A DNA stretch of 64,000 nucleotides, taken from positions 90,916 to 154,915 of the forward strand of contig JAUIDN010000005.1 in NCBI GenBank assembly GCA_030428615.1, read 5' to 3'. This DNA comes from Alphaproteobacteria bacterium (GTDB taxonomy: Bacteria > Pseudomonadota > Alphaproteobacteria > Sphingomonadales > Emcibacteraceae). This document shows, one piece after another, positions 1 through 64,000 of this stretch (within the stretch, counting starts at the first letter, position 1; every line of letters begins with the position of its first letter). A program made the translations under genes and the position numbers. The notes under the pieces are model-generated. The model ran no database searches. It was not told where the DNA came from and was given only the letters and a program-made list of their open reading frames with translations.

Positions 1-405
1 ATGCCGCTGGTCATTAACAAGCCCAAGAAATTAGGCGTCGAAGAATTTTGTAGTATATGCGACCGATGCGCAAAGGCATGCCCACCGAAGGCCATCCCGT
101 TTGATGCACCCTCCAATCATGTTCACAGCAAAAGTAATATCAAAGGTGTTGTTAAGTGGACCCCATCCGCCGAGAAATGTTTTAAATTCTGGTGCAATCA
201 AAATACAGACTGTATAATATGCATCAGATCTTGTCCTTATAATCGTGATTTTTCAAAATTAAGACACCGTGCGTGGCTTAGACTTGCTAAAAGCCCCTTT
301 AAAAAGCTTGCTCTCAAACTGGATGACTGGTTTATGGACCGGGGGCGTTTGAAAACCAGTTGGTGGTGGCGTCCGGAACTTAAAAATAGTGAGTTTAAAA
401 AATAA
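1..405 (+). CDS. Reductive dehalogenase-like Fe-S protein, C-terminal part (5' partial)
   Basis: The protein has a ferredoxin-type cluster motif, FCSICDRCAKACP (CxxCxxCxxxCP). A second cysteine set follows, C..FWC then CIICIRSCP, ahead of a basic, Trp-rich tail. This spacing, the GVEEFC lead-in and the W....C..FW segment match the C-terminal double [4Fe-4S] region of reductive dehalogenases (RdhA family). Epoxyqueuosine reductase has a related but different layout. The ATG at base 1 is probably an internal methionine, because the family needs about 300 more residues carrying the cobalamin-binding domain, which would lie left of the window. The stop is 3 bases before the CvfB-like gene, so the two are likely cotranscribed. 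Whether the whole protein is respiratory or a catabolic RdhA cannot be judged from this fragment. Confidence 0.6.
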   Translation: MPLVINKPKKLGVEEFCSICDRCAKACPPKAIPFDAPSNHVHSKSNIKGVVKWTPSAEKCFKFWCNQNTDCIICIRSCPYNRDFSKLRHRAWLRLAKSPFKKLALKLDDWFMDRGRLKTSWWWRPELKNSEFKK

Positions 406-408
406 AAC

Positions 409-1248
409 ATGATTGAAATTGGTAAAAACCACACGCTGGAAATCACCAAGCACGTGGATTTCGGCGTTTATTTACAGAGTGGTGATGAAGAAATCCTGCT
501 ACCGGAACGATATCTTCCCGAGGGCGAAGAAAAATGGGCGGTCGGAGAACATCTGGACGTATTCGTTTATCTTGATTCAGAAGACAGGCCCATCGCAACA
601 ACGGAAACCCCATTCGCAGAAGTAGGGGAATGCGCCTATTTGAACGTTGTTGGCCAAAGTCAATTCGGATCCTTTGTTGATTGGGGGCTTAGCAAAGATT
701 TGCTGGTGCCTTTTAAAGAACAAAGAGTACCCATGGAGATTGGAAAATCATATGTTGTCTATATTTTCATTGATAAAACGGGCCGGATCGCCGCATCGTC
801 GCGCCTAAGCCGTTATCTTGAAGAATGCAATGATGACGCATTTGAGGTGCGCCAAGAGGTCGATTTGTTGATTGCCAGCCGGAGTGACCTTGGATACAAG
901 GCAGTGATTGATGGAAGTCATCTGGGATTGATCCACTTAAACGAAATTGTGAGGCCCATGAAAGTAGGTGACTGGATTAAAGGATATATTGGAGAGCCGC
1001 GGGAAGACGGGAAAATCAATATCACTCTTCAAAAATTGGCGTATGAAGTACGGGAAGAGCTAGCCGACACAATTCTGGATTTTCTCAATGAAAACGGGGG
1101 GCGGCTTAATCTTACTGATAAAAGTTCTCCCGCTGAAATCAACGCCGTTTTTCATGTCAGTAAATCCAATTTCAAAAAAGCTCTCGGCAAGCTTTTTAAA
1201 GAGGAAAAAATAATCTTTCACGAAAAGAGCGTCCGGCTCTTAAAGTAA
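409..1248 (+). CDS. cvfB: CvfB/YitL-type S1 RNA-binding protein
   Basis: This 279-residue protein is built from tandem S1-like OB folds. It begins with the GKNHTLEI..HVDFGVYL strand pattern, has a second S1 unit around residues 70-140 (GSFVDWGLSKDLLVPF), a third around 145-215, and a winged-helix C-terminus (NENGGRLNLTDKSSPAEI...F..SKSNFKKALGKLFKE). That order is diagnostic for the CvfB family (YitL in Bacillus), cytoplasmic RNA-binding proteins. CvfB in Staphylococcus affects virulence gene expression; the role in proteobacteria is not established. It starts 3 bases after the Fe-S gene and ends back-to-back with the convergent ABC transporter gene. Confidence 0.85.
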   Translation: MIEIGKNHTLEITKHVDFGVYLQSGDEEILLPERYLPEGEEKWAVGEHLDVFVYLDSEDRPIATTETPFAEVGECAYLNVVGQSQFGSFVDWGLSKDLLVPFKEQRVPMEIGKSYVVYIFIDKTGRIAASSRLSRYLEECNDDAFEVRQEVDLLIASRSDLGYKAVIDGSHLGLIHLNEIVRPMKVGDWIKGYIGEPREDGKINITLQKLAYEVREELADTILDFLNENGGRLNLTDKSSPAEINAVFHVSKSNFKKALGKLFKEEKIIFHEKSVRLLK

Positions 1249-2733
1249 TCAATTAGCATTTCGCATATGATCCAATATTATATGCTTCTCAAGTAGTTCA
1301 AATAAAATTTCAACAAGAATAGCAAGACACGCCGCGGGAACAGCGCCCTGAAGAATAAGGTTAGTATCATTGAGCGCGAGTCCGGTCACAATGGGCTCAC
1401 CCAGTCCACCAGCCCCAATAAAAGCGGCCAACGTTGCGGTTCCAATGCAAATCACAGTCGCTGTTTTAATCCCCGCCAGAATATTGGGTAACGCCAGCGG
1501 AAATAACACATATCTCAGTTGTTGAAATTTAGACATACCAATCGCGCGTGCAACATTGGTTAAAACAGGATCAATCGTTGCAAGCGCTGTTATTGCACTT
1601 CGCAATATTGGCAATAATGAATACAGGAATAATGCCGTAATAGCCGGAACTTCGCCGATCCCCAGAAGGGGGATCATTAGTGCAAGAAGCGCTATTGATG
1701 GAACAGTCTGCAACAAACCCGTGACGTAAATGACATAGCGGGAAATTTTTTGTGACCGAAAAATAAGAAATGCACTGCCAAGTCCGACAATGCATCCGAT
1801 TGATAAGGCAATCAATGTCAGTTTTATGTGGGTTATCGTATTTTCGATAAGCGCATCAATCACTGTATTTTTGTCCGTTGCTTCTTCTGCATTAATCAAT
1901 CCGCGTCCTTTAAGAAAACCTTCTGCGACAGCTGCAAAAGATTGCTTGCCGATCACGACTCTCGCGTTCAGCGCCCTCATTTCTTCATCGGTCAGGGTAT
2001 TTTCAAGTCTCAATAAAGCTTCTTTGGCCTTTGCGGGAAAATCCGTCCTTGAAAGTAAGGCGGCATAATATTTCGAAAAAAAGTTCAAATCATCTTCAAG
2101 AAGGGCAAGACCATATCGCTCGATATCACCATCTGTCGAATAAGCATCCGTGAGATCAATTGATCCTTCGTCTATGGCCTTATAGGCCAATCCGTGTTGA
2201 ATCCCTGTTGGTGATAAATCAAGTGAATAGATGGCCTTGAGCTGTTCCCATCCATCATCCCGGTTCAAAAATTCATGACTAAAGGCGGCAATAAGATCGG
2301 AATGCGCTTTCAAATCAGATATGTTTTTGATATTTCTTTGTGCAGCAAGTGATTTTTTGACCGCTATCACATATGAATTATTAAAGCCAAAACCTGCAAA
2401 CAAATCCAGGTTTTTTTGTTTTAATATTTCATCGAAGTTATTCAGTGAACGGCTATCACTTGGTCGTTCTTCGGGTGTCAATATAGCCTGTGAAATTGTA
2501 CCTGTATATTCGGGGTAAATATCAATTTCCCCCTCGCGCAGTGCGTTATAGCAAATGAGCGTGCCACCAAAACCAAATTTGCGTTCAATTTCGTAACCTT
2601 CATTTTCAAGTAACTGAGCCATTATTTCAGCCAGCAGATAGTTTTCGCTATCCATTTTACTGCCAATTACCATTTTACCACCGGCCGCGAAAGCCACGGG
2701 ATTAAAAAGCAAAATAAGCGCGATAGCCAACAC
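1249..2733 (-). CDS. Fused substrate-binding/permease protein of an OpuF/ProX-ProW-type ABC importer
   Basis: Residues about 20-285 form a periplasmic OpuAC/ProX-type binding domain (VIGSKMDSENYLLAEI, EIDIYPEYTGT). Residues about 290-490 form a BPD_transp_1 permease (TITHIKLTLIALSIG, then ARAIGMSKFQQLRYVLFPLALPNILAGIK). Such fusions occur among quaternary-amine importers. The ORF opens with GTG at 2733 without a visible ribosome binding site. A far better start, ATGAAAAATC preceded by GAAGG, lies at 2786 but is out of frame by one base. Residues just upstream of the GTG (IIKIRV) would complete a normal signal peptide, so a frameshift or sequencing error near 2734-2786 is possible. Because it follows the arginine/ornithine genes, its ligand may be an arginine-related amino acid rather than betaine; this is inference. 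Confidence 0.8.
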   Translation of the reverse strand: MLAIALILLFNPVAFAAGGKMVIGSKMDSENYLLAEIMAQLLENEGYEIERKFGFGGTLICYNALREGEIDIYPEYTGTISQAILTPEERPSDSRSLNNFDEILKQKNLDLFAGFGFNNSYVIAVKKSLAAQRNIKNISDLKAHSDLIAAFSHEFLNRDDGWEQLKAIYSLDLSPTGIQHGLAYKAIDEGSIDLTDAYSTDGDIERYGLALLEDDLNFFSKYYAALLSRTDFPAKAKEALLRLENTLTDEEMRALNARVVIGKQSFAAVAEGFLKGRGLINAEEATDKNTVIDALIENTITHIKLTLIALSIGCIVGLGSAFLIFRSQKISRYVIYVTGLLQTVPSIALLALMIPLLGIGEVPAITALFLYSLLPILRSAITALATIDPVLTNVARAIGMSKFQQLRYVLFPLALPNILAGIKTATVICIGTATLAAFIGAGGLGEPIVTGLALNDTNLILQGAVPAACLAILVEILFELLEKHIILDHMRNAN

Positions 2734-2831
2734 ACGAATTTTTATTATCCAAGTCGAAAAGATCTGACAGCACCCTGATTTTTCATTATCTGACGACCTT
2801 CACTATCAAACATTTGGGGATTCAAGTCAAA

Positions 2832-3758
2832 TTAACGCGGCAGAAGATGAATACCCGCGAGCATGCAGCGCACCGATCCACCAGCCAGTTCAATTGTCGG
2901 AATATCAATAGGAACTAATTTTGAACTTTTTTCAATGATTGCGATCTGATCTTTATCAAGAGCCCCTAACGCAACAGATGAGAGCGCGAGAATACGCCCT
3001 TTGGAGCCCTGCAGCTCAAGCGCATTTCCCGCAAACTTTGCTATTTGTTCATTGCTTAAACTGATCACAGCGCGACCGGAATTTTCAAATCGTTCGACGA
3101 TTTCTTTCCTCCGCGGTGGATCAGTAATCAGATCAAGGCCGATCATAACAAAATCAGTGGCAATACACATCAATACATTCGTGTGGTATATCGCTTTGCC
3201 ATTCTCATCAAGGGCATCAAAAACCATCGGCTCATAATTAAAATGCGTACAAAATCGTTCAAGTGCCACTGGATCGGTGCGGTTTGAACGGACCGCGTAA
3301 GCCACCCGGTCAATATGATCAAGCACCATCGCGCCCGTGCCTTCAAGGAAAAGCCCATCCGGTTCAAGTCCGGAATAATCAATGATATCCTGAACCCTAT
3401 ATTCGCGTTTAAGCATTTCGATAACGTCGTATCGTCTTTCCAGCCTTCTGTTTTCCGGAAACATAGGATAAATGGCGACGTGACCACCGGGGTGCGTCGA
3501 AAACCAGTTATTTGGAAAAACGGAATCCGGTGTTTCTGTTCCCTCGTCTTCGAAGATATGGACTTTAATGCCTTTTTGCTCCAGCTTTTCTGCTGCCAGT
3601 GTCGCTTCAGTATAAGCATCTCTTGCGATTTCTTCAGAGCTTCTTATACCGTCTATTTGCTGAAATGCGTTATCCTTGGCCGTCTGCTCATTGGGTGAAA
3701 AGTGATGCGGCCTGATCATTATTACAGAAGCAGGGGCCTGAGCACTTCGCCTATCCAT
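2832..3758 (-). CDS. ctlX: CtlX-type guanidino/ureido hydrolase (amidinotransferase superfamily)
   Basis: This 308-residue protein is of the guanidino-group-modifying superfamily (amidinotransferase, arginine deiminase and DDAH relatives), FN0238/CtlX subtype. Visible landmarks are FPNNWFSTHPGG with its acidic/Asn loop, the EGTGAMVLD segment, the catalytic-His region HTNVLMC, and the C-terminal nucleophile cysteine in GGSVRCML. CtlX proteins are described as citrulline-utilization hydrolases. The cyanobacterial relative ArgZ/AgrE is an arginine dihydrolase that makes ornithine. Either activity would give ornithine for the cyclodeaminase encoded 2 bases upstream. The tight spacing supports translational coupling and a shared pathway. 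The exact substrate cannot be read from sequence. Confidence 0.8.
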   Translation of the reverse strand: MDRRSAQAPASVIMIRPHHFSPNEQTAKDNAFQQIDGIRSSEEIARDAYTEATLAAEKLEQKGIKVHIFEDEGTETPDSVFPNNWFSTHPGGHVAIYPMFPENRRLERRYDVIEMLKREYRVQDIIDYSGLEPDGLFLEGTGAMVLDHIDRVAYAVRSNRTDPVALERFCTHFNYEPMVFDALDENGKAIYHTNVLMCIATDFVMIGLDLITDPPRRKEIVERFENSGRAVISLSNEQIAKFAGNALELQGSKGRILALSSVALGALDKDQIAIIEKSSKLVPIDIPTIELAGGSVRCMLAGIHLLPR

Positions 3759-3760
3759 GA

Positions 3761-4834
3761 TTATTCGCCGTCCTGCTTGGCCGGTAGAGCCGCCCGCAAA
3801 ATCATACCAAACAGATCCCGTGGATCATCCGGATCCGCAAGCATGTCAAGGTATTGAAACTGCCCTGTACTTTCCAACTGATCGCGGATATAGCGAAGGG
3901 CTGAAAAATCTTCAATCGCAAAACCAACACTGTCAAAAAGTGTTATTTGCTTATTGTTTGTCCGTCCTTCAACTTCACCGGTCATGACCTGCCAAAGTTC
4001 TTTTACCGGATAATCATCAGGCAGCTGCTGAATTTCGCCCTCAATCCGGGTCTGCGGTGGGTATTCAACAAATATTTCCGAACGCAGGAGAATATCTTTA
4101 TGAAGTTCGGTTTTGCCCGGGCAGTCACCGCCGATGGCGTTAATATGAACGCCAGAGCCAACCATATTATCGGTAAGAATTGTTGCATACTGCTTGTCCG
4201 CAGTCACCGTCGTAATAATTTCTGATCCTTCGACCGCCATCTGTTCACTGTCACATTTTACAATGTCAAATCCGAGACCGTCCAGATTTCTAATACATTT
4301 GTCAGTTGCCGAGATATCGGTATCATAAAGGCGCAGTTTATCAATTCCACAGATTGCCTTAAACGCAAGCGCCTGAAATTCAGACTGCGCGCCATTTCCA
4401 ATCATTGCCATGGTTTTTGAACCTTCCGGCATCAGATATTTTGCCGCCATCGCAGAAGTAGCTGCTGTCCGCAGCGCCGTCAAAATGGTCATTTCAGAAA
4501 GAAGCAGCGGATAGCCCGTATTAACATCCGCCAATACGCCAAAGGCCGTAACCGTTTGCAATCCTTCCTTAGTATTTTTCGGATGACCGTTTACATACTT
4601 AAACCCATATACCTGCCCGTCACTGGTCGGCATTAATTCAATAACGCCCTCATTCGAATGCGATGCAATGCGCGGCGTTTTATCAAAAAGCTCCCAACGT
4701 TTGAAATCTTCTTCAAGATATTCGCAAATTCCCGTCAGGACATTTTCAACACCAATGCCAAGTACAATTTTCATCATGTGATCAACACTGACAAATGGAA
4801 CCAGGTTCAGGTCATCTGGTGTCAATTTAGTCAT
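3761..4834 (-). CDS. Ornithine cyclodeaminase
   Basis: This 357-residue mu-crystallin/ornithine cyclodeaminase-fold protein is of the longer proteobacterial Ocd type. It carries the substrate-binding stretch VYGFKYVNGHP, the LLSEMTILTALRTAATSA signature, the Rossmann NAD motif MIGNGAQSEFQALAF, and HINAIGGDCPGKTEL with the catalytic Asp. The enzyme converts ornithine to proline plus ammonia with bound NAD. A strong ribosome binding site (AGGAAGAGGA) precedes the ATG. It is the first gene of the operon with the CtlX-type hydrolase and probably the transporter, and it faces the Lrp-type regulator across a short AT-rich region. Together the genes point to arginine or citrulline degradation to proline. 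Confidence 0.9.
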   Translation of the reverse strand: MTKLTPDDLNLVPFVSVDHMMKIVLGIGVENVLTGICEYLEEDFKRWELFDKTPRIASHSNEGVIELMPTSDGQVYGFKYVNGHPKNTKEGLQTVTAFGVLADVNTGYPLLLSEMTILTALRTAATSAMAAKYLMPEGSKTMAMIGNGAQSEFQALAFKAICGIDKLRLYDTDISATDKCIRNLDGLGFDIVKCDSEQMAVEGSEIITTVTADKQYATILTDNMVGSGVHINAIGGDCPGKTELHKDILLRSEIFVEYPPQTRIEGEIQQLPDDYPVKELWQVMTGEVEGRTNNKQITLFDSVGFAIEDFSALRYIRDQLESTGQFQYLDMLADPDDPRDLFGMILRAALPAKQDGE

Positions 4835-4890
4835 GATTATGTCCTCTTCCTAAAAGCTGAGACCTAATTAATAATTAAGAATATCAATTC

Positions 4891-4928
4891 AATATTTTAT
4901 AAACAATGTCATTTTTTTATAAAATATT
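4891..4928. promoter_or_regulatory. 13-bp perfect inverted repeat, probable Lrp/AsnC operator
   Basis: AATATTTTATAAA at 4891-4903 is repeated as its exact reverse complement TTTATAAAATATT at 4916-4928, with a 12-base spacer. It lies in the divergent region between the ornithine cyclodeaminase gene and the lrp-like gene. Lrp/AsnC proteins bind AT-rich inverted repeats about two helical turns apart, and the 25-bp centre spacing fits. A TTGACA hexamer at 4946-4951 may be the -35 of the regulator gene, but its -10 is weak. Confidence 0.55.
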
Positions 4929-4991
4929 ATAGTATTTCTGTAATATTGACAGTATACATTATCAAAATCGTCAATTATCAACCATTGAGCT

Positions 4992-5444
4992 ATGTCTGAA
5001 CCGAAAAACAAAAACGCCAAATACGTATATGATCACCTTGATCGGGAATTGATCTCACTTCTGCGCAGCGATGGCAGAGCCCCACTTTCAAAACTGGCTG
5101 ATATCCTTCAGGTGTCCCGTGGAACCATACAAAACAGGCTTGATCGTTTATTGGAATCGGGCACTCTTCACGGCTTCACCGTACGTGTACGTGAAGATTA
5201 TGAACATGATGCCATACGCGCCTTTATGACAATCGAAGTTATTGGTAAATCGACTTCACAAGTAATTAAAAAATTACGCGGACTGCCGGAGCTTCAAACC
5301 CTTCATACAACCAATGGTTCCTGGGATCTTGTCGCTGAAATTCAAACCGCAACGCTCAATGATTTTGACCGGGTGCTACGCGAGGTAAGGATGATTGACG
5401 GTATCCTGAACAGTGAAACAAGCATTTTGCTAAGTTCGGTTTAA
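4992..5444 (+). CDS. Lrp/AsnC family transcriptional regulator
   Basis: At 150 residues it has the normal size for the family. The N-terminal winged helix-turn-helix occupies about residues 18-65 (DRELISLLRSDGRAPLSKLA, then VSRGTIQNRLDRL). A C-terminal RAM/AsnC ligand-binding domain follows (AFMTIEV, then TTNGSWDLVAEIQT). Lrp/AsnC regulators sense amino acids, and those next to ornithine cyclodeaminase genes usually respond to arginine, ornithine or proline. It is divergent from the ocd operon with an inverted repeat in between, so control of that operon and autoregulation are likely. Its 3' end overlaps the convergent ATPase gene by 4 bases. Confidence 0.92.
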   Translation: MSEPKNKNAKYVYDHLDRELISLLRSDGRAPLSKLADILQVSRGTIQNRLDRLLESGTLHGFTVRVREDYEHDAIRAFMTIEVIGKSTSQVIKKLRGLPELQTLHTTNGSWDLVAEIQTATLNDFDRVLREVRMIDGILNSETSILLSSV

Positions 5445-6175
5445 TGGATAACATCTTTCAACAATCCTTCAACATATTCGTTTTTTGGCTCATTTCTAAT
5501 GTCTTCCGTTTTGTCATTCTGGACAATCCTTCCGTCTTTCAGGATAACGATATGGTCCGCAAGCTTCACAGCTTCTTCCATATCATGAGTAACAAGAAGT
5601 ATTGAACGTGCCTCCGCTTTTTGCAATTTGGCAAATTCAGTGTGAATATATTGTTTGGTGATGGGATCAAGGGCAGAAAACGGTTCATCAAGAAGCAGTA
5701 AAGGTGGGTTTAACATCATCGCGCGACACAGGCTAACCCGTTGCTGCTGACCACCTGACAAATTATGCGGAAATCTCGCGAGCAAATCTTCATGTAAATC
5801 AACAAGCTCTATTAGATAATCAGCGCGTTTTTCTATTTCTTCATCGCTCCATCCTTCCAGTTTTGCCATCACAGTAATATTTTCAAAGACCGTTAAGTGG
5901 GGAAATAAACCTGCGCCCTGAACCGCATAGCCCATTTTTTTTCTTAACGCCGGTAGATTATCATAATCTATTTTGTCTCCGAATATCTCTACCTGACCCG
6001 AGGTGGGTGTCGTCAAACCATTCACAATCTGCAACAAGGTTGACTTACCGCTTCCGCTTTCCCCAACCAATGCCGTTGTTTTATTCTGAGCAATATTAAG
6101 ATTAATATCATTCAGGACAACTGCAGTTCCATATTTCTTATATATGTTTTTAAAACTGATTGAAAAAGAAGACAA
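5441..6175 (-). CDS. OpuCA/ProV-like ABC transporter ATPase
   Basis: This 244-residue ATPase has Walker A GESGSGKST, the Q-loop region YAVQGAGLFPHLTVFENI (typical of the OpuCA/ProV branch), signature LSGGQQQRVSL, Walker B LLLLDEP and the switch His in LVTHD. It has no C-terminal CBS domains, unlike full OpuCA. The only start in place is TTG, behind GGGAA. It is probably the partner of the fused binding/permease protein at 1249-2733, but it is separated from it by the ocd operon and the Lrp gene. It lies only 14 bases behind the histidine kinase gene, so it appears cotranscribed with the two-component pair. Confidence 0.85.
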   Translation of the reverse strand: MSSFSISFKNIYKKYGTAVVLNDINLNIAQNKTTALVGESGSGKSTLLQIVNGLTTPTSGQVEIFGDKIDYDNLPALRKKMGYAVQGAGLFPHLTVFENITVMAKLEGWSDEEIEKRADYLIELVDLHEDLLARFPHNLSGGQQQRVSLCRAMMLNPPLLLLDEPFSALDPITKQYIHTEFAKLQKAEARSILLVTHDMEEAVKLADHIVILKDGRIVQNDKTEDIRNEPKNEYVEGLLKDVIH

Positions 6176-6189
6176 AATGAATTCCCGGT

Positions 6190-7542
6190 TTAGAAAGTTA
6201 AAATAAACGTGGCGCCTCCGCCATCCGTTTTTGAAAGGCTGACCGAACCACCATGAGCTATCATGACCTGACGCGTCAATGCAAGCCCCACGCCAGACCC
6301 GTCCCGTTTAGTAGTATAAAAAGGAACAAATATTTTTGCGGCCAACGTTTCTGATATCCCGGGGCCGTTATCTGACACTTCAATAACTATGCGGCCCCGC
6401 TTATTCAGTTTTGCCGACAGCTTAACCTTGGGATTTTCAATATTCTCAAGCGCCTGTTCAGCGTTTTTCATCATATTAATCAGCATCTGCTCAAGCATTT
6501 CCCGGTCAGCGGAAATCTCCAGCCCATCGGTCGAAACGTTCATTTCAACCTCAATGCCTTTATCTTCCCAGTCAATTGTAGCAACTCTTATGACATCTTC
6601 GAATATTTCTTTAACGTTGAGCTGTTCTTTCTCCGGCGGTGGAAGTCTTGTTAACCGTCGATAGCTTTGCACAAAGTGCATCAAGCTATCAGAGCGGCGC
6701 GCCACTGTATCTACGGCGTCACGAACGTCGGTTAATTCTTCAACCAGTTCTTTTTGTCCTTCGATTTTCTTAATCGCGTCATCAACCAAATCTGTTGATG
6801 TCTTCGCCAATGAGGAAACCGGCGTTATACTATTCATGATTTCATGCGTAAGCACCCTAACCAGATCCTGCCAGGCCTTCAACTGCGCTACGTCAAGTTC
6901 GCTTTGGATGTCCTGAAGCGAAATTATTTTCTCAACTTTTCCCGCAGTCACAATCTGTGTTGCCCCTACTGTCAAGGTCTGTTCCATATCATCCACCTTA
7001 AACGTGACGAGGTGCCGTTCTCCCGGCCCAAGGGTCACAAGGTTCTTTCTAAACTCCTCTCCAAACTGGGTCAGGTCTGAAATCCGCGATACATGAGCGG
7101 CACCAAAGAGACGCCGGGCAGCATTATTATGGATCAGAATTGTTCCGTCCCCTTTTAACGACAATAGCGGAACGGGGACGTGTTCTATCAATGCTTTCAG
7201 ATGCTTGAGTTCTTCTTCCTGCTGACCGCGAAATTGGCGAAAACGCTCAAGAATATCGGTAATGGCTTCACCAAGTTCAATAAACCCGGCGCCCATTCCC
7301 GCATGATCAAATTTTTGCCCGAAATCGCCATATCGCATGGCGTCCAAAAATCTTGTCAGGTCGTCATTGGTGAGTTTTACAAAGCGGACAATTTCGAAAA
7401 TCTGAAAAAGAGCAATCAGAAAAATCAGAAGACTTGCGGCCAGAAACCCTGGACTAATAACGAGAATGGCGAGACTTGTTACCGTGATGAAAAGAAGCAC
7501 CAACCTGATTGTCAACAGAAGGCTGAAGCGTTTAAAACCCAT
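6190..7542 (-). CDS. NtrY-like membrane sensor histidine kinase
   Basis: This 450-residue kinase has two N-terminal membrane segments (residues about 8-50) with almost no periplasmic loop. A linker/PAS region follows (LIEHVPVPLLSLKGDGTILI), then the HisKA box with phospho-acceptor His in LTHEIMNSITP and a HATPase domain (N box NMMKNAEQAL, G1 DNGPGI, G2 GSGVGLAL). The short loop suggests that it senses something within the membrane or a partner protein. Its start overlaps the end of the response regulator gene by 11 bases, so the pair is cotranscribed and cognate. With that regulator it most likely controls the sigma-54 promoter of the exporter cluster. Confidence 0.88.
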   Translation of the reverse strand: MGFKRFSLLLTIRLVLLFITVTSLAILVISPGFLAASLLIFLIALFQIFEIVRFVKLTNDDLTRFLDAMRYGDFGQKFDHAGMGAGFIELGEAITDILERFRQFRGQQEEELKHLKALIEHVPVPLLSLKGDGTILIHNNAARRLFGAAHVSRISDLTQFGEEFRKNLVTLGPGERHLVTFKVDDMEQTLTVGATQIVTAGKVEKIISLQDIQSELDVAQLKAWQDLVRVLTHEIMNSITPVSSLAKTSTDLVDDAIKKIEGQKELVEELTDVRDAVDTVARRSDSLMHFVQSYRRLTRLPPPEKEQLNVKEIFEDVIRVATIDWEDKGIEVEMNVSTDGLEISADREMLEQMLINMMKNAEQALENIENPKVKLSAKLNKRGRIVIEVSDNGPGISETLAAKIFVPFYTTKRDGSGVGLALTRQVMIAHGGSVSLSKTDGGGATFILTF

Positions 7543-8950
7543 ACTTCTCCATCCTTCGATAGAGTGCCGCTCTGGTAAGCCCCAATTCCTTTGCCGCGTG
7601 GGAGATATTGTAGCGATGTTTTTTCAGGGAACGCTCTATCAGCAAATATTCCATCTTTTCCAGATTGAGATCGTCATCCGGCAACGCCAGTTCCGCTTCA
7701 CTATTCGCCGCATCGCCGTTACGCTTATTTTCAGGCTCCCCTGCATTTACGGACTGATTTTCGAGCGCAAAATCAGTTGGGGTAAACGTGTTTCCCTGGC
7801 TTAAAATAACAGCGCGTTCAACTGCATGCCGTAATGCTCTTACATTGCCGGGCCAATCATAGGCTTTAATGGCTGCAAGGGCTTCGGGGGACATCTTTTT
7901 ATATGCTTTATCATATTTGCGACAATAAAGTTTTATATAGTATTTGGCGATATCCTCAATATCGTCAGGCCGCTCCCTAAGCGGAGGAACATCAATCTCC
8001 ACGGTATTAAGACGAAACAGTAAATCCTGCCGAAAACGGTTTTCATCGTTGAGCTGTTTTTGCGTCAAATTTGTAGCCGCAATTACCCTAACATCAATTG
8101 AAACAGGTTGATTTGAGCCAACTGGCGTTACTTTTCGCTGTTCAAGAACCGTAAGGAGCTTTGCCTGAAGATGAAGCGGAAGATTGCCAACCTCATCTAA
8201 AAATAATGTCCCGCCATTAGCGGCTTCAAGACGGCCGACACGGTCCTCTTTTGCATCTGTGAACGATCCTTTTTTATGACCAAATAATTCGCTGTCGAAC
8301 AAGCTCTCGCTGATGGCTCCCATATCAACGCTCAGAAAAATTTCGCCGGAACGATTTGATAAACTATGCAGTTCTCTTGCCACCAATTCCTTACCGGTAC
8401 CATTTTCACCAACAATTAGTACATTGGCATCCGTCGGCGCTGCCCGTTCAATCATGCTGTGAATGTGTTTCAAGGCATCTGAATTTCCGATAAGCCGCTG
8501 CGCCCCGCGGTCCTGAACCAGTGTTCTGTTGGCCTGTCTCAAGGTCGCGGCCTCGTTTCTCGTTTTGCGCAGTTTGACTGCTGCTGAGAGCGTGGCCACA
8601 ACCTTTTCATTCTGCCACGGTTTTGAAACAAAATCCGTTGCTCCCATTTTCATTGCTTCAACGGCAATATTTACACCACCATGCGCTGTAATCATTATGA
8701 CAACGGCATTTGGATCTATTTTCAAAATCTCCGCGAGCCAGTAGAACCCTTCTTCGCCCGAGCTTTCACCGGGACCAAAATTCATATCAAGCAAAATGGC
8801 GTCAAAATTCTGTTTTCTCATTTCCGCTGCTATCTGGTTCGGCTGGCTTAAGGTCACCACATTTGCAAAATGACGCTTAAGCAATAATTTACCCGCCACC
8901 AGAATATCTTCATCGTCGTCGACAATCAGTATGGAACCGCGTTTTTCCAT
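7532..8950 (-). CDS. NtrC-family sigma-54-dependent response regulator
   Basis: The receiver domain (residues about 5-125) has the phospho-Asp in ILLDMNFGPG and the Lys in FVSKPW. An AAA+ sigma-54 activation domain follows (Walker A GENGTGKE, Walker B GGTLFLDEVG), then a Fis-type helix-turn-helix at the extreme C-terminus (SHAAKELGLTRAALYRRM). The sigma-54-contacting loop reads GSFTDA instead of the usual GAFTGA. The ORF track opens at a TTG, but the next codon at 8950 is ATG with GCAGG upstream, so I use 8950. It is first in the operon with the sensor kinase and diverges from the exporter cluster. The palindromes at 8995-9036 are its most plausible binding sites and lie close enough to its own start for autoregulation. 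Confidence 0.93.
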   Translation of the reverse strand: MEKRGSILIVDDDEDILVAGKLLLKRHFANVVTLSQPNQIAAEMRKQNFDAILLDMNFGPGESSGEEGFYWLAEILKIDPNAVVIMITAHGGVNIAVEAMKMGATDFVSKPWQNEKVVATLSAAVKLRKTRNEAATLRQANRTLVQDRGAQRLIGNSDALKHIHSMIERAAPTDANVLIVGENGTGKELVARELHSLSNRSGEIFLSVDMGAISESLFDSELFGHKKGSFTDAKEDRVGRLEAANGGTLFLDEVGNLPLHLQAKLLTVLEQRKVTPVGSNQPVSIDVRVIAATNLTQKQLNDENRFRQDLLFRLNTVEIDVPPLRERPDDIEDIAKYYIKLYCRKYDKAYKKMSPEALAAIKAYDWPGNVRALRHAVERAVILSQGNTFTPTDFALENQSVNAGEPENKRNGDAANSEAELALPDDDLNLEKMEYLLIERSLKKHRYNISHAAKELGLTRAALYRRMEKYGF

Positions 8951-8994
8951 CAATAAAACCTGCTATTTTTATATTGTTCAATTTCGCACACAAG

Positions 8995-9036
8995 TGTTCA
9001 ATAATGAACAGTATATACTGTTCGTTTTCGAACAGT
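8995..9036 (+). promoter_or_regulatory. Overlapping enhancer-like palindromes (probable response-regulator sites)
   Basis: Three dyads overlap: TGTTCA-ATAA-TGAACA (8995-9010), the perfect 18-mer GAACAGTATATACTGTTC (9006-9023), and ACTGTTCG-TTTT-CGAACAGT (9017-9036). All are built from TGTTC/GAACA half-sites. The outer two centres are 24 bp apart, about two helical turns. They sit about 75-100 bp upstream of the expected start of the sigma-54 promoter, the usual position for dimers of an NtrC-type activator. Confidence 0.75.
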
Positions 9037-9073
9037 AAAGATTTAAATTATTGAATACTAATGATTTTATTTC

Positions 9074-9089
9074 TGGCACGCTCCTTGCA
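9074..9089 (+). promoter_or_regulatory. Sigma-54 (-24/-12) promoter of the exporter cluster
   Basis: TGGCACG-CTCC-TTGCA matches the sigma-54 consensus TGGCACG-N4-TTGCW at every position, with the GG and GC dinucleotides at the canonical distance. Transcription would begin near 9100, about 50 bases ahead of the adaptor gene start at 9148. The nearby NtrC-family regulator gene and enhancer palindromes make this assignment strong. Confidence 0.9.
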
Positions 9090-9147
9090 ATATTATTAAC
9101 GTGCCCTAAAAAACCACTTTAAACGAGAATAAATGTAAGCGAATAAA

Positions 9148-10467
9148 ATGACAAAAATGGACAATAACATAAATAAGCCCGCAGGCGCTCACGCCGGAAC
9201 CGGCATGGACCGAAAAATCGAGAAAAAGAGAAGCCCACTTAAAATGGCCCTTTGGGGGGGTGGCGGTTTGATTGTCGCCATAATGCTGTATCTTGTTATC
9301 GAAAGTGCAACGGGCGGACGCACTTTCCGGGTGGAAGAAAGCAGACTTGTTGTCTCCACCGTGACCAGCGGTATTTATGAGGATTATATCCCGATCCGCG
9401 GTAAGGTAACGCCGCTTACAACAGTATTTGTTTCTGCAACCGAAGGGGGGCGCGTTGAGAAAATTCTTGTGGAAGATGGCGCCATCGTGAAACAGGGGCA
9501 GGAATTGGTGGAACTGTCAAATCCGACATTGCAGCTTGAAGTTTTTCAAAATGAAGCACGCGTCGCGGGAGAACTTAACGCAATGAGAACCTTGGAGCTT
9601 CAGCTTGAGCAAAACAGACTACGCCACATCACAAATATTACAACACTGGATTATGAAATTCAAAAATTGACCAGAAACGTTGAAAGATACCGGATCCTTT
9701 ATGAACGTGGGAACTTTACCAAAACCCAGCTTGATGAAGCGGAAGAAGATTTAGAGTATAAAATAAAATTGCGTGAAATAACATTACAAACTCAGGAAAC
9801 CGACGCGCGCATGCAGGAGCAACAACTTGAAATGTCCCGTCTTGATGCGCAGAATCTTGAACGAAACCTTGCGATTGCAAGAACCAGTCTCGACAATTTG
9901 AATATGAAAGCTCAGATTGAAGGTCAGCTTTCAGGGTTTGATTTGGAGCTTGGACAAACAGTTGGTCGGGGTGATTCCATTGGTCAAATTGATGACCCTT
10001 ATCATTTCAAACTGGAAGTACAGGTCGATGAATTTTACCTAAACCGTGTCGATCTTGGTCAGACAGGTGTCTATGTACGTCCGGGCGATAATGCAGAATT
10101 CCCGATGCGGATTAAAAAGATTTACCCCGACGTACAAAACAACCAGTTTAAAATAGACATGGTTTTTACCGAGGAACAACCGCAAGACATCCGCCGTGGT
10201 CAGACATTGCAGTCAAAATTGACCTTGGGTGATTCCACAGAAGCCCTGCTTATTCCAAACGGCGCTTTCTATCAGGATACAGGTGGTAGCTGGATTTTTG
10301 TTGTAAGCGACGATAACAGCTTTGCTGTAAAAAGAAATATCCGCCTGGGCAGAAAAAACAACAACTTCATTGAAGTAATAGACGGCCTTGAGATTGGTGA
10401 ACGGGTGATCACCTCACCCTACACAAGCTTTATGGATATGGATCGCCTGAAGTTAACTGAAGAATAG
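9148..10467 (+). CDS. HlyD/MacA-type periplasmic adaptor protein
   Basis: This 439-residue membrane-fusion protein has a cytoplasmic N-terminus, one membrane anchor at about residues 32-52 (ALWGGGGLIVAIMLYLVI), and a first half-lipoyl segment (GGRVEKILVEDGAIVKQGQELVEL). A long charged coiled coil spans about 130-250, followed by a returning beta-barrel (FKLEVQVDEFYLNRV) and a membrane-proximal domain (ALLIPNGAFYQ, then GLEIGERVITSPY). Adaptors of this kind bridge a MacB-type permease to an outer membrane channel. No TolC-like gene is in the window, so an unlinked channel would be needed. It is the first gene behind the sigma-54 promoter. A second ATG 9 bases downstream is a possible alternative start. 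Confidence 0.9.
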   Translation: MTKMDNNINKPAGAHAGTGMDRKIEKKRSPLKMALWGGGGLIVAIMLYLVIESATGGRTFRVEESRLVVSTVTSGIYEDYIPIRGKVTPLTTVFVSATEGGRVEKILVEDGAIVKQGQELVELSNPTLQLEVFQNEARVAGELNAMRTLELQLEQNRLRHITNITTLDYEIQKLTRNVERYRILYERGNFTKTQLDEAEEDLEYKIKLREITLQTQETDARMQEQQLEMSRLDAQNLERNLAIARTSLDNLNMKAQIEGQLSGFDLELGQTVGRGDSIGQIDDPYHFKLEVQVDEFYLNRVDLGQTGVYVRPGDNAEFPMRIKKIYPDVQNNQFKIDMVFTEEQPQDIRRGQTLQSKLTLGDSTEALLIPNGAFYQDTGGSWIFVVSDDNSFAVKRNIRLGRKNNNFIEVIDGLEIGERVITSPYTSFMDMDRLKLTEE

Positions 10468-10500
10468 TAAAACTGATAATTAAAAACAAAAGGACTAAAA

Positions 10501-11178
10501 ATGTTAAAACTACAAGACCTGACCAAAGCTTATCGCACGGACGAAGTCGAAACGGTTGCTCTTAATAATGTCAACATTGAAATTGAGCACGGTGAATTTG
10601 TTGCCATCATGGGGCCATCCGGTTGCGGCAAGTCAACTTTGCTCAATATCATCGGTATGCTTGATACCCCGACAAGTGGACATTATTTCTTTCAGGACGA
10701 AGATGTCGCCGGTTATTCAGAGGCGCAGCTTGGCGTCATCCGAAAACAGCATATTGGTTTTATTTTCCAGAGCTTCAATCTGATTGATGAATTGTCAGTC
10801 GCGGAGAATATTGAACTGGCACTTCTTTATCATGATATTCCGGCTTCTGAGCGTAAGGAACGTGTTGCCGCTGTTATGGATAAGGTTGGGATAGCCCACC
10901 GCGCTAAGCATATGCCAAGCCAGCTTTCTGGTGGTCAGCAACAACGGGTCGCCGTCGCACGTGCCGTTGTCGGCAATCAAAGCATGATCCTTGCTGATGA
11001 GCCAACTGGTAACCTTGATACCGCGCACGGACAGGAAGTTATGGAAATGCTCCAACAGCTGAACGAAGAAGGCACCACCATCGTTATGGTGACACATAGT
11101 CCCTCTCATGCGGATTATGCAAGACGCACGATTAACCTTCTGGATGGGCATGTGGTTACCGAAAGCATGCGTGCATAA
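10501..11178 (+). CDS. MacB/LolD-type ABC ATPase
   Basis: This 225-residue ATPase has Walker A GPSGCGKST, Q-loop FIFQSFNLIDELSVAENI, signature LSGGQQQRVAVARA, Walker B MILADEPTGNLD and switch His in VTHS. The ADEPTGNLD form and the short size place it in the LolD/MacB/FtsE branch that powers FtsX-fold permeases by mechanotransmission. A good AAAGGA site precedes the ATG. It is the only ATPase in the cluster and is followed by six permease genes, so it presumably drives all of them. Confidence 0.93.
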   Translation: MLKLQDLTKAYRTDEVETVALNNVNIEIEHGEFVAIMGPSGCGKSTLLNIIGMLDTPTSGHYFFQDEDVAGYSEAQLGVIRKQHIGFIFQSFNLIDELSVAENIELALLYHDIPASERKERVAAVMDKVGIAHRAKHMPSQLSGGQQQRVAVARAVVGNQSMILADEPTGNLDTAHGQEVMEMLQQLNEEGTTIVMVTHSPSHADYARRTINLLDGHVVTESMRA

Positions 11179-11231
11179 TATTATTTCGGTTTGAAGGGAA
11201 TGGGAGTAGGGCCCCAACTCAGGAAGAAATT

Positions 11232-13715
11232 ATGCTTCTTACAAATTATTTTGTCAGCGCCTGGCGCAATATTTATAAACATAAGCTATTCAGCGCAATT
11301 AACATATTGGGATTGGCGATCGGTCTGGCCTCCTGCATCCTGATTGCATTATTTGTGCGGGACGAAATCTCCTACGATAAATTCTGGTCAAATGCGGACA
11401 ATATGTATCGTGTGCACCTTACCTTCAATGTTCCTGGCCGTGATCCGATGAAACTCGCCATGGCACCAGGCCCGGTGATCCATGCATGGAAAAAAGATTT
11501 TCCGCAGGTCACACATGCATCCCGGCTTTCACAAAGAGAACCAACCGTCATCATCGGCGACCGATATTTTGTTGACGATATCACACTGGTCGATCCGGAT
11601 TTTCCAGAAATATTTGATTTAAACGCTGTCTCCGGGGACCTGACCAATGCCTTTATTGGTTTTGATAACATTGTATTGAATGAAACTTTGGCTAATAAAT
11701 ATTTTGGAAGTAAACAGGCGGTTGGACAAATCATAACGCTCGACTTTGGGTCATTTCAACGCGATTATAATGTTGCTGCTGTTATTAAAGATATGCCTAA
11801 AAACAGCCAGGTTATCCCTAAAGCTCTTATCACCATTGATGAGCCCGCCTGGAAAGAACAACCTTGGATGTTCGATGCCTGGTTTTCAACAAACGCCCAA
11901 CTATACTTCAAACTTTCCGATACAACCAATATCGAAAGTATCAACCGTGAACTACCCGCTTTTGTAAATAGAAATTTTCCGAAAATCCCCATTGGCGGAG
12001 ATAATGTGAAAAATTCTGACCTGATCATCATGTCAACGATGAACGTCAAGGATCTTCATCTTGCACCATCCAGGGATGGTGAATATCAGGATCGCGGCAA
12101 TAAGAATACGGTAATGATTTTTGCCACAGTCGCAACACTGATATTGATCATTGCCGCGATCAATTTTATGAACCTAAGCACAGCGCGCGCCAGCCAACGT
12201 GCCAAAGAAGTCTCCCTACGTAAAGTTATGGGGGCTTCGCGAAAAGACCTGATTGTTCAATTTTTGGGTGAATCCGTTCTTCTGACCTTCTTTGGCCTTC
12301 TGATCGCGCTTGCCATCGTTGAAATAGCATTACCAAAGTATAACGAAATATTGGATAAAACATTTTCAATTGATTACGGTTCAAGTGACGTTCTGTATAT
12401 TATTATTCTTGCCATATCCGTAGGAATTCTTGGCGGTTCCTATCCGGCATTTTTCTTATCACATTTTAGACCCGCCGAAAATCTAAAAGCCAACAAATCG
12501 GCGGAAACCAAAGCATCTGTCAAATTAAGGTATGCTCTGGTTATATTACAGTTTTCAGTTTCAATTACATTGTTTGTCTCCACCGCCGTCGTTTACGGGC
12601 AAATGCTATATGCCAAGAATATGGATCTTGGCTACAACACTGATAATGTGCTTGCTGTTCATGAAATCTCACGTGATGTTGTGCAGAAAAAACTGCCCCT
12701 GCTCGTGGAAGAAATAAAACGTATGCCAAACGTCTCAGCCGTAACCTGGTCAGACTTTACCCCGGGGAGAGCAAACCAGAACAACACCATCGTCCATGTC
12801 GAAGGACAAAGCAATGAAGATGGTATTCTCATCGGAAGCCGCGGCATCGGGTATGATTATTTCAATGCGTATGATGTACCCATCATTGCTGGACGAGAAT
12901 ATAGCCGCGAACGCGGTGACAGAGACGTCAGTACAGATGATTTGAGAAACGGTATTAATTACACCGGCTCTATCATGATCAATGAAAGCGCGATCGGACG
13001 GCTGGGATTAGGATCTCCACAGGAAGCTGTCGGAAAATTAATATTTGCTGGTGCCGGTCAACCGGAAGAAAACCTTACAGCGACCTATGAAATTATTGGT
13101 GTGGTTCCGGACATTCATTTTGACAGTCTAAAATCAACAATTCGTCCTGAAATTTATGAAATCCATGCAGATTACGGAAATGCAATTTCTGCACGATTTT
13201 CTGGCGATCCTGAAGAATTAGTCGAAAATGTAAGACGTTTATGGGAGCAGGAAATTCCAAGTATCCCATTTGACTACAGCTTTATACGTGAGGCCGTCGC
13301 CCGGCAATATAACGCGGAACAGGGTCAGGCAAATATGTTTGCTGCCTTTTCTGCTCTCGCGATCCTGATTGCCTGTTTGGGGCTATATGGACTTGCCAGT
13401 TTCACTGCAGATCGAAGAACAAAAGAGATCGGCATTCGAAAAGTTATGGGTGCCAGTGTCTTTGATGTTGTGAAATTATTGGTATGGCAATTTTCGAAAC
13501 CCGTGATTATCGCAAATCTTATCGCATGGCCAATTTCTTATTACGCTATGAGTATCTGGCTGGAAAATTTCGTTTACCGGATAGAAGCGTTTTTCATCAT
13601 TGGTTTCTGCCTTCTTGCTGGCATTGCTGCACTTCTGATTGCATGGGGAACAGTTGCCGGGAACAGTGTTCGGGTTGCCAGTGCCAATCCCATAAATGCG
13701 TTGAGGTATGAATGA
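11232..13715 (+). CDS. MacB-like double-FtsX ABC permease 1
   Basis: This 827-residue protein holds two FtsX modules. TM1 is at about residues 17-41, followed by a MacB_PCD-like periplasmic domain to about 290 and TM2-4 at about 292-412. TM5 lies at about 433-458, then a second periplasmic domain and TM6-8 at about 701-810. Both conserved post-TM boxes are intact: STARASQRAKEVSLRKVMGA after TM2 and ADRRTKEIGIRKVMGAS after TM6. It ends NPINALRYE. The 800-residue duplicated architecture resembles the permeases common in Bacteroidetes and the acidobacterial ADOP group. It is closest to permeases 2 and 3 of this array and overlaps the next gene by 4 bases. The substrate is unknown. Confidence 0.92.
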   Translation: MLLTNYFVSAWRNIYKHKLFSAINILGLAIGLASCILIALFVRDEISYDKFWSNADNMYRVHLTFNVPGRDPMKLAMAPGPVIHAWKKDFPQVTHASRLSQREPTVIIGDRYFVDDITLVDPDFPEIFDLNAVSGDLTNAFIGFDNIVLNETLANKYFGSKQAVGQIITLDFGSFQRDYNVAAVIKDMPKNSQVIPKALITIDEPAWKEQPWMFDAWFSTNAQLYFKLSDTTNIESINRELPAFVNRNFPKIPIGGDNVKNSDLIIMSTMNVKDLHLAPSRDGEYQDRGNKNTVMIFATVATLILIIAAINFMNLSTARASQRAKEVSLRKVMGASRKDLIVQFLGESVLLTFFGLLIALAIVEIALPKYNEILDKTFSIDYGSSDVLYIIILAISVGILGGSYPAFFLSHFRPAENLKANKSAETKASVKLRYALVILQFSVSITLFVSTAVVYGQMLYAKNMDLGYNTDNVLAVHEISRDVVQKKLPLLVEEIKRMPNVSAVTWSDFTPGRANQNNTIVHVEGQSNEDGILIGSRGIGYDYFNAYDVPIIAGREYSRERGDRDVSTDDLRNGINYTGSIMINESAIGRLGLGSPQEAVGKLIFAGAGQPEENLTATYEIIGVVPDIHFDSLKSTIRPEIYEIHADYGNAISARFSGDPEELVENVRRLWEQEIPSIPFDYSFIREAVARQYNAEQGQANMFAAFSALAILIACLGLYGLASFTADRRTKEIGIRKVMGASVFDVVKLLVWQFSKPVIIANLIAWPISYYAMSIWLENFVYRIEAFFIIGFCLLAGIAALLIAWGTVAGNSVRVASANPINALRYE

Positions 13716-16189
13716 TGATTATTTCCAATTACCTCACCACCGCCTGGCGCAACATTTACAATCATAAACTTTTCAGTGCCATTAATATACTGGGGCTGGC
13801 CATCGGACTATCAGCGGTCATATTAATTACGCTTTTTGTCCGTAATGAGCGTTCTTATGACAAATTTTGGGCGAATTCTGAAAATATCTACCGCATGCAT
13901 CAAACCTTTCTGCCCACGGAACGCGCGCCAATGATATTTACGATGGCTGCCGGAAAAATAATCCACGCTTTAAGAAAGGATTTTCCGCAAGTGGAAAAAG
14001 CCGCGCGTGTATCGAATAAGCGAACGACCATAATCAAAGGCGACCAATATTTTGAAGAAATTTTAAGCCTCGTTGATCCTGATTTCGTTAGAATATTCGA
14101 CTTCAAAGCTATCGCCGGTGATCTTGAAAATACGTTAAACGACCAAAACAGCATCGTTTTAAACCAAACCCTCGCGAATAAATTTTTCCCCGATGGCAAT
14201 GCAATGGGCCAAACCCTAACCATCAATGCGGACGTCTATGAACGCGAATTCCGGGTAGGCGCCATTATTGAAGATATGCCAGACAACAGTCAGGTTAACG
14301 TGAGCGCCATGGTTTCAATCGTCGAAGAAGAATGGAAAGAGCAGGATTGGATGTTCGACCAATGGTTTTCTGTGAATTCACACCTTTATTTTTCGCTTAA
14401 ACCTGGCACGGACATCAAAACCATAAATGATCAAATGCCGGCATTTATTGACCGGAATTTCCCACGCGACGAAGGGGGCGATATAGTCTCCAGTTTTGTG
14501 CTATTAAATTCACAGAATATCCAAGACTTGCATCTGCGGGCACAGGGTGTTGGTGAATATCGTGACAGGGGAAGCATAAATACGGTTTTGACTTTTTCCG
14601 CTGTCGCTGTACTGATCCTTATAATTGCCAGTATAAATTTCATGAATTTAAGCACCGCACGGGCAAGCCAGCGTGCTAAAGAAGTCAGTCTCCGTAAAGT
14701 TATGGGCGCTTCACGAAAGGACCTGATTTTCCAGTTTATTGGCGAGTCCGTTCTTATTACCTGTCTGGCCTTATTTATATCGTTAGCAATCGTTGAAATG
14801 ACCCTGCCAATTTACAACGAAATCCTTGGCAAAGAACTTTATATCAACTATGCGTCTACTGACCTCGTCCTTATTATCGTGCTTGCTGTCAGTGTCGGTA
14901 TCTTAGGCGGTATTTATCCCGCTTTAATTCTGTCCGGATTTCGACCCGCAAGTGTCCTTAAAGCTAACCAGTCTTCAGAAAGCGGCGCATCGGTTAAATT
15001 AAGGGCTGTTCTTGTAATATTTCAGTTTGCCGTTTCAATTACACTGTTCGTTTCCACCGCTGTCGTATACGGACAAATGCTTTATGCTAAAAACATCGAT
15101 CTTGGCTTTGACAAAGAAAATTTATTGGTTGTTAAAAACATTTACCGGCAGGCCGCAAGCCAGAAACTTTCAACCCTAGTCAATGAATATAGGCGTCTGC
15201 CAAACGTTTCCCGTGTCACTTGGTCAAATGAAGCGCCGGGCGTTCAATCGGAAAACAACACGGGTATGCGCACTCCGGAAATGCCGATGACGGAAACGTT
15301 CTTAATCGGTGTGCGATGGGTAGGATATGAATATTTTGAAACCTACGACATCAAACTTCTCGCGGGGCGTTCTTACGACATAAACAAAAATGATCGCCGC
15401 GCGGAAGCCAGTGAAATACGCGCAGGTCGCGGCCACACCAGCTCTCTGATTATAAATGAAACCGCAGCGCGTAAATTTGGCTTCACAAGCCCCGAAGAAG
15501 CAATTGGAAAAATTCTTTATCGTGGTATCGGGGAGAATGGTGAAAACCTACAACGCGAATACCAGATTATTGGTGTCGTGCCGGACCTGCACCTTGATAG
15601 TCTGAAGAAAGAAATAAGGCCTGAAATATTTGAGCTTCAAACGGAAATAGCGCAATATATTACAATCCGGTTTAACGGCAGTCCGGCCGATACAGTTGAT
15701 GAGGTACGCGCCATTTGGGAACGAGAAGTCCCCAGCATCCCATTTGCATATGACCACGCGATTGACACGTTGGATGAGCAGTATCAATCAGAACAGGGGG
15801 AAATGACAATGTTTGCGGCCTTTTCGTCACTTGCCATAATCATAGCCTGTCTTGGTCTTTATGGATTAGCGAGCTTTACTGCTGAACGACGGACCAAGGA
15901 AATCGGTGTACGCAAAGTCATGGGCGCCACCGTTTTCGACATCATTAAACTACTTGTCTGGCAATTCTCGAAACCCGTGATAATCGCAAATCTGATTGCC
16001 TGGCCAATATCATTCTACGCAATGTCAATCTGGCTCGAAAGTTTTGTCTACAGAATTGAAGATATTTTCATCATTGGTTTTTGCGCCCTCGCCGGGGTGG
16101 CCGCGCTTCTTATCGCGTGGGCTACTGTCGCAGAAAACAGTATTCGCGTTGCTAGATCAAATCCTATCAAAGCCTTGAGGTATGAATAA
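13712..16189 (+). CDS. MacB-like double-FtsX ABC permease 2
   Basis: This 825-residue protein is nearly collinear with permease 1 (the same opening NILGLAIGLSAVILI, the same FtsX boxes, the same NPIKALRYE end). It is clearly a tandem duplicate. Divergence is concentrated in the two periplasmic domains, for example FLPTERAPMIFTMAAGK where permease 1 has NVPGRDPMKLAMAPGP. That pattern fits substrate- or partner-specific extracellular parts on a conserved membrane engine. Start and stop both overlap the neighbouring permease genes (ATGA before, TAATG after), which implies coupled translation. Confidence 0.92.
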   Translation: MMIISNYLTTAWRNIYNHKLFSAINILGLAIGLSAVILITLFVRNERSYDKFWANSENIYRMHQTFLPTERAPMIFTMAAGKIIHALRKDFPQVEKAARVSNKRTTIIKGDQYFEEILSLVDPDFVRIFDFKAIAGDLENTLNDQNSIVLNQTLANKFFPDGNAMGQTLTINADVYEREFRVGAIIEDMPDNSQVNVSAMVSIVEEEWKEQDWMFDQWFSVNSHLYFSLKPGTDIKTINDQMPAFIDRNFPRDEGGDIVSSFVLLNSQNIQDLHLRAQGVGEYRDRGSINTVLTFSAVAVLILIIASINFMNLSTARASQRAKEVSLRKVMGASRKDLIFQFIGESVLITCLALFISLAIVEMTLPIYNEILGKELYINYASTDLVLIIVLAVSVGILGGIYPALILSGFRPASVLKANQSSESGASVKLRAVLVIFQFAVSITLFVSTAVVYGQMLYAKNIDLGFDKENLLVVKNIYRQAASQKLSTLVNEYRRLPNVSRVTWSNEAPGVQSENNTGMRTPEMPMTETFLIGVRWVGYEYFETYDIKLLAGRSYDINKNDRRAEASEIRAGRGHTSSLIINETAARKFGFTSPEEAIGKILYRGIGENGENLQREYQIIGVVPDLHLDSLKKEIRPEIFELQTEIAQYITIRFNGSPADTVDEVRAIWEREVPSIPFAYDHAIDTLDEQYQSEQGEMTMFAAFSSLAIIIACLGLYGLASFTAERRTKEIGVRKVMGATVFDIIKLLVWQFSKPVIIANLIAWPISFYAMSIWLESFVYRIEDIFIIGFCALAGVAALLIAWATVAENSIRVARSNPIKALRYE

Positions 16190-18639
16190 TGAAACTTGCC
16201 AATTACATGATCAGTGCGAGCCGTAATCTTTACAAACATAAACTGTTTAGCGCAATAAACATTCTTGGGCTTGCTATTGGCTTTGCCACATGTATCCTGA
16301 TCATGCTTTTTATAAAGGATGAACTAAGCTTTGACAGTTGGATTCCGGATAGTGAAAATATCTATCGCGTTGAACTTACCAGCTTTCCGCCCGGCACAAG
16401 AACATTTGAGCTTGCAGCAACCATGGGGCCATTCAAACCATTTATTGAACAGGATTTTTCTGAAGTGGAGCTGGCATCCCGCTTGCGTTATGAAAAAAGA
16501 AACGTTCGCTTAGGTGATGACTATATTGCCGAGCAAATAGCATTCGTAGACAGTAACTTTTTTCAAATATTCGACCTGCCACTCGCACAAGGCATTGTAG
16601 ATCAGTCTTTCGATGACCCTGCAGAAGTCATATTGTCCGAAAAAATGGCCATAAAATATTTTGGCGAGATCAATGTTGTCGGAGACAGCCTGACACTGAG
16701 CAACGGCCGTGATTACAGGGTATCTGCCGTTTTAAAGGACCTGCCTCATACTACGCATTTCGACCTCAATCTGGTCATTCCGTTAAGTTATTCGGAATTT
16801 CCAAAGGACGAAGAAAGTGGCGATCAGTCAATCTTGGATGACTGGTTTAATATCGGAACTTACATCTATGTAAAAGTGGACCGCTCAGCAAACCCGGTCA
16901 ACCTTGTGTCACAATTTCCCGCATTTCTAGACCGAAGAGCGCCAAGACCCAATGACCGTGTCATTCCGAGTGAACGTTGGCAGCTTAATCTTATGCCTCT
17001 TGAAGATATTCATTTGAAAGGCGCACCGGAAGCGCGCATCAAACCCAAAGGCAGCATGACCACGATTATGTCATTCGCGCTGATAGCGCTTATGATCCTG
17101 ATCATTGCGTGCTTTAATTTCATGAATCTGTCCACTGCGCGCGCTAGTCTGAGGGCAAAGGAAGTCGCTCTAAGGAAAGTTCTGGGCGCTGCAAGAAAGG
17201 ATATAATTGTTCAGTTCCTGACTGAAGCAGCTCTTATGGCATTCACGGCATTCCTGATTGCGTTAGTCATCGTGGAAGTCTCCCTTCCCTATTACAGTAT
17301 TCTGATCAATAAAATATTGGGAATAGGTGTGCTTCATTCTCCCGTAATGATGGGATTGCTCGTGATACTCACATTTTTCGTTGCGCTTGGTGCAGGTGCA
17401 CATCCGGCCTTTATTATGTCGTCATTCCACCCTAGTAGGATATTAACCACTGGAAAATCCGAAAGCGTCGGTTCCATAAAATTCAGAACTGCATTGGTGA
17501 TTATTCAGTTTACGATTTGTATTTCGCTCATTGTAACTACGCTCGTGGTATATACGCAGCTTGAATATAGTCTGGACCGTGATGCTGGCTACAACAAGGA
17601 AAACCTAATCGTTCTGGATAGCATAAATGACCCTTTGGTAATCGGACAATCACAGGTTCTCAAAAACCGCCTTCTTGCGCTTCCTAATGTATCGCAAGCA
17701 ACGCTTACTTCATCTGTCCCTGCCGATCGACTTGTCCCTATACTCGGGTTCGGAAATGTGGGCGGACAATCCGTCGATCCAATTTTGCTGCGGGTACAAA
17801 GCATTGATCATGATTACTTATCTACATATGGTATCAACATGGTCGCAGGGCGCAACCTATCCCGGAACAGGGGTGATGATGTCGCCGTCTATTACGACGA
17901 AGATATGAAAGACAGCAACATCCTTATAAATCAATCAGCGGTATCAAAGTTGGGATTTAAAAGCCCTCAGGATGCAATCGGAAAAAGAATAATAGATGAA
18001 GTGGCCTTCACGATTGTTGGCGTAATTCCGGATATTCATCTTCAAACCACCCGAGAAGAAATCAATCCCACCTTTTATTATATCGATCAAAAATTTTATA
18101 ATAAGCTAACGCTCAAAATTTCCTCCGGTAATATGGAAAGAACAATTGCAGATATAAAAGAAATCTGGATTGATCTTTTCCCTCAGGTGTCCTTTAATCC
18201 GCAGTTTCTGGATGAAAAAATCGCCGCACAATATAAATCTGATCAGGATCAAGGGCAGCTATTTTTATTATTCGCTGGTCTCGCTGTTATCATTTCAAGC
18301 TTGGGACTTTATGGCCTAGCCAGTTTCACGGCAGACAGAAGAATAAAAGAAATAGGTATCCGCAAGGTGATGGGAGCAACCGTTTTTGATGTTGTAAAGC
18401 TTCTGGTATGGCAATTTTCCAAACCCGTCATGATCGCAAACCTGATAGCCTGGCCTCTCTCATTTTATATTATGTCCCGCTGGTTGGAGAATTTTTCTTA
18501 CCGTATTGATAAGCTGACTATAATTGGTTTTTGTTTCGCGGCAGGTGGCGTTGCTCTTCTAATTGCATGGGTCACTGTTGCTGGGAACAGTATTCGCGTC
18601 GCTAAATCCAACCCCATAAAAGCCCTTAGATATGAATAG
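16189..18639 (+). CDS. MacB-like double-FtsX ABC permease 3
   Basis: This 816-residue protein is the third member of the array, with the same eight-TM, two-FtsX layout: NILGLAIGFATCILI at TM1, STARASLRAKEVALRKVLGA and ADRRIKEIGIRKVMGAT after TM2 and TM6. It ends NPIKALRYE. It belongs with permeases 1 and 2 but has a shorter and more diverged first periplasmic domain. It starts within the TAATG overlap with permease 2 and is followed by a 9-base gap containing the ribosome binding site of permease 4. Confidence 0.92.
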   Translation: MKLANYMISASRNLYKHKLFSAINILGLAIGFATCILIMLFIKDELSFDSWIPDSENIYRVELTSFPPGTRTFELAATMGPFKPFIEQDFSEVELASRLRYEKRNVRLGDDYIAEQIAFVDSNFFQIFDLPLAQGIVDQSFDDPAEVILSEKMAIKYFGEINVVGDSLTLSNGRDYRVSAVLKDLPHTTHFDLNLVIPLSYSEFPKDEESGDQSILDDWFNIGTYIYVKVDRSANPVNLVSQFPAFLDRRAPRPNDRVIPSERWQLNLMPLEDIHLKGAPEARIKPKGSMTTIMSFALIALMILIIACFNFMNLSTARASLRAKEVALRKVLGAARKDIIVQFLTEAALMAFTAFLIALVIVEVSLPYYSILINKILGIGVLHSPVMMGLLVILTFFVALGAGAHPAFIMSSFHPSRILTTGKSESVGSIKFRTALVIIQFTICISLIVTTLVVYTQLEYSLDRDAGYNKENLIVLDSINDPLVIGQSQVLKNRLLALPNVSQATLTSSVPADRLVPILGFGNVGGQSVDPILLRVQSIDHDYLSTYGINMVAGRNLSRNRGDDVAVYYDEDMKDSNILINQSAVSKLGFKSPQDAIGKRIIDEVAFTIVGVIPDIHLQTTREEINPTFYYIDQKFYNKLTLKISSGNMERTIADIKEIWIDLFPQVSFNPQFLDEKIAAQYKSDQDQGQLFLLFAGLAVIISSLGLYGLASFTADRRIKEIGIRKVMGATVFDVVKLLVWQFSKPVMIANLIAWPLSFYIMSRWLENFSYRIDKLTIIGFCFAAGGVALLIAWVTVAGNSIRVAKSNPIKALRYE

Positions 18640-18648
18640 GAGAATATC

Positions 18649-21114
18649 ATGTTATTAAACCATGTAAGTATGTCTTTTCGAAGTATCATCAAAAACAAGC
18701 TTTACAGTGTTATAAATATCGCAGGGCTGGCAGTGGGACTGGCAGTGTCGATCCTTATCATCCTGTTTGTAAGCCATGAGACCTCTTTTGACAGCACCGT
18801 CGCTGATCATGACCGTGTATATCGGCTCAATTGGGAAAGTAAATCATCTGGCTCTCGATTTGCGACATTTTTTAACCCATTATCACCCGTCATTGCCGAT
18901 GCCTTTCCCAATGACGTCGAAATGGTAACGCGCATAACGTTATCCGAAAGATTATTGAATATCGGTGAAAATAAACAATACCAAACCATCAGTTTTGTCG
19001 ATCCAAATTTTTTCAGCATGTTTCCTTACGAATTTTACGCCGGTGACCCAGCAACAGCATTAAGCAACTTAAATGGCGCTATCATAACACAAGCGGCAGC
19101 AGATGTTCTTTTCCCGGACGAGCTAGCAATTGGAAAAACAATCACACTGGATGGTCAACATGATTTTCAGATAACAGCAATTATCAGCAACAATAAAAGC
19201 AATAGCCACCAGATATCCAACATATTTGTAAATATGGAAATGTTACCAACAGTGTGGAATGATCCTGACATATGGCAGCGAAATTTTTCTGATCAGCTTT
19301 ATCATTATATAAAACTAGCCCCAAATGTTTCAGCTGATGTCTTTGCTGCAAACGCACATACTTATATAAGTGAAAATATCAATCAGGAATTTGGAGAAAG
19401 TATAAGTTTTATTGCTCAGCCATTAAGCGACATTCATTTTACAACAGAATTACAAAATGAAATGTCCGTAAGAGACACTGTGACCGGATTATCAAAGCCC
19501 GCCCGTCAACGGTCCGATATAAACATATTCGGTTTTGTCGCCATCCTGACATTGGTTATCGCGACATTCAATTTTATTAACATGCAAATTGCACAAAGCA
19601 GTAACCGTATTAAAGAAGTTGGGGTCAGAAAGGTCCTTGGCGCCAACCGTTCGCAGATAGCGGCGCAATTTATCATCGAATCCACCGTAATGTCGATAAT
19701 CGCACTCATCGCGTCGCTTGTGATAGTCGAAATGTTTGCACCTTTTTTTGGAACCATGCTTGGTGTACCGCTCGTTGCTGACCAAATCTATAGTTTGGGT
19801 TTTATTTCAGGTTTGCTGCTTGTTTCAATACTCGTCGGCATACTTTCCGGTCTGTACCCGGCACTTTTTGTATCGGGAATTCTTCCTGCCAAGGCGATCC
19901 GCAGCCGGGTATTCGAAGGGGTCGGGTCGGCCAAGCTTAGAGCAGGGTTGGTCATATTGCAGTTTTCAATCGCAATCGGTCTATTATCCGCGACCGGAAT
20001 TGTAAACAGGCAAATTGATTTTGCCCTGAACAAACCATTGGGATATGAACCTGAGAACGTCATTACAGTACGCCTGAACAATGACGAGGCACGTGATGCA
20101 TATAATATTATGCATGACCAGCTACTTGCCAATCCGGAAATTACGGCCGTTTCAAGAGGATCAGTTATTCCCACCCGTGATCTTTCCGATGGCAGCACTT
20201 ATTTGAAAGAAGATGAAGGCCCCGATTTTAAAATCAACACAAGACGTGTTGGTGTGTCCGATGGTTATTTCGATTCACTTGGGATGCAATTTGCAGCAGG
20301 AAGAGCATTAAGCGAAGACTTTTTGGGGGATGTATTACCCAGTATAAGCCCGGATAACGCAACCGTTTCCGGCGGAATAGTTTTAAATGAAACGGCTGCG
20401 AAACAAGCGGGATGGACCAATGCAAACGATGCCTTGGGACAACAAATATACAGTGTTTTTTCCTTCGGTGGCACCGACTATAGAATGAATTTAAATATTG
20501 TTGGTGTTGTTGAGGATGCACATTATAGTTCAGTGCGATCTGAACCCGCGTCCCTTTCATTTTTAATGACAGGAGGCGGCAATAATATGGTCATCAAAGC
20601 CAGTGACGGCAATTTGGATAAAGCAACCCAACTGGTCGACCAGGTCTGGCAGCAACATGTGCCTTCCTACCCTATTCGCAGAACCTTTCTGGAGGAAGAC
20701 TACGCCTCATTTTACGCAGTGGAAGGTCGCGTTTTCAGGATGTTTATCGGCTTTGCCGGACTGGCGGCGATGATCGCCTGTATTGGTCTTTATGGTCTTG
20801 CAAGCTTTATTGCGGATCGCCGGACAAAGGAAATCGGCATTCGCAAGGTGCTCGGCGCATCCGTTCTTGACATTGTCATGATGCTTTCCTGGGAACTTTC
20901 CAAACTTGTGATAATCGCAAACATAATCGCCTGGCCTGCGGCCTGGATACTCATGAACGACTGGTTAACAGGCTTCAGTTACCGTATTGAAATGACAATA
21001 ATGCCGTACCTTCTGGCGGGCGTCGTGGCATTCATTCTGGCATACGCTACAACGTCAATCAGGGCCTGGGCTGCGGCGCGGATAAATCCGATATATTCGC
21101 TTAAAAATGAATAA
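18649..21114 (+). CDS. MacB-like double-FtsX ABC permease 4
   Basis: This 821-residue protein has the same architecture as its neighbours but is an intermediate lineage. TM1 reads VINIAGLAVGLAVSILI, the box after TM2 is SSNRIKEVGVRKVLGANR and that after TM6 is ADRRTKEIGIRKVLGAS. The C-terminus NPIYSLKNE departs from the ALRYE/ALHYE ending of the other five. The periplasmic domains have little visible identity to those of permeases 1-3. It has its own ribosome binding site (AGGAGA) rather than an overlap. Confidence 0.92.
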   Translation: MLLNHVSMSFRSIIKNKLYSVINIAGLAVGLAVSILIILFVSHETSFDSTVADHDRVYRLNWESKSSGSRFATFFNPLSPVIADAFPNDVEMVTRITLSERLLNIGENKQYQTISFVDPNFFSMFPYEFYAGDPATALSNLNGAIITQAAADVLFPDELAIGKTITLDGQHDFQITAIISNNKSNSHQISNIFVNMEMLPTVWNDPDIWQRNFSDQLYHYIKLAPNVSADVFAANAHTYISENINQEFGESISFIAQPLSDIHFTTELQNEMSVRDTVTGLSKPARQRSDINIFGFVAILTLVIATFNFINMQIAQSSNRIKEVGVRKVLGANRSQIAAQFIIESTVMSIIALIASLVIVEMFAPFFGTMLGVPLVADQIYSLGFISGLLLVSILVGILSGLYPALFVSGILPAKAIRSRVFEGVGSAKLRAGLVILQFSIAIGLLSATGIVNRQIDFALNKPLGYEPENVITVRLNNDEARDAYNIMHDQLLANPEITAVSRGSVIPTRDLSDGSTYLKEDEGPDFKINTRRVGVSDGYFDSLGMQFAAGRALSEDFLGDVLPSISPDNATVSGGIVLNETAAKQAGWTNANDALGQQIYSVFSFGGTDYRMNLNIVGVVEDAHYSSVRSEPASLSFLMTGGGNNMVIKASDGNLDKATQLVDQVWQQHVPSYPIRRTFLEEDYASFYAVEGRVFRMFIGFAGLAAMIACIGLYGLASFIADRRTKEIGIRKVLGASVLDIVMMLSWELSKLVIIANIIAWPAAWILMNDWLTGFSYRIEMTIMPYLLAGVVAFILAYATTSIRAWAAARINPIYSLKNE

Positions 21115-21135
21115 AAATAAGAAAAGAGAAATAAT

Positions 21136-23562
21136 ATGTTCAGGAATTACGTAAAAATAGCTATTCGAAGCATCCTTAAAAACAAGCTCTACGCGGTGAT
21201 CAATATATTGGGCCTTGCTATGGGGCTAGCGATATATCTGTTTGGCGGTCTTTTATCCGAATATGAATATACCCATGATGCCTTTTTTGACAATTCAGAC
21301 CGCACTTACACAATCCGCGGTGCCGTCAACGCGAGTGCAAATATGAGCATTGGGCAAGTCGACGGTGTTCAAAGCGCCGTCGGAGTGCTTATAAAAACGG
21401 AATTGAGTGAGGTAGAGGCCGTTGCCAGAACGAAATTACGTGAATTTCTGGTCAGTATCGGTGAAGATAATTACTATCAAAATATTCGTTTTGCAGATCC
21501 CGAGCTGTTGGAAATATTTAATTTTGAATTTATTGAGGGCAACAAGTCCGCGTTGGAAAGTTCAACAGGAATCATTATCACCGAATCTTCAGCGGAAAAA
21601 TATTTTGGTGACGAAAACCCAATCGGCAAAACACTCACCCTTGATCATGAACATGATCTGACTGTCACTGCCCTTATTCGTGATGTGCCCGCAAATTCAC
21701 ATTTTAATTCGCAAATTGTGATGAGCCGACCACTTGAAATTCTCGCCCCGATGAACGCGATGGAACGCATTACAGGGTTCGTGCCAGATACCAACTGGAC
21801 CAGCACCTCAATGGGTGATCTCACTTATGTCCTGCTTCCACCTAATCTTGATCAGGAATGGTTGCAGACGCAGATGGACGGCATATTTGAGCGCCATACG
21901 CCTGAAGATCAGCGAAATTTTCTGGACGGCTTTATTGTTCGGCCAATGACAGACGCCAATACCGCCATTTGGGACATGCTGGGTATCCCCGTGATTACGG
22001 TTGTTGAGGTTCTGGGTTTTATGGTGCTTGTCATTGCCTGCGTCAATTACACAAACCTTGCTACCGCACAATCCATGGGCCGTGCGCGTGAAGTGGGCCT
22101 TCGTAAAACATTGGGAGCCGGACGCGCTCAACTACTGACACAATTTATTGTGGAAAGCATGACGATCACAATGGTTGCCATGATCATTGCCCTTGCCGCT
22201 CTTGAAGCCATAATCCCTTTATTTAATTCTGCCACCGGGAAAATTCTTTCCGTCAACTATTTGCAGACGCTACCTTGGCTGATGATGACAACCATTACTG
22301 TCGGGGTGTTGGCAGGAGCATATCCCGCCTACCTGATCACAAAAACAAACCCAATCGAAGCGCTACGGGACTCCGCGCGTAAAGGGCGGGGCGCGAGCTG
22401 GATTCGCGGTGCCATGATTGGTCTTCAATTCACAATATCCGTTGGAATTCTGGCGTCCGTTCTGGTGGTATATGCCCAAAACCAACAGGTCGAGGAAAGC
22501 AGTAAAATTTTCCCGAAAGATCAGATTTATACGCTCGACCGTATTAATGTCGATCAGATGACTGATCGGCACGAAGTCCTTCGAAATGAAATGGTGAATG
22601 TGCCTTATGTGGAAAATTTCACACTTTCTTCGCAAGTGCCTTACGAACAGAACAACACGACCATAAGGGCTTCAAAGGTACTTAATGATTTCAGCGCTGC
22701 GGTAAATTTCAATCAGTTGAATATAGATGATCAATTCATAGACACCTATGATATTCCGATAATCGCCGGACGAAATATTTCACGCGATATTGCCATGGAC
22801 ACCCACATCAGGGAACGGGGTGGCGTAAACGTTCTGCTTAATGAAGCTGCGGTAAGAGAACTCGGTTTCCCATCCCCTGAAGATGCCATCGGCGAGGTTT
22901 TTTACGAAGATGAGGGAGACCGCGGCATCACAACGTATACCATTGTTGGGGTTACGGCCGACCGCAATATTCTGGGGCTTTTTAACAGTATCAAGCCATT
23001 CTTCTTTTTTATGCGGGATGCCTCCTATCGTTTAGCCTCAATCAAGATTTCCGCCAATGCGCCCGTAAGCGTTGTACGCGACATCGAAGAAGTGTGGCAG
23101 GAAGTTTATCCCGATTACCCCATGCAGGGTAAGTTCCTGGATGAAACATTCCAAATGGTCTACATGATTTTCGATATGGCGACAAAGTCGCTGGCCGCGT
23201 TCGCCCTGTTTGCATTGTTCCTCGCTGCCATCGGCTTATTCGGATTGGCCGCCTACATGGCCGAGCAAAAAACCAAGGAAATCGGCATTCGCAAGGTCCT
23301 CGGTGCCAGCAATAATCAGATCATACAGCTTCTGATCTGGCAGTTTTCCAAACCGGTAATCTGGGCCACTCCCCTGGCGCTGGCGCTCGCTTATTTTGCT
23401 TCGAACGCATATCTTGAATTTTTTGCGGAACGGATCAGTCTTCCTTATGGGATGCTGATTGGCGCAGGACTTGGCGGACTGTTGCTTTCTTGGGCCACCG
23501 TCGCCACGCACGCTTTTAATATTGCCAAAACAAATCCGGTGAATGCATTGCATTACGAATAG
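21136..23562 (+). CDS. MacB-like double-FtsX ABC permease 5
   Basis: This 808-residue protein forms a distinct pair with permease 6. Shared features are LYAVINILGLAMGLAIYLFGG at TM1, the SEYEYTHDAFFDNS segment, NYTNLATAQSMGRAREVGLRKTLGAG after TM2, AEQKTKEIGIRKVLGAS after TM6, and the NPVNALHYE end. The QSM...KTLGAG box differs from the RASQRAKEVSLRKVMGAS box of permeases 1-3, so this is an older branch of the family. It is preceded by AAGAGA and followed 13 bases later by permease 6. Confidence 0.92.
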   Translation: MFRNYVKIAIRSILKNKLYAVINILGLAMGLAIYLFGGLLSEYEYTHDAFFDNSDRTYTIRGAVNASANMSIGQVDGVQSAVGVLIKTELSEVEAVARTKLREFLVSIGEDNYYQNIRFADPELLEIFNFEFIEGNKSALESSTGIIITESSAEKYFGDENPIGKTLTLDHEHDLTVTALIRDVPANSHFNSQIVMSRPLEILAPMNAMERITGFVPDTNWTSTSMGDLTYVLLPPNLDQEWLQTQMDGIFERHTPEDQRNFLDGFIVRPMTDANTAIWDMLGIPVITVVEVLGFMVLVIACVNYTNLATAQSMGRAREVGLRKTLGAGRAQLLTQFIVESMTITMVAMIIALAALEAIIPLFNSATGKILSVNYLQTLPWLMMTTITVGVLAGAYPAYLITKTNPIEALRDSARKGRGASWIRGAMIGLQFTISVGILASVLVVYAQNQQVEESSKIFPKDQIYTLDRINVDQMTDRHEVLRNEMVNVPYVENFTLSSQVPYEQNNTTIRASKVLNDFSAAVNFNQLNIDDQFIDTYDIPIIAGRNISRDIAMDTHIRERGGVNVLLNEAAVRELGFPSPEDAIGEVFYEDEGDRGITTYTIVGVTADRNILGLFNSIKPFFFFMRDASYRLASIKISANAPVSVVRDIEEVWQEVYPDYPMQGKFLDETFQMVYMIFDMATKSLAAFALFALFLAAIGLFGLAAYMAEQKTKEIGIRKVLGASNNQIIQLLIWQFSKPVIWATPLALALAYFASNAYLEFFAERISLPYGMLIGAGLGGLLLSWATVATHAFNIAKTNPVNALHYE

Positions 23563-23575
23563 GAAAAGGGGAAGA

Positions 23576-26002
23576 ATGCTCGGAAATTATGTAACAACCG
23601 CCATTCGAAACATAACCAGAAATAAGCTTTACGCGGTGATCAATATAATTGGTCTTGCTCTGGGGCTTACCGTTTATATTTTTAGCGGACTTCTTTCAGA
23701 GTATGAATATACTCATGATAGCTTTTATGAAAATTCGGAGCGGCTCTATACGGTAGGGATATCGTTTAAGCCGGAATTCAATGCAGGCATCGATGAAATG
23801 AATGCCATTCCACTGCCGATACTGCCATTTATTAGAGCGGAATTACCGGAAATTGAGAGTTCCGCCAGAACCTTTGTCACAGAACTCCTATTTTCCGTAG
23901 GTGAAGACAATTATTATCAAAAACTGCGTTTCGCCGATCCCGAACTCCTGACGATCTTTGATTTTGACTATATCGTGGGTGACAGCACCGCATTATCTAA
24001 CCCGACAGGGATGGTGATAACTGAAAGCGCCGCAAATAAATATTTCGGCGATGATAACCCAATTGGACGAACCATAACACTGGATCATCAACATGACCTC
24101 ACCGTCACAGCGGTCATCAGGGATCTGCCAGCGAACACTCACTTCAATTCTTATTTCATCGAAGATGTGCCGCTCGAAATAATCATCTCAATGGATGCAA
24201 TGGAACGCCTCACCGACCATCAGCCCGACACATACTGGGACGAAATGCATCCTACCAATTTAACATACATCTTATTGCCCGAAAATCTTGATCAGAAATG
24301 GCTTGAGGAGCGATTGGACGGTATTTACGCCCGACATTTCAACGCGGAACATAAACAATTCATCTCGGGCATTTTCGCTCAGCCAATAAAAGAAGCAAAC
24401 TTGTCCCATTGGAGATTAATTGGACTGCCAATACTTGGAACCGTTAAAACACTGGGACTTTTGGTGCTTATCATTGCCTGTGTCAATTACACGAACCTTG
24501 CGACCGCGCAATCCATGAAACGCACACAGGAAGTGGGCCTGCGAAAAACACTTGGCGCGGGACCCGCACAACTTTTAATTCAGTTCACGGTTGAGAGCGT
24601 CACAACCGCGATATTAGCAATGCTGCTCGCAATAAGTTTTCTTGAATTTATCATTCCTGTTTTTAACCTGGCGACGGGGAAAGTTTTGGCATTAAATTAT
24701 ATGGCCGCTTTGCCGTGGCTCTTGGCGACAACAATGGTTGTCGGCATATTATCCGGCTGCTATCCTGCCTACCTTATTATGAAAACCAACCCCATTGAAT
24801 CGTTGCGCGATTCAGGTACAAAAGGGCCTTCTTCCGCGAGAATAAGAAGCATTATGGTCGGCGTTCAATTTACAATTTCGGTATTTATGCTTGCCCTGGT
24901 GCTTGTGGTTATTTCACAAAATAAAAGAGTAGAAGAAAGCAGTCACATATTCCCTAAAACTCAAATCTATACGCTTGAAGGATTTGATATTGAACAGATT
25001 GCCGAAAAACAGGAAATACTCCGAAATGAAATAAGCTCAATAGAAGGCGTTGAGAATTTCAGTCTTTCCTCTCAGGTGCCCTACGAAGGAACACATTATT
25101 TATTTCCGGCATCGACCATTGTAAATGATTTCTCAAACGCATTTAACATTGATCAATTGATCATAGATCACAATTTTCTCGATACTTATAATATCCCCCT
25201 GATTACCGGCAGAACGCTATCAAAGACAAACCCGTCAGACTCCAAGACGAGTGAAAGTCATAATTTTAACGTCCTTGTAAATGAGCTGGCGGTAAAAAAT
25301 CTAAATTTCAGCAGCGCGGAAGATGCCATCGGCAAGGAATTTTATCGTGAAATGGGGAACAATATAATAAACACATATACTATCGTCGGTGTGGTAAAGA
25401 ACCGAAATATTCTTGGTCTCCATAATAAAATTAACCCCTTCGTCATGCTTATCCAGCCGGACGGATATAGGGAAGCGTCAATAAAATTATCGGTAACGGC
25501 AGGGCCTCAAATTATCAAATCCATAGAAGCGGCCTGGAAGCGTGTTATACCCGATTACCCGTTTCGGGGACGTTATCTTAATGAAATATTTCGCGATCTT
25601 TACGGCATTTTGGAACTGGCATCCAAATCGCTTGCCGCTTTTGCACTTTTTGCATTCTTACTCGCACTGATAGGACTTTTTGGCCTATCAGCGTTTATGG
25701 CAGAACAGCGGACAAAAGAAATTGGTATCCGCAAAGTCCACGGCGCCAGCCAGTCGCAGATCATCAACCTTCTGATCTGGCAATTTTCAAAGCCGGTGGT
25801 TTGGGCAATACCATTTGCGCTCGCTTTGTCCTATCTGGGATCCGATTTATATCTTGAATTTTTTGATGATCGCATTGAACTGCCGTATGGGGCTCTCCTG
25901 CTGGCTGGACTAATCGGGCTTATGCTCTCGTGGTTTACGGTCGCCACCCACGCCTATAACGTCGCCAAAACAAATCCGGTTAATGCATTGCATTACGAAT
26001 AG
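23576..26002 (+). CDS. MacB-like double-FtsX ABC permease 6
   Basis: It is 808 residues when started at the ATG at 23576. The ORF track opens 33 bases earlier inside permease 5, but MLGNYVTTAIRN aligns with the start of permease 5 (MFRNYVKIAIRS) and AAAAGGGGAAG precedes the ATG. It is the sister of permease 5, with the same length, the same SEYEYTHDSFYENS segment and the same NPVNALHYE end. The box after TM6 is EIGIRKVHGAS, with His in place of the usual Met/Leu. It is the last permease of the array; a gamma-glutamyltransferase-like gene follows after 44 bases. Confidence 0.92.
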   Translation: MLGNYVTTAIRNITRNKLYAVINIIGLALGLTVYIFSGLLSEYEYTHDSFYENSERLYTVGISFKPEFNAGIDEMNAIPLPILPFIRAELPEIESSARTFVTELLFSVGEDNYYQKLRFADPELLTIFDFDYIVGDSTALSNPTGMVITESAANKYFGDDNPIGRTITLDHQHDLTVTAVIRDLPANTHFNSYFIEDVPLEIIISMDAMERLTDHQPDTYWDEMHPTNLTYILLPENLDQKWLEERLDGIYARHFNAEHKQFISGIFAQPIKEANLSHWRLIGLPILGTVKTLGLLVLIIACVNYTNLATAQSMKRTQEVGLRKTLGAGPAQLLIQFTVESVTTAILAMLLAISFLEFIIPVFNLATGKVLALNYMAALPWLLATTMVVGILSGCYPAYLIMKTNPIESLRDSGTKGPSSARIRSIMVGVQFTISVFMLALVLVVISQNKRVEESSHIFPKTQIYTLEGFDIEQIAEKQEILRNEISSIEGVENFSLSSQVPYEGTHYLFPASTIVNDFSNAFNIDQLIIDHNFLDTYNIPLITGRTLSKTNPSDSKTSESHNFNVLVNELAVKNLNFSSAEDAIGKEFYREMGNNIINTYTIVGVVKNRNILGLHNKINPFVMLIQPDGYREASIKLSVTAGPQIIKSIEAAWKRVIPDYPFRGRYLNEIFRDLYGILELASKSLAAFALFAFLLALIGLFGLSAFMAEQRTKEIGIRKVHGASQSQIINLLIWQFSKPVVWAIPFALALSYLGSDLYLEFFDDRIELPYGALLLAGLIGLMLSWFTVATHAYNVAKTNPVNALHYE

Positions 26003-26046
26003 GAATAGTTGATAAATAAGCATAATCAGAACGGGGAGTTATGCTT

Positions 26047-27669
26047 ATGAAACAAGCAGTTTTTTATTTATTTATTTTGATGCTATGCGTCATAAACCCT
26101 TCTTATTCCCAAGACCGGGAATTTGCCGGGTATGTCAGCTCAGCATCACCAGAAGCCACCAATGTTGGCGTCGAGATTCTTGAAAAAGGGGGGAACGCCT
26201 ATGATGCGGCAATTGCCGTTTCTCTGGCTCTTGGTGCAAGCGAACCCGCTGGATCCGGCGTATTCGGGCAAACCGTAATGCTGGTACAGCCGAAGGATGG
26301 CGAACCATTTGTTATTCATGGAACCACCCTATCCCCGGCGAATATTCCCGACACTGTCACAAGGGATCAATTGGTTGGCGGCAGAACGGCATCAACCATT
26401 CCGTCAAATTTAAAGGTCCTGTCATTCACCCATAAAAATTATGGCAGTGGCAATTTTAGCTGGGAGGAACTTGTAAATCCGACGGTTGAGCTTTACAGAA
26501 ACGGTTTTGTCGTCGGCCCTTTCAGATACCGGGCCTTTAGTCATTATGGCATGGGATTAAAAGAACAGAAGGAAGCCGCGGAAATATTTCTAAAGCCTGA
26601 TGGGTCCGCCTATCAAATTGGTGAGATCTTCCGCCAACCCAAAATGGCCGACACCCTTTCCCGAATTGCTAGGCTGGGCGCAGATGAATTTTATAAAGGC
26701 GATATTGCAAAAAAAATTGCTGCTGATATGGCCGAAAACGGCGGGTGGATAACCTATGAAGATCTTGCCACCTTCCCGGATCCGAAAATTGTTCCGGCGC
26801 TTAAATCCACCTACCGGGGGTATGATGTCATCTCCCTGCCACCGCCATTTGGTGGCTGGATCATGCTTCAGATATTAAACATACTTGAAACATCATCGCC
26901 AACAGCAATAAACAGTGATAACGCGCAGAGAAAGATCGCTTTGCTCAACGCTATGCGCCTTGGCCATGGCACAAGAGCACATGACCCGGTGCCAAGTTTC
27001 TATGACTATGATGACGACATCAGCATAAAGCTTTCAAAAGAAGAAGCGGCGCGAATGTATGAACAGTATAAAAAACAGGCCGGTGGTGAAACCACTCATT
27101 TTTCTGTGGTTGACGGAGAAGGCAACGCCATCGCCATCACTCAAAGTATCGATAATTATTTTGGTGGCTTGACGGTGCATCCTGAACTTGGCTTTTTATA
27201 CAACAATTACATGCAGTCTTTCAGGCTTAAGGATGACGGGTCACCGTATGTCCTTAAAGAAAATGAAATGCCGCTTAGTTCCATGACAGGAACGATTGTG
27301 AAAAAAGACGGCGAGCCGGTAATGGTTCTTGGAAGTCCCGCGAGCGCCCGTATTATTTCCGCTGTTGCGCAGGTAGCAAGCTATTGGATTGATGTGGATA
27401 AGGATGTCAAAAAAGCTGTGGACGCCTACAGGGTACATGTTGTGCCTGAGGACCGTGCCTATATCGAAGGTCCGAACATCTCCAATGATCTCTTGAAGGG
27501 GATCGCCGAGTATGGTTATAGTATCCGGCGACCGGCTTACGGTGTATCGGACAGCCAATATGACCCTTATTTCGGCGGCGTTCATGCGCTGGCCAAAGAA
27601 GGTGGACACTGGACCGGCGCCGCCGACCCAAGACGAGATGGCCTTGCGAAGGCAGCTTGGAAAAAATAA
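26047..27669 (+). CDS. Divergent gamma-glutamyltransferase-family Ntn-hydrolase
   Basis: This secreted protein of about 540 residues has a Sec signal (FYLFILMLCVINPSYSQ). The family fold is clear from VGVEILEKGGNAYDAAIAV near the N-terminus and from the autoprocessing/nucleophile threonine motif GETTHFSVVDGEGNAIAITQS around residue 350. Two active-site landmarks are altered. The D.RE.AP segment that holds the gamma-glutamyl carboxylate reads IHGTTLSPANI, and the oxyanion-hole PGGS reads PASA. A changed substrate is therefore likely. GGGGAG suits the ATG at 26047 better than the ATG at 26041. The 44-base gap suggests membership of the exporter operon. Confidence 0.85.
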   Translation: MKQAVFYLFILMLCVINPSYSQDREFAGYVSSASPEATNVGVEILEKGGNAYDAAIAVSLALGASEPAGSGVFGQTVMLVQPKDGEPFVIHGTTLSPANIPDTVTRDQLVGGRTASTIPSNLKVLSFTHKNYGSGNFSWEELVNPTVELYRNGFVVGPFRYRAFSHYGMGLKEQKEAAEIFLKPDGSAYQIGEIFRQPKMADTLSRIARLGADEFYKGDIAKKIAADMAENGGWITYEDLATFPDPKIVPALKSTYRGYDVISLPPPFGGWIMLQILNILETSSPTAINSDNAQRKIALLNAMRLGHGTRAHDPVPSFYDYDDDISIKLSKEEAARMYEQYKKQAGGETTHFSVVDGEGNAIAITQSIDNYFGGLTVHPELGFLYNNYMQSFRLKDDGSPYVLKENEMPLSSMTGTIVKKDGEPVMVLGSPASARIISAVAQVASYWIDVDKDVKKAVDAYRVHVVPEDRAYIEGPNISNDLLKGIAEYGYSIRRPAYGVSDSQYDPYFGGVHALAKEGGHWTGAADPRRDGLAKAAWKK

Positions 27670-27706
27670 TTAATATGAATAGTTTAGACCAATTGGACAA
27701 TTTAGA

Positions 27707-29371
27707 ATGAATAGTATCTTGAAATTATCACTCAGCCTGAGCATTTTTCTTGTTATGGCATGCGCCTCACCCGAACCTGAAGAAAAGGTCAGCAAAATTA
27801 TCACAAATGCCAACGTTTGGACAGGGGTCGACGCGCAACCCTGGGCCGAAACAATCGTGATTGATGAAGACCGCATCATAGCGGTCGGAGGTGCCGATCT
27901 TGCAGTACAATATTCTGCCAATGAAATGATTGATGCGGGTGGAAAACTTGTTGTCCCAGGTTTTATTGATAACCACACCCATTTCATGGATGGCTCTGCC
28001 TCCCTGCTTGGTATTAAAACCCAATACACAAAAAGTTCTCAGGAATTTATCGAAACCGTCAAAAACTATGCGGAAAATTCACCCGCGGGGGAATGGATCG
28101 CCGGGGGACTTTGGGATCACGAAGCATGGGAAGGCAATCTGCCTCATAAAGACTGGATTGATGAATTTACCGAGGATAAACCATTGTTCCTTCAGCGCAC
28201 TGATGGTCACATGGCATTGGCCAATTCCGCCACCCTTAAGCTTGCGGGTATAACAAAAGACACACCGGACCCCGAAGGTGGATTAATTGTCCGTGATGAA
28301 GATGGTGAACCAACAGGCGTCCTTAAAGACAATGCAATGAATGCAGTCTGGGCGGTCATGCCCGCATTGTCAGAAGAGCAGGCAGCACGGACATTCGACG
28401 CCGGGATTAAGGAAGCCCTGGAGAATGGCGTCACGCAGGTTCACAATATGAGCAACTGGGATAACATAGAAATTTTCAAAAAAGCTAAAGCGGACGGACG
28501 CCTGAAGATCCGTGCCTATTATTTCCCCCATATATCTAACCGTCACAAACTCGCGGAAATGATAAAGAACGAAGGCAAGGGTGACGAATGGCTGCGTTTC
28601 GGAGGGGTCAAAGAACTTGTTGACGGTTCACTCGGCAGTACAACTGCATGGTTCTATGAGCCTTACACGGACGAGCCCGATACAAACGGGTTTCCGCTGA
28701 TGCAGATGGATGCTCTAAAGAAAAGCCTTGCAGAAGCCCACGCTTATGGATTCCAGTTGGCGGTGCACGGGATTGGTGATCAGACAAATGATCAGATTTT
28801 AGCACTGTTTGATGAAATCGGCGTTTCCGGCAACCGTGCCCGCATCGAACACGCGCAGCATTTGACACCGGACGCAATCAAGAAATTCGCGGAACTTGGT
28901 GTTGTCCCATCGGTACAACCCTATCACGCCATTGACGATGGTAGATGGGCGGAAAAACGCATCGGTAAAGAGCGTCTTGCGGGCACCTACCCCTTTAAGT
29001 CACTTTTCGACGCCGGGGCCACCGTAACATTCGGCTCTGACTGGTCGGTTGCACCGCTTGAGCCGCTCAGTGGCATCTACGCGGCGGTAACACGCCGGAC
29101 ACTGGATGGTAAAAACCCTGATGGTTGGGTACCGGAACAGAAAATTACTGTGGAACAAGCGGTTAAGGCGTATACAATTAACAATGCATGGGCAGGATTT
29201 CAGGAAAACGACCTCGGTACAATAGAGGCAGGTAAACTTGCCGATCTTGTTGTCATAAGTGATAATATCTTCGAAATTGCACCGGAAAATATTAAAGACA
29301 CCAAAGTGTTGATGACGATGGTTGGTGGACAGGTTATGTATTCAATTATAAATGATACTACAGGTAACTAA
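27707..29371 (+). CDS. YtcJ-like amidohydrolase lipoprotein
   Basis: This 554-residue protein starts with a lipoprotein signal (IFLVMAC; lipobox LVMAC with Cys at about 19). A metal-dependent amidohydrolase of the YtcJ/TIM-barrel type follows: PGFIDNHTHFMDG (HxH metal site), VDGSLGSTTAWFYEP, AVHGIGDQTND, RIEHAQHL and FGSDWSVAPLEP (the final metal Asp). It would act in the periplasm, anchored to a membrane. Members hydrolyse amides, carbamates or related compounds and the substrate cannot be told. It follows the gamma-glutamyltransferase-like gene by 37 bases on the same strand, so both may process the same amide-containing compounds. Its end overlaps the convergent membrane gene by 14 bases. 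Confidence 0.85.
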   Translation: MNSILKLSLSLSIFLVMACASPEPEEKVSKIITNANVWTGVDAQPWAETIVIDEDRIIAVGGADLAVQYSANEMIDAGGKLVVPGFIDNHTHFMDGSASLLGIKTQYTKSSQEFIETVKNYAENSPAGEWIAGGLWDHEAWEGNLPHKDWIDEFTEDKPLFLQRTDGHMALANSATLKLAGITKDTPDPEGGLIVRDEDGEPTGVLKDNAMNAVWAVMPALSEEQAARTFDAGIKEALENGVTQVHNMSNWDNIEIFKKAKADGRLKIRAYYFPHISNRHKLAEMIKNEGKGDEWLRFGGVKELVDGSLGSTTAWFYEPYTDEPDTNGFPLMQMDALKKSLAEAHAYGFQLAVHGIGDQTNDQILALFDEIGVSGNRARIEHAQHLTPDAIKKFAELGVVPSVQPYHAIDDGRWAEKRIGKERLAGTYPFKSLFDAGATVTFGSDWSVAPLEPLSGIYAAVTRRTLDGKNPDGWVPEQKITVEQAVKAYTINNAWAGFQENDLGTIEAGKLADLVVISDNIFEIAPENIKDTKVLMTMVGGQVMYSIINDTTGN

Positions 29372-30527
29372 GCCACCATTGTTTGTGGGTTCGGCGGTAT
29401 TCGCCGAACCATTTACACGGGAAATAAAACAACAGAACAATAAAGACTGTCACCAGATACCATCTGAGCATGCTTGGCTCATAAGCCGCTGACCAGGACG
29501 AGTGGCTGCGAAATGAAGAACTGTCCGTCCGGTAATAGAAGTAGTAAAGAATATAGGACGATATATGAACGAGCGGCAGATGCAGAATATAAAACAAAAA
29601 TGGTGTTTTCCCATAAACCTGTAAAAAATCACCCATTTTTCCGGTCATTCTGTCCATATACGGCATAAGGATAAGTGACGGCCCCAGCGTCATGAGCAAA
29701 AACAGCAATGATGGCGGATATTTTTCTGTGTTTAAAAACGACATAACCGTATATGCGAATCCACGTTCCTGTATTTCCCACGGCGTGCTATCACCGTATA
29801 TGTTCAAAAATCTAAGCACAATGAACAAGATGACTGTACCGCCACCAATTTTCAGCAAATCTTTATGCCGTTGTTCCACAGGCTTTGTGAATATTGTACC
29901 CATTACGTAACCGAGAGCCATCACCCCGATCCAAGGTATGCAGGGGTAACCCGCAAGAAAACCCCTAATCGGAAGTGAGGGTGTCGTAACATAGGTTTGA
30001 TTATGCAGAATATTCCACAGCCAATAAAAATCACCAAATATTTCTGGCTTAACACCATCCAGTAAATTGTGTCCAAAAATCATGACGAGGCTGATTACAA
30101 GGATCACCTTCTTCGGAAGATGAATAAACCCGGCAAGGCAAATCATGCTAATACCAATGGTCCAGATAACCTGCAAGTAAAAGGAGTCATAAGTCCATAA
30201 TTGCCATGCGAAACTAATCCAGGTAACCTCAACCAATATCAACCAAACCCCACGACTTATAAGAAATTTCGAGAATTGTTTTTTCTCCATCCCTTTTGCT
30301 GTCATATGCAGATAGGTACTGACCCCAGATAGAAAAACAAACACTGGCGCACAAAAATGTGTAATCCAGCGGCTATAGAAAAGCGCCGCATAGGTTTGTT
30401 CAAGGTTTTCCGGAGAAAAGTTTGTAAATGACCAAAAATCCCGTACATGATCAAGTGCCATTAAGATCATTACAAGCCCCCTCAACACGTCAATTGAGAG
30501 TATCCTGTTTTTCACATTATCCGACAT
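29358..30527 (-). CDS. DUF1624 / heparan-alpha-glucosaminide N-acetyltransferase-like membrane protein
   Basis: This 389-residue multi-pass protein opens with the family signature RILSIDVLRGLVMILMALDHVRDF, in which the His of the LDH motif is the presumed acyl-handling residue. About ten hydrophobic segments follow, including FCAPVFVFLSGVST and GFLAGYPCIPWIGVMALGYV. Related proteins transfer acyl groups across the membrane to sugars. The substrate is not evident. It is a single gene, convergent with the amidohydrolase, with about 100 bases of AT-rich sequence between its start and the divergent patatin gene. Confidence 0.8.
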   Translation of the reverse strand: MSDNVKNRILSIDVLRGLVMILMALDHVRDFWSFTNFSPENLEQTYAALFYSRWITHFCAPVFVFLSGVSTYLHMTAKGMEKKQFSKFLISRGVWLILVEVTWISFAWQLWTYDSFYLQVIWTIGISMICLAGFIHLPKKVILVISLVMIFGHNLLDGVKPEIFGDFYWLWNILHNQTYVTTPSLPIRGFLAGYPCIPWIGVMALGYVMGTIFTKPVEQRHKDLLKIGGGTVILFIVLRFLNIYGDSTPWEIQERGFAYTVMSFLNTEKYPPSLLFLLMTLGPSLILMPYMDRMTGKMGDFLQVYGKTPFLFYILHLPLVHISSYILYYFYYRTDSSSFRSHSSWSAAYEPSMLRWYLVTVFIVLLFYFPCKWFGEYRRTHKQWWLSYL

Positions 30528-30631
30528 TTGACTATTCCCTGATATTATTTTATCGCAATATAGCAGAAAACAATCTACCTTTCGAATGGTAACATATTTA
30601 CCAGAATCGTGAGATCTGTTTAGATTATAAA

Positions 30632-32857
30632 ATGAACAAAATTATTATATATATTCAGCTCATAGTCGCCCTAACCTTAGCACCATTAATGGCTATTGCA
30701 TCAAAAGCGCAAACCGATGACGAGAAAAGACCGAAAATAGGTCTCGTATTATCAGGTGGCGGCGCACGTGGTGCGGCACATGTCGGGGTTCTGAAAGTGT
30801 TGGAAGAAAACAGGATCCCCATTGACATGATCGCCGGAACCAGCTTTGGCGCGATCGTCGGCGGACTATACGCATCCGGATATTCTGCTGAAGAATTAGA
30901 AAATATTTTACAGGACATTGATTGGGAAGCAACACTTTCGAACGACGCACCGCGGAGGCAAAAATCTTTCCGTCGCAAACAGGATGACAGCGGGTTTTTG
31001 ATTAAATTCAAACTGGGAATAAAAAATTGGAAGATCAATTTACCGAGCGGTCTGATAAATCCGAATAATTTACGCTTGACGTTGCGAGACATAGTTGGTG
31101 ACAAATCAACCTATAAAGATTTCGACAGTCTTCCGATACCCTTTCGGGCTGTAGCAACAGATCTTCAAACAGGTGAAGAGGTAATCCTGCGTGATGGTGA
31201 TTTATCATTTGCGTTGGTATCAAGTATGGCCGTCCCCGCACTGTTCCCGCCTGTCGAATATAAAGACACACTTTTGGTTGACGGTGGTATTGTTAATAAT
31301 ATTCCAATTAATATCGCCCGCAAAATGGGGGCAGATTATGTGATCGTTGTTGATGTAACTGAAAATATGCTCAAAAAAGAGGAGCTGAATACCTTTGCAT
31401 CGGTATTAGACCAGATCACAATGATCCAAACGCACCACGCCGCAAACGAACAATTGAAAACACTCAATGACCAGGACGTTCTGATCCGACCGGATCTGGG
31501 AAAAATGAGTATGATCAATTTTGGTGAAACATTGGATTCGATCCCCCTTGGTAGCGAAGCCGCAATGCGGGAACTCACCAGATTAAAAAGATTTTCTGTC
31601 GATAGTGAACAATGGCAAACCTACCTTAAATCAAAAAAACATAAGGTCGTCGAGAATGAGCAGGTTGACTTCATCCGGGTCAAAAATGATAGCGATATTT
31701 CAAACGAAGTTATCATGTCACATATCACCGCGAAGTCGGGCGATACTCTTGATCGTAAAAAACTCAATGAAGATCTGACCGGATTATATGGGCTCGGGTT
31801 ATTTGACGAAGTAAACTACAGTAACGTTACCCAAAATGGCGAACACGGCTTGGAAATAATAGCAAAACAACGCCAAAATGGTGAGGATTATTTTCGTTTT
31901 GGATTGGCCCTACAGGATAATTTCGAAGGCGAGAGTGGCTATCAGCTCGCAGCCGGTTTTACAAATCTGGCGATAAATGAACGTGGAGGGGAACTGCAAG
32001 CCCTTTTTAAAATCGGCGAAGAATTTGGACTAGCGTCGGAAATTTATCAACCTATTGATTATAAGGGGAAATATTATGTTTACGGTGACGCCGCAGGTAT
32101 CAAATATAATAGAAACATTTTGGCCAATAATAGCGACCAAATAGTCAATCAGGTGAGAATTTCAACGGCGCAATTCGAAACAGGGCTTGGGCGAAATTTT
32201 GGAAACTGGGCGACGTTTCGTGTTGGACTTCAGAAATCATATTCATCCATAGTCGGTCGCGTCGGTTTCCCGGAAAGTGTAAAGATAAATGTGGATGGAA
32301 CCTATCTGACAGCTTTATTTTCAGCCGATACACTTGACGCTGTGGAATTTCCCCGGTCAGGTTTAGCAGTGGATGTCGTTTATGAAAATAGTCTGTCATT
32401 ATTTGGTGGAGATGGTAGAATCGATTCCATGAGAGCTTCAATGTATGCCCCCTATTCTTGGGGAAAAAACACGATTGGAGTTAGCGCGAGGGCCGTCACA
32501 TCATTTAATGGAAGCCCCAATGAGGTTGACATATTTTCACTGGGAGGATTTTTGGCATTAACGGCCTATGCACCTGGACAGATAACCGGAAACCACGGTG
32601 GCGTGGCAACCTTAATCTACTACAGAAGGGTTTCGGGTGACGCAAGGAATATAGCTGGCACCCCGATTTATATTGGTGGTACGATAGAAGCCGGAAATGC
32701 GTGGAACAGAAGTTCCGATATTAGTCTGGGCGACCTAAAATGGAGTTCAAGTCTTTTTGTTGGTGCGGACACATTACTTGGCCCCGTGTACTTAGGGGGT
32801 GGAATTGGGGACGGCGGACAGGCTTCTGCATTCCTTTATGTGGGACAGTTATTTTAG
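30632..32857 (+). CDS. Patatin-like phospholipase fused to an outer-membrane barrel (PlpD/RssA type)
   Basis: This 741-residue protein has a signal peptide (LIVALTLAPLMAIASKA). A patatin domain follows at about residues 30-330: oxyanion loop GGGARGAAHVG, nucleophile GTSFG and catalytic Asp in VDGGIVNN. A POTRA-like segment at about 340-410 (FIRVKNDSDISNEVI) and a C-terminal Omp85-like beta-barrel at about 420-741 complete it, ending in an aromatic residue (YVGQLF). This layout is the type Vd secretion/PlpD architecture, in which the barrel holds or exports a phospholipase A. The catalytic dyad is intact. It is followed by an aminotransferase gene after 16 bases. Confidence 0.9.
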   Translation: MNKIIIYIQLIVALTLAPLMAIASKAQTDDEKRPKIGLVLSGGGARGAAHVGVLKVLEENRIPIDMIAGTSFGAIVGGLYASGYSAEELENILQDIDWEATLSNDAPRRQKSFRRKQDDSGFLIKFKLGIKNWKINLPSGLINPNNLRLTLRDIVGDKSTYKDFDSLPIPFRAVATDLQTGEEVILRDGDLSFALVSSMAVPALFPPVEYKDTLLVDGGIVNNIPINIARKMGADYVIVVDVTENMLKKEELNTFASVLDQITMIQTHHAANEQLKTLNDQDVLIRPDLGKMSMINFGETLDSIPLGSEAAMRELTRLKRFSVDSEQWQTYLKSKKHKVVENEQVDFIRVKNDSDISNEVIMSHITAKSGDTLDRKKLNEDLTGLYGLGLFDEVNYSNVTQNGEHGLEIIAKQRQNGEDYFRFGLALQDNFEGESGYQLAAGFTNLAINERGGELQALFKIGEEFGLASEIYQPIDYKGKYYVYGDAAGIKYNRNILANNSDQIVNQVRISTAQFETGLGRNFGNWATFRVGLQKSYSSIVGRVGFPESVKINVDGTYLTALFSADTLDAVEFPRSGLAVDVVYENSLSLFGGDGRIDSMRASMYAPYSWGKNTIGVSARAVTSFNGSPNEVDIFSLGGFLALTAYAPGQITGNHGGVATLIYYRRVSGDARNIAGTPIYIGGTIEAGNAWNRSSDISLGDLKWSSSLFVGADTLLGPVYLGGGIGDGGQASAFLYVGQLF

Positions 32858-32873
32858 AAGAAAAGGATATATC

Positions 32874-33995
32874 ATGAAAATAAAAGAATTCGGTGTTGAA
32901 ATCTGGATGAATGACCATGAGAATAACTGCGATTATAATCTGGCAGAAACCTGCGTGGAATCGCTCACTGTAGACCAACTTCTTGAAATAACAGGAAAAA
33001 AGGAAACAATACTCGCGGAACTTCTCCCGCTTAAAATGACCTATGGTGACATCAGGGGTTCAATAAGATTACGAAACAGCATCGCAACACTTTATGATAA
33101 CCAGAAAACCGAAAATATAATTGTTACACATGGTGCGATTGGCGCAAACGCCCTGCTTTATGAAACACTTGTTTCGCCTGATGACGAAGTGGTCTCTATC
33201 GTTCCCATATATCAACAACATTATTCAATCCCGGAAAGTTATGGTGCTAACGTTAAGGTTCTGAAACTTAAAGAAGAAAATAACTTCCTGCCGGACTTGA
33301 ATGAACTTAAAAGCCTCGTCAGTGCGAAAACAAGGTTAATCGCGATTAATAATCCCAATAACCCTACGGGCGCCTTAATGAACGAAGACATGCTAAATAA
33401 AATATCCGACATTGCCCGGACATGTGATGCTTACCTGCTAAGTGATGAAGTCTACCGCGGCACTGACCAGGAAGGCGACGGATACACAAAATCTGTAGCG
33501 GACATCTATGAAAAGGGAATAAGCACATCCAGCATGTCAAAATCATTCTCGCTTGCGGGATTACGTCTGGGTTGGATTGCGGGTCCCGAAGAAGTCATAG
33601 AGGAAGTATCCATCCACCGGGACTACAACACCATAAGCGTTGGTGTTCTGGATGACCATTTTGCAGCAATAGCCCTTGAAAATAAAGGTAAAATTATCAC
33701 CAGAAGCCAGAATATCACAAGAACAAATTTAAAAGCACTGGATGAATGGGTGTCAAATGAACCTCTGATTTCATACGTAAAACCGAAATCAGGGACAACG
33801 GCATTGTTGGAATATCATCTTGAAATGAGTTCGCGTGATTTCTGTATCAGACTGCTTAAACAAACCGGTGTACTGCTGACACCGGGAAGCGCTATGGATA
33901 TGGAAGGTTATGTGCGGATCGGTTACGCCAACAACACAGATATATTGCGGGACGGACTTAAAAAATTATCGGAATTTTTGGCCAATCCACGATAA
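32874..33995 (+). CDS. PLP-dependent aminotransferase (class I/II fold)
   Basis: It has 373 residues from the ATG at 32874, which has AAAAGGA upstream. The ORF track start at 32799 lies inside the patatin gene and its first 25 residues are not family-like. Fold-type I motifs are present: NNPNNPTG, SDEVYRG (PLP-ring Asp and Tyr) and STSSMSKSFSLAGLRLGW with the Schiff-base Lys. The opening FGVEIWMNDHENNCDYNLAETC resembles the branch that includes capreomycidine synthase-like enzymes, but no arginine-hydroxylase gene is nearby and I do not assign that reaction. The substrate is unknown. Confidence 0.85.
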   Translation: MKIKEFGVEIWMNDHENNCDYNLAETCVESLTVDQLLEITGKKETILAELLPLKMTYGDIRGSIRLRNSIATLYDNQKTENIIVTHGAIGANALLYETLVSPDDEVVSIVPIYQQHYSIPESYGANVKVLKLKEENNFLPDLNELKSLVSAKTRLIAINNPNNPTGALMNEDMLNKISDIARTCDAYLLSDEVYRGTDQEGDGYTKSVADIYEKGISTSSMSKSFSLAGLRLGWIAGPEEVIEEVSIHRDYNTISVGVLDDHFAAIALENKGKIITRSQNITRTNLKALDEWVSNEPLISYVKPKSGTTALLEYHLEMSSRDFCIRLLKQTGVLLTPGSAMDMEGYVRIGYANNTDILRDGLKKLSEFLANPR

Positions 33996-34011
33996 GCATT
34001 ATACAAAAAAA

Positions 34012-34034
34012 GCGGCAAGCATTAAGCTTGCCGC
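34012..34034 (-). terminator. Rho-independent terminator of the MddA/diiron cluster
   Basis: The 9-bp stem GCGGCAAGC/GCTTGCCGC (34012-34020 with 34026-34034) encloses a 5-base loop. A run of seven A residues on the left becomes a T-tract in minus-strand transcripts. It therefore ends transcription coming from the small ORF at 34111-34332 rather than from the plus-strand aminotransferase. Confidence 0.8.
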
Positions 34035-34110
34035 CTTAAAGGTTTAATGAGCGTATATTGTTGTGTTGTTTGCCTTTTTAAATAGCGCTTCTCCGGCCCC
34101 ATTGTTATTT

Positions 34111-34332
34111 TTATTTGGCACTCACTTCACCGACCTTGTTGCATTTGCTTTCATAGATGGGCCAATTATCATTTGCCGGTCTATTGGCATAATTCTTCAC
34201 TAGATCAATGATACTATGTTTATTCGTCTTTTCGCCAAAAACGTAAGTTAAAAGCTCAACAACATCTTGAATTTCATACATAAATTCATCAGAAATGCTT
34301 TCAAACCTTTTTTCTTCGATAGGATTTTTCAT
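34111..34332 (-). CDS. Small hypothetical protein (73 aa)
   Basis: This is an acidic, soluble 73-residue ORF (MKNPIEEKRFESISDEFMYE...). It sits 23 bases behind the MddA-like gene and ahead of a good minus-strand terminator, so it lies inside a transcribed unit. I recognise no domain. A central helical stretch (MYEIQDVVELLTYVFGEK) and a single cysteine near the end are the only notable points. The ribosome binding site (GAAAG) is weak. Its place between the last known gene and the terminator is the main argument that it is real. Confidence 0.5.
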   Translation of the reverse strand: MKNPIEEKRFESISDEFMYEIQDVVELLTYVFGEKTNKHSIIDLVKNYANRPANDNWPIYESKCNKVGEVSAK

Positions 34333-34355
34333 TTTCTAATCTTTCACGATTTATT

Positions 34356-35129
34356 CTATTCAGTGTCTAAAGCGGGATTACGGCCCGTTTTTTTCAAAGT
34401 GGGCAGAAGTGCCGGTACATTCTGTTGATATGCCTGATACCGGCTACCAAGTTCCTGAACCAATTTCTTTTCTTCGAAACGAATTCCAACCAACAGGTAA
34501 GCGGTCATTGAAGCGGCGAAAACCAGATGTCCGACAGTCATCGTAGGAATAGCCCAGACGGCGATGAAATAACCCGTCATCATTGGGTGCCTGACAAGCT
34601 TATAAAGGGATGGTGTTACAAAACGGATGATCCCGTCATAATCGCGCCCTAAAACCTGCTTAAGGCCAAATAGATGCCAATGATCAATGAGGAACGTCGC
34701 GAGGAACAGGATACACCAACCAGCGACAAACAGACCCCAAATAATCCACTGCGCCCATAGAGCATCAACCTGCCATACAACAATATCAATGGAGCGCCAT
34801 TGCCACATTAAAAATGCCAACGCGATTGTTGATAAAGCCACATAAAGCGGCCTTTCATAATATGCCGGTATAAACCTCGTAATCCATGCTTTGAATGTCG
34901 GATCAGCCATGATGGTATGCTGAATAGCAAACAAGGCAACCAAGCCAATATCAATCAGGATGGATGAAAAAAGTGATCCCTCACGCGCTGCATCAACACT
35001 GATTGGAACAAAGATGTCACCAACAAACGCGATGTGGTAATTAAATACCACCAAAAATGAGAGATAAGATATAAAGCCAAATAGAATGGCCATAACTGAA
35101 GTTTGTTTTTTTTGTTTAAGTTTTGTCAT
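34356..35129 (-). CDS. mddA: Methanethiol S-methyltransferase (MddA-like)
   Basis: This 257-residue integral membrane protein of the NnrU/isoprenylcysteine-methyltransferase superfamily has about six hydrophobic segments. The C-terminal SAM-binding signature is LVRHPMMTGYFIAVWAIPTMTVGHLVFA, followed by GIRFEEKKLVQELGSRYQAYQQNVP. The long N-terminal extension, the HPMMTG form and the GHL segment match MddA, which methylates methanethiol to dimethyl sulfide. It lies between a diiron oxygenase-like gene and a small ORF on the same strand and has a clear AGGA site. General NnrU-type methyltransferases are the alternative call. Confidence 0.72.
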   Translation of the reverse strand: MTKLKQKKQTSVMAILFGFISYLSFLVVFNYHIAFVGDIFVPISVDAAREGSLFSSILIDIGLVALFAIQHTIMADPTFKAWITRFIPAYYERPLYVALSTIALAFLMWQWRSIDIVVWQVDALWAQWIIWGLFVAGWCILFLATFLIDHWHLFGLKQVLGRDYDGIIRFVTPSLYKLVRHPMMTGYFIAVWAIPTMTVGHLVFAASMTAYLLVGIRFEEKKLVQELGSRYQAYQQNVPALLPTLKKTGRNPALDTE

Positions 35130-35185
35130 TTTCTTGTCCTTTAACTGATAGGTACTGTTATTTGAGAAGAGTTTTGGATTTCTAT

Positions 35186-36136
35186 TTATTTGATTGCTTC
35201 AAGCGCTAACTGAATACGGTTCGCCTGAGCCGGGGTAATCATGCTGCCGAGCACCCTTCCGAAATGCGGATGATATGCACCGGAAAAAATATACTGGTAG
35301 CGATATGCTGCTAATGTTGCCTTCTCAATGCGTGATGTTTCTTCGCAAGAAACGTCGCGACCGCACGCCAAAGCAAAATAGCTTGCATCTGCTTCAGCCT
35401 GACGCTGGAGAATGCCATCGACGGCGGCGACAAGTTCAATAAATTCTGTGACGCCCTGTTCACGTTCTTCCGCTGTAATGCTTTTATCGTGACGAACCCA
35501 TTCAAGTTCATCAATAATGGCGTGTTGGCTTTCCTCCCGCCAATGAAAAAGGAATACATCCTTCCAAAGCGGCGATAAGTTGTCCATCGGTTCGATACTG
35601 TCGCGGTAATGAGCTTGTGTGAATAATTCTATGTCCAATGTAAGCGCAAGCACTGCCCAGGTTGATTTACTCAGAACAGCATGGGCAACATCATTTGGTT
35701 GTGCTGTAAATGTGTAGCCTTCTGGCATTACATCATCACACATTTCATCTATCTTGCGAAAAAGCTGTTGATGTTTTAATTCCTCCTGACTGAAACGAAC
35801 CAATGCTTCCAAAGCAATCTGGTCGCCAAAATTATAATCCTGTCCAATTTCCAGTATCTTCGTATTGATGAAGCGTTCGACCAATCCAAAAATATTCGCA
35901 TAGGTTCGCCCTTGAATTTGACTTAGGAATAGTTTGTCACCGTCACTAAGCCCTCCAATGTCCGCGACCTTCGAAAGACTGTCGGGCAGAAATTTTTGTT
36001 TTATGTCGAATTGACGCCCACGAATTACATCTTGGTCAATGTCCCAATTTACGCGTTTTGAGTTTTCAATACATTTTGCATAACGCCCTGTGGTATCGAA
36101 CTCACTGTCCGCAATGACCTTATTTATCATATTCAT
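35186..36136 (-). CDS. AurF-like ferritin-fold diiron oxygenase
   Basis: This 316-residue, mostly helical protein has two diiron ligand motifs: ExxH in EELKHQ and H-x3-E-x2-H in HWREESQHA. Additional Glu residues lie in the preceding helices (LVERFIN, LDIELFTQ). The H-x3-E-x2-H pattern is that of AurF-type N-oxygenases rather than of ferritins, which have ExxH twice. A strong AAGGA site precedes the ATG. It heads the minus-strand cluster with the MddA-like gene and is divergent from a CadC-like regulator gene. An oxidation of an amine or sulfur compound is plausible, but the substrate is not known. Confidence 0.65.
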   Translation of the reverse strand: MNMINKVIADSEFDTTGRYAKCIENSKRVNWDIDQDVIRGRQFDIKQKFLPDSLSKVADIGGLSDGDKLFLSQIQGRTYANIFGLVERFINTKILEIGQDYNFGDQIALEALVRFSQEELKHQQLFRKIDEMCDDVMPEGYTFTAQPNDVAHAVLSKSTWAVLALTLDIELFTQAHYRDSIEPMDNLSPLWKDVFLFHWREESQHAIIDELEWVRHDKSITAEEREQGVTEFIELVAAVDGILQRQAEADASYFALACGRDVSCEETSRIEKATLAAYRYQYIFSGAYHPHFGRVLGSMITPAQANRIQLALEAIK

Positions 36137-36373
36137 TGTTTTTTCCTTCGCATCCTCATTAAGTTAATATTTTCGTGTTTTTTCACGCTGATCCTTATAG
36201 GTCTTTGGTAAAACCCCTGCTTGAAGAGCAGATGCAAAATTGATGTAAATAGATAAAATTTACGTGGGGAATAGCTGGGGAGAAGATGAAGAAGTGAAGA
36301 AAACAGGGGGTTATTGCCGCTGGACGCATTATCACCGTTGATATATATTAGCAAAATATTCTCGAGGATTATT

Positions 36374-38332
36374 ATGCTATTTCGTTTTGATGACTTTGAA
36401 GTTGATCAGGAAAAATTTGAGTTGCGCCGAAACGGCGAGCCTCAGCATATAGAGCCGCAGACTTTCGATTTCCTGTATTTCCTTATAAGGAATGCAGATC
36501 GTGTCGTAACGCGTGAGGAAATAATTGAAGAAGTCTGGCAGGGACGGATTGTCTCAGATACAACGATTTCAAGTTGCGTTAAATCAGCACGAAAAATTCT
36601 TGGCGACGACGGCGAACATCAAAAATACATCAAAACGACGCGCGGCAGAGGTTTCCAATTTGTTGGCAACGTGGATACTGAGAACAAACGCGAAGGAAAA
36701 AACTTTTCTGATACCATCAGAAAACCTACATCCCACCTTACAAAACAGATCGCGATCTACCTGTCCATTGCTGCTCTTGTTTTTGTGATCGGACTTATGC
36801 TTTTTAACAGGTATCAAAGCAGCCCCACAACATTTACTTCCTCAAACAGTGACGCACCGAAAAGAGTAACCGACGAATATACCATCGCCGTCATGCCCTT
36901 CGTTGATCTTAGCGCTGGTGGCAATCAGGAATATTTTGGTGATGGAATATCCGAAGAAGTGCTTAATGTTCTCACGTCCGTTGATCAGTTGAATGTGATC
37001 TCAAGAACAACTGCATTTTCGTTTAAAGGACAAAATTTATCTGTCCCGGAAATAGCAAAGCGGTTAAACGTTAATTATATTGTTGAAGGTTCTGTAAGAA
37101 GCGCTGGTAATCGTATCCGAATATCAGCGCAGCTCGTTGATACCAGAAGTGACAGCCAGCTTTGGTCACAAAATTATGACCGGGAGTTGGATGATATATT
37201 TGCCATTCAGGATGATATCAGCCAGCAAATTGCAGCTGCATTGAAAGTAGAACTTATTGGCGGCAGCATCGGCCGTGCTGCGCCAACGGATAATATGGAA
37301 GCTTATGCACTTTACCTTCAGGGGCACCAGATTTTTTTAAACCGCGGCACACTGGGAGTTGCGAACAATATCGCCAATATCGAACGGGCGATAGGTTTAT
37401 TGCAGCAGGCCGTCGCATTGGATGATCAATTTGCTGAAGCATGGGCCGACCTAGCCACAAGTTATATTGTTATGCCCAGTTACTATGACAGGAATTATTC
37501 TTCTGCCCGTGTTGTACCACTCGCTACCGACGCCGCTGACCGGGCAATCAGAATTAACCCGCAATTATCACAAGCCTGGGCGGTTAAAAGTCTTGTTTAT
37601 CTAAGTCATCTGGATTTCGAACGATCAGAGCAAGCGATTATTCGCGCAACAGACCTGAATCCAAATAATGCGACCGCATGGTTATGGCAGGGACTTCATT
37701 TCGCCGCCGTCGGAAATCAGGGTAAAGCGATCGAAGCTATAAGCCGCGCAATTGAACTGGCACCCTCTGTGCCGATCAACCACAGTGCACTTGGCATGTT
37801 ATTGCATGCAAGAGGGCAACTTAACGAGGCGCTACCATCAATGGACAGGGCTATAAATGATTTAGGCTTCGAGGCAGGCCGTATTGACAGAGCACTTGTC
37901 GCAATATGGAGAGATAACCGTGATCAGGCACTTGATCACATGGTACGTTTTTTAAAAAATTACGATCAAATATCTGATCAGGAACTAAAAGCAAAAGTAA
38001 ACACATATATTGATGCCTATTACGACAGCAACCTGCGAGCTGATGCAGCCAAACTTCTAATGGCGGATATGAAAAAAGGTATTGATACAACCTTTGGTCT
38101 TTACATGCTACAGGACGCAAAAATATTCATTGATGATTTTGAAAATACTTTCGCCAATAAAGGGTTCATCCTTTCTCGGATCTATAACCCGATTGCCAGA
38201 CCGCTTTTTAAGCAAGAAATGTTCAGGGATTATTTAATCAGAATCGGCTTGCTTGATTATTGGCAAAAAAACAGCTTCCCCTATTTCTGCCGCCCTTCCG
38301 GGGAGAATGATTTTGAATGCTATATGGACTAG
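36374..38332 (+). CDS. CadC/ToxR-like membrane-anchored winged-helix regulator with TPR repeats
   Basis: It has 652 residues from the ATG at 36374 (CGAGGA upstream). The ORF track's extra 20 residues are not family-like. An OmpR-type winged helix occupies residues 1-100 (TREEIIEEVWQGRIVSDTTISSCVKSARKILGD). A single membrane segment lies at about 138-158 (IAIYLSIAALVFVIGLML). A periplasmic TolB-N-like domain follows (YTIAVMPFVDLSAGGNQEYF), then several TPR units to the end (AEAWADLATSY, ATAWLWQGLHFAAVGNQGKAIEA). Such proteins activate transcription from the membrane. It is divergent from the diiron/MddA cluster, its likely target, and is followed 48 bases later by a damaged paralogue. Confidence 0.85.
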   Translation: MLFRFDDFEVDQEKFELRRNGEPQHIEPQTFDFLYFLIRNADRVVTREEIIEEVWQGRIVSDTTISSCVKSARKILGDDGEHQKYIKTTRGRGFQFVGNVDTENKREGKNFSDTIRKPTSHLTKQIAIYLSIAALVFVIGLMLFNRYQSSPTTFTSSNSDAPKRVTDEYTIAVMPFVDLSAGGNQEYFGDGISEEVLNVLTSVDQLNVISRTTAFSFKGQNLSVPEIAKRLNVNYIVEGSVRSAGNRIRISAQLVDTRSDSQLWSQNYDRELDDIFAIQDDISQQIAAALKVELIGGSIGRAAPTDNMEAYALYLQGHQIFLNRGTLGVANNIANIERAIGLLQQAVALDDQFAEAWADLATSYIVMPSYYDRNYSSARVVPLATDAADRAIRINPQLSQAWAVKSLVYLSHLDFERSEQAIIRATDLNPNNATAWLWQGLHFAAVGNQGKAIEAISRAIELAPSVPINHSALGMLLHARGQLNEALPSMDRAINDLGFEAGRIDRALVAIWRDNRDQALDHMVRFLKNYDQISDQELKAKVNTYIDAYYDSNLRADAAKLLMADMKKGIDTTFGLYMLQDAKIFIDDFENTFANKGFILSRIYNPIARPLFKQEMFRDYLIRIGLLDYWQKNSFPYFCRPSGENDFECYMD

Positions 38333-38380
38333 CAACTTCCCCTAGTGTATCGTTTTTAGGACAAATGTTCTGGGACGGCT

Positions 38381-39049
38381 ATGATATATTCATTTGACGG
38401 TTTTGAAATTGATCTTGATAGATTTGAAGTCCGCTTGAACGGAGAAGTCCTTTCAACAGAACCGCTTGTATTTGATTTTCTTCACTTTTTAGCCAAAAAC
38501 CCAAACCGCATTGTAAGCCGTGAAGAACTCATTGATGCGGTATGGAACGGTCGCATCGTTTCCGATGCAACCATAACAAGCTGTATAAAATCTTCGCGAA
38601 AAATCCTTGGTGATAGTGGTGATCATCAAAAATATATCAAGACAGTCCGCGGTCGTGGCATTGAACTTTTAGCCAATGTAACGTCGAAAGAACCTGATTC
38701 CCAAACGGCAGCCCGAAAATCAATCCCCATCAGACCACCTTATCTTCAGTATGCGGCCATTGCCGGACTTTTGCTTATCGCAATTATTCTTTATTTTAAT
38801 CGAAACTCCAGCGACATTGGCACAGAAGATGATCCTGAAGTAGTTCAGTCATCCTATAGAATAGCAGTACTTCCTTTTGCGGACATGAGCACTGAAAGTA
38901 ATCAGAAATATTTTGCAAATGGGATCGCAGAAGAAATATTAAACCTTCTGGCAACCATAGACGGGCTCAAGGTGACGTCACGAACAAGTGCTTTTTCACT
39001 GGCGGAACAAATTTATCAGTACTGGAAATTGCGGATATCCTCGACGTAA
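38381..39049 (+). CDS. N-terminal fragment of the broken CadC-like regulator
   Basis: The 222-residue fragment keeps a complete winged helix (SREELIDAVWNGRIVSDATITSCIKSSRKILGD), a membrane segment at about residues 123-142 (YAAIAGLLLIAIILYF) and the first part of the TolB-like domain. The last ten or so residues after SLAEQ are out-of-frame sequence. If expressed as such it could still bind DNA at the membrane but would lack the TPR sensor part. Confidence 0.6.
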   Translation: MIYSFDGFEIDLDRFEVRLNGEVLSTEPLVFDFLHFLAKNPNRIVSREELIDAVWNGRIVSDATITSCIKSSRKILGDSGDHQKYIKTVRGRGIELLANVTSKEPDSQTAARKSIPIRPPYLQYAAIAGLLLIAIILYFNRNSSDIGTEDDPEVVQSSYRIAVLPFADMSTESNQKYFANGIAEEILNLLATIDGLKVTSRTSAFSLAEQIYQYWKLRISST

Positions 39050-39162
39050 ATTATATTGTCGATGGGTCGGTTAGAAATTCCGGCAATCAGATCAGGGTAA
39101 CAGCTCAATTAATAGAGGTTGGGACAGATACGCATCTATGGTCCAATACCTATGATCGTGAA

Positions 39163-40266
39163 TTGAACGATATATTTGCCATTCAGGACGAAATAAGCGC
39201 AGCCGTTGCCAATTCACTAAAACCACGGCTGATTGTAGAGGAGTTCCACCGCGACATCCCAACACAGGATATGGAAGCCTATACGCTCTACCTTCAGGGA
39301 CATCAGTTGTTTCTGGAGCGAAGTCGCGAAAATATAGTACGGGCAATTGAATATCTGGAAAGAGCCGTCAAAATTGACCCAGAATTCGCCGAAGCATGGG
39401 CCGACCTTGCTGCAAATTATACCGTAGTCAACTCTTACGGCTCGATTATGGATGATAAAATTGCAGACGCTAACGCATTGGATGCCGCCAATAAGGCCAT
39501 TAAGCTTAAGCCCGGCCTTGCCCAAGGGTGGGCCATCAAGGGATACTTAAATATCAAGGAATTAAAATGGGCCGAAGCACGCGAAGCTCTTGAGCGCGCA
39601 ACGTCGTTAAACCCCCGTAATGAAACAGCCTGGATGTGGCTGGGGTCAAGCTATACATCAACTGGTTTTTTTATTGACGCCAGTAATGCGTGTAAGAAGG
39701 CCCTTGAAATTGCGCCAAGGTCTGCGCTCAACCATGGCAACTTGGGCAGAAATTACCTGATGCTCGGGAATATCGAAGAAGCAAGAAATTCTATTGAAAC
39801 TTCAATCGCGACCGGCTGGTGGCCTGCCAGTATTGAGCGCGCCGCAATCGCCATTATCGACAAAGACAGGAAAAAAGTGGTGGAAGAATACGGGCGTGTT
39901 CTTACCCGGTTTGGCCAATCACAGGACCAGAACCTTACCGTTTACGTTGACGCCTATTTCGATCCTTCAATACAGAAAGACGCCGCCAGCTTACTTCAGG
40001 AAGATATGGAGAAGGACGGATTTCAAGCGATATTTGGAGCCCTTTTGCTTCTTGACGGTGAAACATTCATAGCATACGTGAAACAAAATAATATCGATGT
40101 CATCACTATAATGGCTCATCTATTTCGGCCGCCATTTAGACCACTTCTTAATCAGAAACCCGTTCAAAATTATATGCGGGAGATAGGATTGATCGACTAT
40201 TGGCAGGAAAACGGCTGGCCGGATATTTGCCAGCCTACGGAGAGCACTGATTTCATTTGTTCGTGA
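39163..40266 (+). CDS. C-terminal TPR fragment of the broken CadC-like regulator
   Basis: The ORF track opens at the first ATG of the downstream frame, but homology to the intact paralogue begins at 39004. It contains the end of the TolB-like domain (NDIFAIQDEISAAVANSL) and four or more TPR units (FAEAWADLAANY, AQGWAIKGYLN, ETAWMWLGSSY, NHGNLGRNYL). It ends in the conserved IGLIDYWQENGWPDIC tail. No ribosome binding site suggests that it is translated alone. Confidence 0.5.
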   Translation: MNDIFAIQDEISAAVANSLKPRLIVEEFHRDIPTQDMEAYTLYLQGHQLFLERSRENIVRAIEYLERAVKIDPEFAEAWADLAANYTVVNSYGSIMDDKIADANALDAANKAIKLKPGLAQGWAIKGYLNIKELKWAEAREALERATSLNPRNETAWMWLGSSYTSTGFFIDASNACKKALEIAPRSALNHGNLGRNYLMLGNIEEARNSIETSIATGWWPASIERAAIAIIDKDRKKVVEEYGRVLTRFGQSQDQNLTVYVDAYFDPSIQKDAASLLQEDMEKDGFQAIFGALLLLDGETFIAYVKQNNIDVITIMAHLFRPPFRPLLNQKPVQNYMREIGLIDYWQENGWPDICQPTESTDFICS

Positions 40267-40274
40267 AATCCAAC

Positions 40275-41504
40275 TTAGCCCAGATACCCGTCATCCAACC
40301 TCATTACTGTTTCCAGCAATACTTCAGCGCCGGAATCCAGATGTTTACGTGAAGTGTGTTCTTTCGGATTGTGGCTAATACCGTCTTTTGAAGGCACAAA
40401 AATCATGGCCGATGGGCAAATTCTGGCCATCATCTGGGCGTCATGTCCAGCACCGGAATTCATCCGCTTGTAAAACGTTACTTTTTCTTTCGCCACATCA
40501 GCAATAAGATCAACAAGCCGGTCATCAAATTTCACGGGTTCAAATCGGACAAGTTTCTCCATATCCACGCGCACGCCGTCTTCATCGCAGATATATTCTA
40601 TCACTTCATTCAGCATAAATTCCGCTGCTTTCAGTTTTTCCTCATCACTATTTCTAAGGTCAACAGTCATATAGACCTCACCGGGCACAACATTGACTAG
40701 ATTGGGCTTTGGGCTGATCACCCCTACTGTTCCAACCTGACCATCACCAATTGATTCCGCGATTTCATTTACAGCAACAATCAAACGCGCCGCCGCGAGC
40801 CCCGCGTCTTTTCGCATATGCATCGGTGTCGTGCCAGCATGGTTTGCCTGCCCCCTGAAAGTTACTCCGGTCCAGGATATGCCCTGAACATTTTCAACTG
40901 CACCGATAAAAATATTTTCATTTTCAAGGATCGGACCCTGTTCAATATGAAGCTCAATAAACGCATGCGGAATCACCGAACCACATTCCATTGTTCCAAG
41001 ATAATTGGCCCGAATAAGTTCTTCCAGAAGCGTCTGACCGTCAGTCGAAACAATATCATGTGCACTTGCAACGCCCATCCCACCTGCATAAACAAGTGAG
41101 CCAAGCATGTCAGGTAGAAACCTTACCCCTTCCTCGTTGGTGAAAATAGCAACACACAAATCAAGTTTGGGGGTAATATTATTCTCGACATAGGTGGTTA
41201 TTACTTCAAGTCCGCTAATGACCCCGTAACAGCCATCCAGATGCCCACCGTTACCAACAGTATCAATGTGAGACCCCATCATGATAGGAGATCCATTCTG
41301 CTCCCCTTTCAGGGTACCAAAAATATTACCGATCTTGTCGATTGCAACATCAAGGCCTGCATCCTTCATCCAGGAAACAAGTAAATCCCTGCCTAATTTA
41401 TCCTCGTCGGTAAGCGCAATGCGACGCGCACCCCCCTCGGATGTTTTTCCGATTTCAGCAAGCGCCGCTATGCGGTCATGTATTCTGTCTGTGTTTAGTT
41501 TCAA
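40275..41504 (-). CDS. M20-family Zn hydrolase (N-carbamoyl-L-amino-acid hydrolase/allantoate amidohydrolase type)
   Basis: This peptidase-M20 hydrolase of about 410 residues of the AmaB/HyuC/AllC branch has GSHIDTVGNGGHLDGCYGV (metal His and Asp), TNEEGVRF (catalytic Glu), ELHIEQGPILE, TFRGQANHAGTTPM in the lid domain and MNSGAGHDAQMM near the end. It removes carbamoyl or ureido groups from N-carbamoyl amino acids or allantoate. The track's GTG start lies inside the cysteine synthase gene. TTG at 41504 has GAGG seven bases upstream and gives MKLNTDRIHD, so I prefer it. The gene is translationally coupled to the cysteine synthase-glutaredoxin gene. Confidence 0.85.
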   Translation of the reverse strand: MKLNTDRIHDRIAALAEIGKTSEGGARRIALTDEDKLGRDLLVSWMKDAGLDVAIDKIGNIFGTLKGEQNGSPIMMGSHIDTVGNGGHLDGCYGVISGLEVITTYVENNITPKLDLCVAIFTNEEGVRFLPDMLGSLVYAGGMGVASAHDIVSTDGQTLLEELIRANYLGTMECGSVIPHAFIELHIEQGPILENENIFIGAVENVQGISWTGVTFRGQANHAGTTPMHMRKDAGLAAARLIVAVNEIAESIGDGQVGTVGVISPKPNLVNVVPGEVYMTVDLRNSDEEKLKAAEFMLNEVIEYICDEDGVRVDMEKLVRFEPVKFDDRLVDLIADVAKEKVTFYKRMNSGAGHDAQMMARICPSAMIFVPSKDGISHNPKEHTSRKHLDSGAEVLLETVMRLDDGYLG

Positions 41505-41509
41505 AAATT

Positions 41510-42994
41510 TTACCTCGGATGAAGCCACCCCGGAAGAAAGCTGTATGGATCTTTATTTACCTTATCATCGTAGTCAATATTAAGTTCTGCAAGTTTTTTT
41601 TGCAGTTTTCCATCCTTGCAATCCTCAAAAACATCTGTGCATCCACCGACAAATTTGCCGTCAATAAATATTTGAGGAAACGTATCCCATGTTGTTTTGT
41701 TTCTAAGCGCCGCACGCAATTTGCTCCCGCGGTTATTTTCCTGATATTTGGCCGCATCAATATCAATCGCTTTATAATTGATGCCGTAAGCCGCGCACAT
41801 CTTTTTTACGGACCAGCAAAATTCACACCACTCAAGTGCGAATATGACAACAGGGTTGTTTTTATCTGATATAATCTCATTCACTTCTTTTACTGCTTCC
41901 GGTTCGGGTGCTGCCTCTTTCTCTTTATCAGGCGCGGGCGCGGGCGCGACATCAAAGCGGTAATTCGGTGATGATTTTGAAATTTCTTCCTCTTCTTCTG
42001 TCATTTCCGTCGCAACCCAATCAAAAAGCGGGGTGCTTAAATAGCGCTCACCGGTATCAGGAAGCATCACAAGAATATTCGACCCGTCCGGAGCCGTCTT
42101 GGCGATTTCAAGTGCCGCAGCCATACCGGCACCAGCCGTGACACCAACAAAAACACCCTCCTTTTGAGCAAGGTTTTTGGAGCACTCCATAGCGAAATTC
42201 CCATCAACGGCGATCAAATCATCAATATGATGATCGTGAACCGCCTGCTCGGTGAGTTTTGGAATAAAATCCGGCGTCCAGCCCTGCATAAGATGGGGTC
42301 GAAAGTTTGGATGACTTTCCTTATTTGTCCCGTCAGCGTTTCTTGATTGCGGGATACCACTTGCCAAAAGACGGGCATTATCAGGTTCACACGCTATAAT
42401 TTTTGTATCCGGGCTTTTTGATTTTAAGACACGTGAAACCCCGTTCAATGTTCCACCAGACCCGAAGCCCGTCACCCAGTAATCAAGACCGATTTCAGAA
42501 AAATCATCCAATATTTCCACAGCGGTTGTTTTTTCGTGAATATCCGCGTTGGCCGGATTTTCAAATTGTTTTGATTGCCACCACCCATGGGTTTTGGCCA
42601 GCTCCTCTGCCTTCGCAACCATGCCGGATCCTTTTTGCGATGCCGGTGTCAGAACGACCTTAGCCCCCAGATAACGCATCAATTTACGCCGTTCTACACT
42701 AAAGCTTTCTGCCATCGTAATCACCAGCGGATAACCACGCTGTGCACACACCATTGCAAGCGCAATACCTGTGTTGCCGCTCGTTGCTTCAACAATCGTC
42801 TGCCCTGGTTTTAATTCACCGCTTTTCTCAGCGGCGGTGATCACACCCAGCGCCAAGCGGTCCTTAACGGAGCCAAGTGGATTGAAATATTCAAGTTTAC
42901 CATAAATATTTACATTCTTCGGCCCAATATTATTTAACTTCACAACGGGTGTATTCCCGATTGTTTCAACAATATTATCATAAATTTTACCCAT
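41510..42994 (-). CDS. Cysteine synthase-glutaredoxin fusion protein
   Basis: Residues 1-320 are a complete O-acetylserine sulfhydrylase (CysK type): PLP Lys in NPLGSVKDRLA, substrate loop EATSGNTGIA, and the phosphate-binding GSGGTL loop. An acidic/proline-rich linker (EEEEE, then APAPAP) leads to a C-terminal glutaredoxin at about 375-470. That domain has active site WCEFC and the cis-Pro and glutathione-site segment TFPQIFIDGKFVGG. The fusion joins sulfide-to-cysteine synthesis with thiol reduction in one cytoplasmic chain. GAGGA precedes the ATG. The M20 hydrolase gene follows 5 bases after the stop. Confidence 0.9.
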   Translation of the reverse strand: MGKIYDNIVETIGNTPVVKLNNIGPKNVNIYGKLEYFNPLGSVKDRLALGVITAAEKSGELKPGQTIVEATSGNTGIALAMVCAQRGYPLVITMAESFSVERRKLMRYLGAKVVLTPASQKGSGMVAKAEELAKTHGWWQSKQFENPANADIHEKTTAVEILDDFSEIGLDYWVTGFGSGGTLNGVSRVLKSKSPDTKIIACEPDNARLLASGIPQSRNADGTNKESHPNFRPHLMQGWTPDFIPKLTEQAVHDHHIDDLIAVDGNFAMECSKNLAQKEGVFVGVTAGAGMAAALEIAKTAPDGSNILVMLPDTGERYLSTPLFDWVATEMTEEEEEISKSSPNYRFDVAPAPAPDKEKEAAPEPEAVKEVNEIISDKNNPVVIFALEWCEFCWSVKKMCAAYGINYKAIDIDAAKYQENNRGSKLRAALRNKTTWDTFPQIFIDGKFVGGCTDVFEDCKDGKLQKKLAELNIDYDDKVNKDPYSFLPGWLHPR

Positions 42995-43177
42995 TTTCTT
43001 TTCCTCGAATCTTGCTTTTGTTTACGTTAATCAAACTCTGCTTGTGAGTTTCCGTTAATGGGGACTAGATACCGTACCAAAAAATATGGTGCTTGAAGAA
43101 AAGCTGCATATATAATGTATTTATAGTGTAGAAAGTATGGAGAATGCAGTAAAGCTAAATAAAACAGATTAAATTCA

Positions 43178-44677
43178 TCAATCCTCGCCACGGCTATCAT
43201 GGCCGTACATATTCATCATCAGCTTAATACTTATAAACTGCACAATCATAATGAAGAAAATAATATAAGGTGTTTGATAAAAGCCGGCGACGATGAACGC
43301 CAGCATGGTCATCACACCGTTTAATGCGGCATAGGCAAACTGGGTGGATACATGATCAATATGCGCGCACCCCGCCCCCATGGACGCAAGCACCGTGGTA
43401 TCGGAAATTGGCGACGTATGATCCCCAAACAAACCGCCACTTAAAACGGCAGCGATGGTTAAAATCATTGGTGCGTTAAGCGTATATGCAATCGGCACTA
43501 CAATAATCATCAGTATGGCGAAAGTCCCGTACGACGAACCGGTGGCAAACGACATCAGCGCGCCAAGGAAGAATACAATAAGCGGAAAGAAGCTTGGCTC
43601 AATCCTATCGCCAATCAGTGTGGCCAGATAGGCCCCTGTCTGCAATTCACGGCACAGCGAACTCAGCGTCCAGGCGAGTACAAGCACAAAACAAATAAAA
43701 ACAAGTTTCTGCATACCGCGAACAAACATATTCAGACTGTCATTATATGATTTATTTTGATGTTTTTTCAGCAGGTACGCGCAAGCGAGTGACGCAAAAA
43801 TATAGGAAAGACAAATGCCCGCACGTGCATGAATGCTTTTGATACCTTCCATATAAGCAAAATATCCTATGTAGACGACCATTGTAGCCAACATAACCGT
43901 AATCGGTAATAACACTGTACTTAACTTTGGCTCTTCTTCATGTTCCTCTTCCGCGATCTCATCATCAAGTGTGCCATCTATCAACGCTTTATTATAACGG
44001 GTTTGGGCGGCCGCCATGGGTCCAAAGTCCTTCCCCGTTGTTAAAATCATCGGTATCGATATAAGCGCGAGAAAGGCATAAAACTGATAGGGCCAAACAC
44101 TTAACAGAACGCTGAATGGTTCGCCTTCAATCCCAACGTCATTATATGCATTTTCAATAAGGCTCATGATATAAACACCCCAACCGACAAACGGTACGAG
44201 AATACTGAGCGGGGCCGCAGTCGTATCAATAATATAAGCGAGCTTTTCACGACAAATTTTAAGCTCGCGAAATACCGGTTTAAATAACGGCCCTACAATC
44301 AATGCATTACCGCTATCTGTAAAAAACACGCTAAGGCCGGTTGTCCATGCCGCGAGTTGCGCTTTACCGGGGCTGCCGATAAATTTCACCATCACGGATG
44401 CGAACGCGCGCGATCCACCCGATTTATCAAGCAAATGAATAAAACCACCGATAGTCAGCATAACCACCAGGACCTGTGTATTTGATCCGGAAGATACTTG
44501 TATAAAAGCATGTTCTTCAATAAGCTCTGCAAAAGCCATAAACGGGTTAAAGTCGGCAATGATCAACGCGCCGCAATAAGAACCAATCGACAGTGAAAAA
44601 ATAATATTTCTTGTATAAATTGCCAGAACAATACTAAGTGCCGGTGGCAATACGGATAAAACACCGTAGCTTTCCAT
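43178..44677 (-). CDS. NhaC-family Na+/H+ antiporter (copy 2)
   Basis: This 499-residue protein has about 12 hydrophobic segments. NhaC-type landmarks are TGLSVFFTDSGNALIVGPLF, IIDTTAAPLSILVPFVGWGVY, FATGSSYGTFAIL and LSGGLFGDHTSPISDTTVLASMG. It is aligned end to end with the gene 66 bases upstream and is evidently a tandem duplicate. The charged cytoplasmic loop differs (DDEIAEEEHEEEP here). Antiport of Na+, or of an amino acid as in some NhaC relatives, is possible. AGGGGAAGG precedes the ATG. Confidence 0.88.
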   Translation of the reverse strand: MESYGVLSVLPPALSIVLAIYTRNIIFSLSIGSYCGALIIADFNPFMAFAELIEEHAFIQVSSGSNTQVLVVMLTIGGFIHLLDKSGGSRAFASVMVKFIGSPGKAQLAAWTTGLSVFFTDSGNALIVGPLFKPVFRELKICREKLAYIIDTTAAPLSILVPFVGWGVYIMSLIENAYNDVGIEGEPFSVLLSVWPYQFYAFLALISIPMILTTGKDFGPMAAAQTRYNKALIDGTLDDEIAEEEHEEEPKLSTVLLPITVMLATMVVYIGYFAYMEGIKSIHARAGICLSYIFASLACAYLLKKHQNKSYNDSLNMFVRGMQKLVFICFVLVLAWTLSSLCRELQTGAYLATLIGDRIEPSFFPLIVFFLGALMSFATGSSYGTFAILMIIVVPIAYTLNAPMILTIAAVLSGGLFGDHTSPISDTTVLASMGAGCAHIDHVSTQFAYAALNGVMTMLAFIVAGFYQTPYIIFFIMIVQFISIKLMMNMYGHDSRGED

Positions 44678-44743
44678 TAAACCTTCCCCTTTTCTCTTTC
44701 ATTCACCCTAGAGGAAGCCTTGAGGATTGCAAAGTATTATTTT

Positions 44744-46216
44744 CTAACGGCCATAGCGGTACATCAACGCGCGAATAGCAAAATACTGCAACAATATCAT
44801 AATCAGAACCACATATGGGGTCTGATAAATTGCCAATAGAAAAAATGAGCATATCGTTGCAACCCCTGCTATCAGCGCATAAGGAAACTGTGTTGAAACA
44901 TGATTGATGTGCGGGCAATCAGCCCCCATTGAGGCGAGCACCGTGGTATCAGATATCGGCGATGTGTGATCCCCAAATAACCCCCCACTTAAAATGGCGG
45001 CGATGGTAAGAACCAGGTCGGCATTTAAGATATGTGCAACCGGTAACGTCGTTGCCACCAATATTGCAAAAGTGCCAAAAGATGACCCGGTCGCAAATGA
45101 CATCATCGCCCCAATGAAAAATACCACAATCGGGAAAAATTTCGGATCAAGATTATCACCGACAAGGGTAGCAAGATACTGTCCGGTTTCAAGTTCCCTG
45201 CATATTGAGCTTAACGCCCAGGCCAGTGCCAAAATCGCACAAACGCTGATTAAATTGCCCATCCCTTTAAAAAACAGCGTCATGGATTCATCAAAAGAGG
45301 TACCTTGATTGCGCTTCATAATATAGGCGCACCCCATTGAAGAAAAAATATAAGACAGGCAAAGACCCGCATTCACATGAACGCTTTTCACGCCTTCCGT
45401 TGCCGCATAATAACCAAGAATAGATGCCAGTGTTACAATCATGATTGCAAATGGTAAAATAACAATAAGCAGACTTTGATTGTCCTCCTCTTTTCTTCCC
45501 GGTTCCGATGATGTCGATTGTTGCTCTTTTAAATATTCCGCCTGCGCCCGTGCCATCGGACCGAAATCTTTTCCGGTTGAAATAATCATTGGTACCGCAA
45601 AGAGCGCCAGGAAGGCATAAAACTGATAGGGCCAGACACTCAAAAGCACTTCGAACGGTTCTCCGGAAATACCCATATTTGAATATGCGTTCTCAATCAA
45701 ACTCATGATATAGACCGCCCAACTTGCGAACGGGATCAATATGACCACCGGAGCGGCCGTTGTATCAATGATATAGGCGAGCTTTTCCCGACAAACCTTG
45801 AGTTCGCGAAATACCGGCCTAAAAAGCGGGCCAACAATCAATGAATTCGCGGTATCGGAAAAAAAGACGCTGATACCGGCCATCCATGTTGCCAATTGAC
45901 CTTTACGCGGGCTTGAAACAAATTTGACCATCGCGGCGGAAAAAGCCTTAGCACCACCTGATTCTTCCAGCATCCTTACGAAACCGCCAATAATCATCGT
46001 GATCAGAATAACCTGTGAATTGGAGGGACTGGCAACCTGGACGAATACATGATCACGCATCAGACTAACGGTTGCGAAAAACGGATTATAAGCATTGAGA
46101 ATTAAAGTGCCGCTTAATGCACCAACAGCGAGGGATAGAATAATGTTCCGGGTATATACAGCCAGAAAAACGCTCAACACGGGCGGTATCACCGATAAAA
46201 AACCGTAACTTTCCAT
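44744..46216 (-). CDS. NhaC-family Na+/H+ antiporter (copy 1)
   Basis: This 490-residue paralogue is the upstream gene of the tandem pair. The same landmarks occur: AGISVFFSDTANSLIVGPLF, IIDTTAAPVVILIPFASWAVY, FATGSSFGTFAIL and LSGGLFGDHTSPISDTTVLASMG. Charged core residues (FSDTAN, GDHTSPISDT) are kept in both copies, so both should transport. Differences between the copies lie in the middle loop and the ends. GAGGGAGAA precedes the ATG. Confidence 0.88.
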   Translation of the reverse strand: MESYGFLSVIPPVLSVFLAVYTRNIILSLAVGALSGTLILNAYNPFFATVSLMRDHVFVQVASPSNSQVILITMIIGGFVRMLEESGGAKAFSAAMVKFVSSPRKGQLATWMAGISVFFSDTANSLIVGPLFRPVFRELKVCREKLAYIIDTTAAPVVILIPFASWAVYIMSLIENAYSNMGISGEPFEVLLSVWPYQFYAFLALFAVPMIISTGKDFGPMARAQAEYLKEQQSTSSEPGRKEEDNQSLLIVILPFAIMIVTLASILGYYAATEGVKSVHVNAGLCLSYIFSSMGCAYIMKRNQGTSFDESMTLFFKGMGNLISVCAILALAWALSSICRELETGQYLATLVGDNLDPKFFPIVVFFIGAMMSFATGSSFGTFAILVATTLPVAHILNADLVLTIAAILSGGLFGDHTSPISDTTVLASMGADCPHINHVSTQFPYALIAGVATICSFFLLAIYQTPYVVLIMILLQYFAIRALMYRYGR

Positions 46217-46294
46217 TAAATTCTCCCTCTTTAATCTCTACCCTAAATAAATTAGGCCGGAGTTCAAGAAGAAAGCGGAAAATATAGTATCCCT

Positions 46295-46645
46295 TTAGTT
46301 TTCGTTGGAGGGGCGTTTTTTGATTAAATGTGTCCAACCATTTTGAGCTTTGCTTTTAAGAAGTTCAATGGTTTCAAACAGGGTGGCTTCTTTATCGTAT
46401 TTTTTTGTCAATTCGGCTTGATCATCCTGATCCTGAAATTTCTTAAACTGTATTTCGACCTGTTTCAGATTTTCATGAACGGTTGATCCACCATCTTCTT
46501 CAACAGGACGCGAAATATTTTCAAGACTGTAATCATCAAGATCATAATCGCGTTTAAGCACTTCACGCACAAGATCATGCATTGTAACATCCGGGTCGCT
46601 GCCCTTTTCTTCCATGATTTTATGAAGACGTTTGATGTCTATCAT
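46295..46645 (-). CDS. Hypothetical protein (116 aa)
   Basis: This is a soluble, highly charged, probably helical 116-residue protein with no domain I recognise. The N-terminal half (IDIKRLHKIMEEKGSDPDVTMHDLVREVLKRDYD) looks like a short helical bundle. Residues 60-95 (HENLKQVEIQFKKFQDQDDQAELTKKYDKE) look coiled-coil. It lies upstream of the NhaC pair on the same strand, 78 bases before the first copy, and could share its transcript. There are no transmembrane segments and no cysteines. Confidence 0.6.
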   Translation of the reverse strand: MIDIKRLHKIMEEKGSDPDVTMHDLVREVLKRDYDLDDYSLENISRPVEEDGGSTVHENLKQVEIQFKKFQDQDDQAELTKKYDKEATLFETIELLKSKAQNGWTHLIKKRPSNEN

Positions 46646-46770
46646 ACCTGTAACCCTACTTGTTTTTTTGAACCTTCAATACTAACGACAGTTAGTAAAC
46701 AACAGGTTACGAAATAGAGTTAATTGTAATTATCCATAATGAAAAAGAGATCAATATTATAAGCCAAAAA

Positions 46771-46797
46771 CAAAGAGCGCCGCTAGGGCGCTCTTTG
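46771..46797 (-). terminator. Rho-independent terminator of the Asp-box protein gene
   Basis: An 11-bp perfect stem CAAAGAGCGCC/GGCGCTCTTTG (46771-46781 with 46787-46797) encloses the loop GCTAG. On the minus strand it is followed by five T residues. It lies 20 bases beyond the stop codon of the gene at 46818-49943, as expected for its terminator. Confidence 0.85.
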
Positions 46798-46817
46798 TAT
46801 GTTATTTACAGAAACAT

Positions 46818-49800
46818 TTAATTTCCGGCGAGAATTATTCTATCCCGCTTACTAAAATAGATCCTGTTAAAGTCAGCAACCGGACCAGAAAGAATAGCCT
46901 GATATTCCGGCCTCAATGCTTGCCAACGCGCGTCAACATCTTCAAACCGCTGCACCATTCTTTGATTCATCGGCGGCACAATACTGTCGACAACGCGGTA
47001 GATGTCCTGAAGATCAGCAAACACCATATCCGGCCAGTTCAGCGTATCCTGAAAATAAGTCCGGTCGACACTGACCACTTTTGCTTCCCACGCATCAACA
47101 GCATCAACGATATCCTGCGCCATTTTTTTCAGTTCTTCATCATTGCCCCCATCCGTGGTTTGGGCCTTCGCCTGTTTTCTTATATCCCGTGCTGTTTTCA
47201 GGCTATCCGTCAAATCACGAAGGGATGCATCAATCCTGTCTGTAAGACCATATTTTTCCATCAGTTGCGTATTTGTAACTTCAATACGCGGATCATATTT
47301 CACGGTTAACGGCTGCTCCATCACTTCACCGTCAAAACTTACGCGGACGGTGTAATCACCCGGGCGTTGTTTTGCCCCATCCGTAATGTTATCACCACCG
47401 CCGGAAAGAACATAAAGGTCCTTGATTTCAGAATAATTCTCACCTCTGAAATCCCAGGTTGCTTTATTCAGCCCTTTATTTGCCGGCAAATGATAGGCGC
47501 TGGCCGAACCACCACCATCATGTCCGGTTTTTTCATCACTGGTCAATGTGCGAGCAACATTTCCATCAACATCAAGGATTTCCATTTTAACGGTCTTTTC
47601 CTTTAAGTCCGGCTCTTCACCCAGCGTATAGTAAATCACAGCCTGAAGGGTCATATTGCCGACCCGCGCGTCATAGGCCACTTCAGGTTTATAGAGGTAT
47701 ATTTTATCCTCATCACGGTCTTCCGCGCCTTGCCTGAGCGGCGACAAATCATCAAGCACCCAAAAGGATCGCCCCTGCGTTGAAATCGCTAGATCCGCAC
47801 CCTTTACCTGTATATCGGTGACCGGCACGACCGGCAGATTGCGCTGGAATAATTGCCAATTGGCACCGCCGTCAAGTGAAATATAAAGACCCGTTTCGGT
47901 GCCGGCATATAGCATATCCTTGCGAACCGGATCTTCACGAACAACACGGACAAACGCACCTTCCGGAATGCCTTTGGTAATCTTCCGCCAGCTTCGGCCA
48001 TTATTGGTCGTTTTAAAAATATAGGGGCGATGATCATCATATTTGTACCGGGGAGCCGCAACATAAACGGTGTTGGGGTCATGCGGCGATATTTCAATTG
48101 AATTGATCATTCCGTCATTGTCACCGTTTGGCGTTACTTCTTCCCAGGTCGCACCGCCATCTTCCGTTTTGGAAAGCATCCCGTCATCGGAACCAGCCCA
48201 TATCACGTTTGGATCGTAAGGGCTTTCAGTGACCGCAAGAAGCGCATTATAGCTGTCGGTAATTTCGCGGGTAATGGTGTCGGGATGGGCTTGCTGATAT
48301 TCTTCCTGATCACGTGTAAGGTCCGGGCTGATATCTTCCCATGTCACGCCGCGGTCTGATGATTTATGAATAACATTACTGGCATGATAGATTACTTTAG
48401 GGTCATGCATTGATACAAGGACCGGCGCATTCCATTTCCAGCGATAACGTCGTTGGTTGGGGTTAACACCAAAACCAAGTTCGCGGTATGGTTCCACATT
48501 TCTGCGAATGCCCGTTTCACTGTCAAATTCATTTAACTGACCAAGATAACATCCCCCATACATATAACGCGGGTTATCCCGGTCCATGGCGACATGTGCA
48601 TTTTCACACCCCGCGACCGCGATATAGGCATTTTCACTCATATCACCGGACACTCCCTTACTGGCAATGCCAACGGATGAATTATCCTGCTGGCCACTGA
48701 ACATACGGTAAGGGAATTTGTTATCCGTGTTGACACGGTAAAACTGCGCGGTCGGCTGATTATGGATACTTGACCATGTTTTGCCGCCGTCGAATGTTAT
48801 CGTTGCACCCCCGTCATTCGCATTAATCTGGTTTAAACTGTTATCCGGGTTAATCCAGTGACCATGATGATCGCCGTGGGGCGTTGTAATCCGCGACCAC
48901 GTCTTCCCGCCATCCGTTGATTTCATCAACGGCGCATTAAGCGAATAAACCGTATCCGCATTATTGGGATCCGCATAAAGATGCATATAATACCATGACC
49001 GGGAAACCAGTTGACGGTTATCGCTCACCTGTTCCCAGTTTTTGCCGCCGTCCACGGATTTATAAAGCCCGCTATTTTCACCGGTCCGTTCGTCATCCCC
49101 TGCTTCAATTAACGCATAAACCAGTTCATCCTGGGCCGCGGAAGGGGCAATCGCCATTTTACCCAAATAATCCGGAAGCCCTTCATTGATTTTTTCCCAT
49201 GTTTCACCGGCGTCCATCGATTTGTAAAGACCACTACCCGGTCCACCGCTTCGCATGCCCCACGGGTTACGGTCCTGATCCCAGAGGGAGGCATAAATGA
49301 TACGCGGATTATTTGGGTCGAGTTTCATATCAACCGCCCCGCTGGTTTCATTGGAAAAAAGTTTTCTCTCCCATGTTTCTCCGCCGTCCGTGGTTTTATA
49401 AATACCGCGTGTTTCCGTCGGCTCCCACGGGCTGCCCTGAACCGCAACCAATATTGTATCCGGGTCGCCCGGGTAAACCTTCACCGAAGAAATCTGCCGC
49501 GCATCCTTAAGACCAATATGTTTCCATGTTTTCGCCGCATCCGTTGACAGATAGACACCATCACCATAGCTTGATGCCACATGGCGATACGGGCTTTCGC
49601 CCATCCCGACAACCACCACATTCGGATCGGTTGGCGACACATCAACCGACCCCACGGACGCCGTACCAAAATACCCGTCCGATACATTTTCCCATGTATT
49701 ACCTGCGTTCACCGTCTTCCACACACCACCCATTGATCCCATATAATAGGTCTGATTATCACCAATCACCCCAACAACCGTTGTCACGCGGCCGCCACGG

Positions 49801-49943
49801 TATGGTCCGACTTCGCGGTATTCCAATCCTTTAAGGTTATCTTCGTTAATAATACCGTCAACGGCATTGGCCGGCGCTGCGCTTAAGCCCACACCAACAA
49901 CACCGGCCATACAATAAGTTAGCAAAGCGGATTTGATCCCCAT
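46818..49943 (-). CDS. Secreted VPS10/BNR (Asp-box) repeat protein
   Basis: This 1041-residue protein has a Sec signal ending in ANA (VVGVGLSAAPANAVDG). At least ten Asp-box motifs of the form S/T-x-D-x-G-x-T/N-W are spread over residues 60-730, for example TTDGGETW, SVDGGKNW, STDGGKTW, SSDRGVTW and SLDGGANW. They indicate sortilin/BNR-type beta-propellers. A C-terminal beta and helical region (PLTVKYDPRIEVT..., then a long helix with MKNQ-like charge) follows. Proteins of this type are often annotated as glycosyl hydrolases, but no sialidase catalytic set is visible. A role in extracellular protein or peptide binding is as likely. Confidence 0.88.
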   Translation of the reverse strand: MGIKSALLTYCMAGVVGVGLSAAPANAVDGIINEDNLKGLEYREVGPYRGGRVTTVVGVIGDNQTYYMGSMGGVWKTVNAGNTWENVSDGYFGTASVGSVDVSPTDPNVVVVGMGESPYRHVASSYGDGVYLSTDAAKTWKHIGLKDARQISSVKVYPGDPDTILVAVQGSPWEPTETRGIYKTTDGGETWERKLFSNETSGAVDMKLDPNNPRIIYASLWDQDRNPWGMRSGGPGSGLYKSMDAGETWEKINEGLPDYLGKMAIAPSAAQDELVYALIEAGDDERTGENSGLYKSVDGGKNWEQVSDNRQLVSRSWYYMHLYADPNNADTVYSLNAPLMKSTDGGKTWSRITTPHGDHHGHWINPDNSLNQINANDGGATITFDGGKTWSSIHNQPTAQFYRVNTDNKFPYRMFSGQQDNSSVGIASKGVSGDMSENAYIAVAGCENAHVAMDRDNPRYMYGGCYLGQLNEFDSETGIRRNVEPYRELGFGVNPNQRRYRWKWNAPVLVSMHDPKVIYHASNVIHKSSDRGVTWEDISPDLTRDQEEYQQAHPDTITREITDSYNALLAVTESPYDPNVIWAGSDDGMLSKTEDGGATWEEVTPNGDNDGMINSIEISPHDPNTVYVAAPRYKYDDHRPYIFKTTNNGRSWRKITKGIPEGAFVRVVREDPVRKDMLYAGTETGLYISLDGGANWQLFQRNLPVVPVTDIQVKGADLAISTQGRSFWVLDDLSPLRQGAEDRDEDKIYLYKPEVAYDARVGNMTLQAVIYYTLGEEPDLKEKTVKMEILDVDGNVARTLTSDEKTGHDGGGSASAYHLPANKGLNKATWDFRGENYSEIKDLYVLSGGGDNITDGAKQRPGDYTVRVSFDGEVMEQPLTVKYDPRIEVTNTQLMEKYGLTDRIDASLRDLTDSLKTARDIRKQAKAQTTDGGNDEELKKMAQDIVDAVDAWEAKVVSVDRTYFQDTLNWPDMVFADLQDIYRVVDSIVPPMNQRMVQRFEDVDARWQALRPEYQAILSGPVADFNRIYFSKRDRIILAGN

Positions 49944-49987
49944 TTTATTCTCCCGATTTTTTTATTTATTGATTCTTGTTTTTAAGC

Positions 49988-51223
49988 TTACAGCGTCACT
50001 TTTGGTCTGACAATTGTATTCGCAATAAGAAGTCCCGCAGAAATAACCAAGGCCACAATGAACATCTGTAAAAATTGATCAATACCCCGGTCACTTTCGC
50101 CGCCTGCAGCAATAAGAAGCCCCTGAAAACCCACAGAACCGGACACCATAACCGTTATAGCCGGAACCAGAACAATTGAAGTCGGCCGGTTAAATTTTCG
50201 TGCCCAAAGATTTCCATATATATTGGCCGTAATCGCACCCATCAGTGTCCCCAGATATTGAATATCAAAGCTGTTACCAAAAATCACACCGAAATAGGAG
50301 ACAAGACAACATAAAATCACCCAGGGAAAATCACGGATCAATGACTGATACGCAATTCCAAGACCGATGAAAAGCAGTGGCAGAAACATCCATACGCCCA
50401 AACTTTCACTGGGGACGGGGTCAATCGGGTTGCCACGGATAAGGATATCAATGGTCGCAAGCCCGAACCAGGCGCCAAAAAACTGTTTCAGCAAATACAT
50501 AACCCCCGCAATCAGATTTGCACTGCCGGAAACCACATGATCGCTCACAATTTCAACGATACCCGCGCTCACCGTAAAGCCCGGAATAATACTGATAATG
50601 GATGCAAGAACCACAACCGAAACATTGATTTCCGGCAGGAATATTTTTAAAATCGCCGCCAGCACACCGATCAGGTAAGCACTCGAAAAGGGCAGTAGTT
50701 CAAGAATTCGCCCGCCGATATCATGGGCAAAATAAACATTTACATAAACCAGTAACGATAAAGCGCCGGAAAGCCATACATCTAAAAGATTTCCCGACAT
50801 AAGGCCCGCGAAACCGACACCGACAAACATAAACCCTACGGCCTTCGCTGCGGGCCCCCAGGGGTTTGGCAGGGCTTCAATTTCTTCCAGCAGATCATAT
50901 GCATCATGAAGGGAAATGTTGCCGTCAACCACCGCTTCCACAAGTTCACCGACCCGCGCCAGCTTCGCCATGTTGAAGCTGCCTTTTTCAACACGCTCCA
51001 CATGAATAATCTGATCCATTTTGTCGTCTTTCCAGAACGCATACATGATTTCCGCGCGCGTTGACCGAAAGACGCCATGATAGCCTAGAGCTTCAATTAC
51101 TTGTGTCAGATAGCTTTCAAGACGGGCCGCCGATGGCCCATAACCATGCGCGATAACACCGAGCTTTATGATAAAGCGACGGGCAACACTGTATTTCACC
51201 AAATGTTCATCATGGTCTGGCAT
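49988..51223 (-). CDS. ThrE-family threonine/serine exporter
   Basis: This 411-residue protein combines the two ThrE parts. A soluble N-terminal portion with a DUF1212-like start (FIIKLGVIAHGYGPSAARLESYL, then EALGYHGVFRSTRAEIMYAF) leads into about ten transmembrane segments. The second half is ThrB/DUF3815-like (LGTLMGAITANIYGNLWARKFNRPTSIVLVPAITVMVSGSVGF). Such carriers export threonine and serine. It is a lone gene between the Asp-box protein and divergent nadA. Confidence 0.85.
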   Translation of the reverse strand: MPDHDEHLVKYSVARRFIIKLGVIAHGYGPSAARLESYLTQVIEALGYHGVFRSTRAEIMYAFWKDDKMDQIIHVERVEKGSFNMAKLARVGELVEAVVDGNISLHDAYDLLEEIEALPNPWGPAAKAVGFMFVGVGFAGLMSGNLLDVWLSGALSLLVYVNVYFAHDIGGRILELLPFSSAYLIGVLAAILKIFLPEINVSVVVLASIISIIPGFTVSAGIVEIVSDHVVSGSANLIAGVMYLLKQFFGAWFGLATIDILIRGNPIDPVPSESLGVWMFLPLLFIGLGIAYQSLIRDFPWVILCCLVSYFGVIFGNSFDIQYLGTLMGAITANIYGNLWARKFNRPTSIVLVPAITVMVSGSVGFQGLLIAAGGESDRGIDQFLQMFIVALVISAGLLIANTIVRPKVTL

Positions 51224-51431
51224 CGGTTTAAACTCTTTAATTTAAAAGTCGAAAACACGTTATGTAATTTTGACAATAAAGCAAATGAATATTATTAAAA
51301 GTCTGCTCTGCAAATTTTGATTACTCCATTCGAATTAACGGATTATTCTTGAAACAGCGCAAACAAAGCCCTACATAAAGAATATTACAATATGATGACA
51401 TCAATAATCATGACTGGACGATAATATTACA

Positions 51432-52433
51432 ATGTCTATTCCATTAAGCGCTGGTGACACGAAGCCGAAAACCGATCTCTTAAGCGAAATTGAGAGACTT
51501 CGAAAAGAAAAGAATGCGGTAATTCTTGCTCATTATTATCAGGATCCAGAAATTCAGGATTTAGCTGATTTTGTTGGTGACAGCCTTGACCTTTCAAGAA
51601 AGGCGGCAGCAACAGACGCTGATGTGATTGTTTTTTGTGGCGTGCGTTTCATGGCGGAAGTAGCCAAAATTCTAAGCCCGGAAAAAACAGTTGTGCTGCC
51701 GGATATGGAAGCGGGCTGTTCACTGGAAGACAGCTGCCCACCGGATGATTTTGCCAAATTCCGCGCGGAATATCCAGATCATATTTGTCTGACATATATT
51801 AACTGTTCCGCGGCGGTCAAAGCACAGTCAGATATTATCGTCACTTCATCAAATGCAGAATATATCCTGAACCAGCTTCCTGAAAATCAGAAGATAATGA
51901 TGGCACCGGATCGTCACTTGGGGGCTTATCTTTCAAAAAAAACCGGCCGTGAAATGGTGTTCTGGCCCGGTAGCTGCATCGTTCATGAACGCTTCTCGGA
52001 AAAAGAACTGATAAAATTGAAAACGGAATATCCGGAGGCACCCGTGACTGCGCACCCCGAATGCCCGGAACATATTTTACGGCACGCTGACCATGTGGGC
52101 TCAACGTCATCAATTCTTAAATTCGTGCTTGAAAATCAGGCGGACACTTTCCTTGTGGCAACTGAGCCCGGCATTCTCCATCAAATGCAGAAAAGAGCCC
52201 CTCATAAAACATTTATCGGCGCACCGGGCGCAGATGGAAATTGTAACTGCAATCAATGCCCGTACATGGCACTTAACACGCTTGAAAAACTTTATAATTG
52301 TCTTAATACGCTTGGCCCGACAATAGAAGTTGATGAAGTAACCCGCATCAAGGCACTTGCGCCGCTTAATAAAATGCTGGAAATGTCACCGGCGCAAGCG
52401 CCGACACCGCCCAAATCCGGGCGGGCCTTTTAA
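51432..52433 (+). CDS. nadA: Quinolinate synthase
   Basis: This 333-residue NadA contains three repeated sub-domains with the three Fe-S cysteines in VIVFCGVRFMAE, FWPGSCIVHE and GNCNCNQCPYM. Substrate-site segments are AHYYQDPEIQDLADFVGDSL, ADFVGDS and TAHPECP. It condenses iminoaspartate with dihydroxyacetone phosphate to quinolinate and needs an intact [4Fe-4S] cluster. nadC starts immediately after the stop codon. No nadB is present at this locus, so the iminoaspartate source is encoded elsewhere. Confidence 0.96.
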   Translation: MSIPLSAGDTKPKTDLLSEIERLRKEKNAVILAHYYQDPEIQDLADFVGDSLDLSRKAAATDADVIVFCGVRFMAEVAKILSPEKTVVLPDMEAGCSLEDSCPPDDFAKFRAEYPDHICLTYINCSAAVKAQSDIIVTSSNAEYILNQLPENQKIMMAPDRHLGAYLSKKTGREMVFWPGSCIVHERFSEKELIKLKTEYPEAPVTAHPECPEHILRHADHVGSTSSILKFVLENQADTFLVATEPGILHQMQKRAPHKTFIGAPGADGNCNCNQCPYMALNTLEKLYNCLNTLGPTIEVDEVTRIKALAPLNKMLEMSPAQAPTPPKSGRAF

Positions 52434-52434
52434 T

Positions 52435-53280
52435 ATGCCGCTTTATAAAGAAGAACTAAGGTATTTTGTCCGCGCCGTCCTTGACGAAGATGTGGGAAAC
52501 GGGGACTTAACAACGCAGGCAACAATACCGGTTGATGCAGTATTAAGTGCCGAAATGAATGCGCGAGAACCAATGGTCATCGCCGGCGTCGATATCGCCG
52601 CCAAAATTATTCAAACAGTCGATAGTGCCATTGATATTAATATCCGTGTGCAGGACGGGACGGAAATCGCATCAGGAAACACCATCCTGAAGCTTGACGG
52701 CAATGCCCGTAACATCCTGACGGTCGAACGTTCTGCGCTAAATGTTATTCAGCACTTAAGCGGCATTTCAACCCTTACCCGGAAATATGTAAAACAAATT
52801 GAACATACGGATTGCAAACTGCTGGATACCCGGAAAACCATTCCTTTATACCGAAAGCTGGCCAAATATGCCTCCCGACTGGGAGGAGCCGAAAACCATC
52901 GGATGCGCCTCGATGACGGGATATTAATAAAAGATAATCATATCGCCAGCGTCGGATCCGTGAAGGCCGCAGTAAAAGCAGCAAGAAATTTTGGCACCTC
53001 CGCCAGCACAATCGGAATTACCGTCGAATGCGATACGCTACTACAAGCACAAGAAGCCGTAGACGCCGGCGCAGACAGACTTCTGCTTGATAACATGTCA
53101 CTTGATCTGCTGAAAGAAGCCGTCACCAAATATAAAGGCCGTGTGAAACTGGAAGCTTCAGGTGGCGTGACCATCGACACCATAAAAGCCATTGCGGAAA
53201 CGGGCGTTGATTATGTTTCTGTAGGGCGGATCACGCAATCCGCACCTGCTGTTGATATTGGGCTTGATTATATACGTTAA
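52435..53280 (+). CDS. nadC: Quinolinate phosphoribosyltransferase (nicotinate-nucleotide pyrophosphorylase)
   Basis: It has 281 residues from ATG 52435, one base after the nadA stop. The track start at 52357 is inside nadA. Motifs include DEDVGNGDLTTQAT, RSALNVIQHLSGIST, DTRKTIPLYRKLAKYAS, GGAENHRMRLDDGILIKDNHI and EASGGVTIDTIKAIAETGVDYVSVG. It makes nicotinate mononucleotide from quinolinate and PRPP, completing de novo NAD synthesis with NadA. The overlap-like junction implies translational coupling. Confidence 0.96.
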   Translation: MPLYKEELRYFVRAVLDEDVGNGDLTTQATIPVDAVLSAEMNAREPMVIAGVDIAAKIIQTVDSAIDINIRVQDGTEIASGNTILKLDGNARNILTVERSALNVIQHLSGISTLTRKYVKQIEHTDCKLLDTRKTIPLYRKLAKYASRLGGAENHRMRLDDGILIKDNHIASVGSVKAAVKAARNFGTSASTIGITVECDTLLQAQEAVDAGADRLLLDNMSLDLLKEAVTKYKGRVKLEASGGVTIDTIKAIAETGVDYVSVGRITQSAPAVDIGLDYIR

Positions 53281-53364
53281 GCTGGCATACTCACCTCAAT
53301 TTCAAACTGCATTTGCCAGAGTTTGAATTAACACATCCGAATATTTAAAAGGTGGGGGCATCCC

Positions 53365-54267
53365 ATGACACTCGCTCAATCAAACTTGCTCCTGCTTGGC
53401 ACCGCCGCACTTTGGGGTGGTAGTTTCGTTTTCCAGAAAAACGCTATGGATACCATGGACCCGTTCATTTTTAATGCGATGCGGTTCTTTCTCGCCGGTA
53501 TTTGCTTGATGCCGATCCGGTATTTTCGTCGTGGAAATATTTCAATCATGAAGGGGTCCGATAAAAGACACATGTTAATCGGCAGCTTCCTGGCTGGTGC
53601 GGTTATGTACTGCGCAGTTGCCTTTCAGCAAATTGGCATAAAATTCACCACCGTATCAAACACCGGCTTTATTACCGGTCTTTACATTGTGTTCGTGCCG
53701 ATGATCGGAATTTTTATCGGTCACAAATATAATTACAAAATCTGGCTGGCAATCCTGATCGCCTGTAGCGGGCTCTATCTTCTCTCGGGAATGGAGGGGT
53801 TTTATATGCAGCAAGGGGATCTGTTTATTTTAATCAGCGCTTTTTTCTGGGGAGCTCATTTGATTATTATCGATCATATTTCCCATCGTCACCACCCGAT
53901 TGCCTTCGCGATAAGACAGTTTTTCGTTTGTGGAATATTAAGTGTGCTATCAGCGATCATTATGGATGAACGGCTGTTAATCACGTCAGGCGTTGAATGG
54001 TTTTATATTTTTATGAGCGGCGCCATTGCCATCGCAATCGGGTACACGATACAGATTTACGGGCAAAAAGTTACGCCCCCTTCACAAACGGCGCTTATTT
54101 TCAGTACCGAAGCGGTATTTGCCGCCGTTGCGGGGTATTTCTTCCTCAACGAAACATTGGGTACTAAAGCCTTCATCGGATGCGCATTGATGTTAGGTGG
54201 TTCTTTAATGGCGCAATTTTACCCGCCCCTTAACCACAGAAGCACAGAACCAAAATCATTACCCTAA
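53365..54267 (+). CDS. EamA/DMT-family transporter
   Basis: This 300-residue protein has ten predicted membrane helices in two EamA repeats (LLLLGTAALWGGSFVFQKNAMDTMDPF opening the first, GDLFILISAFFWGAHLIIIDHIS opening the second). The signature PPSQTALIFSTEAVFAAVAGYFFLNETLG sits near the end. DMT carriers of this group export amino acids or other metabolites; the substrate is not assignable. It lies 84 bases after nadC on the same strand and ends 8 bases from the convergent SDR gene. Confidence 0.9.
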   Translation: MTLAQSNLLLLGTAALWGGSFVFQKNAMDTMDPFIFNAMRFFLAGICLMPIRYFRRGNISIMKGSDKRHMLIGSFLAGAVMYCAVAFQQIGIKFTTVSNTGFITGLYIVFVPMIGIFIGHKYNYKIWLAILIACSGLYLLSGMEGFYMQQGDLFILISAFFWGAHLIIIDHISHRHHPIAFAIRQFFVCGILSVLSAIIMDERLLITSGVEWFYIFMSGAIAIAIGYTIQIYGQKVTPPSQTALIFSTEAVFAAVAGYFFLNETLGTKAFIGCALMLGGSLMAQFYPPLNHRSTEPKSLP

Positions 54268-54275
54268 ATTATGGA

Positions 54276-55022
54276 TTAGACGTGTTGACCGCCATTAACG
54301 TGTATTTCAGCACCCGTTACGTAATCCGACATTTCAGTGCATAAATAATAAATTGTCTTCGCAACCTCTTCCGGTTTTCCGAGACGGCGCATCGGGATAT
54401 CTTCGATAAGATCCTCTGTGCCTGGTGACAGGATTGACGTGTCAATCTCTCCCGGGGCAATGGCATTCACGCGAATACCATCCGGCCCAAAATCAGCGGC
54501 CATTTCACGGGTCAGCGACGCCAGTGCCGCTTTTGATGTTGCGTAAGCAGAGCCCGCAAACGGATGCACCCTGCCACCGGCAATTGATGTCACATTCACG
54601 ATAGCGCCGCGGGCAATGGCCAGTTCGTCATGAAGACCGCGGGCTAAAAGAATGGGTGCAAAGAAATTAACCTCGAATACATGTTTCCAGTCTTCCTCCG
54701 TTGTGTTTTGGGTATTTAGCCTCTCCCCATTCTCCCCCTTTGGAGAAACACCGGCATTATTCACCAATGCATTAAGCGGCCCACCACCAAGGCGTTTTTT
54801 TATTTCCCTTATGCCCTCACTGCGACCTTCCGGATCACCCAAATCAATTTGCACATGATCTTCCGGTCCCGCTTCCCACGGACAATGTTCTGAGAAAGCA
54901 TGGCGCGAACAGGTAATCACCCGCCAACCCGCACTTGAAAATCGTTTTACGGTTGCGTGCCCGATACCACGACTGGCACCCGTTAAAACAATAGTCTTTT
55001 TGCTATTTGCCGTGTCAGACAT
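54276..55022 (-). CDS. Short-chain dehydrogenase/reductase
   Basis: This 248-residue classical SDR has cofactor motif TGASRGIGHA, NNAG at LVNNAGVSP, catalytic Ser in VNVTSIAGG, YATSKAA with catalytic Tyr and Lys, and the C-terminal YVTGAEIHVNGGQHV. The arrangement is of the FabG-like type. RHAFSEHCPWEAGPED, which follows the cofactor fold, has no Asp at the end of beta-2, so NADP is more likely than NAD. The substrate is unknown. It is a single gene on the minus strand. Confidence 0.92.
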   Translation of the reverse strand: MSDTANSKKTIVLTGASRGIGHATVKRFSSAGWRVITCSRHAFSEHCPWEAGPEDHVQIDLGDPEGRSEGIREIKKRLGGGPLNALVNNAGVSPKGENGERLNTQNTTEEDWKHVFEVNFFAPILLARGLHDELAIARGAIVNVTSIAGGRVHPFAGSAYATSKAALASLTREMAADFGPDGIRVNAIAPGEIDTSILSPGTEDLIEDIPMRRLGKPEEVAKTIYYLCTEMSDYVTGAEIHVNGGQHV

Positions 55023-55093
55023 TTTATTCTCATTAGTTAATAATGATTCTTAATACGTTTGAACAGTAACACAGATCGCTTAAGAGTAAATAA

Positions 55094-55450
55094 CTATTTT
55101 ACCAGCAACGCTTCAAGCTGCTCCTGGTCCTTCTTTGAAAAGCCTGCAAAATATTTACCCGTAACATCAATAATGGGGCGTTTAATCATCGCTTCATTTT
55201 CCACAAGCAGCGAAAGAAACCCCGTTTCATCGAGATTATCTTTAATATCATCCGGCAATTTACGCCATGTTGTCCCCCGCTTGTTCAGGACAAGCTCCGA
55301 CCCCAGTTCATCAACAAAGTTTTTTACCAGCGCTTCATCAATGCCGTCTTTCCGATAATCATGGAATTGATATTCAATTTCATGGTCCTTAAACCAGTTG
55401 AACGCCTTTTTCATTGTATCACAATTTTTAATACCGTAAATTTTTATCAT
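55094..55450 (-). CDS. YffB/ArsC-like thioredoxin-fold protein
   Basis: This 118-residue protein of the ArsC/Spx superfamily has an active-site cysteine in GIKNCDTMKKA, without a second CxxC cysteine. It also has the family segment ENEAMIKRPIIDVTGKYFAGF. It lacks the three-Arg arsenate site arrangement of true ArsC, so it is closer to YffB, proposed to be a glutathione-dependent thiol reductase. Its start overlaps the end of the cation-efflux gene by 23 bases, so it is the last gene of the pdxH-CDF-yffB transcript. GAGGGA precedes the ATG. Confidence 0.88.
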   Translation of the reverse strand: MIKIYGIKNCDTMKKAFNWFKDHEIEYQFHDYRKDGIDEALVKNFVDELGSELVLNKRGTTWRKLPDDIKDNLDETGFLSLLVENEAMIKRPIIDVTGKYFAGFSKKDQEQLEALLVK

Positions 55451-56345
55451 TTTCCCTCATTACTTCTATCGGATCCAAATGGATAAATATTTCGGCATTA
55501 GGATAAGCCTCCATGATTTTTTCTTCAACCTGATCGGATATTGTGTGTGCTTCATAAAGGCTGATGCCTTCCACCAATCCTAAATGAAATTGAATAAAAA
55601 TATTTAACCCCGATCTTCGGGTCCTTAATTCATGTATATCAACAACACGCGCATTGGAAATGGCGATCGCTTTAATGGTATCACGGTCCTCGTTACTCAT
55701 TTCCTTATCCATCAGAACATCTGTACTGGAATTGAATACTTCATAGGCACTGTACAGAAGATAAAATGCCGCAATGGCACCAAACACGGGATCAGCGTAC
55801 GTGACATCAAACCATCCTCCAAGCACAAGTGAAGCCACAACACCAAGATTGAGAAGAATATCACCGGAATAATGCATTTCATCTGCCGCAATAGCGACAG
55901 AACCCGTTTGGTTTTTGACATATTTTTGATAGGCGACGAGCAGTATTGTTAGCAAGATTGACACCAGAATAATGCCTATCCCAAGGTTCGCCTTTAAAAT
56001 TTTCTCAGGATGAAGGATTTTATCAACAACTTCATACAGCAGAAAGAACGATGTGGTGGTGATCACAAATGCCTGTAGAAGACCCGCAATGGCTTCCGCC
56101 TTGCCATGTCCAAACCGGTGATCTTCATCCGCAGGAACAAGGGAAAGCCGCACGGCCGCAAAAATAATGATCGACGACAGACTATCCATTACTGAATCAA
56201 GCAGTGTTCCAAATATCGCTACTGAGCCACTTTCTATATAACCCCATGTTTTCAAGGCAATAAGTGTAACAGCAACACTTACTGATGCAGAAGTGGCCCG
56301 TTTTAAAAGTATCTCCGCCTGCTTCTTGTCGATATTTTTATTCAT
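55428..56345 (-). CDS. Cation diffusion facilitator (FieF-like) transporter
   Basis: It has 305 residues from the ATG at 56345, which shares TAATG with the pdxH stop. The track's start at 56372 adds nine residues read inside pdxH. Six TM segments are present. The metal site of TM2 is DxxxD (LLDSVMDSL) and that of TM5 HxxxD (EMHYSGDIL), the FieF-type Zn/Fe site. HRFGHGKAEA lies between TM2 and TM3. A cytoplasmic C-terminal dimer domain ends in AEIFIHLDP. It exports divalent cations by proton antiport. Confidence 0.92.
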   Translation of the reverse strand: MNKNIDKKQAEILLKRATSASVSVAVTLIALKTWGYIESGSVAIFGTLLDSVMDSLSSIIIFAAVRLSLVPADEDHRFGHGKAEAIAGLLQAFVITTTSFFLLYEVVDKILHPEKILKANLGIGIILVSILLTILLVAYQKYVKNQTGSVAIAADEMHYSGDILLNLGVVASLVLGGWFDVTYADPVFGAIAAFYLLYSAYEVFNSSTDVLMDKEMSNEDRDTIKAIAISNARVVDIHELRTRRSGLNIFIQFHLGLVEGISLYEAHTISDQVEEKIMEAYPNAEIFIHLDPIEVMRENDKNLRY

Positions 56346-56920
56346 TATGGATAGAGGGTTTTTGTATCCCACCCCCCACTATTGTTGCGAACATAAATAT
56401 GGCGATCATGAAGCCTGAATTTTCGGTCCTGCCAGAATTCTATTCGCCGCGGTTTTAATCTGAAGCCCGACCAGAAGTCCGGCCTTGGAATTTTTCCTAA
56501 TCCAAACTTTGATGTATATTTCAAAATTCGCGCTTCAAATTCAAACCTTCCTTCCATTGGCTGGCTTTGTTTTGAGGCCCACGCGCCGATTTGACTGTCT
56601 CTCGCGCGACTGGCGAAATAAGCATCCGCCTCTTCATCGCTCACCTGTTCGACTTCGCCCTCAATGCGAATTTGTCTGGCCATACTTTTCCAATGAAAAC
56701 AAAAGGCCATATTCGGGTTTTCCGCAATTTCCCGGCCCTTACGACTCGTAAGATTGGTGTAGAATGTAAAACCTTCAGGTCCGTGATCCTTAAGAAGTAC
56801 CATACGAACCGATGGCCGTCCCTGATCATCCACTGACGCAATTGACATGGCTTCGGCCATATCCTCCGATTTATGGGCTTCTTCAAACCATTCGGCAAAT
56901 CTTTCAAAAGGGTCTTCCAT
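56345..56920 (-). CDS. pdxH: Pyridoxamine 5'-phosphate oxidase
   Basis: This 191-residue PNPOx family member shows FMN-binding segments RPSVRMVLLKDHGPEGFTFYTNLTSRKGREI and the MAFCFHWKSMARQIRIEGEVEQV strand pair. ASRARDSQIGAWASKQSQ follows, and the substrate-binding C-terminal RRIEFWQDRKFRLHDRHIYVR closes the protein. It oxidises pyridoxine or pyridoxamine phosphate to pyridoxal phosphate. It is divergent from the glycine-zipper lipoprotein gene with 88 bases between, and is first of a three-gene minus-strand operon. Confidence 0.96.
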   Translation of the reverse strand: MEDPFERFAEWFEEAHKSEDMAEAMSIASVDDQGRPSVRMVLLKDHGPEGFTFYTNLTSRKGREIAENPNMAFCFHWKSMARQIRIEGEVEQVSDEEADAYFASRARDSQIGAWASKQSQPMEGRFEFEARILKYTSKFGLGKIPRPDFWSGFRLKPRRIEFWQDRKFRLHDRHIYVRNNSGGWDTKTLYP

Positions 56921-57008
56921 AACATCAAACCTTGTAACGCTTTATTTAATCATTATTTATATGCTAGATAATAGAGAAAATTTATTACTGAAGATAGAGG
57001 ATAATTCT

Positions 57009-57476
57009 GTGGTGAATGTAAAAAATTTGTCAAAAGTTGCTTTGACACTGGTCGTATCGTTGTCACTGATCTCTTGCACCAAAGAAGACAGCGGTACGTT
57101 ACTTGGCGCCGTAGGTGGTGCCCTTTTGGGTAGCGCTGTGACAAATGACAGTGGTGTAGGCATTGCTGTAGGAACATTGGCTGGTGCCTATATCGGCCGC
57201 GAAATCGGCCGGGACCTTGATGAGGCGGACCAGCAAAAAATGTACCAGACAACACAAAATGCGCTTGAAACCGGTGTCTCCGGTAACGCAGCACAGTGGT
57301 ATAATCCTGATAGCGGAAATAGCGGTAGCGTAACGCCCCAACCGGCTTATAATAACACGGATGGTCAATATTGTCGTGAATATCAGCAAACGGTAACAAT
57401 AGGCGGTGAAGCAGAAACAGCCTATGGCACAGCATGCCGCCAGCCCGATGGATCATGGAAAATAGTTAACAATTAA
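57009..57476 (+). CDS. Glycine-zipper (17 kDa surface antigen-like) lipoprotein
   Basis: It has about 155 residues from tandem GTG codons at 57009/57012, which follow AGAGGA. The track start inside pdxH is not credible, and the ATG at 56961 has no ribosome binding site. A lipoprotein signal ends in LISC. The mature part has a glycine-zipper 2TM segment (LLGAVGGALLGSAVTNDSGVGIAVGTLAGAYIGREIG) and a C-terminal domain with two cysteines (YCREYQQTVTIGGEAETAYGTACRQPDGSWKIV), as in the rickettsial 17 kDa antigen family. It is an outer-membrane-associated protein of structural role. A DnaJ-like gene follows directly. Confidence 0.85.
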   Translation: MVNVKNLSKVALTLVVSLSLISCTKEDSGTLLGAVGGALLGSAVTNDSGVGIAVGTLAGAYIGREIGRDLDEADQQKMYQTTQNALETGVSGNAAQWYNPDSGNSGSVTPQPAYNNTDGQYCREYQQTVTIGGEAETAYGTACRQPDGSWKIVNN

Positions 57477-57486
57477 GAATGTGAGC

Positions 57487-58425
57487 ATGAAAGACCCATA
57501 TAAAGTACTTGGCGTATCAAAAGATACCAGCCCAGCAGATCTGAAAAAAACATATCGCAAGCTTGCCATGAAGCTTCACCCGGATCAAAATCCGGGCGAT
57601 GAAAAAGTCGCCGAACAATTTAAGGAAGTTTCGGCGGCCTACGCCCTGCTCAGCGATGAGAAAATGAAAGCACGCTATGACCGCGGTGAAATAAATCCGG
57701 ATGGAAGCGAAAAAGGTTTCGCCAATTATCAGCAGCACGCTGGTGGTGGTGCCCATCCGTTTGGTGGCGGCGGTCAGGGGTTTGGCGCTTTTGGTGCGGG
57801 CTTCGACGCAGAAGATTTATTCTCAAGCCTTTTTGGTGGTGGACGCGCAAGAACGCAGCAAAGACCAAAACCCAGTAGACGTGGTGAAGATCGAACCTAT
57901 AAGATTGACATTGATTTTCTGGATGCGGTACGTGGCAGCAAAAAGCAGATTAAGCTCGAAACAGGTAAAACGCTTAACGTAAACACACCCGTAAATGTGA
58001 AGGAAGGACAACAAATCCGGCTAAAGGGCCAGGGAAGTCCCGGCATGGGTGGTGGACCAAACGGCGATGCTTTAATTGAGGTTCATATAAAAAAACACCC
58101 CTATTTCACACGTTCGGATAACAATATTATCATGGAACTTCCAATCACACTGGAAGAGGCGGTCCTCGGCGCAAAAGTAACCGTTCCAACCATCTCCGGC
58201 AAAATTTCTTTAACCATTCCCAAAAATTCAAGCTCTGGAAAAACCATGCGCTTGAAAGGTAAAGGAGCGGCAGACCCAAAAACGAAGAAGACCGGGGACC
58301 AACTTGTGAAGTTGATGATAATGCTGCCGGATGAAGCAGATTCAAACCTTGAAAAAATTATCAAAAAATGGTCCACTGACAGCAAAGATTCAGAAGTCAA
58401 AAATATTCGTGGACATTTGATATAG
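57487..58425 (+). CDS. DnaJ-like co-chaperone (CbpA type)
   Basis: The J domain (residues 1-68) has the HPD motif in KLHPDQNPGD. A Gly/Phe-rich linker follows at about 80-120, then DnaJ C-terminal beta domains I and II (TPVNVKEGQQIRLKGQGSPG, ITLEEAVLGAKVTVPTISGKI). There is no Cys-rich zinc region, so it is CbpA-like rather than DnaJ. It stimulates DnaK. The track starts at GTG 57481; I prefer ATG 57487, where the family sequence MKDPYKVLGV begins. Neither start has a strong ribosome binding site. YihY starts directly after its stop. Confidence 0.92.
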   Translation: MKDPYKVLGVSKDTSPADLKKTYRKLAMKLHPDQNPGDEKVAEQFKEVSAAYALLSDEKMKARYDRGEINPDGSEKGFANYQQHAGGGAHPFGGGGQGFGAFGAGFDAEDLFSSLFGGGRARTQQRPKPSRRGEDRTYKIDIDFLDAVRGSKKQIKLETGKTLNVNTPVNVKEGQQIRLKGQGSPGMGGGPNGDALIEVHIKKHPYFTRSDNNIIMELPITLEEAVLGAKVTVPTISGKISLTIPKNSSSGKTMRLKGKGAADPKTKKTGDQLVKLMIMLPDEADSNLEKIIKKWSTDSKDSEVKNIRGHLI

Positions 58426-59289
58426 ATGAAAAAACCCGTCGCTTTTGCAAAATTTCTTATAACAGCAGTAGCAAATTTTAATAAACACGACGGAATGGTC
58501 ATGGCGGGGCATCTGGCCTTCTTAAGTATGCTGGCCCTGTTTCCTTTTATCATTTTTCTTGTCTCGCTCGCGGGTACATTCGGTCAATCGACTGCTGGTA
58601 CCGACGCTCTTGCCTATATGTTCGAAAATATGCCGCCGGATGTTGCTGTTGTTTTACGCGCGCCGATCCAGCAAATGGTTTCAACCTCAAGCAGCGGGAT
58701 AATGACCTTCAGTATTATTGGCGCATTGTGGGTTTCTTCGTCCGCTATTGATGCTGCGCGGCTTGCCATCGTCCGGGCCTATTCCACAGTGACGCGACGA
58801 CCATATATAAGGCGGCGGGCCGAAGGGCTGCTGTTGGTAATTTTGTCGGCGACCAGTATTATTCTGGGCATGACAGCGCTGGTTTTTGGTCCCGTCATCT
58901 GGAAGGCGATCATAAAATTCAGCCCGGTTGATGCCGATTGGAACTTTCTTTGGAACCTTGTCAGGCTGTCGATCAGCTTTGGTCTTATATTTGGCGCGCT
59001 TTGTCTGGCTTATTATGTATTAAGGCCGCGCAGCTTAAAAATCAGAGCACCGGTCTCCCGCGGGGCCTTGGCAGCGATAATTGTGTGGATGATTGTTGCC
59101 AATGGTTTCTCGCTATACCTTAAATATTTTGGCAACTACGATGTTACCTACGGAAGCCTTGCCGGCGCCATAATTGCCCTTATGTTTTTTTATTTTATCA
59201 GCGTCGGTTTCATCCTCGGAGCGGAAATCAATGCTTCAATCTACCATCGGCGATTGGAGCGTTTGGAAAAAAAAGCGCCAAGTGATTGA
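58426..59289 (+). CDS. YihY/BrkB-family inner membrane protein
   Basis: This 287-residue protein has about six membrane helices. The family signature FLSMLALFPFIIFLVSLAGTFG comes near the N-terminus. Later segments are WVSSSAIDAARLAIVRAYS and the FFYFISVGFILGAEINA end motif. Such proteins were once called ribonuclease BN, but that assignment was withdrawn; the function is unknown. It starts immediately after the stop of the DnaJ-like gene and is probably coupled to it. Confidence 0.9.
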   Translation: MKKPVAFAKFLITAVANFNKHDGMVMAGHLAFLSMLALFPFIIFLVSLAGTFGQSTAGTDALAYMFENMPPDVAVVLRAPIQQMVSTSSSGIMTFSIIGALWVSSSAIDAARLAIVRAYSTVTRRPYIRRRAEGLLLVILSATSIILGMTALVFGPVIWKAIIKFSPVDADWNFLWNLVRLSISFGLIFGALCLAYYVLRPRSLKIRAPVSRGALAAIIVWMIVANGFSLYLKYFGNYDVTYGSLAGAIIALMFFYFISVGFILGAEINASIYHRRLERLEKKAPSD

Positions 59290-59384
59290 ATTTGATGCAA
59301 AATTGTGTAGGATTAAGTAAAATTTGATATCGGAAAAAATATCATTATAAAACATTTGGGAACTGTTACCCAGAGGAATAAAAA

Positions 59385-60206
59385 ATGGCTGAAAAAAAAG
59401 GACTCCTTTCAGGAAAACGCGGCATCATTATGGGAGCCGCCAACAATCGTTCAATCGCGTGGGGAATAGCAAAAAAAGCCGCCGATGAAGGTGCCGAGCT
59501 CGCCTTCACCTATCAGGGGGAAGCCCTTGAAAAACGCGTTCGTCCGCTTGCGGAAAGTGTAGGGTCAGATATTGTGCTACAGTGCGACGTCACCGATCCT
59601 CAGTCAATTGATGATGTTTTTACATCCCTGGAAAAAATATGGGGAAAACTTGATTTCCTTGTTCATGCCATCGCTTACGCGGACAAAGCTGAACTGACAG
59701 GGCGGTACATTGATACCTCACCGGAAAATTTCAGAATGAGCATGGAAATTTCATGTTATTCCTTCACCGCGATCGCTCAACGTGCGGAAAAGCTGATGAC
59801 TGACGGTGGCAGCATGATTACCCTTAGTTATTATGGTGCTGAAAAGGTTATACCGCATTATAATGTTATGGGCATTGCAAAAGCAGCCCTTGAGGCAAGT
59901 GTCAAATATCTCGCACGTGATCTGGGTCCAAAAAATATTCGGGTGAACAGCATATCAGCAGGACCGATCAAAACGCTTGCTGCATCTGGTATCGGAGATT
60001 TTCGTTACATTCTGAAATGGAATGAACTTAATTCGCCAATGGGTCGCAATGTGACGATAGAAGAAGTTGGCAATACTGGCGTTTATTTTATCAGTGACCT
60101 TTCTTCAGGTGTAACTGGTGAAAATCATCATGTGGATGCTGGCTACCATGTAATGGGCATGAAACGGGAAGATACCCCTGACCTCACCCTTCATAAGGAA
60201 GAGTAA
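59385..60206 (+). CDS. fabI: Enoyl-ACP reductase FabI
   Basis: This 273-residue NADH-dependent enoyl-ACP reductase has cofactor motif GAANNRSIAWGIAKK, LVHAIAYADKAELTGRYIDTS, and the catalytic YYGAEKVIPHYNVMGIAKAALE with the Tyr-x6-Lys pair. ISAGPIKTLAASGI contributes the substrate-binding loop. It reduces trans-2-enoyl-ACP in fatty acid elongation. GAGGAATAAAA precedes the ATG. aroC follows after 3 bases, an arrangement common in alphaproteobacteria. Confidence 0.97.
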   Translation: MAEKKGLLSGKRGIIMGAANNRSIAWGIAKKAADEGAELAFTYQGEALEKRVRPLAESVGSDIVLQCDVTDPQSIDDVFTSLEKIWGKLDFLVHAIAYADKAELTGRYIDTSPENFRMSMEISCYSFTAIAQRAEKLMTDGGSMITLSYYGAEKVIPHYNVMGIAKAALEASVKYLARDLGPKNIRVNSISAGPIKTLAASGIGDFRYILKWNELNSPMGRNVTIEEVGNTGVYFISDLSSGVTGENHHVDAGYHVMGMKREDTPDLTLHKEE

Positions 60207-60209
60207 ATT

Positions 60210-61280
60210 ATGTCGGATAATAGTTTCGGGAAACTCTACCGGGTAACCACCTGGGGCGAGAGCCATGGACCATGCATTGGTTGCGTGGTTGATGGTGTGC
60301 CGCCGCGAATTGAGCTGTCCGAAACGGATCTGCAAAAATATCTTGATCAACGAAAACCCGGACAGAACCGATTTACCACGCAGCGTCAGGAACCGGATCA
60401 GGTAAAAATCGTCTCCGGTGTTTTTGAAGGAAAAACAACCGGAACGCCCATAAGCCTGATTATCGAAAATCAGGACCAGCGTTCAAAAGATTACGGCGAT
60501 ATTAAAGACAAATACAGACCGGGACACGCCGATTTTACCTATATGGAAAAATATGGCATCCGCGATTATCGTGGCGGTGGACGATCATCCGCACGCGAGA
60601 CGGCAATGCGTGTCGCTGCCGGGGGGGTCGCCCGTAAGATTCTGGGAAATAATATTAAAATCACTGGTGCGCTCGTTCAAATTGGCAATATGAAAATAGA
60701 TCCCGAAAATTGGGACGATAATCAGATTTCCAAAAACCCGTTCTGGTGTCCCGACGCGGACATGGTACCTGAATGGGAAAAATATCTGGACGAGATAAGA
60801 AAATCCGGAAGTTCAATCGGCGCGGTAATCGAAGTGCGCGCAAGCGGTGTTCCCGCCGGGCTTGGTGAACCGATATACGGTAAACTTGATGCCGATCTTG
60901 CCGCCGCGATGATGAGCATCAATGCGGTAAAAGGCGTTGAAATTGGTGCAGGTATGAATGCCGCCACGCTCACCGGGGAGCAGAATGCCGATGAAATCCG
61001 CATAAAAGGCAGCAATCCGCATTTCAAAAGTAACAATGCCGGCGGAATTTTAGGGGGCATTTCATCGGGGCAGGATCTGATTGTGCGATTTGCGGTAAAA
61101 CCAACCTCATCAATCCTCACCCCGCGTGAAACCATCGACGCAAAGGGTAATGAAACGGAAATCCTGACAAAAGGACGCCATGATCCCTGCGTTGGCATTC
61201 GCGCTGTTCCTATTGGCGAAGCGATGATGGCATGTGTTCTTGCGGATCATATCCTGCGCCATAAGGCCCAATGCGGGTAA
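60210..61280 (+). CDS. aroC: Chorismate synthase
   Basis: This 356-residue AroC has all three family signatures: [17 protein letters not shown] at the N-terminus, [29 protein letters not shown] in the middle and [17 protein letters not shown] at the end. It makes chorismate from EPSP using reduced FMN. GGAAGAGTAAATT lies before the ATG, and the fabI stop is 3 bases upstream. Confidence 0.98.
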
Positions 61281-61301
61281 TTATAAAGAAAAAACATTGC
61301 C

Positions 61302-61601
61302 ATGAATAACAAACCCATTGATTGCGAAAAAGCGAAGTTGGACCCAAGTGCCGTATTTGAAAATCCGGAAGGCGTAACGAAACGCAAAGATTTAACAAAG
61401 AAGCAGAAAATTGAAATTCTGCGACGCTGGGAATATGATGCCTGCGAATTGGAAGTCGCCGAAGAAGAAGGCATGTTAAGCAATGAACCATCGTTACTGG
61501 AACGGATTTTAGCGGAGCTGCATTCACTCGTCGGCAATATTGATACCGACCATTCGCCCCCGACCAAACAGCGCGGAATTACTTCTTCGGATGTAGATTG
61601 A
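61302..61601 (+). CDS. Small conserved alphaproteobacterial protein (99 aa)
   Basis: This is a 99-residue acidic protein with the core KKQKIEILRRWEYDACELEVAEEEGM followed by SLLERILAELHSL. I recognise this motif from uncharacterised alphaproteobacterial proteins, but no function is known to me. No membrane segment or signal is present. It follows aroC on the same strand after 21 bases. Confidence 0.75.
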   Translation: MNNKPIDCEKAKLDPSAVFENPEGVTKRKDLTKKQKIEILRRWEYDACELEVAEEEGMLSNEPSLLERILAELHSLVGNIDTDHSPPTKQRGITSSDVD

Positions 61602-61651
61602 TTGCAATAAAAGTACTTGTGGGTTTTTTTGGGGCACACTCGGGTTATGAT

Positions 61652-62518
61652 TTATGCCTGACTGCTTTTTACGTCAATCGGGCCTACAACCTTGACCGTG
61701 TTTGCTGTCTGAACGTTTGAGCTGAATGTATAACCATTTTCCTTTAACGCCAGTCGGCATTCATCCATCACCGCACTTTTCACATGCCAGTAATCTACCC
61801 CTTTATTAAATGTATTGATCCAGTAATATATCTTTAGCTCTACATATTGGGGGGTAAATCCGGAAATACTTGTAACACAAGGCGGATCAGGCAGAACATT
61901 TTCTACATTTTGTATTCTTTCCATCATTAAACGACACGCCGCCGCCGCATCATCATCATAATCAATCCCGACGGTGAAGCTAATTCTTCTGAGCCCGTCC
62001 ATCGTATAATTTAAAAGCGGTTGGCTGAATAATTGGGCGTTCGGGATAAAGATATCAATTCCGTCATAGGTGCGGATGTGTGTATGGCGTAACTCAACTT
62101 CCTGGACCTCACCCTCAAGATCCCCCGTGGCGACCAAATCCCCCATCTTAAACGGTTTACTGAACGCCAGATATATCCCGGCGAGGATATTTTCACCAAT
62201 GTCTCTGAACGCGATCCCAAATGCCAAAGCGGTGATCCCGCCACCTGTCAGAAGCCCAATGGATGCAGCGTTTAAATTCATTATATTCAGCGAAATGGAG
62301 ACCCCCACCAGCACGAAAACCCAGATTATAATTTTACGAAAAAAATTTCTGTGTGTCCTTGAAAGCGTACTGGTTTTTAAAAACCGCAGTAGTAAATTTC
62401 CCGCCAGACGCCCGAGCAGGAACATAACGATTAAGACAATAATTGAAATGGCGATTTGCGGGACAAGCCCCGCAGCATTCATCAATGATGCTTCAATAAT
62501 ACCGACGGCTTCTTCCAT
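61652..62518 (-). CDS. MscS-family mechanosensitive channel
   Basis: It has 288 residues from the ATG at 62518, which has GGGAG five bases upstream. The track's TTG start adds four residues. There are three N-terminal membrane helices. The third is the pore helix GLLTGGGITALAFGIAFRDIGENILAG with the Gly/Ala packing typical of MscS. A beta domain follows (DLEGEVQEVELRHTHIRTYDGIDIFIPNAQLF), then an alpha/beta C-terminus. It releases solutes on hypo-osmotic shock. It is behind the LapA-domain gene with a 17-base gap. Confidence 0.92.
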   Translation of the reverse strand: MEEAVGIIEASLMNAAGLVPQIAISIIVLIVMFLLGRLAGNLLLRFLKTSTLSRTHRNFFRKIIIWVFVLVGVSISLNIMNLNAASIGLLTGGGITALAFGIAFRDIGENILAGIYLAFSKPFKMGDLVATGDLEGEVQEVELRHTHIRTYDGIDIFIPNAQLFSQPLLNYTMDGLRRISFTVGIDYDDDAAAACRLMMERIQNVENVLPDPPCVTSISGFTPQYVELKIYYWINTFNKGVDYWHVKSAVMDECRLALKENGYTFSSNVQTANTVKVVGPIDVKSSQA

Positions 62519-62535
62519 ATTATCTCCCAACGTGC

Positions 62536-62757
62536 CTAATCCTCGTCCTTGTTCTGACCTTTGTCCGGTTTATTTCGGGCACCAATAATCATACCGATGA
62601 GCACGCCGGTGAGCAACGAAAACGCGATGATTAAAAACCGACGCGTTTGAAATGACCAGAAAAGAAAATTTATTTCAATGGCCGCCAGGTTCTGAATAAC
62701 AAAGATCACAAGAAGTGATCCCAATGTGATAGCCAGATAATGTTTGAATTTTTTCAT
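62536..62757 (-). CDS. LapA-domain (DUF1049) small membrane protein
   Basis: It has 73 residues from the ATG at 62757 (MKKFKHYLAITLG); the track's 20-residue extension is unlikely. Two hydrophobic helices (YLAITLGSLLVIFVIQNL and FLIIAFSLLTGVLIGMIIGA) flank the family IEINFLFWSF segment, and a charged tail follows. Such proteins help assemble the lipopolysaccharide region in gammaproteobacteria together with LapB. No LapB-like gene is at this locus. It precedes the MscS gene on the same strand. Confidence 0.85.
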   Translation of the reverse strand: MKKFKHYLAITLGSLLVIFVIQNLAAIEINFLFWSFQTRRFLIIAFSLLTGVLIGMIIGARNKPDKGQNKDED

Positions 62758-62866
62758 GATCCACCCAAATGTGATAACGGGACTATCAAATATACTCCCG
62801 CATTTCATGATCCACAAGGGCGCTATCAGAAATCATTAATTGAAATGAGCGCTGGGTGCCCGCTCC

Positions 62867-62879
62867 CGACCCAAAGCGG
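62867..62879 (-). repeat. Left copy of a short inverted repeat flanking an accessory gene
   Basis: CGACCCAAAGCGG is the exact reverse complement of 63800-63812. On the minus strand its context (AATGGCCGCTTTGGGTCGGGAGC) parallels that of the right copy (AACGTCCGCTTTGGGTCGAACGC), so both are copies of a slightly longer dispersed element. Confidence 0.6.
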
Positions 62880-62919
62880 CCATTCGCGTCCCTCTAATAA
62901 AGAACATCAACTAGCTAGC

Positions 62920-62949
62920 TTGACATTTTTGATAAGGTTGGCACAATCT
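62920..62949 (+). promoter_or_regulatory. Possible promoter of the accessory hydrolase-like gene
   Basis: A perfect -35 hexamer, TTGACA, at 62920-62925 stands 43 bases before the start codon at 62968. The -10 at the right distance (CAATCT at 62944-62949, spacing 18) is weak. This is an assignment from the -35 alone. Confidence 0.35.
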
Positions 62950-62967
62950 ATCTTTTATGGGGACATC

Positions 62968-63780
62968 ATGAAACAGTTTAAGTCGTATAAAACTTTCCTT
63001 AAAATATTGATTACGGGGTGCTTGCAATCTCTTTTCTTATTCACAAATACACATGCACAAGAAAATGAAGGCAGGTTGCAGAAAGGACTTTTTAATGCTC
63101 AAGCGACTAGCGTCGACACACTCGGGCAAGAATTAGCGACTAGCTATTCAAAGTTTCTCAAAAAAGATGAGTTATTTAGTTGGGAAGTTTTTGTGCCGTC
63201 TAACTATGATTTCAATTCTCCACCTGGAGTACTTGTTTATCATAGTAGGGATAATGACCCACAACTTTCTAAAGAATGGCAAGCCCTACTAGAAGAAAAG
63301 AACTTGATTTGGATTGCGACGAAGAACCAGCATAAAAGCAAAGCTAGCAGACATGTTAAATGGAATATAATTGGCGTTATGTCGTTACAGTATCTCATGA
63401 AATTATATAACATAGATACAAATAGATTATATGTATCCGGGCAACAAGAAGGTGGAGAAGTAGCAAGTGTAAGCGCTCGTGTTTACTCTGAAATATTTAG
63501 TGGAGCTATATATATTAATTGCAAACCGGAATTAATAACGGACAAAGTGAATAAGCTGTCTAGACCAGAACTCATAGAAAGAATGTTTGAACATAGATAC
63601 TCTTTTGTATCTGATATTAAAAATAAATCAGCAAAAGCAATGAGGAAAGTAGAAGAGAGATACAATTCGGTGGGTATAAAAGATACACAGTATCTCGAAA
63701 TTCAGAACCAATATGAAGAAGCACGAATTGATGTTTCTATTTTACGCAGGGCTCTTGATTTTATTGATGCCAAAGAATAA
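62968..63780 (+). CDS. Secreted alpha/beta-hydrolase-like protein lacking the nucleophile serine
   Basis: It has 270 residues from the ATG at 62968 (GGGGACATC upstream). The track's 76-residue extension crosses the repeat and is not credible. A signal peptide ends at THAQ (residue about 34). The rest resembles the esterase/PHB-depolymerase-like fold: FVPSNYDFNSPPGVLVYH, WQALLEEKNLIWIAT, YNIDTNRLYVSGQQEGGEVA. The nucleophile elbow GxSxGG reads GQQEGG, with Gln for Ser, so ordinary hydrolase activity is not expected. The gene is visibly more AT-rich than its neighbours and lies between inverted repeats, which points to horizontal acquisition. Confidence 0.7.
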   Translation: MKQFKSYKTFLKILITGCLQSLFLFTNTHAQENEGRLQKGLFNAQATSVDTLGQELATSYSKFLKKDELFSWEVFVPSNYDFNSPPGVLVYHSRDNDPQLSKEWQALLEEKNLIWIATKNQHKSKASRHVKWNIIGVMSLQYLMKLYNIDTNRLYVSGQQEGGEVASVSARVYSEIFSGAIYINCKPELITDKVNKLSRPELIERMFEHRYSFVSDIKNKSAKAMRKVEERYNSVGIKDTQYLEIQNQYEEARIDVSILRRALDFIDAKE

Positions 63781-63799
63781 ATTTACGCCTAACAAACGT

Positions 63800-63812
63800 C
63801 CGCTTTGGGTCG
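63800..63812 (+). repeat. Right copy of the short inverted repeat
   Basis: CCGCTTTGGGTCG lies 19 bases after the stop of the accessory gene and is the exact reverse complement of the left copy. It sits in a small imperfect dyad (GTCCGC...GCAGAC, 63798-63821). The rest of 63813-63865 holds nothing that I can name. Confidence 0.6.
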
Positions 63813-63865
63813 AACGCAGACACTCCGTTGAATAGTTATTAATCGTTATACATAAACCGGCAATT

Positions 63866-64000
63866 TCAATTCTTGTTGTTTCTAACTAACCGAAGTAACG
63901 TCCCAATCACTGCCATAAAAATAGGACGACTTTTACACATTAACTTATAACTATAGTTTTTTACTTTTCTTTTCTCTTCAGCATCAACGTCTTTTGAATG
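63866..64000 (-). CDS. Possible C-terminal end of a minus-strand ORF running off the window
   Basis: From the right edge, the minus strand stays open for 44 codons (HSKDVDAEEKRKVKNYSYKL... to ...LLRLVRNNKN) before a TGA at 63866-63868. A basic N-terminal part and a short hydrophobic stretch (PIFMAVIGTLL) are visible. The region is AT-rich and the open stretch short, so it could be chance; no family is recognisable. Confidence 0.25.
   Translation of the reverse strand, partial: HSKDVDAEEKRKVKNYSYKLMCKSRPIFMAVIGTLLRLVRNNKN

Follow-up and report, generated by a model that had tools for sequence, protein, structure and literature searches.

Organization of the Divergent Locus

The locus raises the question of what switches an exporter operon with one adaptor, one ATPase and six permeases, and whether the two-component pair transcribed away from it is the regulator. 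The whole stretch of DNA that was analysed, 64,000 nucleotides from a marine alphaproteobacterium of the Emcibacteraceae lineage, is referred to as the window, and its features are collected in Table 1. The answer that we consider very probable on the sequence evidence is that the region between the two transcription units serves as enhancer and promoter for a sigma-54 regulon, in which the divergent two-component system switches the array operon, orphan permeases and TolC.

Table 1. Predicted features of the window and site-bearing permease units elsewhere in the genome.
Feature	Position	Strand	Basis or remark
Sensor histidine kinase	6190..7542	-	PF02518 (HATPase_c); weak PAS match; hydropathy
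NtrC-type response regulator	7532..8953	-	PF00072 (receiver), PF00158 (sigma-54 AAA+), PF02954 (Fis-type HTH)
Dyad 1, TGTTCAATTTCGCACA, predicted distal regulator site	8975..8990	.	1 mismatch to TGTTC-N6-GAACA
Dyad 2, TGTTCAATAATGAACA	8995..9010	.	Exact TGTTC-N6-GAACA; gap of 63 to -24 element kept
Dyad 3, TGTTCGTTTTCGAACA, predicted proximal regulator site	9019..9034	.	Exact; gap of 39 to -24 element kept
Candidate sigma-70 promoter of regulator/kinase pair, TTTACT-18-TATACT	9010..9039	-	Weak consensus match, chance-level count; overlaps dyads 2 and 3
IHF-like site, ATTCAATAATTTA	9044..9056	-	1 mismatch to WATCAANNNNTTR; between enhancer and promoter
Sigma-54 -24/-12 promoter, TGGCACGCTCCTTGCA	9074..9089	+	Exact TGGCACG-N4-TTGCA; kept at orthologous position
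Periplasmic adaptor, HlyD/MacA type	9148..10467	+	Pfam; nearest named model DarC, below cut-off
ABC ATPase	10501..11178	+	Nearest named model DarD, then MacB
Six consecutive duplicated MacB/FtsX permeases	11232..26002	+	ORFs; all six homologous
Permease ORFs	11232-13715, 13712-16189, 16189-18639, 18649-21114, 21136-23562, 23543-26002	+	
Permease units with sites	C21:194381, C21:377043, C21:390057 (two permeases), C24:32886, C40:238		

The promoter TGGCACGCTCCTTGCA was the sole zero-mismatch match to TGGCACG-N4-TTGCA within the window, in agreement with the preliminary description, which had called it a full consensus, and it carries the GG-N10-GC pattern of sigma-54-dependent -24/-12 promoters with 0 mismatches. 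Transcription of the adaptor gene is predicted to start near position 9100. The genome contains one match to RpoN (PF04552, E 3e-64), and the promoter is probably RpoN-dependent.

Exact copies of TGTTC-N6-GAACA were found at only two positions in the window, 8995 and 9019, with their centres 24 bp apart as previously described, and genome-wide there were 11 exact dyads versus 1 in the reversed control. The preliminary description had listed three overlapping dyads, of which these two stood and the middle one did not. The latter is a perfect 18-bp palindrome, GAACAGTATATACTGTTC (9006-9023), and was rejected as an independent site: it consists of the facing halves of the flanking sites, and at the targets in trans the spacers are mostly 3-6 bp rather than 8. 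The third site is instead dyad 1, which lies 20 bp upstream of dyad 2, just beyond the span originally described, and which was found at the same position in all 10 same-genus genomes that have the adaptor, with its 8 core positions 100% identical across the 10 promoters.

The Binding Site and Its Spacing

The proposed recognition site TGTTC-N6-GAACA was refined to a 16-bp site, TGTYCRNWWNYGNACA (TGT-Y-C-R-N-W-W-N-Y-G-N-A-C-A). The consensus obtained from 166 dyads was TGT-T/C-C-R-N-W-W-N-Y-G-A-ACA. A purine occupied position 6, and a pyrimidine position 11, in 165/166 dyads, and positions 8 and 9 were A/T in 165/166; positions 6, 8, 9 and 11 had been left unspecified in the dyad search pattern. 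Distances between dyads of at least 50 bp clustered with a period of about 10.4 bp. Because many of the promoters are orthologous, these dyad statistics are descriptive and do not amount to a strict test.

Conservation Upstream of the Adaptor Gene

The adaptor was used as a query in 81 related genomes, several of which are fragmented assemblies. An orthologue was found in 38, and 30 loci were read. Dyads and a -24/-12 element were present upstream of the adaptor in 29 of these 30 loci, which are all 29 that have the divergent regulator; the 30 loci are not mutually independent, and the targets in trans include many distinct genes. The array, its fixed geometry and the -24/-12 element were kept upstream of adaptor orthologues ranging from 91% to about 50% identity. 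Conservation at orthologous adaptor genes was one of the points on which the preliminary description had staked its reading, and its observation proved genuine and conserved.

Within the genus, 83, 63 and 39 bp separate the ends of the three dyads from the -24 element in 10/10 genomes. Identity in each dyad is 100% at the 8 core positions and averages 70-75% at the other 8. In the genus, every position of the 8-bp spacer GTATATAC and of the GTAAAG that follows dyad 3 is at least 80% conserved. The spacer itself, which may be the -10 region of the regulator gene, is 97% conserved in the genus, but not in other families. Loci in the order's other families mostly have a first spacing of 21 bp, compared with 20 bp here, and the third dyad cannot always be recognised in them.

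Five further loci belong to one family of another class, presumed to be Gammaproteobacteria. Their adaptors are 51-55% identical, and both the dyads and their gaps (62-63 or 39) are retained. The -12 element is TTGTA or TTGAT, which is off consensus, and the spacing is unchanged; strict TTGC scoring of the -12 element overlooked these loci, and the variants were recognised by inspection. At two loci of another genus of the order (L148 and L149, genus g10), the array is eroded or changed, with sites of the type TGTCCG-N4-CGGACA and a regulator that is 58% identical, which is possibly a case of operator drift.

An IHF-like Site Between Enhancer and Promoter

The stretch separating the -24 element from dyad 3 was found to hold an IHF-like element, absent from the preliminary description. 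Matches to WATCAANNNNTTR with no more than 1 mismatch occurred there in 25/31 adaptor promoters versus a shuffle mean of 4.3, and perfect sites occurred in 15/31 versus 0.38 in dinucleotide shuffles. The perfect sites are nearly all at -18 (+ strand) or -30 (- strand) relative to the -24 element. Among the promoters in trans, 7/40 had a perfect site versus 0.53, mostly at -30 or -31, and a perfect site was present in 3/5 of the other-class loci. IHF is predicted to bind in this interval.

Sites in Trans Precede Permease and TolC Genes

The scan for TGTTC-N6-GAACA that had been suggested returned sites elsewhere in this genome and in its relatives, almost always in front of related permeases or TolC. 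In this genome, the refined pattern TGTNCRNWWNYGNACA gave 19 sites versus 4 in the reversed control; 15 of the 19 fall in seven tandem promoters, and the other four are singletons. The site-bearing promoters are those of the array operon, of TolC (C21:13150) and of five permease units (Table 1). The predicted regulon of this genome would thus comprise the array operon, five orphan permease units and TolC.

In total, 38 tandem sites away from the adaptor were read, and a -24/-12 match was located 39-74 bp downstream of all 38, whereas the chance of such a coincidence is estimated at about 3% per site. The genes behind these sites were 29 duplicated MacB/FtsX permeases and 6 TolC-type channels, one of the latter confirmed by Pfam OEP and by NCBIfam TolC above cut-off and the others assigned by their closely similar N-termini. 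Of the remaining three sites, one precedes a secreted S41-like protein, another is at a contig end and the third has no obvious gene. The S41-peptidase-like protein (L119, G011:C133, 1134-2477, - strand) lies directly behind its tandem-dyad sigma-54 promoter and is a possible regulon member that is neither a permease nor TolC. At the last position (L135, G073:C4, ~2480-2600), tandem dyads and a -24/-12 element have no obvious protein-coding gene directly downstream, and the target could be a small RNA or a short ORF.

When the orphan permease units were taken as the starting point and their promoters examined, sites were found at 5/5 units in G077, at 5/5 in G071 (one with a single dyad) and at 3/5 in G013, the other two units examined in G013 having none. 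One permease unit of this genome, L211 (G000:C25:34434-36908), also has no dyads; partial response-regulator and histidine-kinase matches (31-35%) were seen 6-8 kb upstream of it. The surroundings of this genome's orphan permeases were read over mostly ~10 kb on each side, less at C40, and no homologous ATPase or adaptor was found there, with the exception of one distant (26%) ATPase 7 kb away.

Which Protein Acts at the Dyads

The palindromes might be a chance cluster near a chance -24/-12 match, and single dyads in this genome are about as frequent as in the reversed control (four versus four). However, the arrangement is conserved across genera and in a second class, and tandem pairs in the reversed control numbered 0 in the 81 relatives and 0 in 398 phylum genomes. 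Because of this conservation, we regard the chance reading as already refuted, with a negligible probability. A more serious candidate, albeit an improbable one, is some other DNA-binding protein, either a repressor or a second sigma-54 activator, that occupies the dyads, the divergent regulator being a mere neighbour that acts elsewhere. The genome encodes eight sigma-54 activator-like proteins, hence seven besides the regulator, whose nearest paralogue is at 38%. Nevertheless, it is the divergent regulator that the dyads follow. It adjoins the adaptor in 29/30 loci, and dyads were present at 29/29 of these versus 0/1; the exception (L047, G036:C1:143667-144932) is a second adaptor-ATPase copy without the regulator, the dyads or the sigma-54 promoter and serves as a natural negative control, whereas the adaptor copy beside the regulator in the same genome has the promoter and two dyads. 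In a motif-only search of the 81 relatives, tandem dyads were found in 28/40 genomes with a close regulator orthologue versus 0/41 without one, and 7 of the 398 phylum genomes had them, each of these being one of the 15 with the adaptor. From this co-occurrence we infer that the dyads are paired with the divergent regulator, although a second regulator inherited together with the locus might conceivably bind them instead.

The reach of this control must also be considered. It would be purely local if only the adjacent array were regulated and the sites in trans belonged to paralogous regulators, as might be suggested by the other-class genomes, where the strict motif occurs only at the adaptor locus among the matches listed. 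We consider this very unlikely: the sites in trans share the motif and promoter geometry of the adaptor locus and were confined to genomes that encode the regulator, and no close regulator homologue was found in the stretches read around this genome's orphan permease and TolC loci. The tie between the two-component pair and the permease array, as first proposed, is supported at 29/29 loci, and control by the pair appears to reach well past the local array.

Properties of the Regulator and the Kinase

The Pfam domains bear out the earlier assignment of the divergent gene as an NtrC-type activator with a Fis-type HTH. The receiver has an ILLD motif at the expected phosphoacceptor Asp, and the domain content is that of the NtrC family. 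The GAFTGA loop reads GSFTDA in the window, and at the orthologous loci it reads GSFTDA (19), GAFTDA (15) or the canonical GAFTGA (10), with the operator unchanged. The regulator scored below the cut-offs of three named families: NifA (274 bits, TIGR01817 equivalog cut-off 528.9), NorR (310 bits, NF003451 cut-off 476), where the N-terminal domain of our protein is a receiver, and the PEP-CTERM response regulator PrsR (372 bits, TIGR02915 cut-off 502.6). From the hydropathy of residues 1-58, the kinase is predicted to have two TM helices joined by hardly any periplasmic loop, which is the layout of intramembrane-sensing histidine kinases (two TM helices, a very short linker and no extracytoplasmic domain), and therefore sensing via the permeases is plausible.

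Proposed Mechanism

In the model that we favour, the divergent two-component system would sense a signal from the envelope, which may be the state of the permeases. The phosphorylated regulator would then bind, probably as dimers, at the 16-bp dyads, which are spaced about two helical turns apart, and the three sites could seed the AAA+ hexamer. Bending of the intervening 39 bp by IHF would allow the hexamer to touch RNA polymerase-sigma54 at -24/-12, so that the operon of adaptor, ATPase and six permeases would be switched on, and orphan duplicated permeases and TolC would be switched on via the same sites elsewhere. The sites, their geometry and conservation, their co-occurrence with the regulator and the identity of the target genes were read directly, whereas we infer the hexamer seeding, the signal and the use of the array ATPase by the orphan permeases. 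Because the likely sigma-70 promoter of the regulator and kinase overlaps dyads 2 and 3 in this genus, the bound regulator could limit its own synthesis. A tentative and rather doubtful extension is that one adaptor-ATPase pair and one TolC are common to the array and the orphan permeases, and that the kinase reads the working state of the permeases as a Gram-negative sigma-54 counterpart of Bce flux sensing.

Relation to Known Systems

The locus shares with NtrC-, NorR- and PspF-type regulons that use IHF the -24/-12 element, upstream dyads, an AAA+ regulator with a Fis-type HTH and an intervening IHF-like site. It differs from them in the operator sequence, in the 20-21/24-bp spacing kept across genera and in its targets, a permease network and TolC. 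In NorR, the oligomer is scaffolded by three enhancer sites (PMC2941729), and the adaptor/ATPase operon likewise has three regularly spaced dyads. The upstream activator sequence of NifA is TGT-N10-ACA. NifA control was considered since each dyad formally fits this pattern, and it was ruled out by domain content and score: our regulator has a receiver domain, and our site adds the constrained positions C5, R6, Y11 and G12.

A computational survey from 2025 described, as a first link, sigma-54 promoters in front of COG0577 FtsX-like permease genes, with enrichment in gamma-Proteobacteria, Opitutia and Bacteroidia, a list without Alphaproteobacteria (PMC12316311). The likeness to our locus is in the sigma-54 promoters upstream of FtsX-type permease genes; in the accessible text of the survey, a term search found no TolC, MacB or operator, and no regulator is named for these permease genes (PMC12316311). 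Nor did the literature searched contain a named regulator of MacB/FtsX arrays with sigma-54. The mechanism is of a known, classical sigma-54/IHF kind, because sigma-54 promoters before FtsX-like permeases were already reported in that survey (PMC12316311) and because the exporter parts resemble DarBCD/ADOP, whereas the regulator, operator, geometry and trans-regulon appear new within the literature searched. Sigma-54 control of FtsX-type exporters was proposed only recently; to this proposal the locus adds a candidate regulator, an operator and a promoter architecture, and wherever a genome has the motif, the predicted regulon can be read from it. Orphan MacB/FtsX permeases of the duplicated type lack a neighbouring ATPase or adaptor; they would now belong to a defined regulon that has a single ATPase and a single adaptor as well as TolC, and this membership gives a testable hypothesis on their partners.

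Flux sensing has been proposed for Bce modules (PMC10314905), and our locus resembles BceRS-BceAB in having a kinase without a dedicated sensing domain beside an ABC transporter. It differs in being Gram-negative and tripartite, with a sigma-54 regulator that is not of the BceR type, and the coupling of kinase and permease is hypothetical here.

Compared with MacAB-TolC, DarBCD and ADOP, the adaptor resembles DarC, the ATPase DarD and the duplicated permeases DarB/ADOP, and TolC is in the predicted regulon, whereas here there are six permeases per ATPase and orphans elsewhere, and the scores fall below the NCBIfam cut-offs. Each of the four permeases scanned has two MacB_PCD and two FtsX stretches, which is the layout of ADOP duplicated permeases (TIGR03434) in a chain of ~800 aa. 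Two permeases scanned gave 293 and 252 bits, below the TIGR03434 subfamily cut-off of 622, and their DarB-like matches were also below cut-off; the scores against the DarB, DarC and DarD equivalog cut-offs were 178/700, 205/450 and 276/375 bits, respectively. After the permease array, the window continues with genes for a gamma-glutamyltranspeptidase, considered as a possible member of the regulon, and an amidohydrolase (26041-29371), with gaps within about 40 bp each, and these two genes may be co-transcribed with the array.
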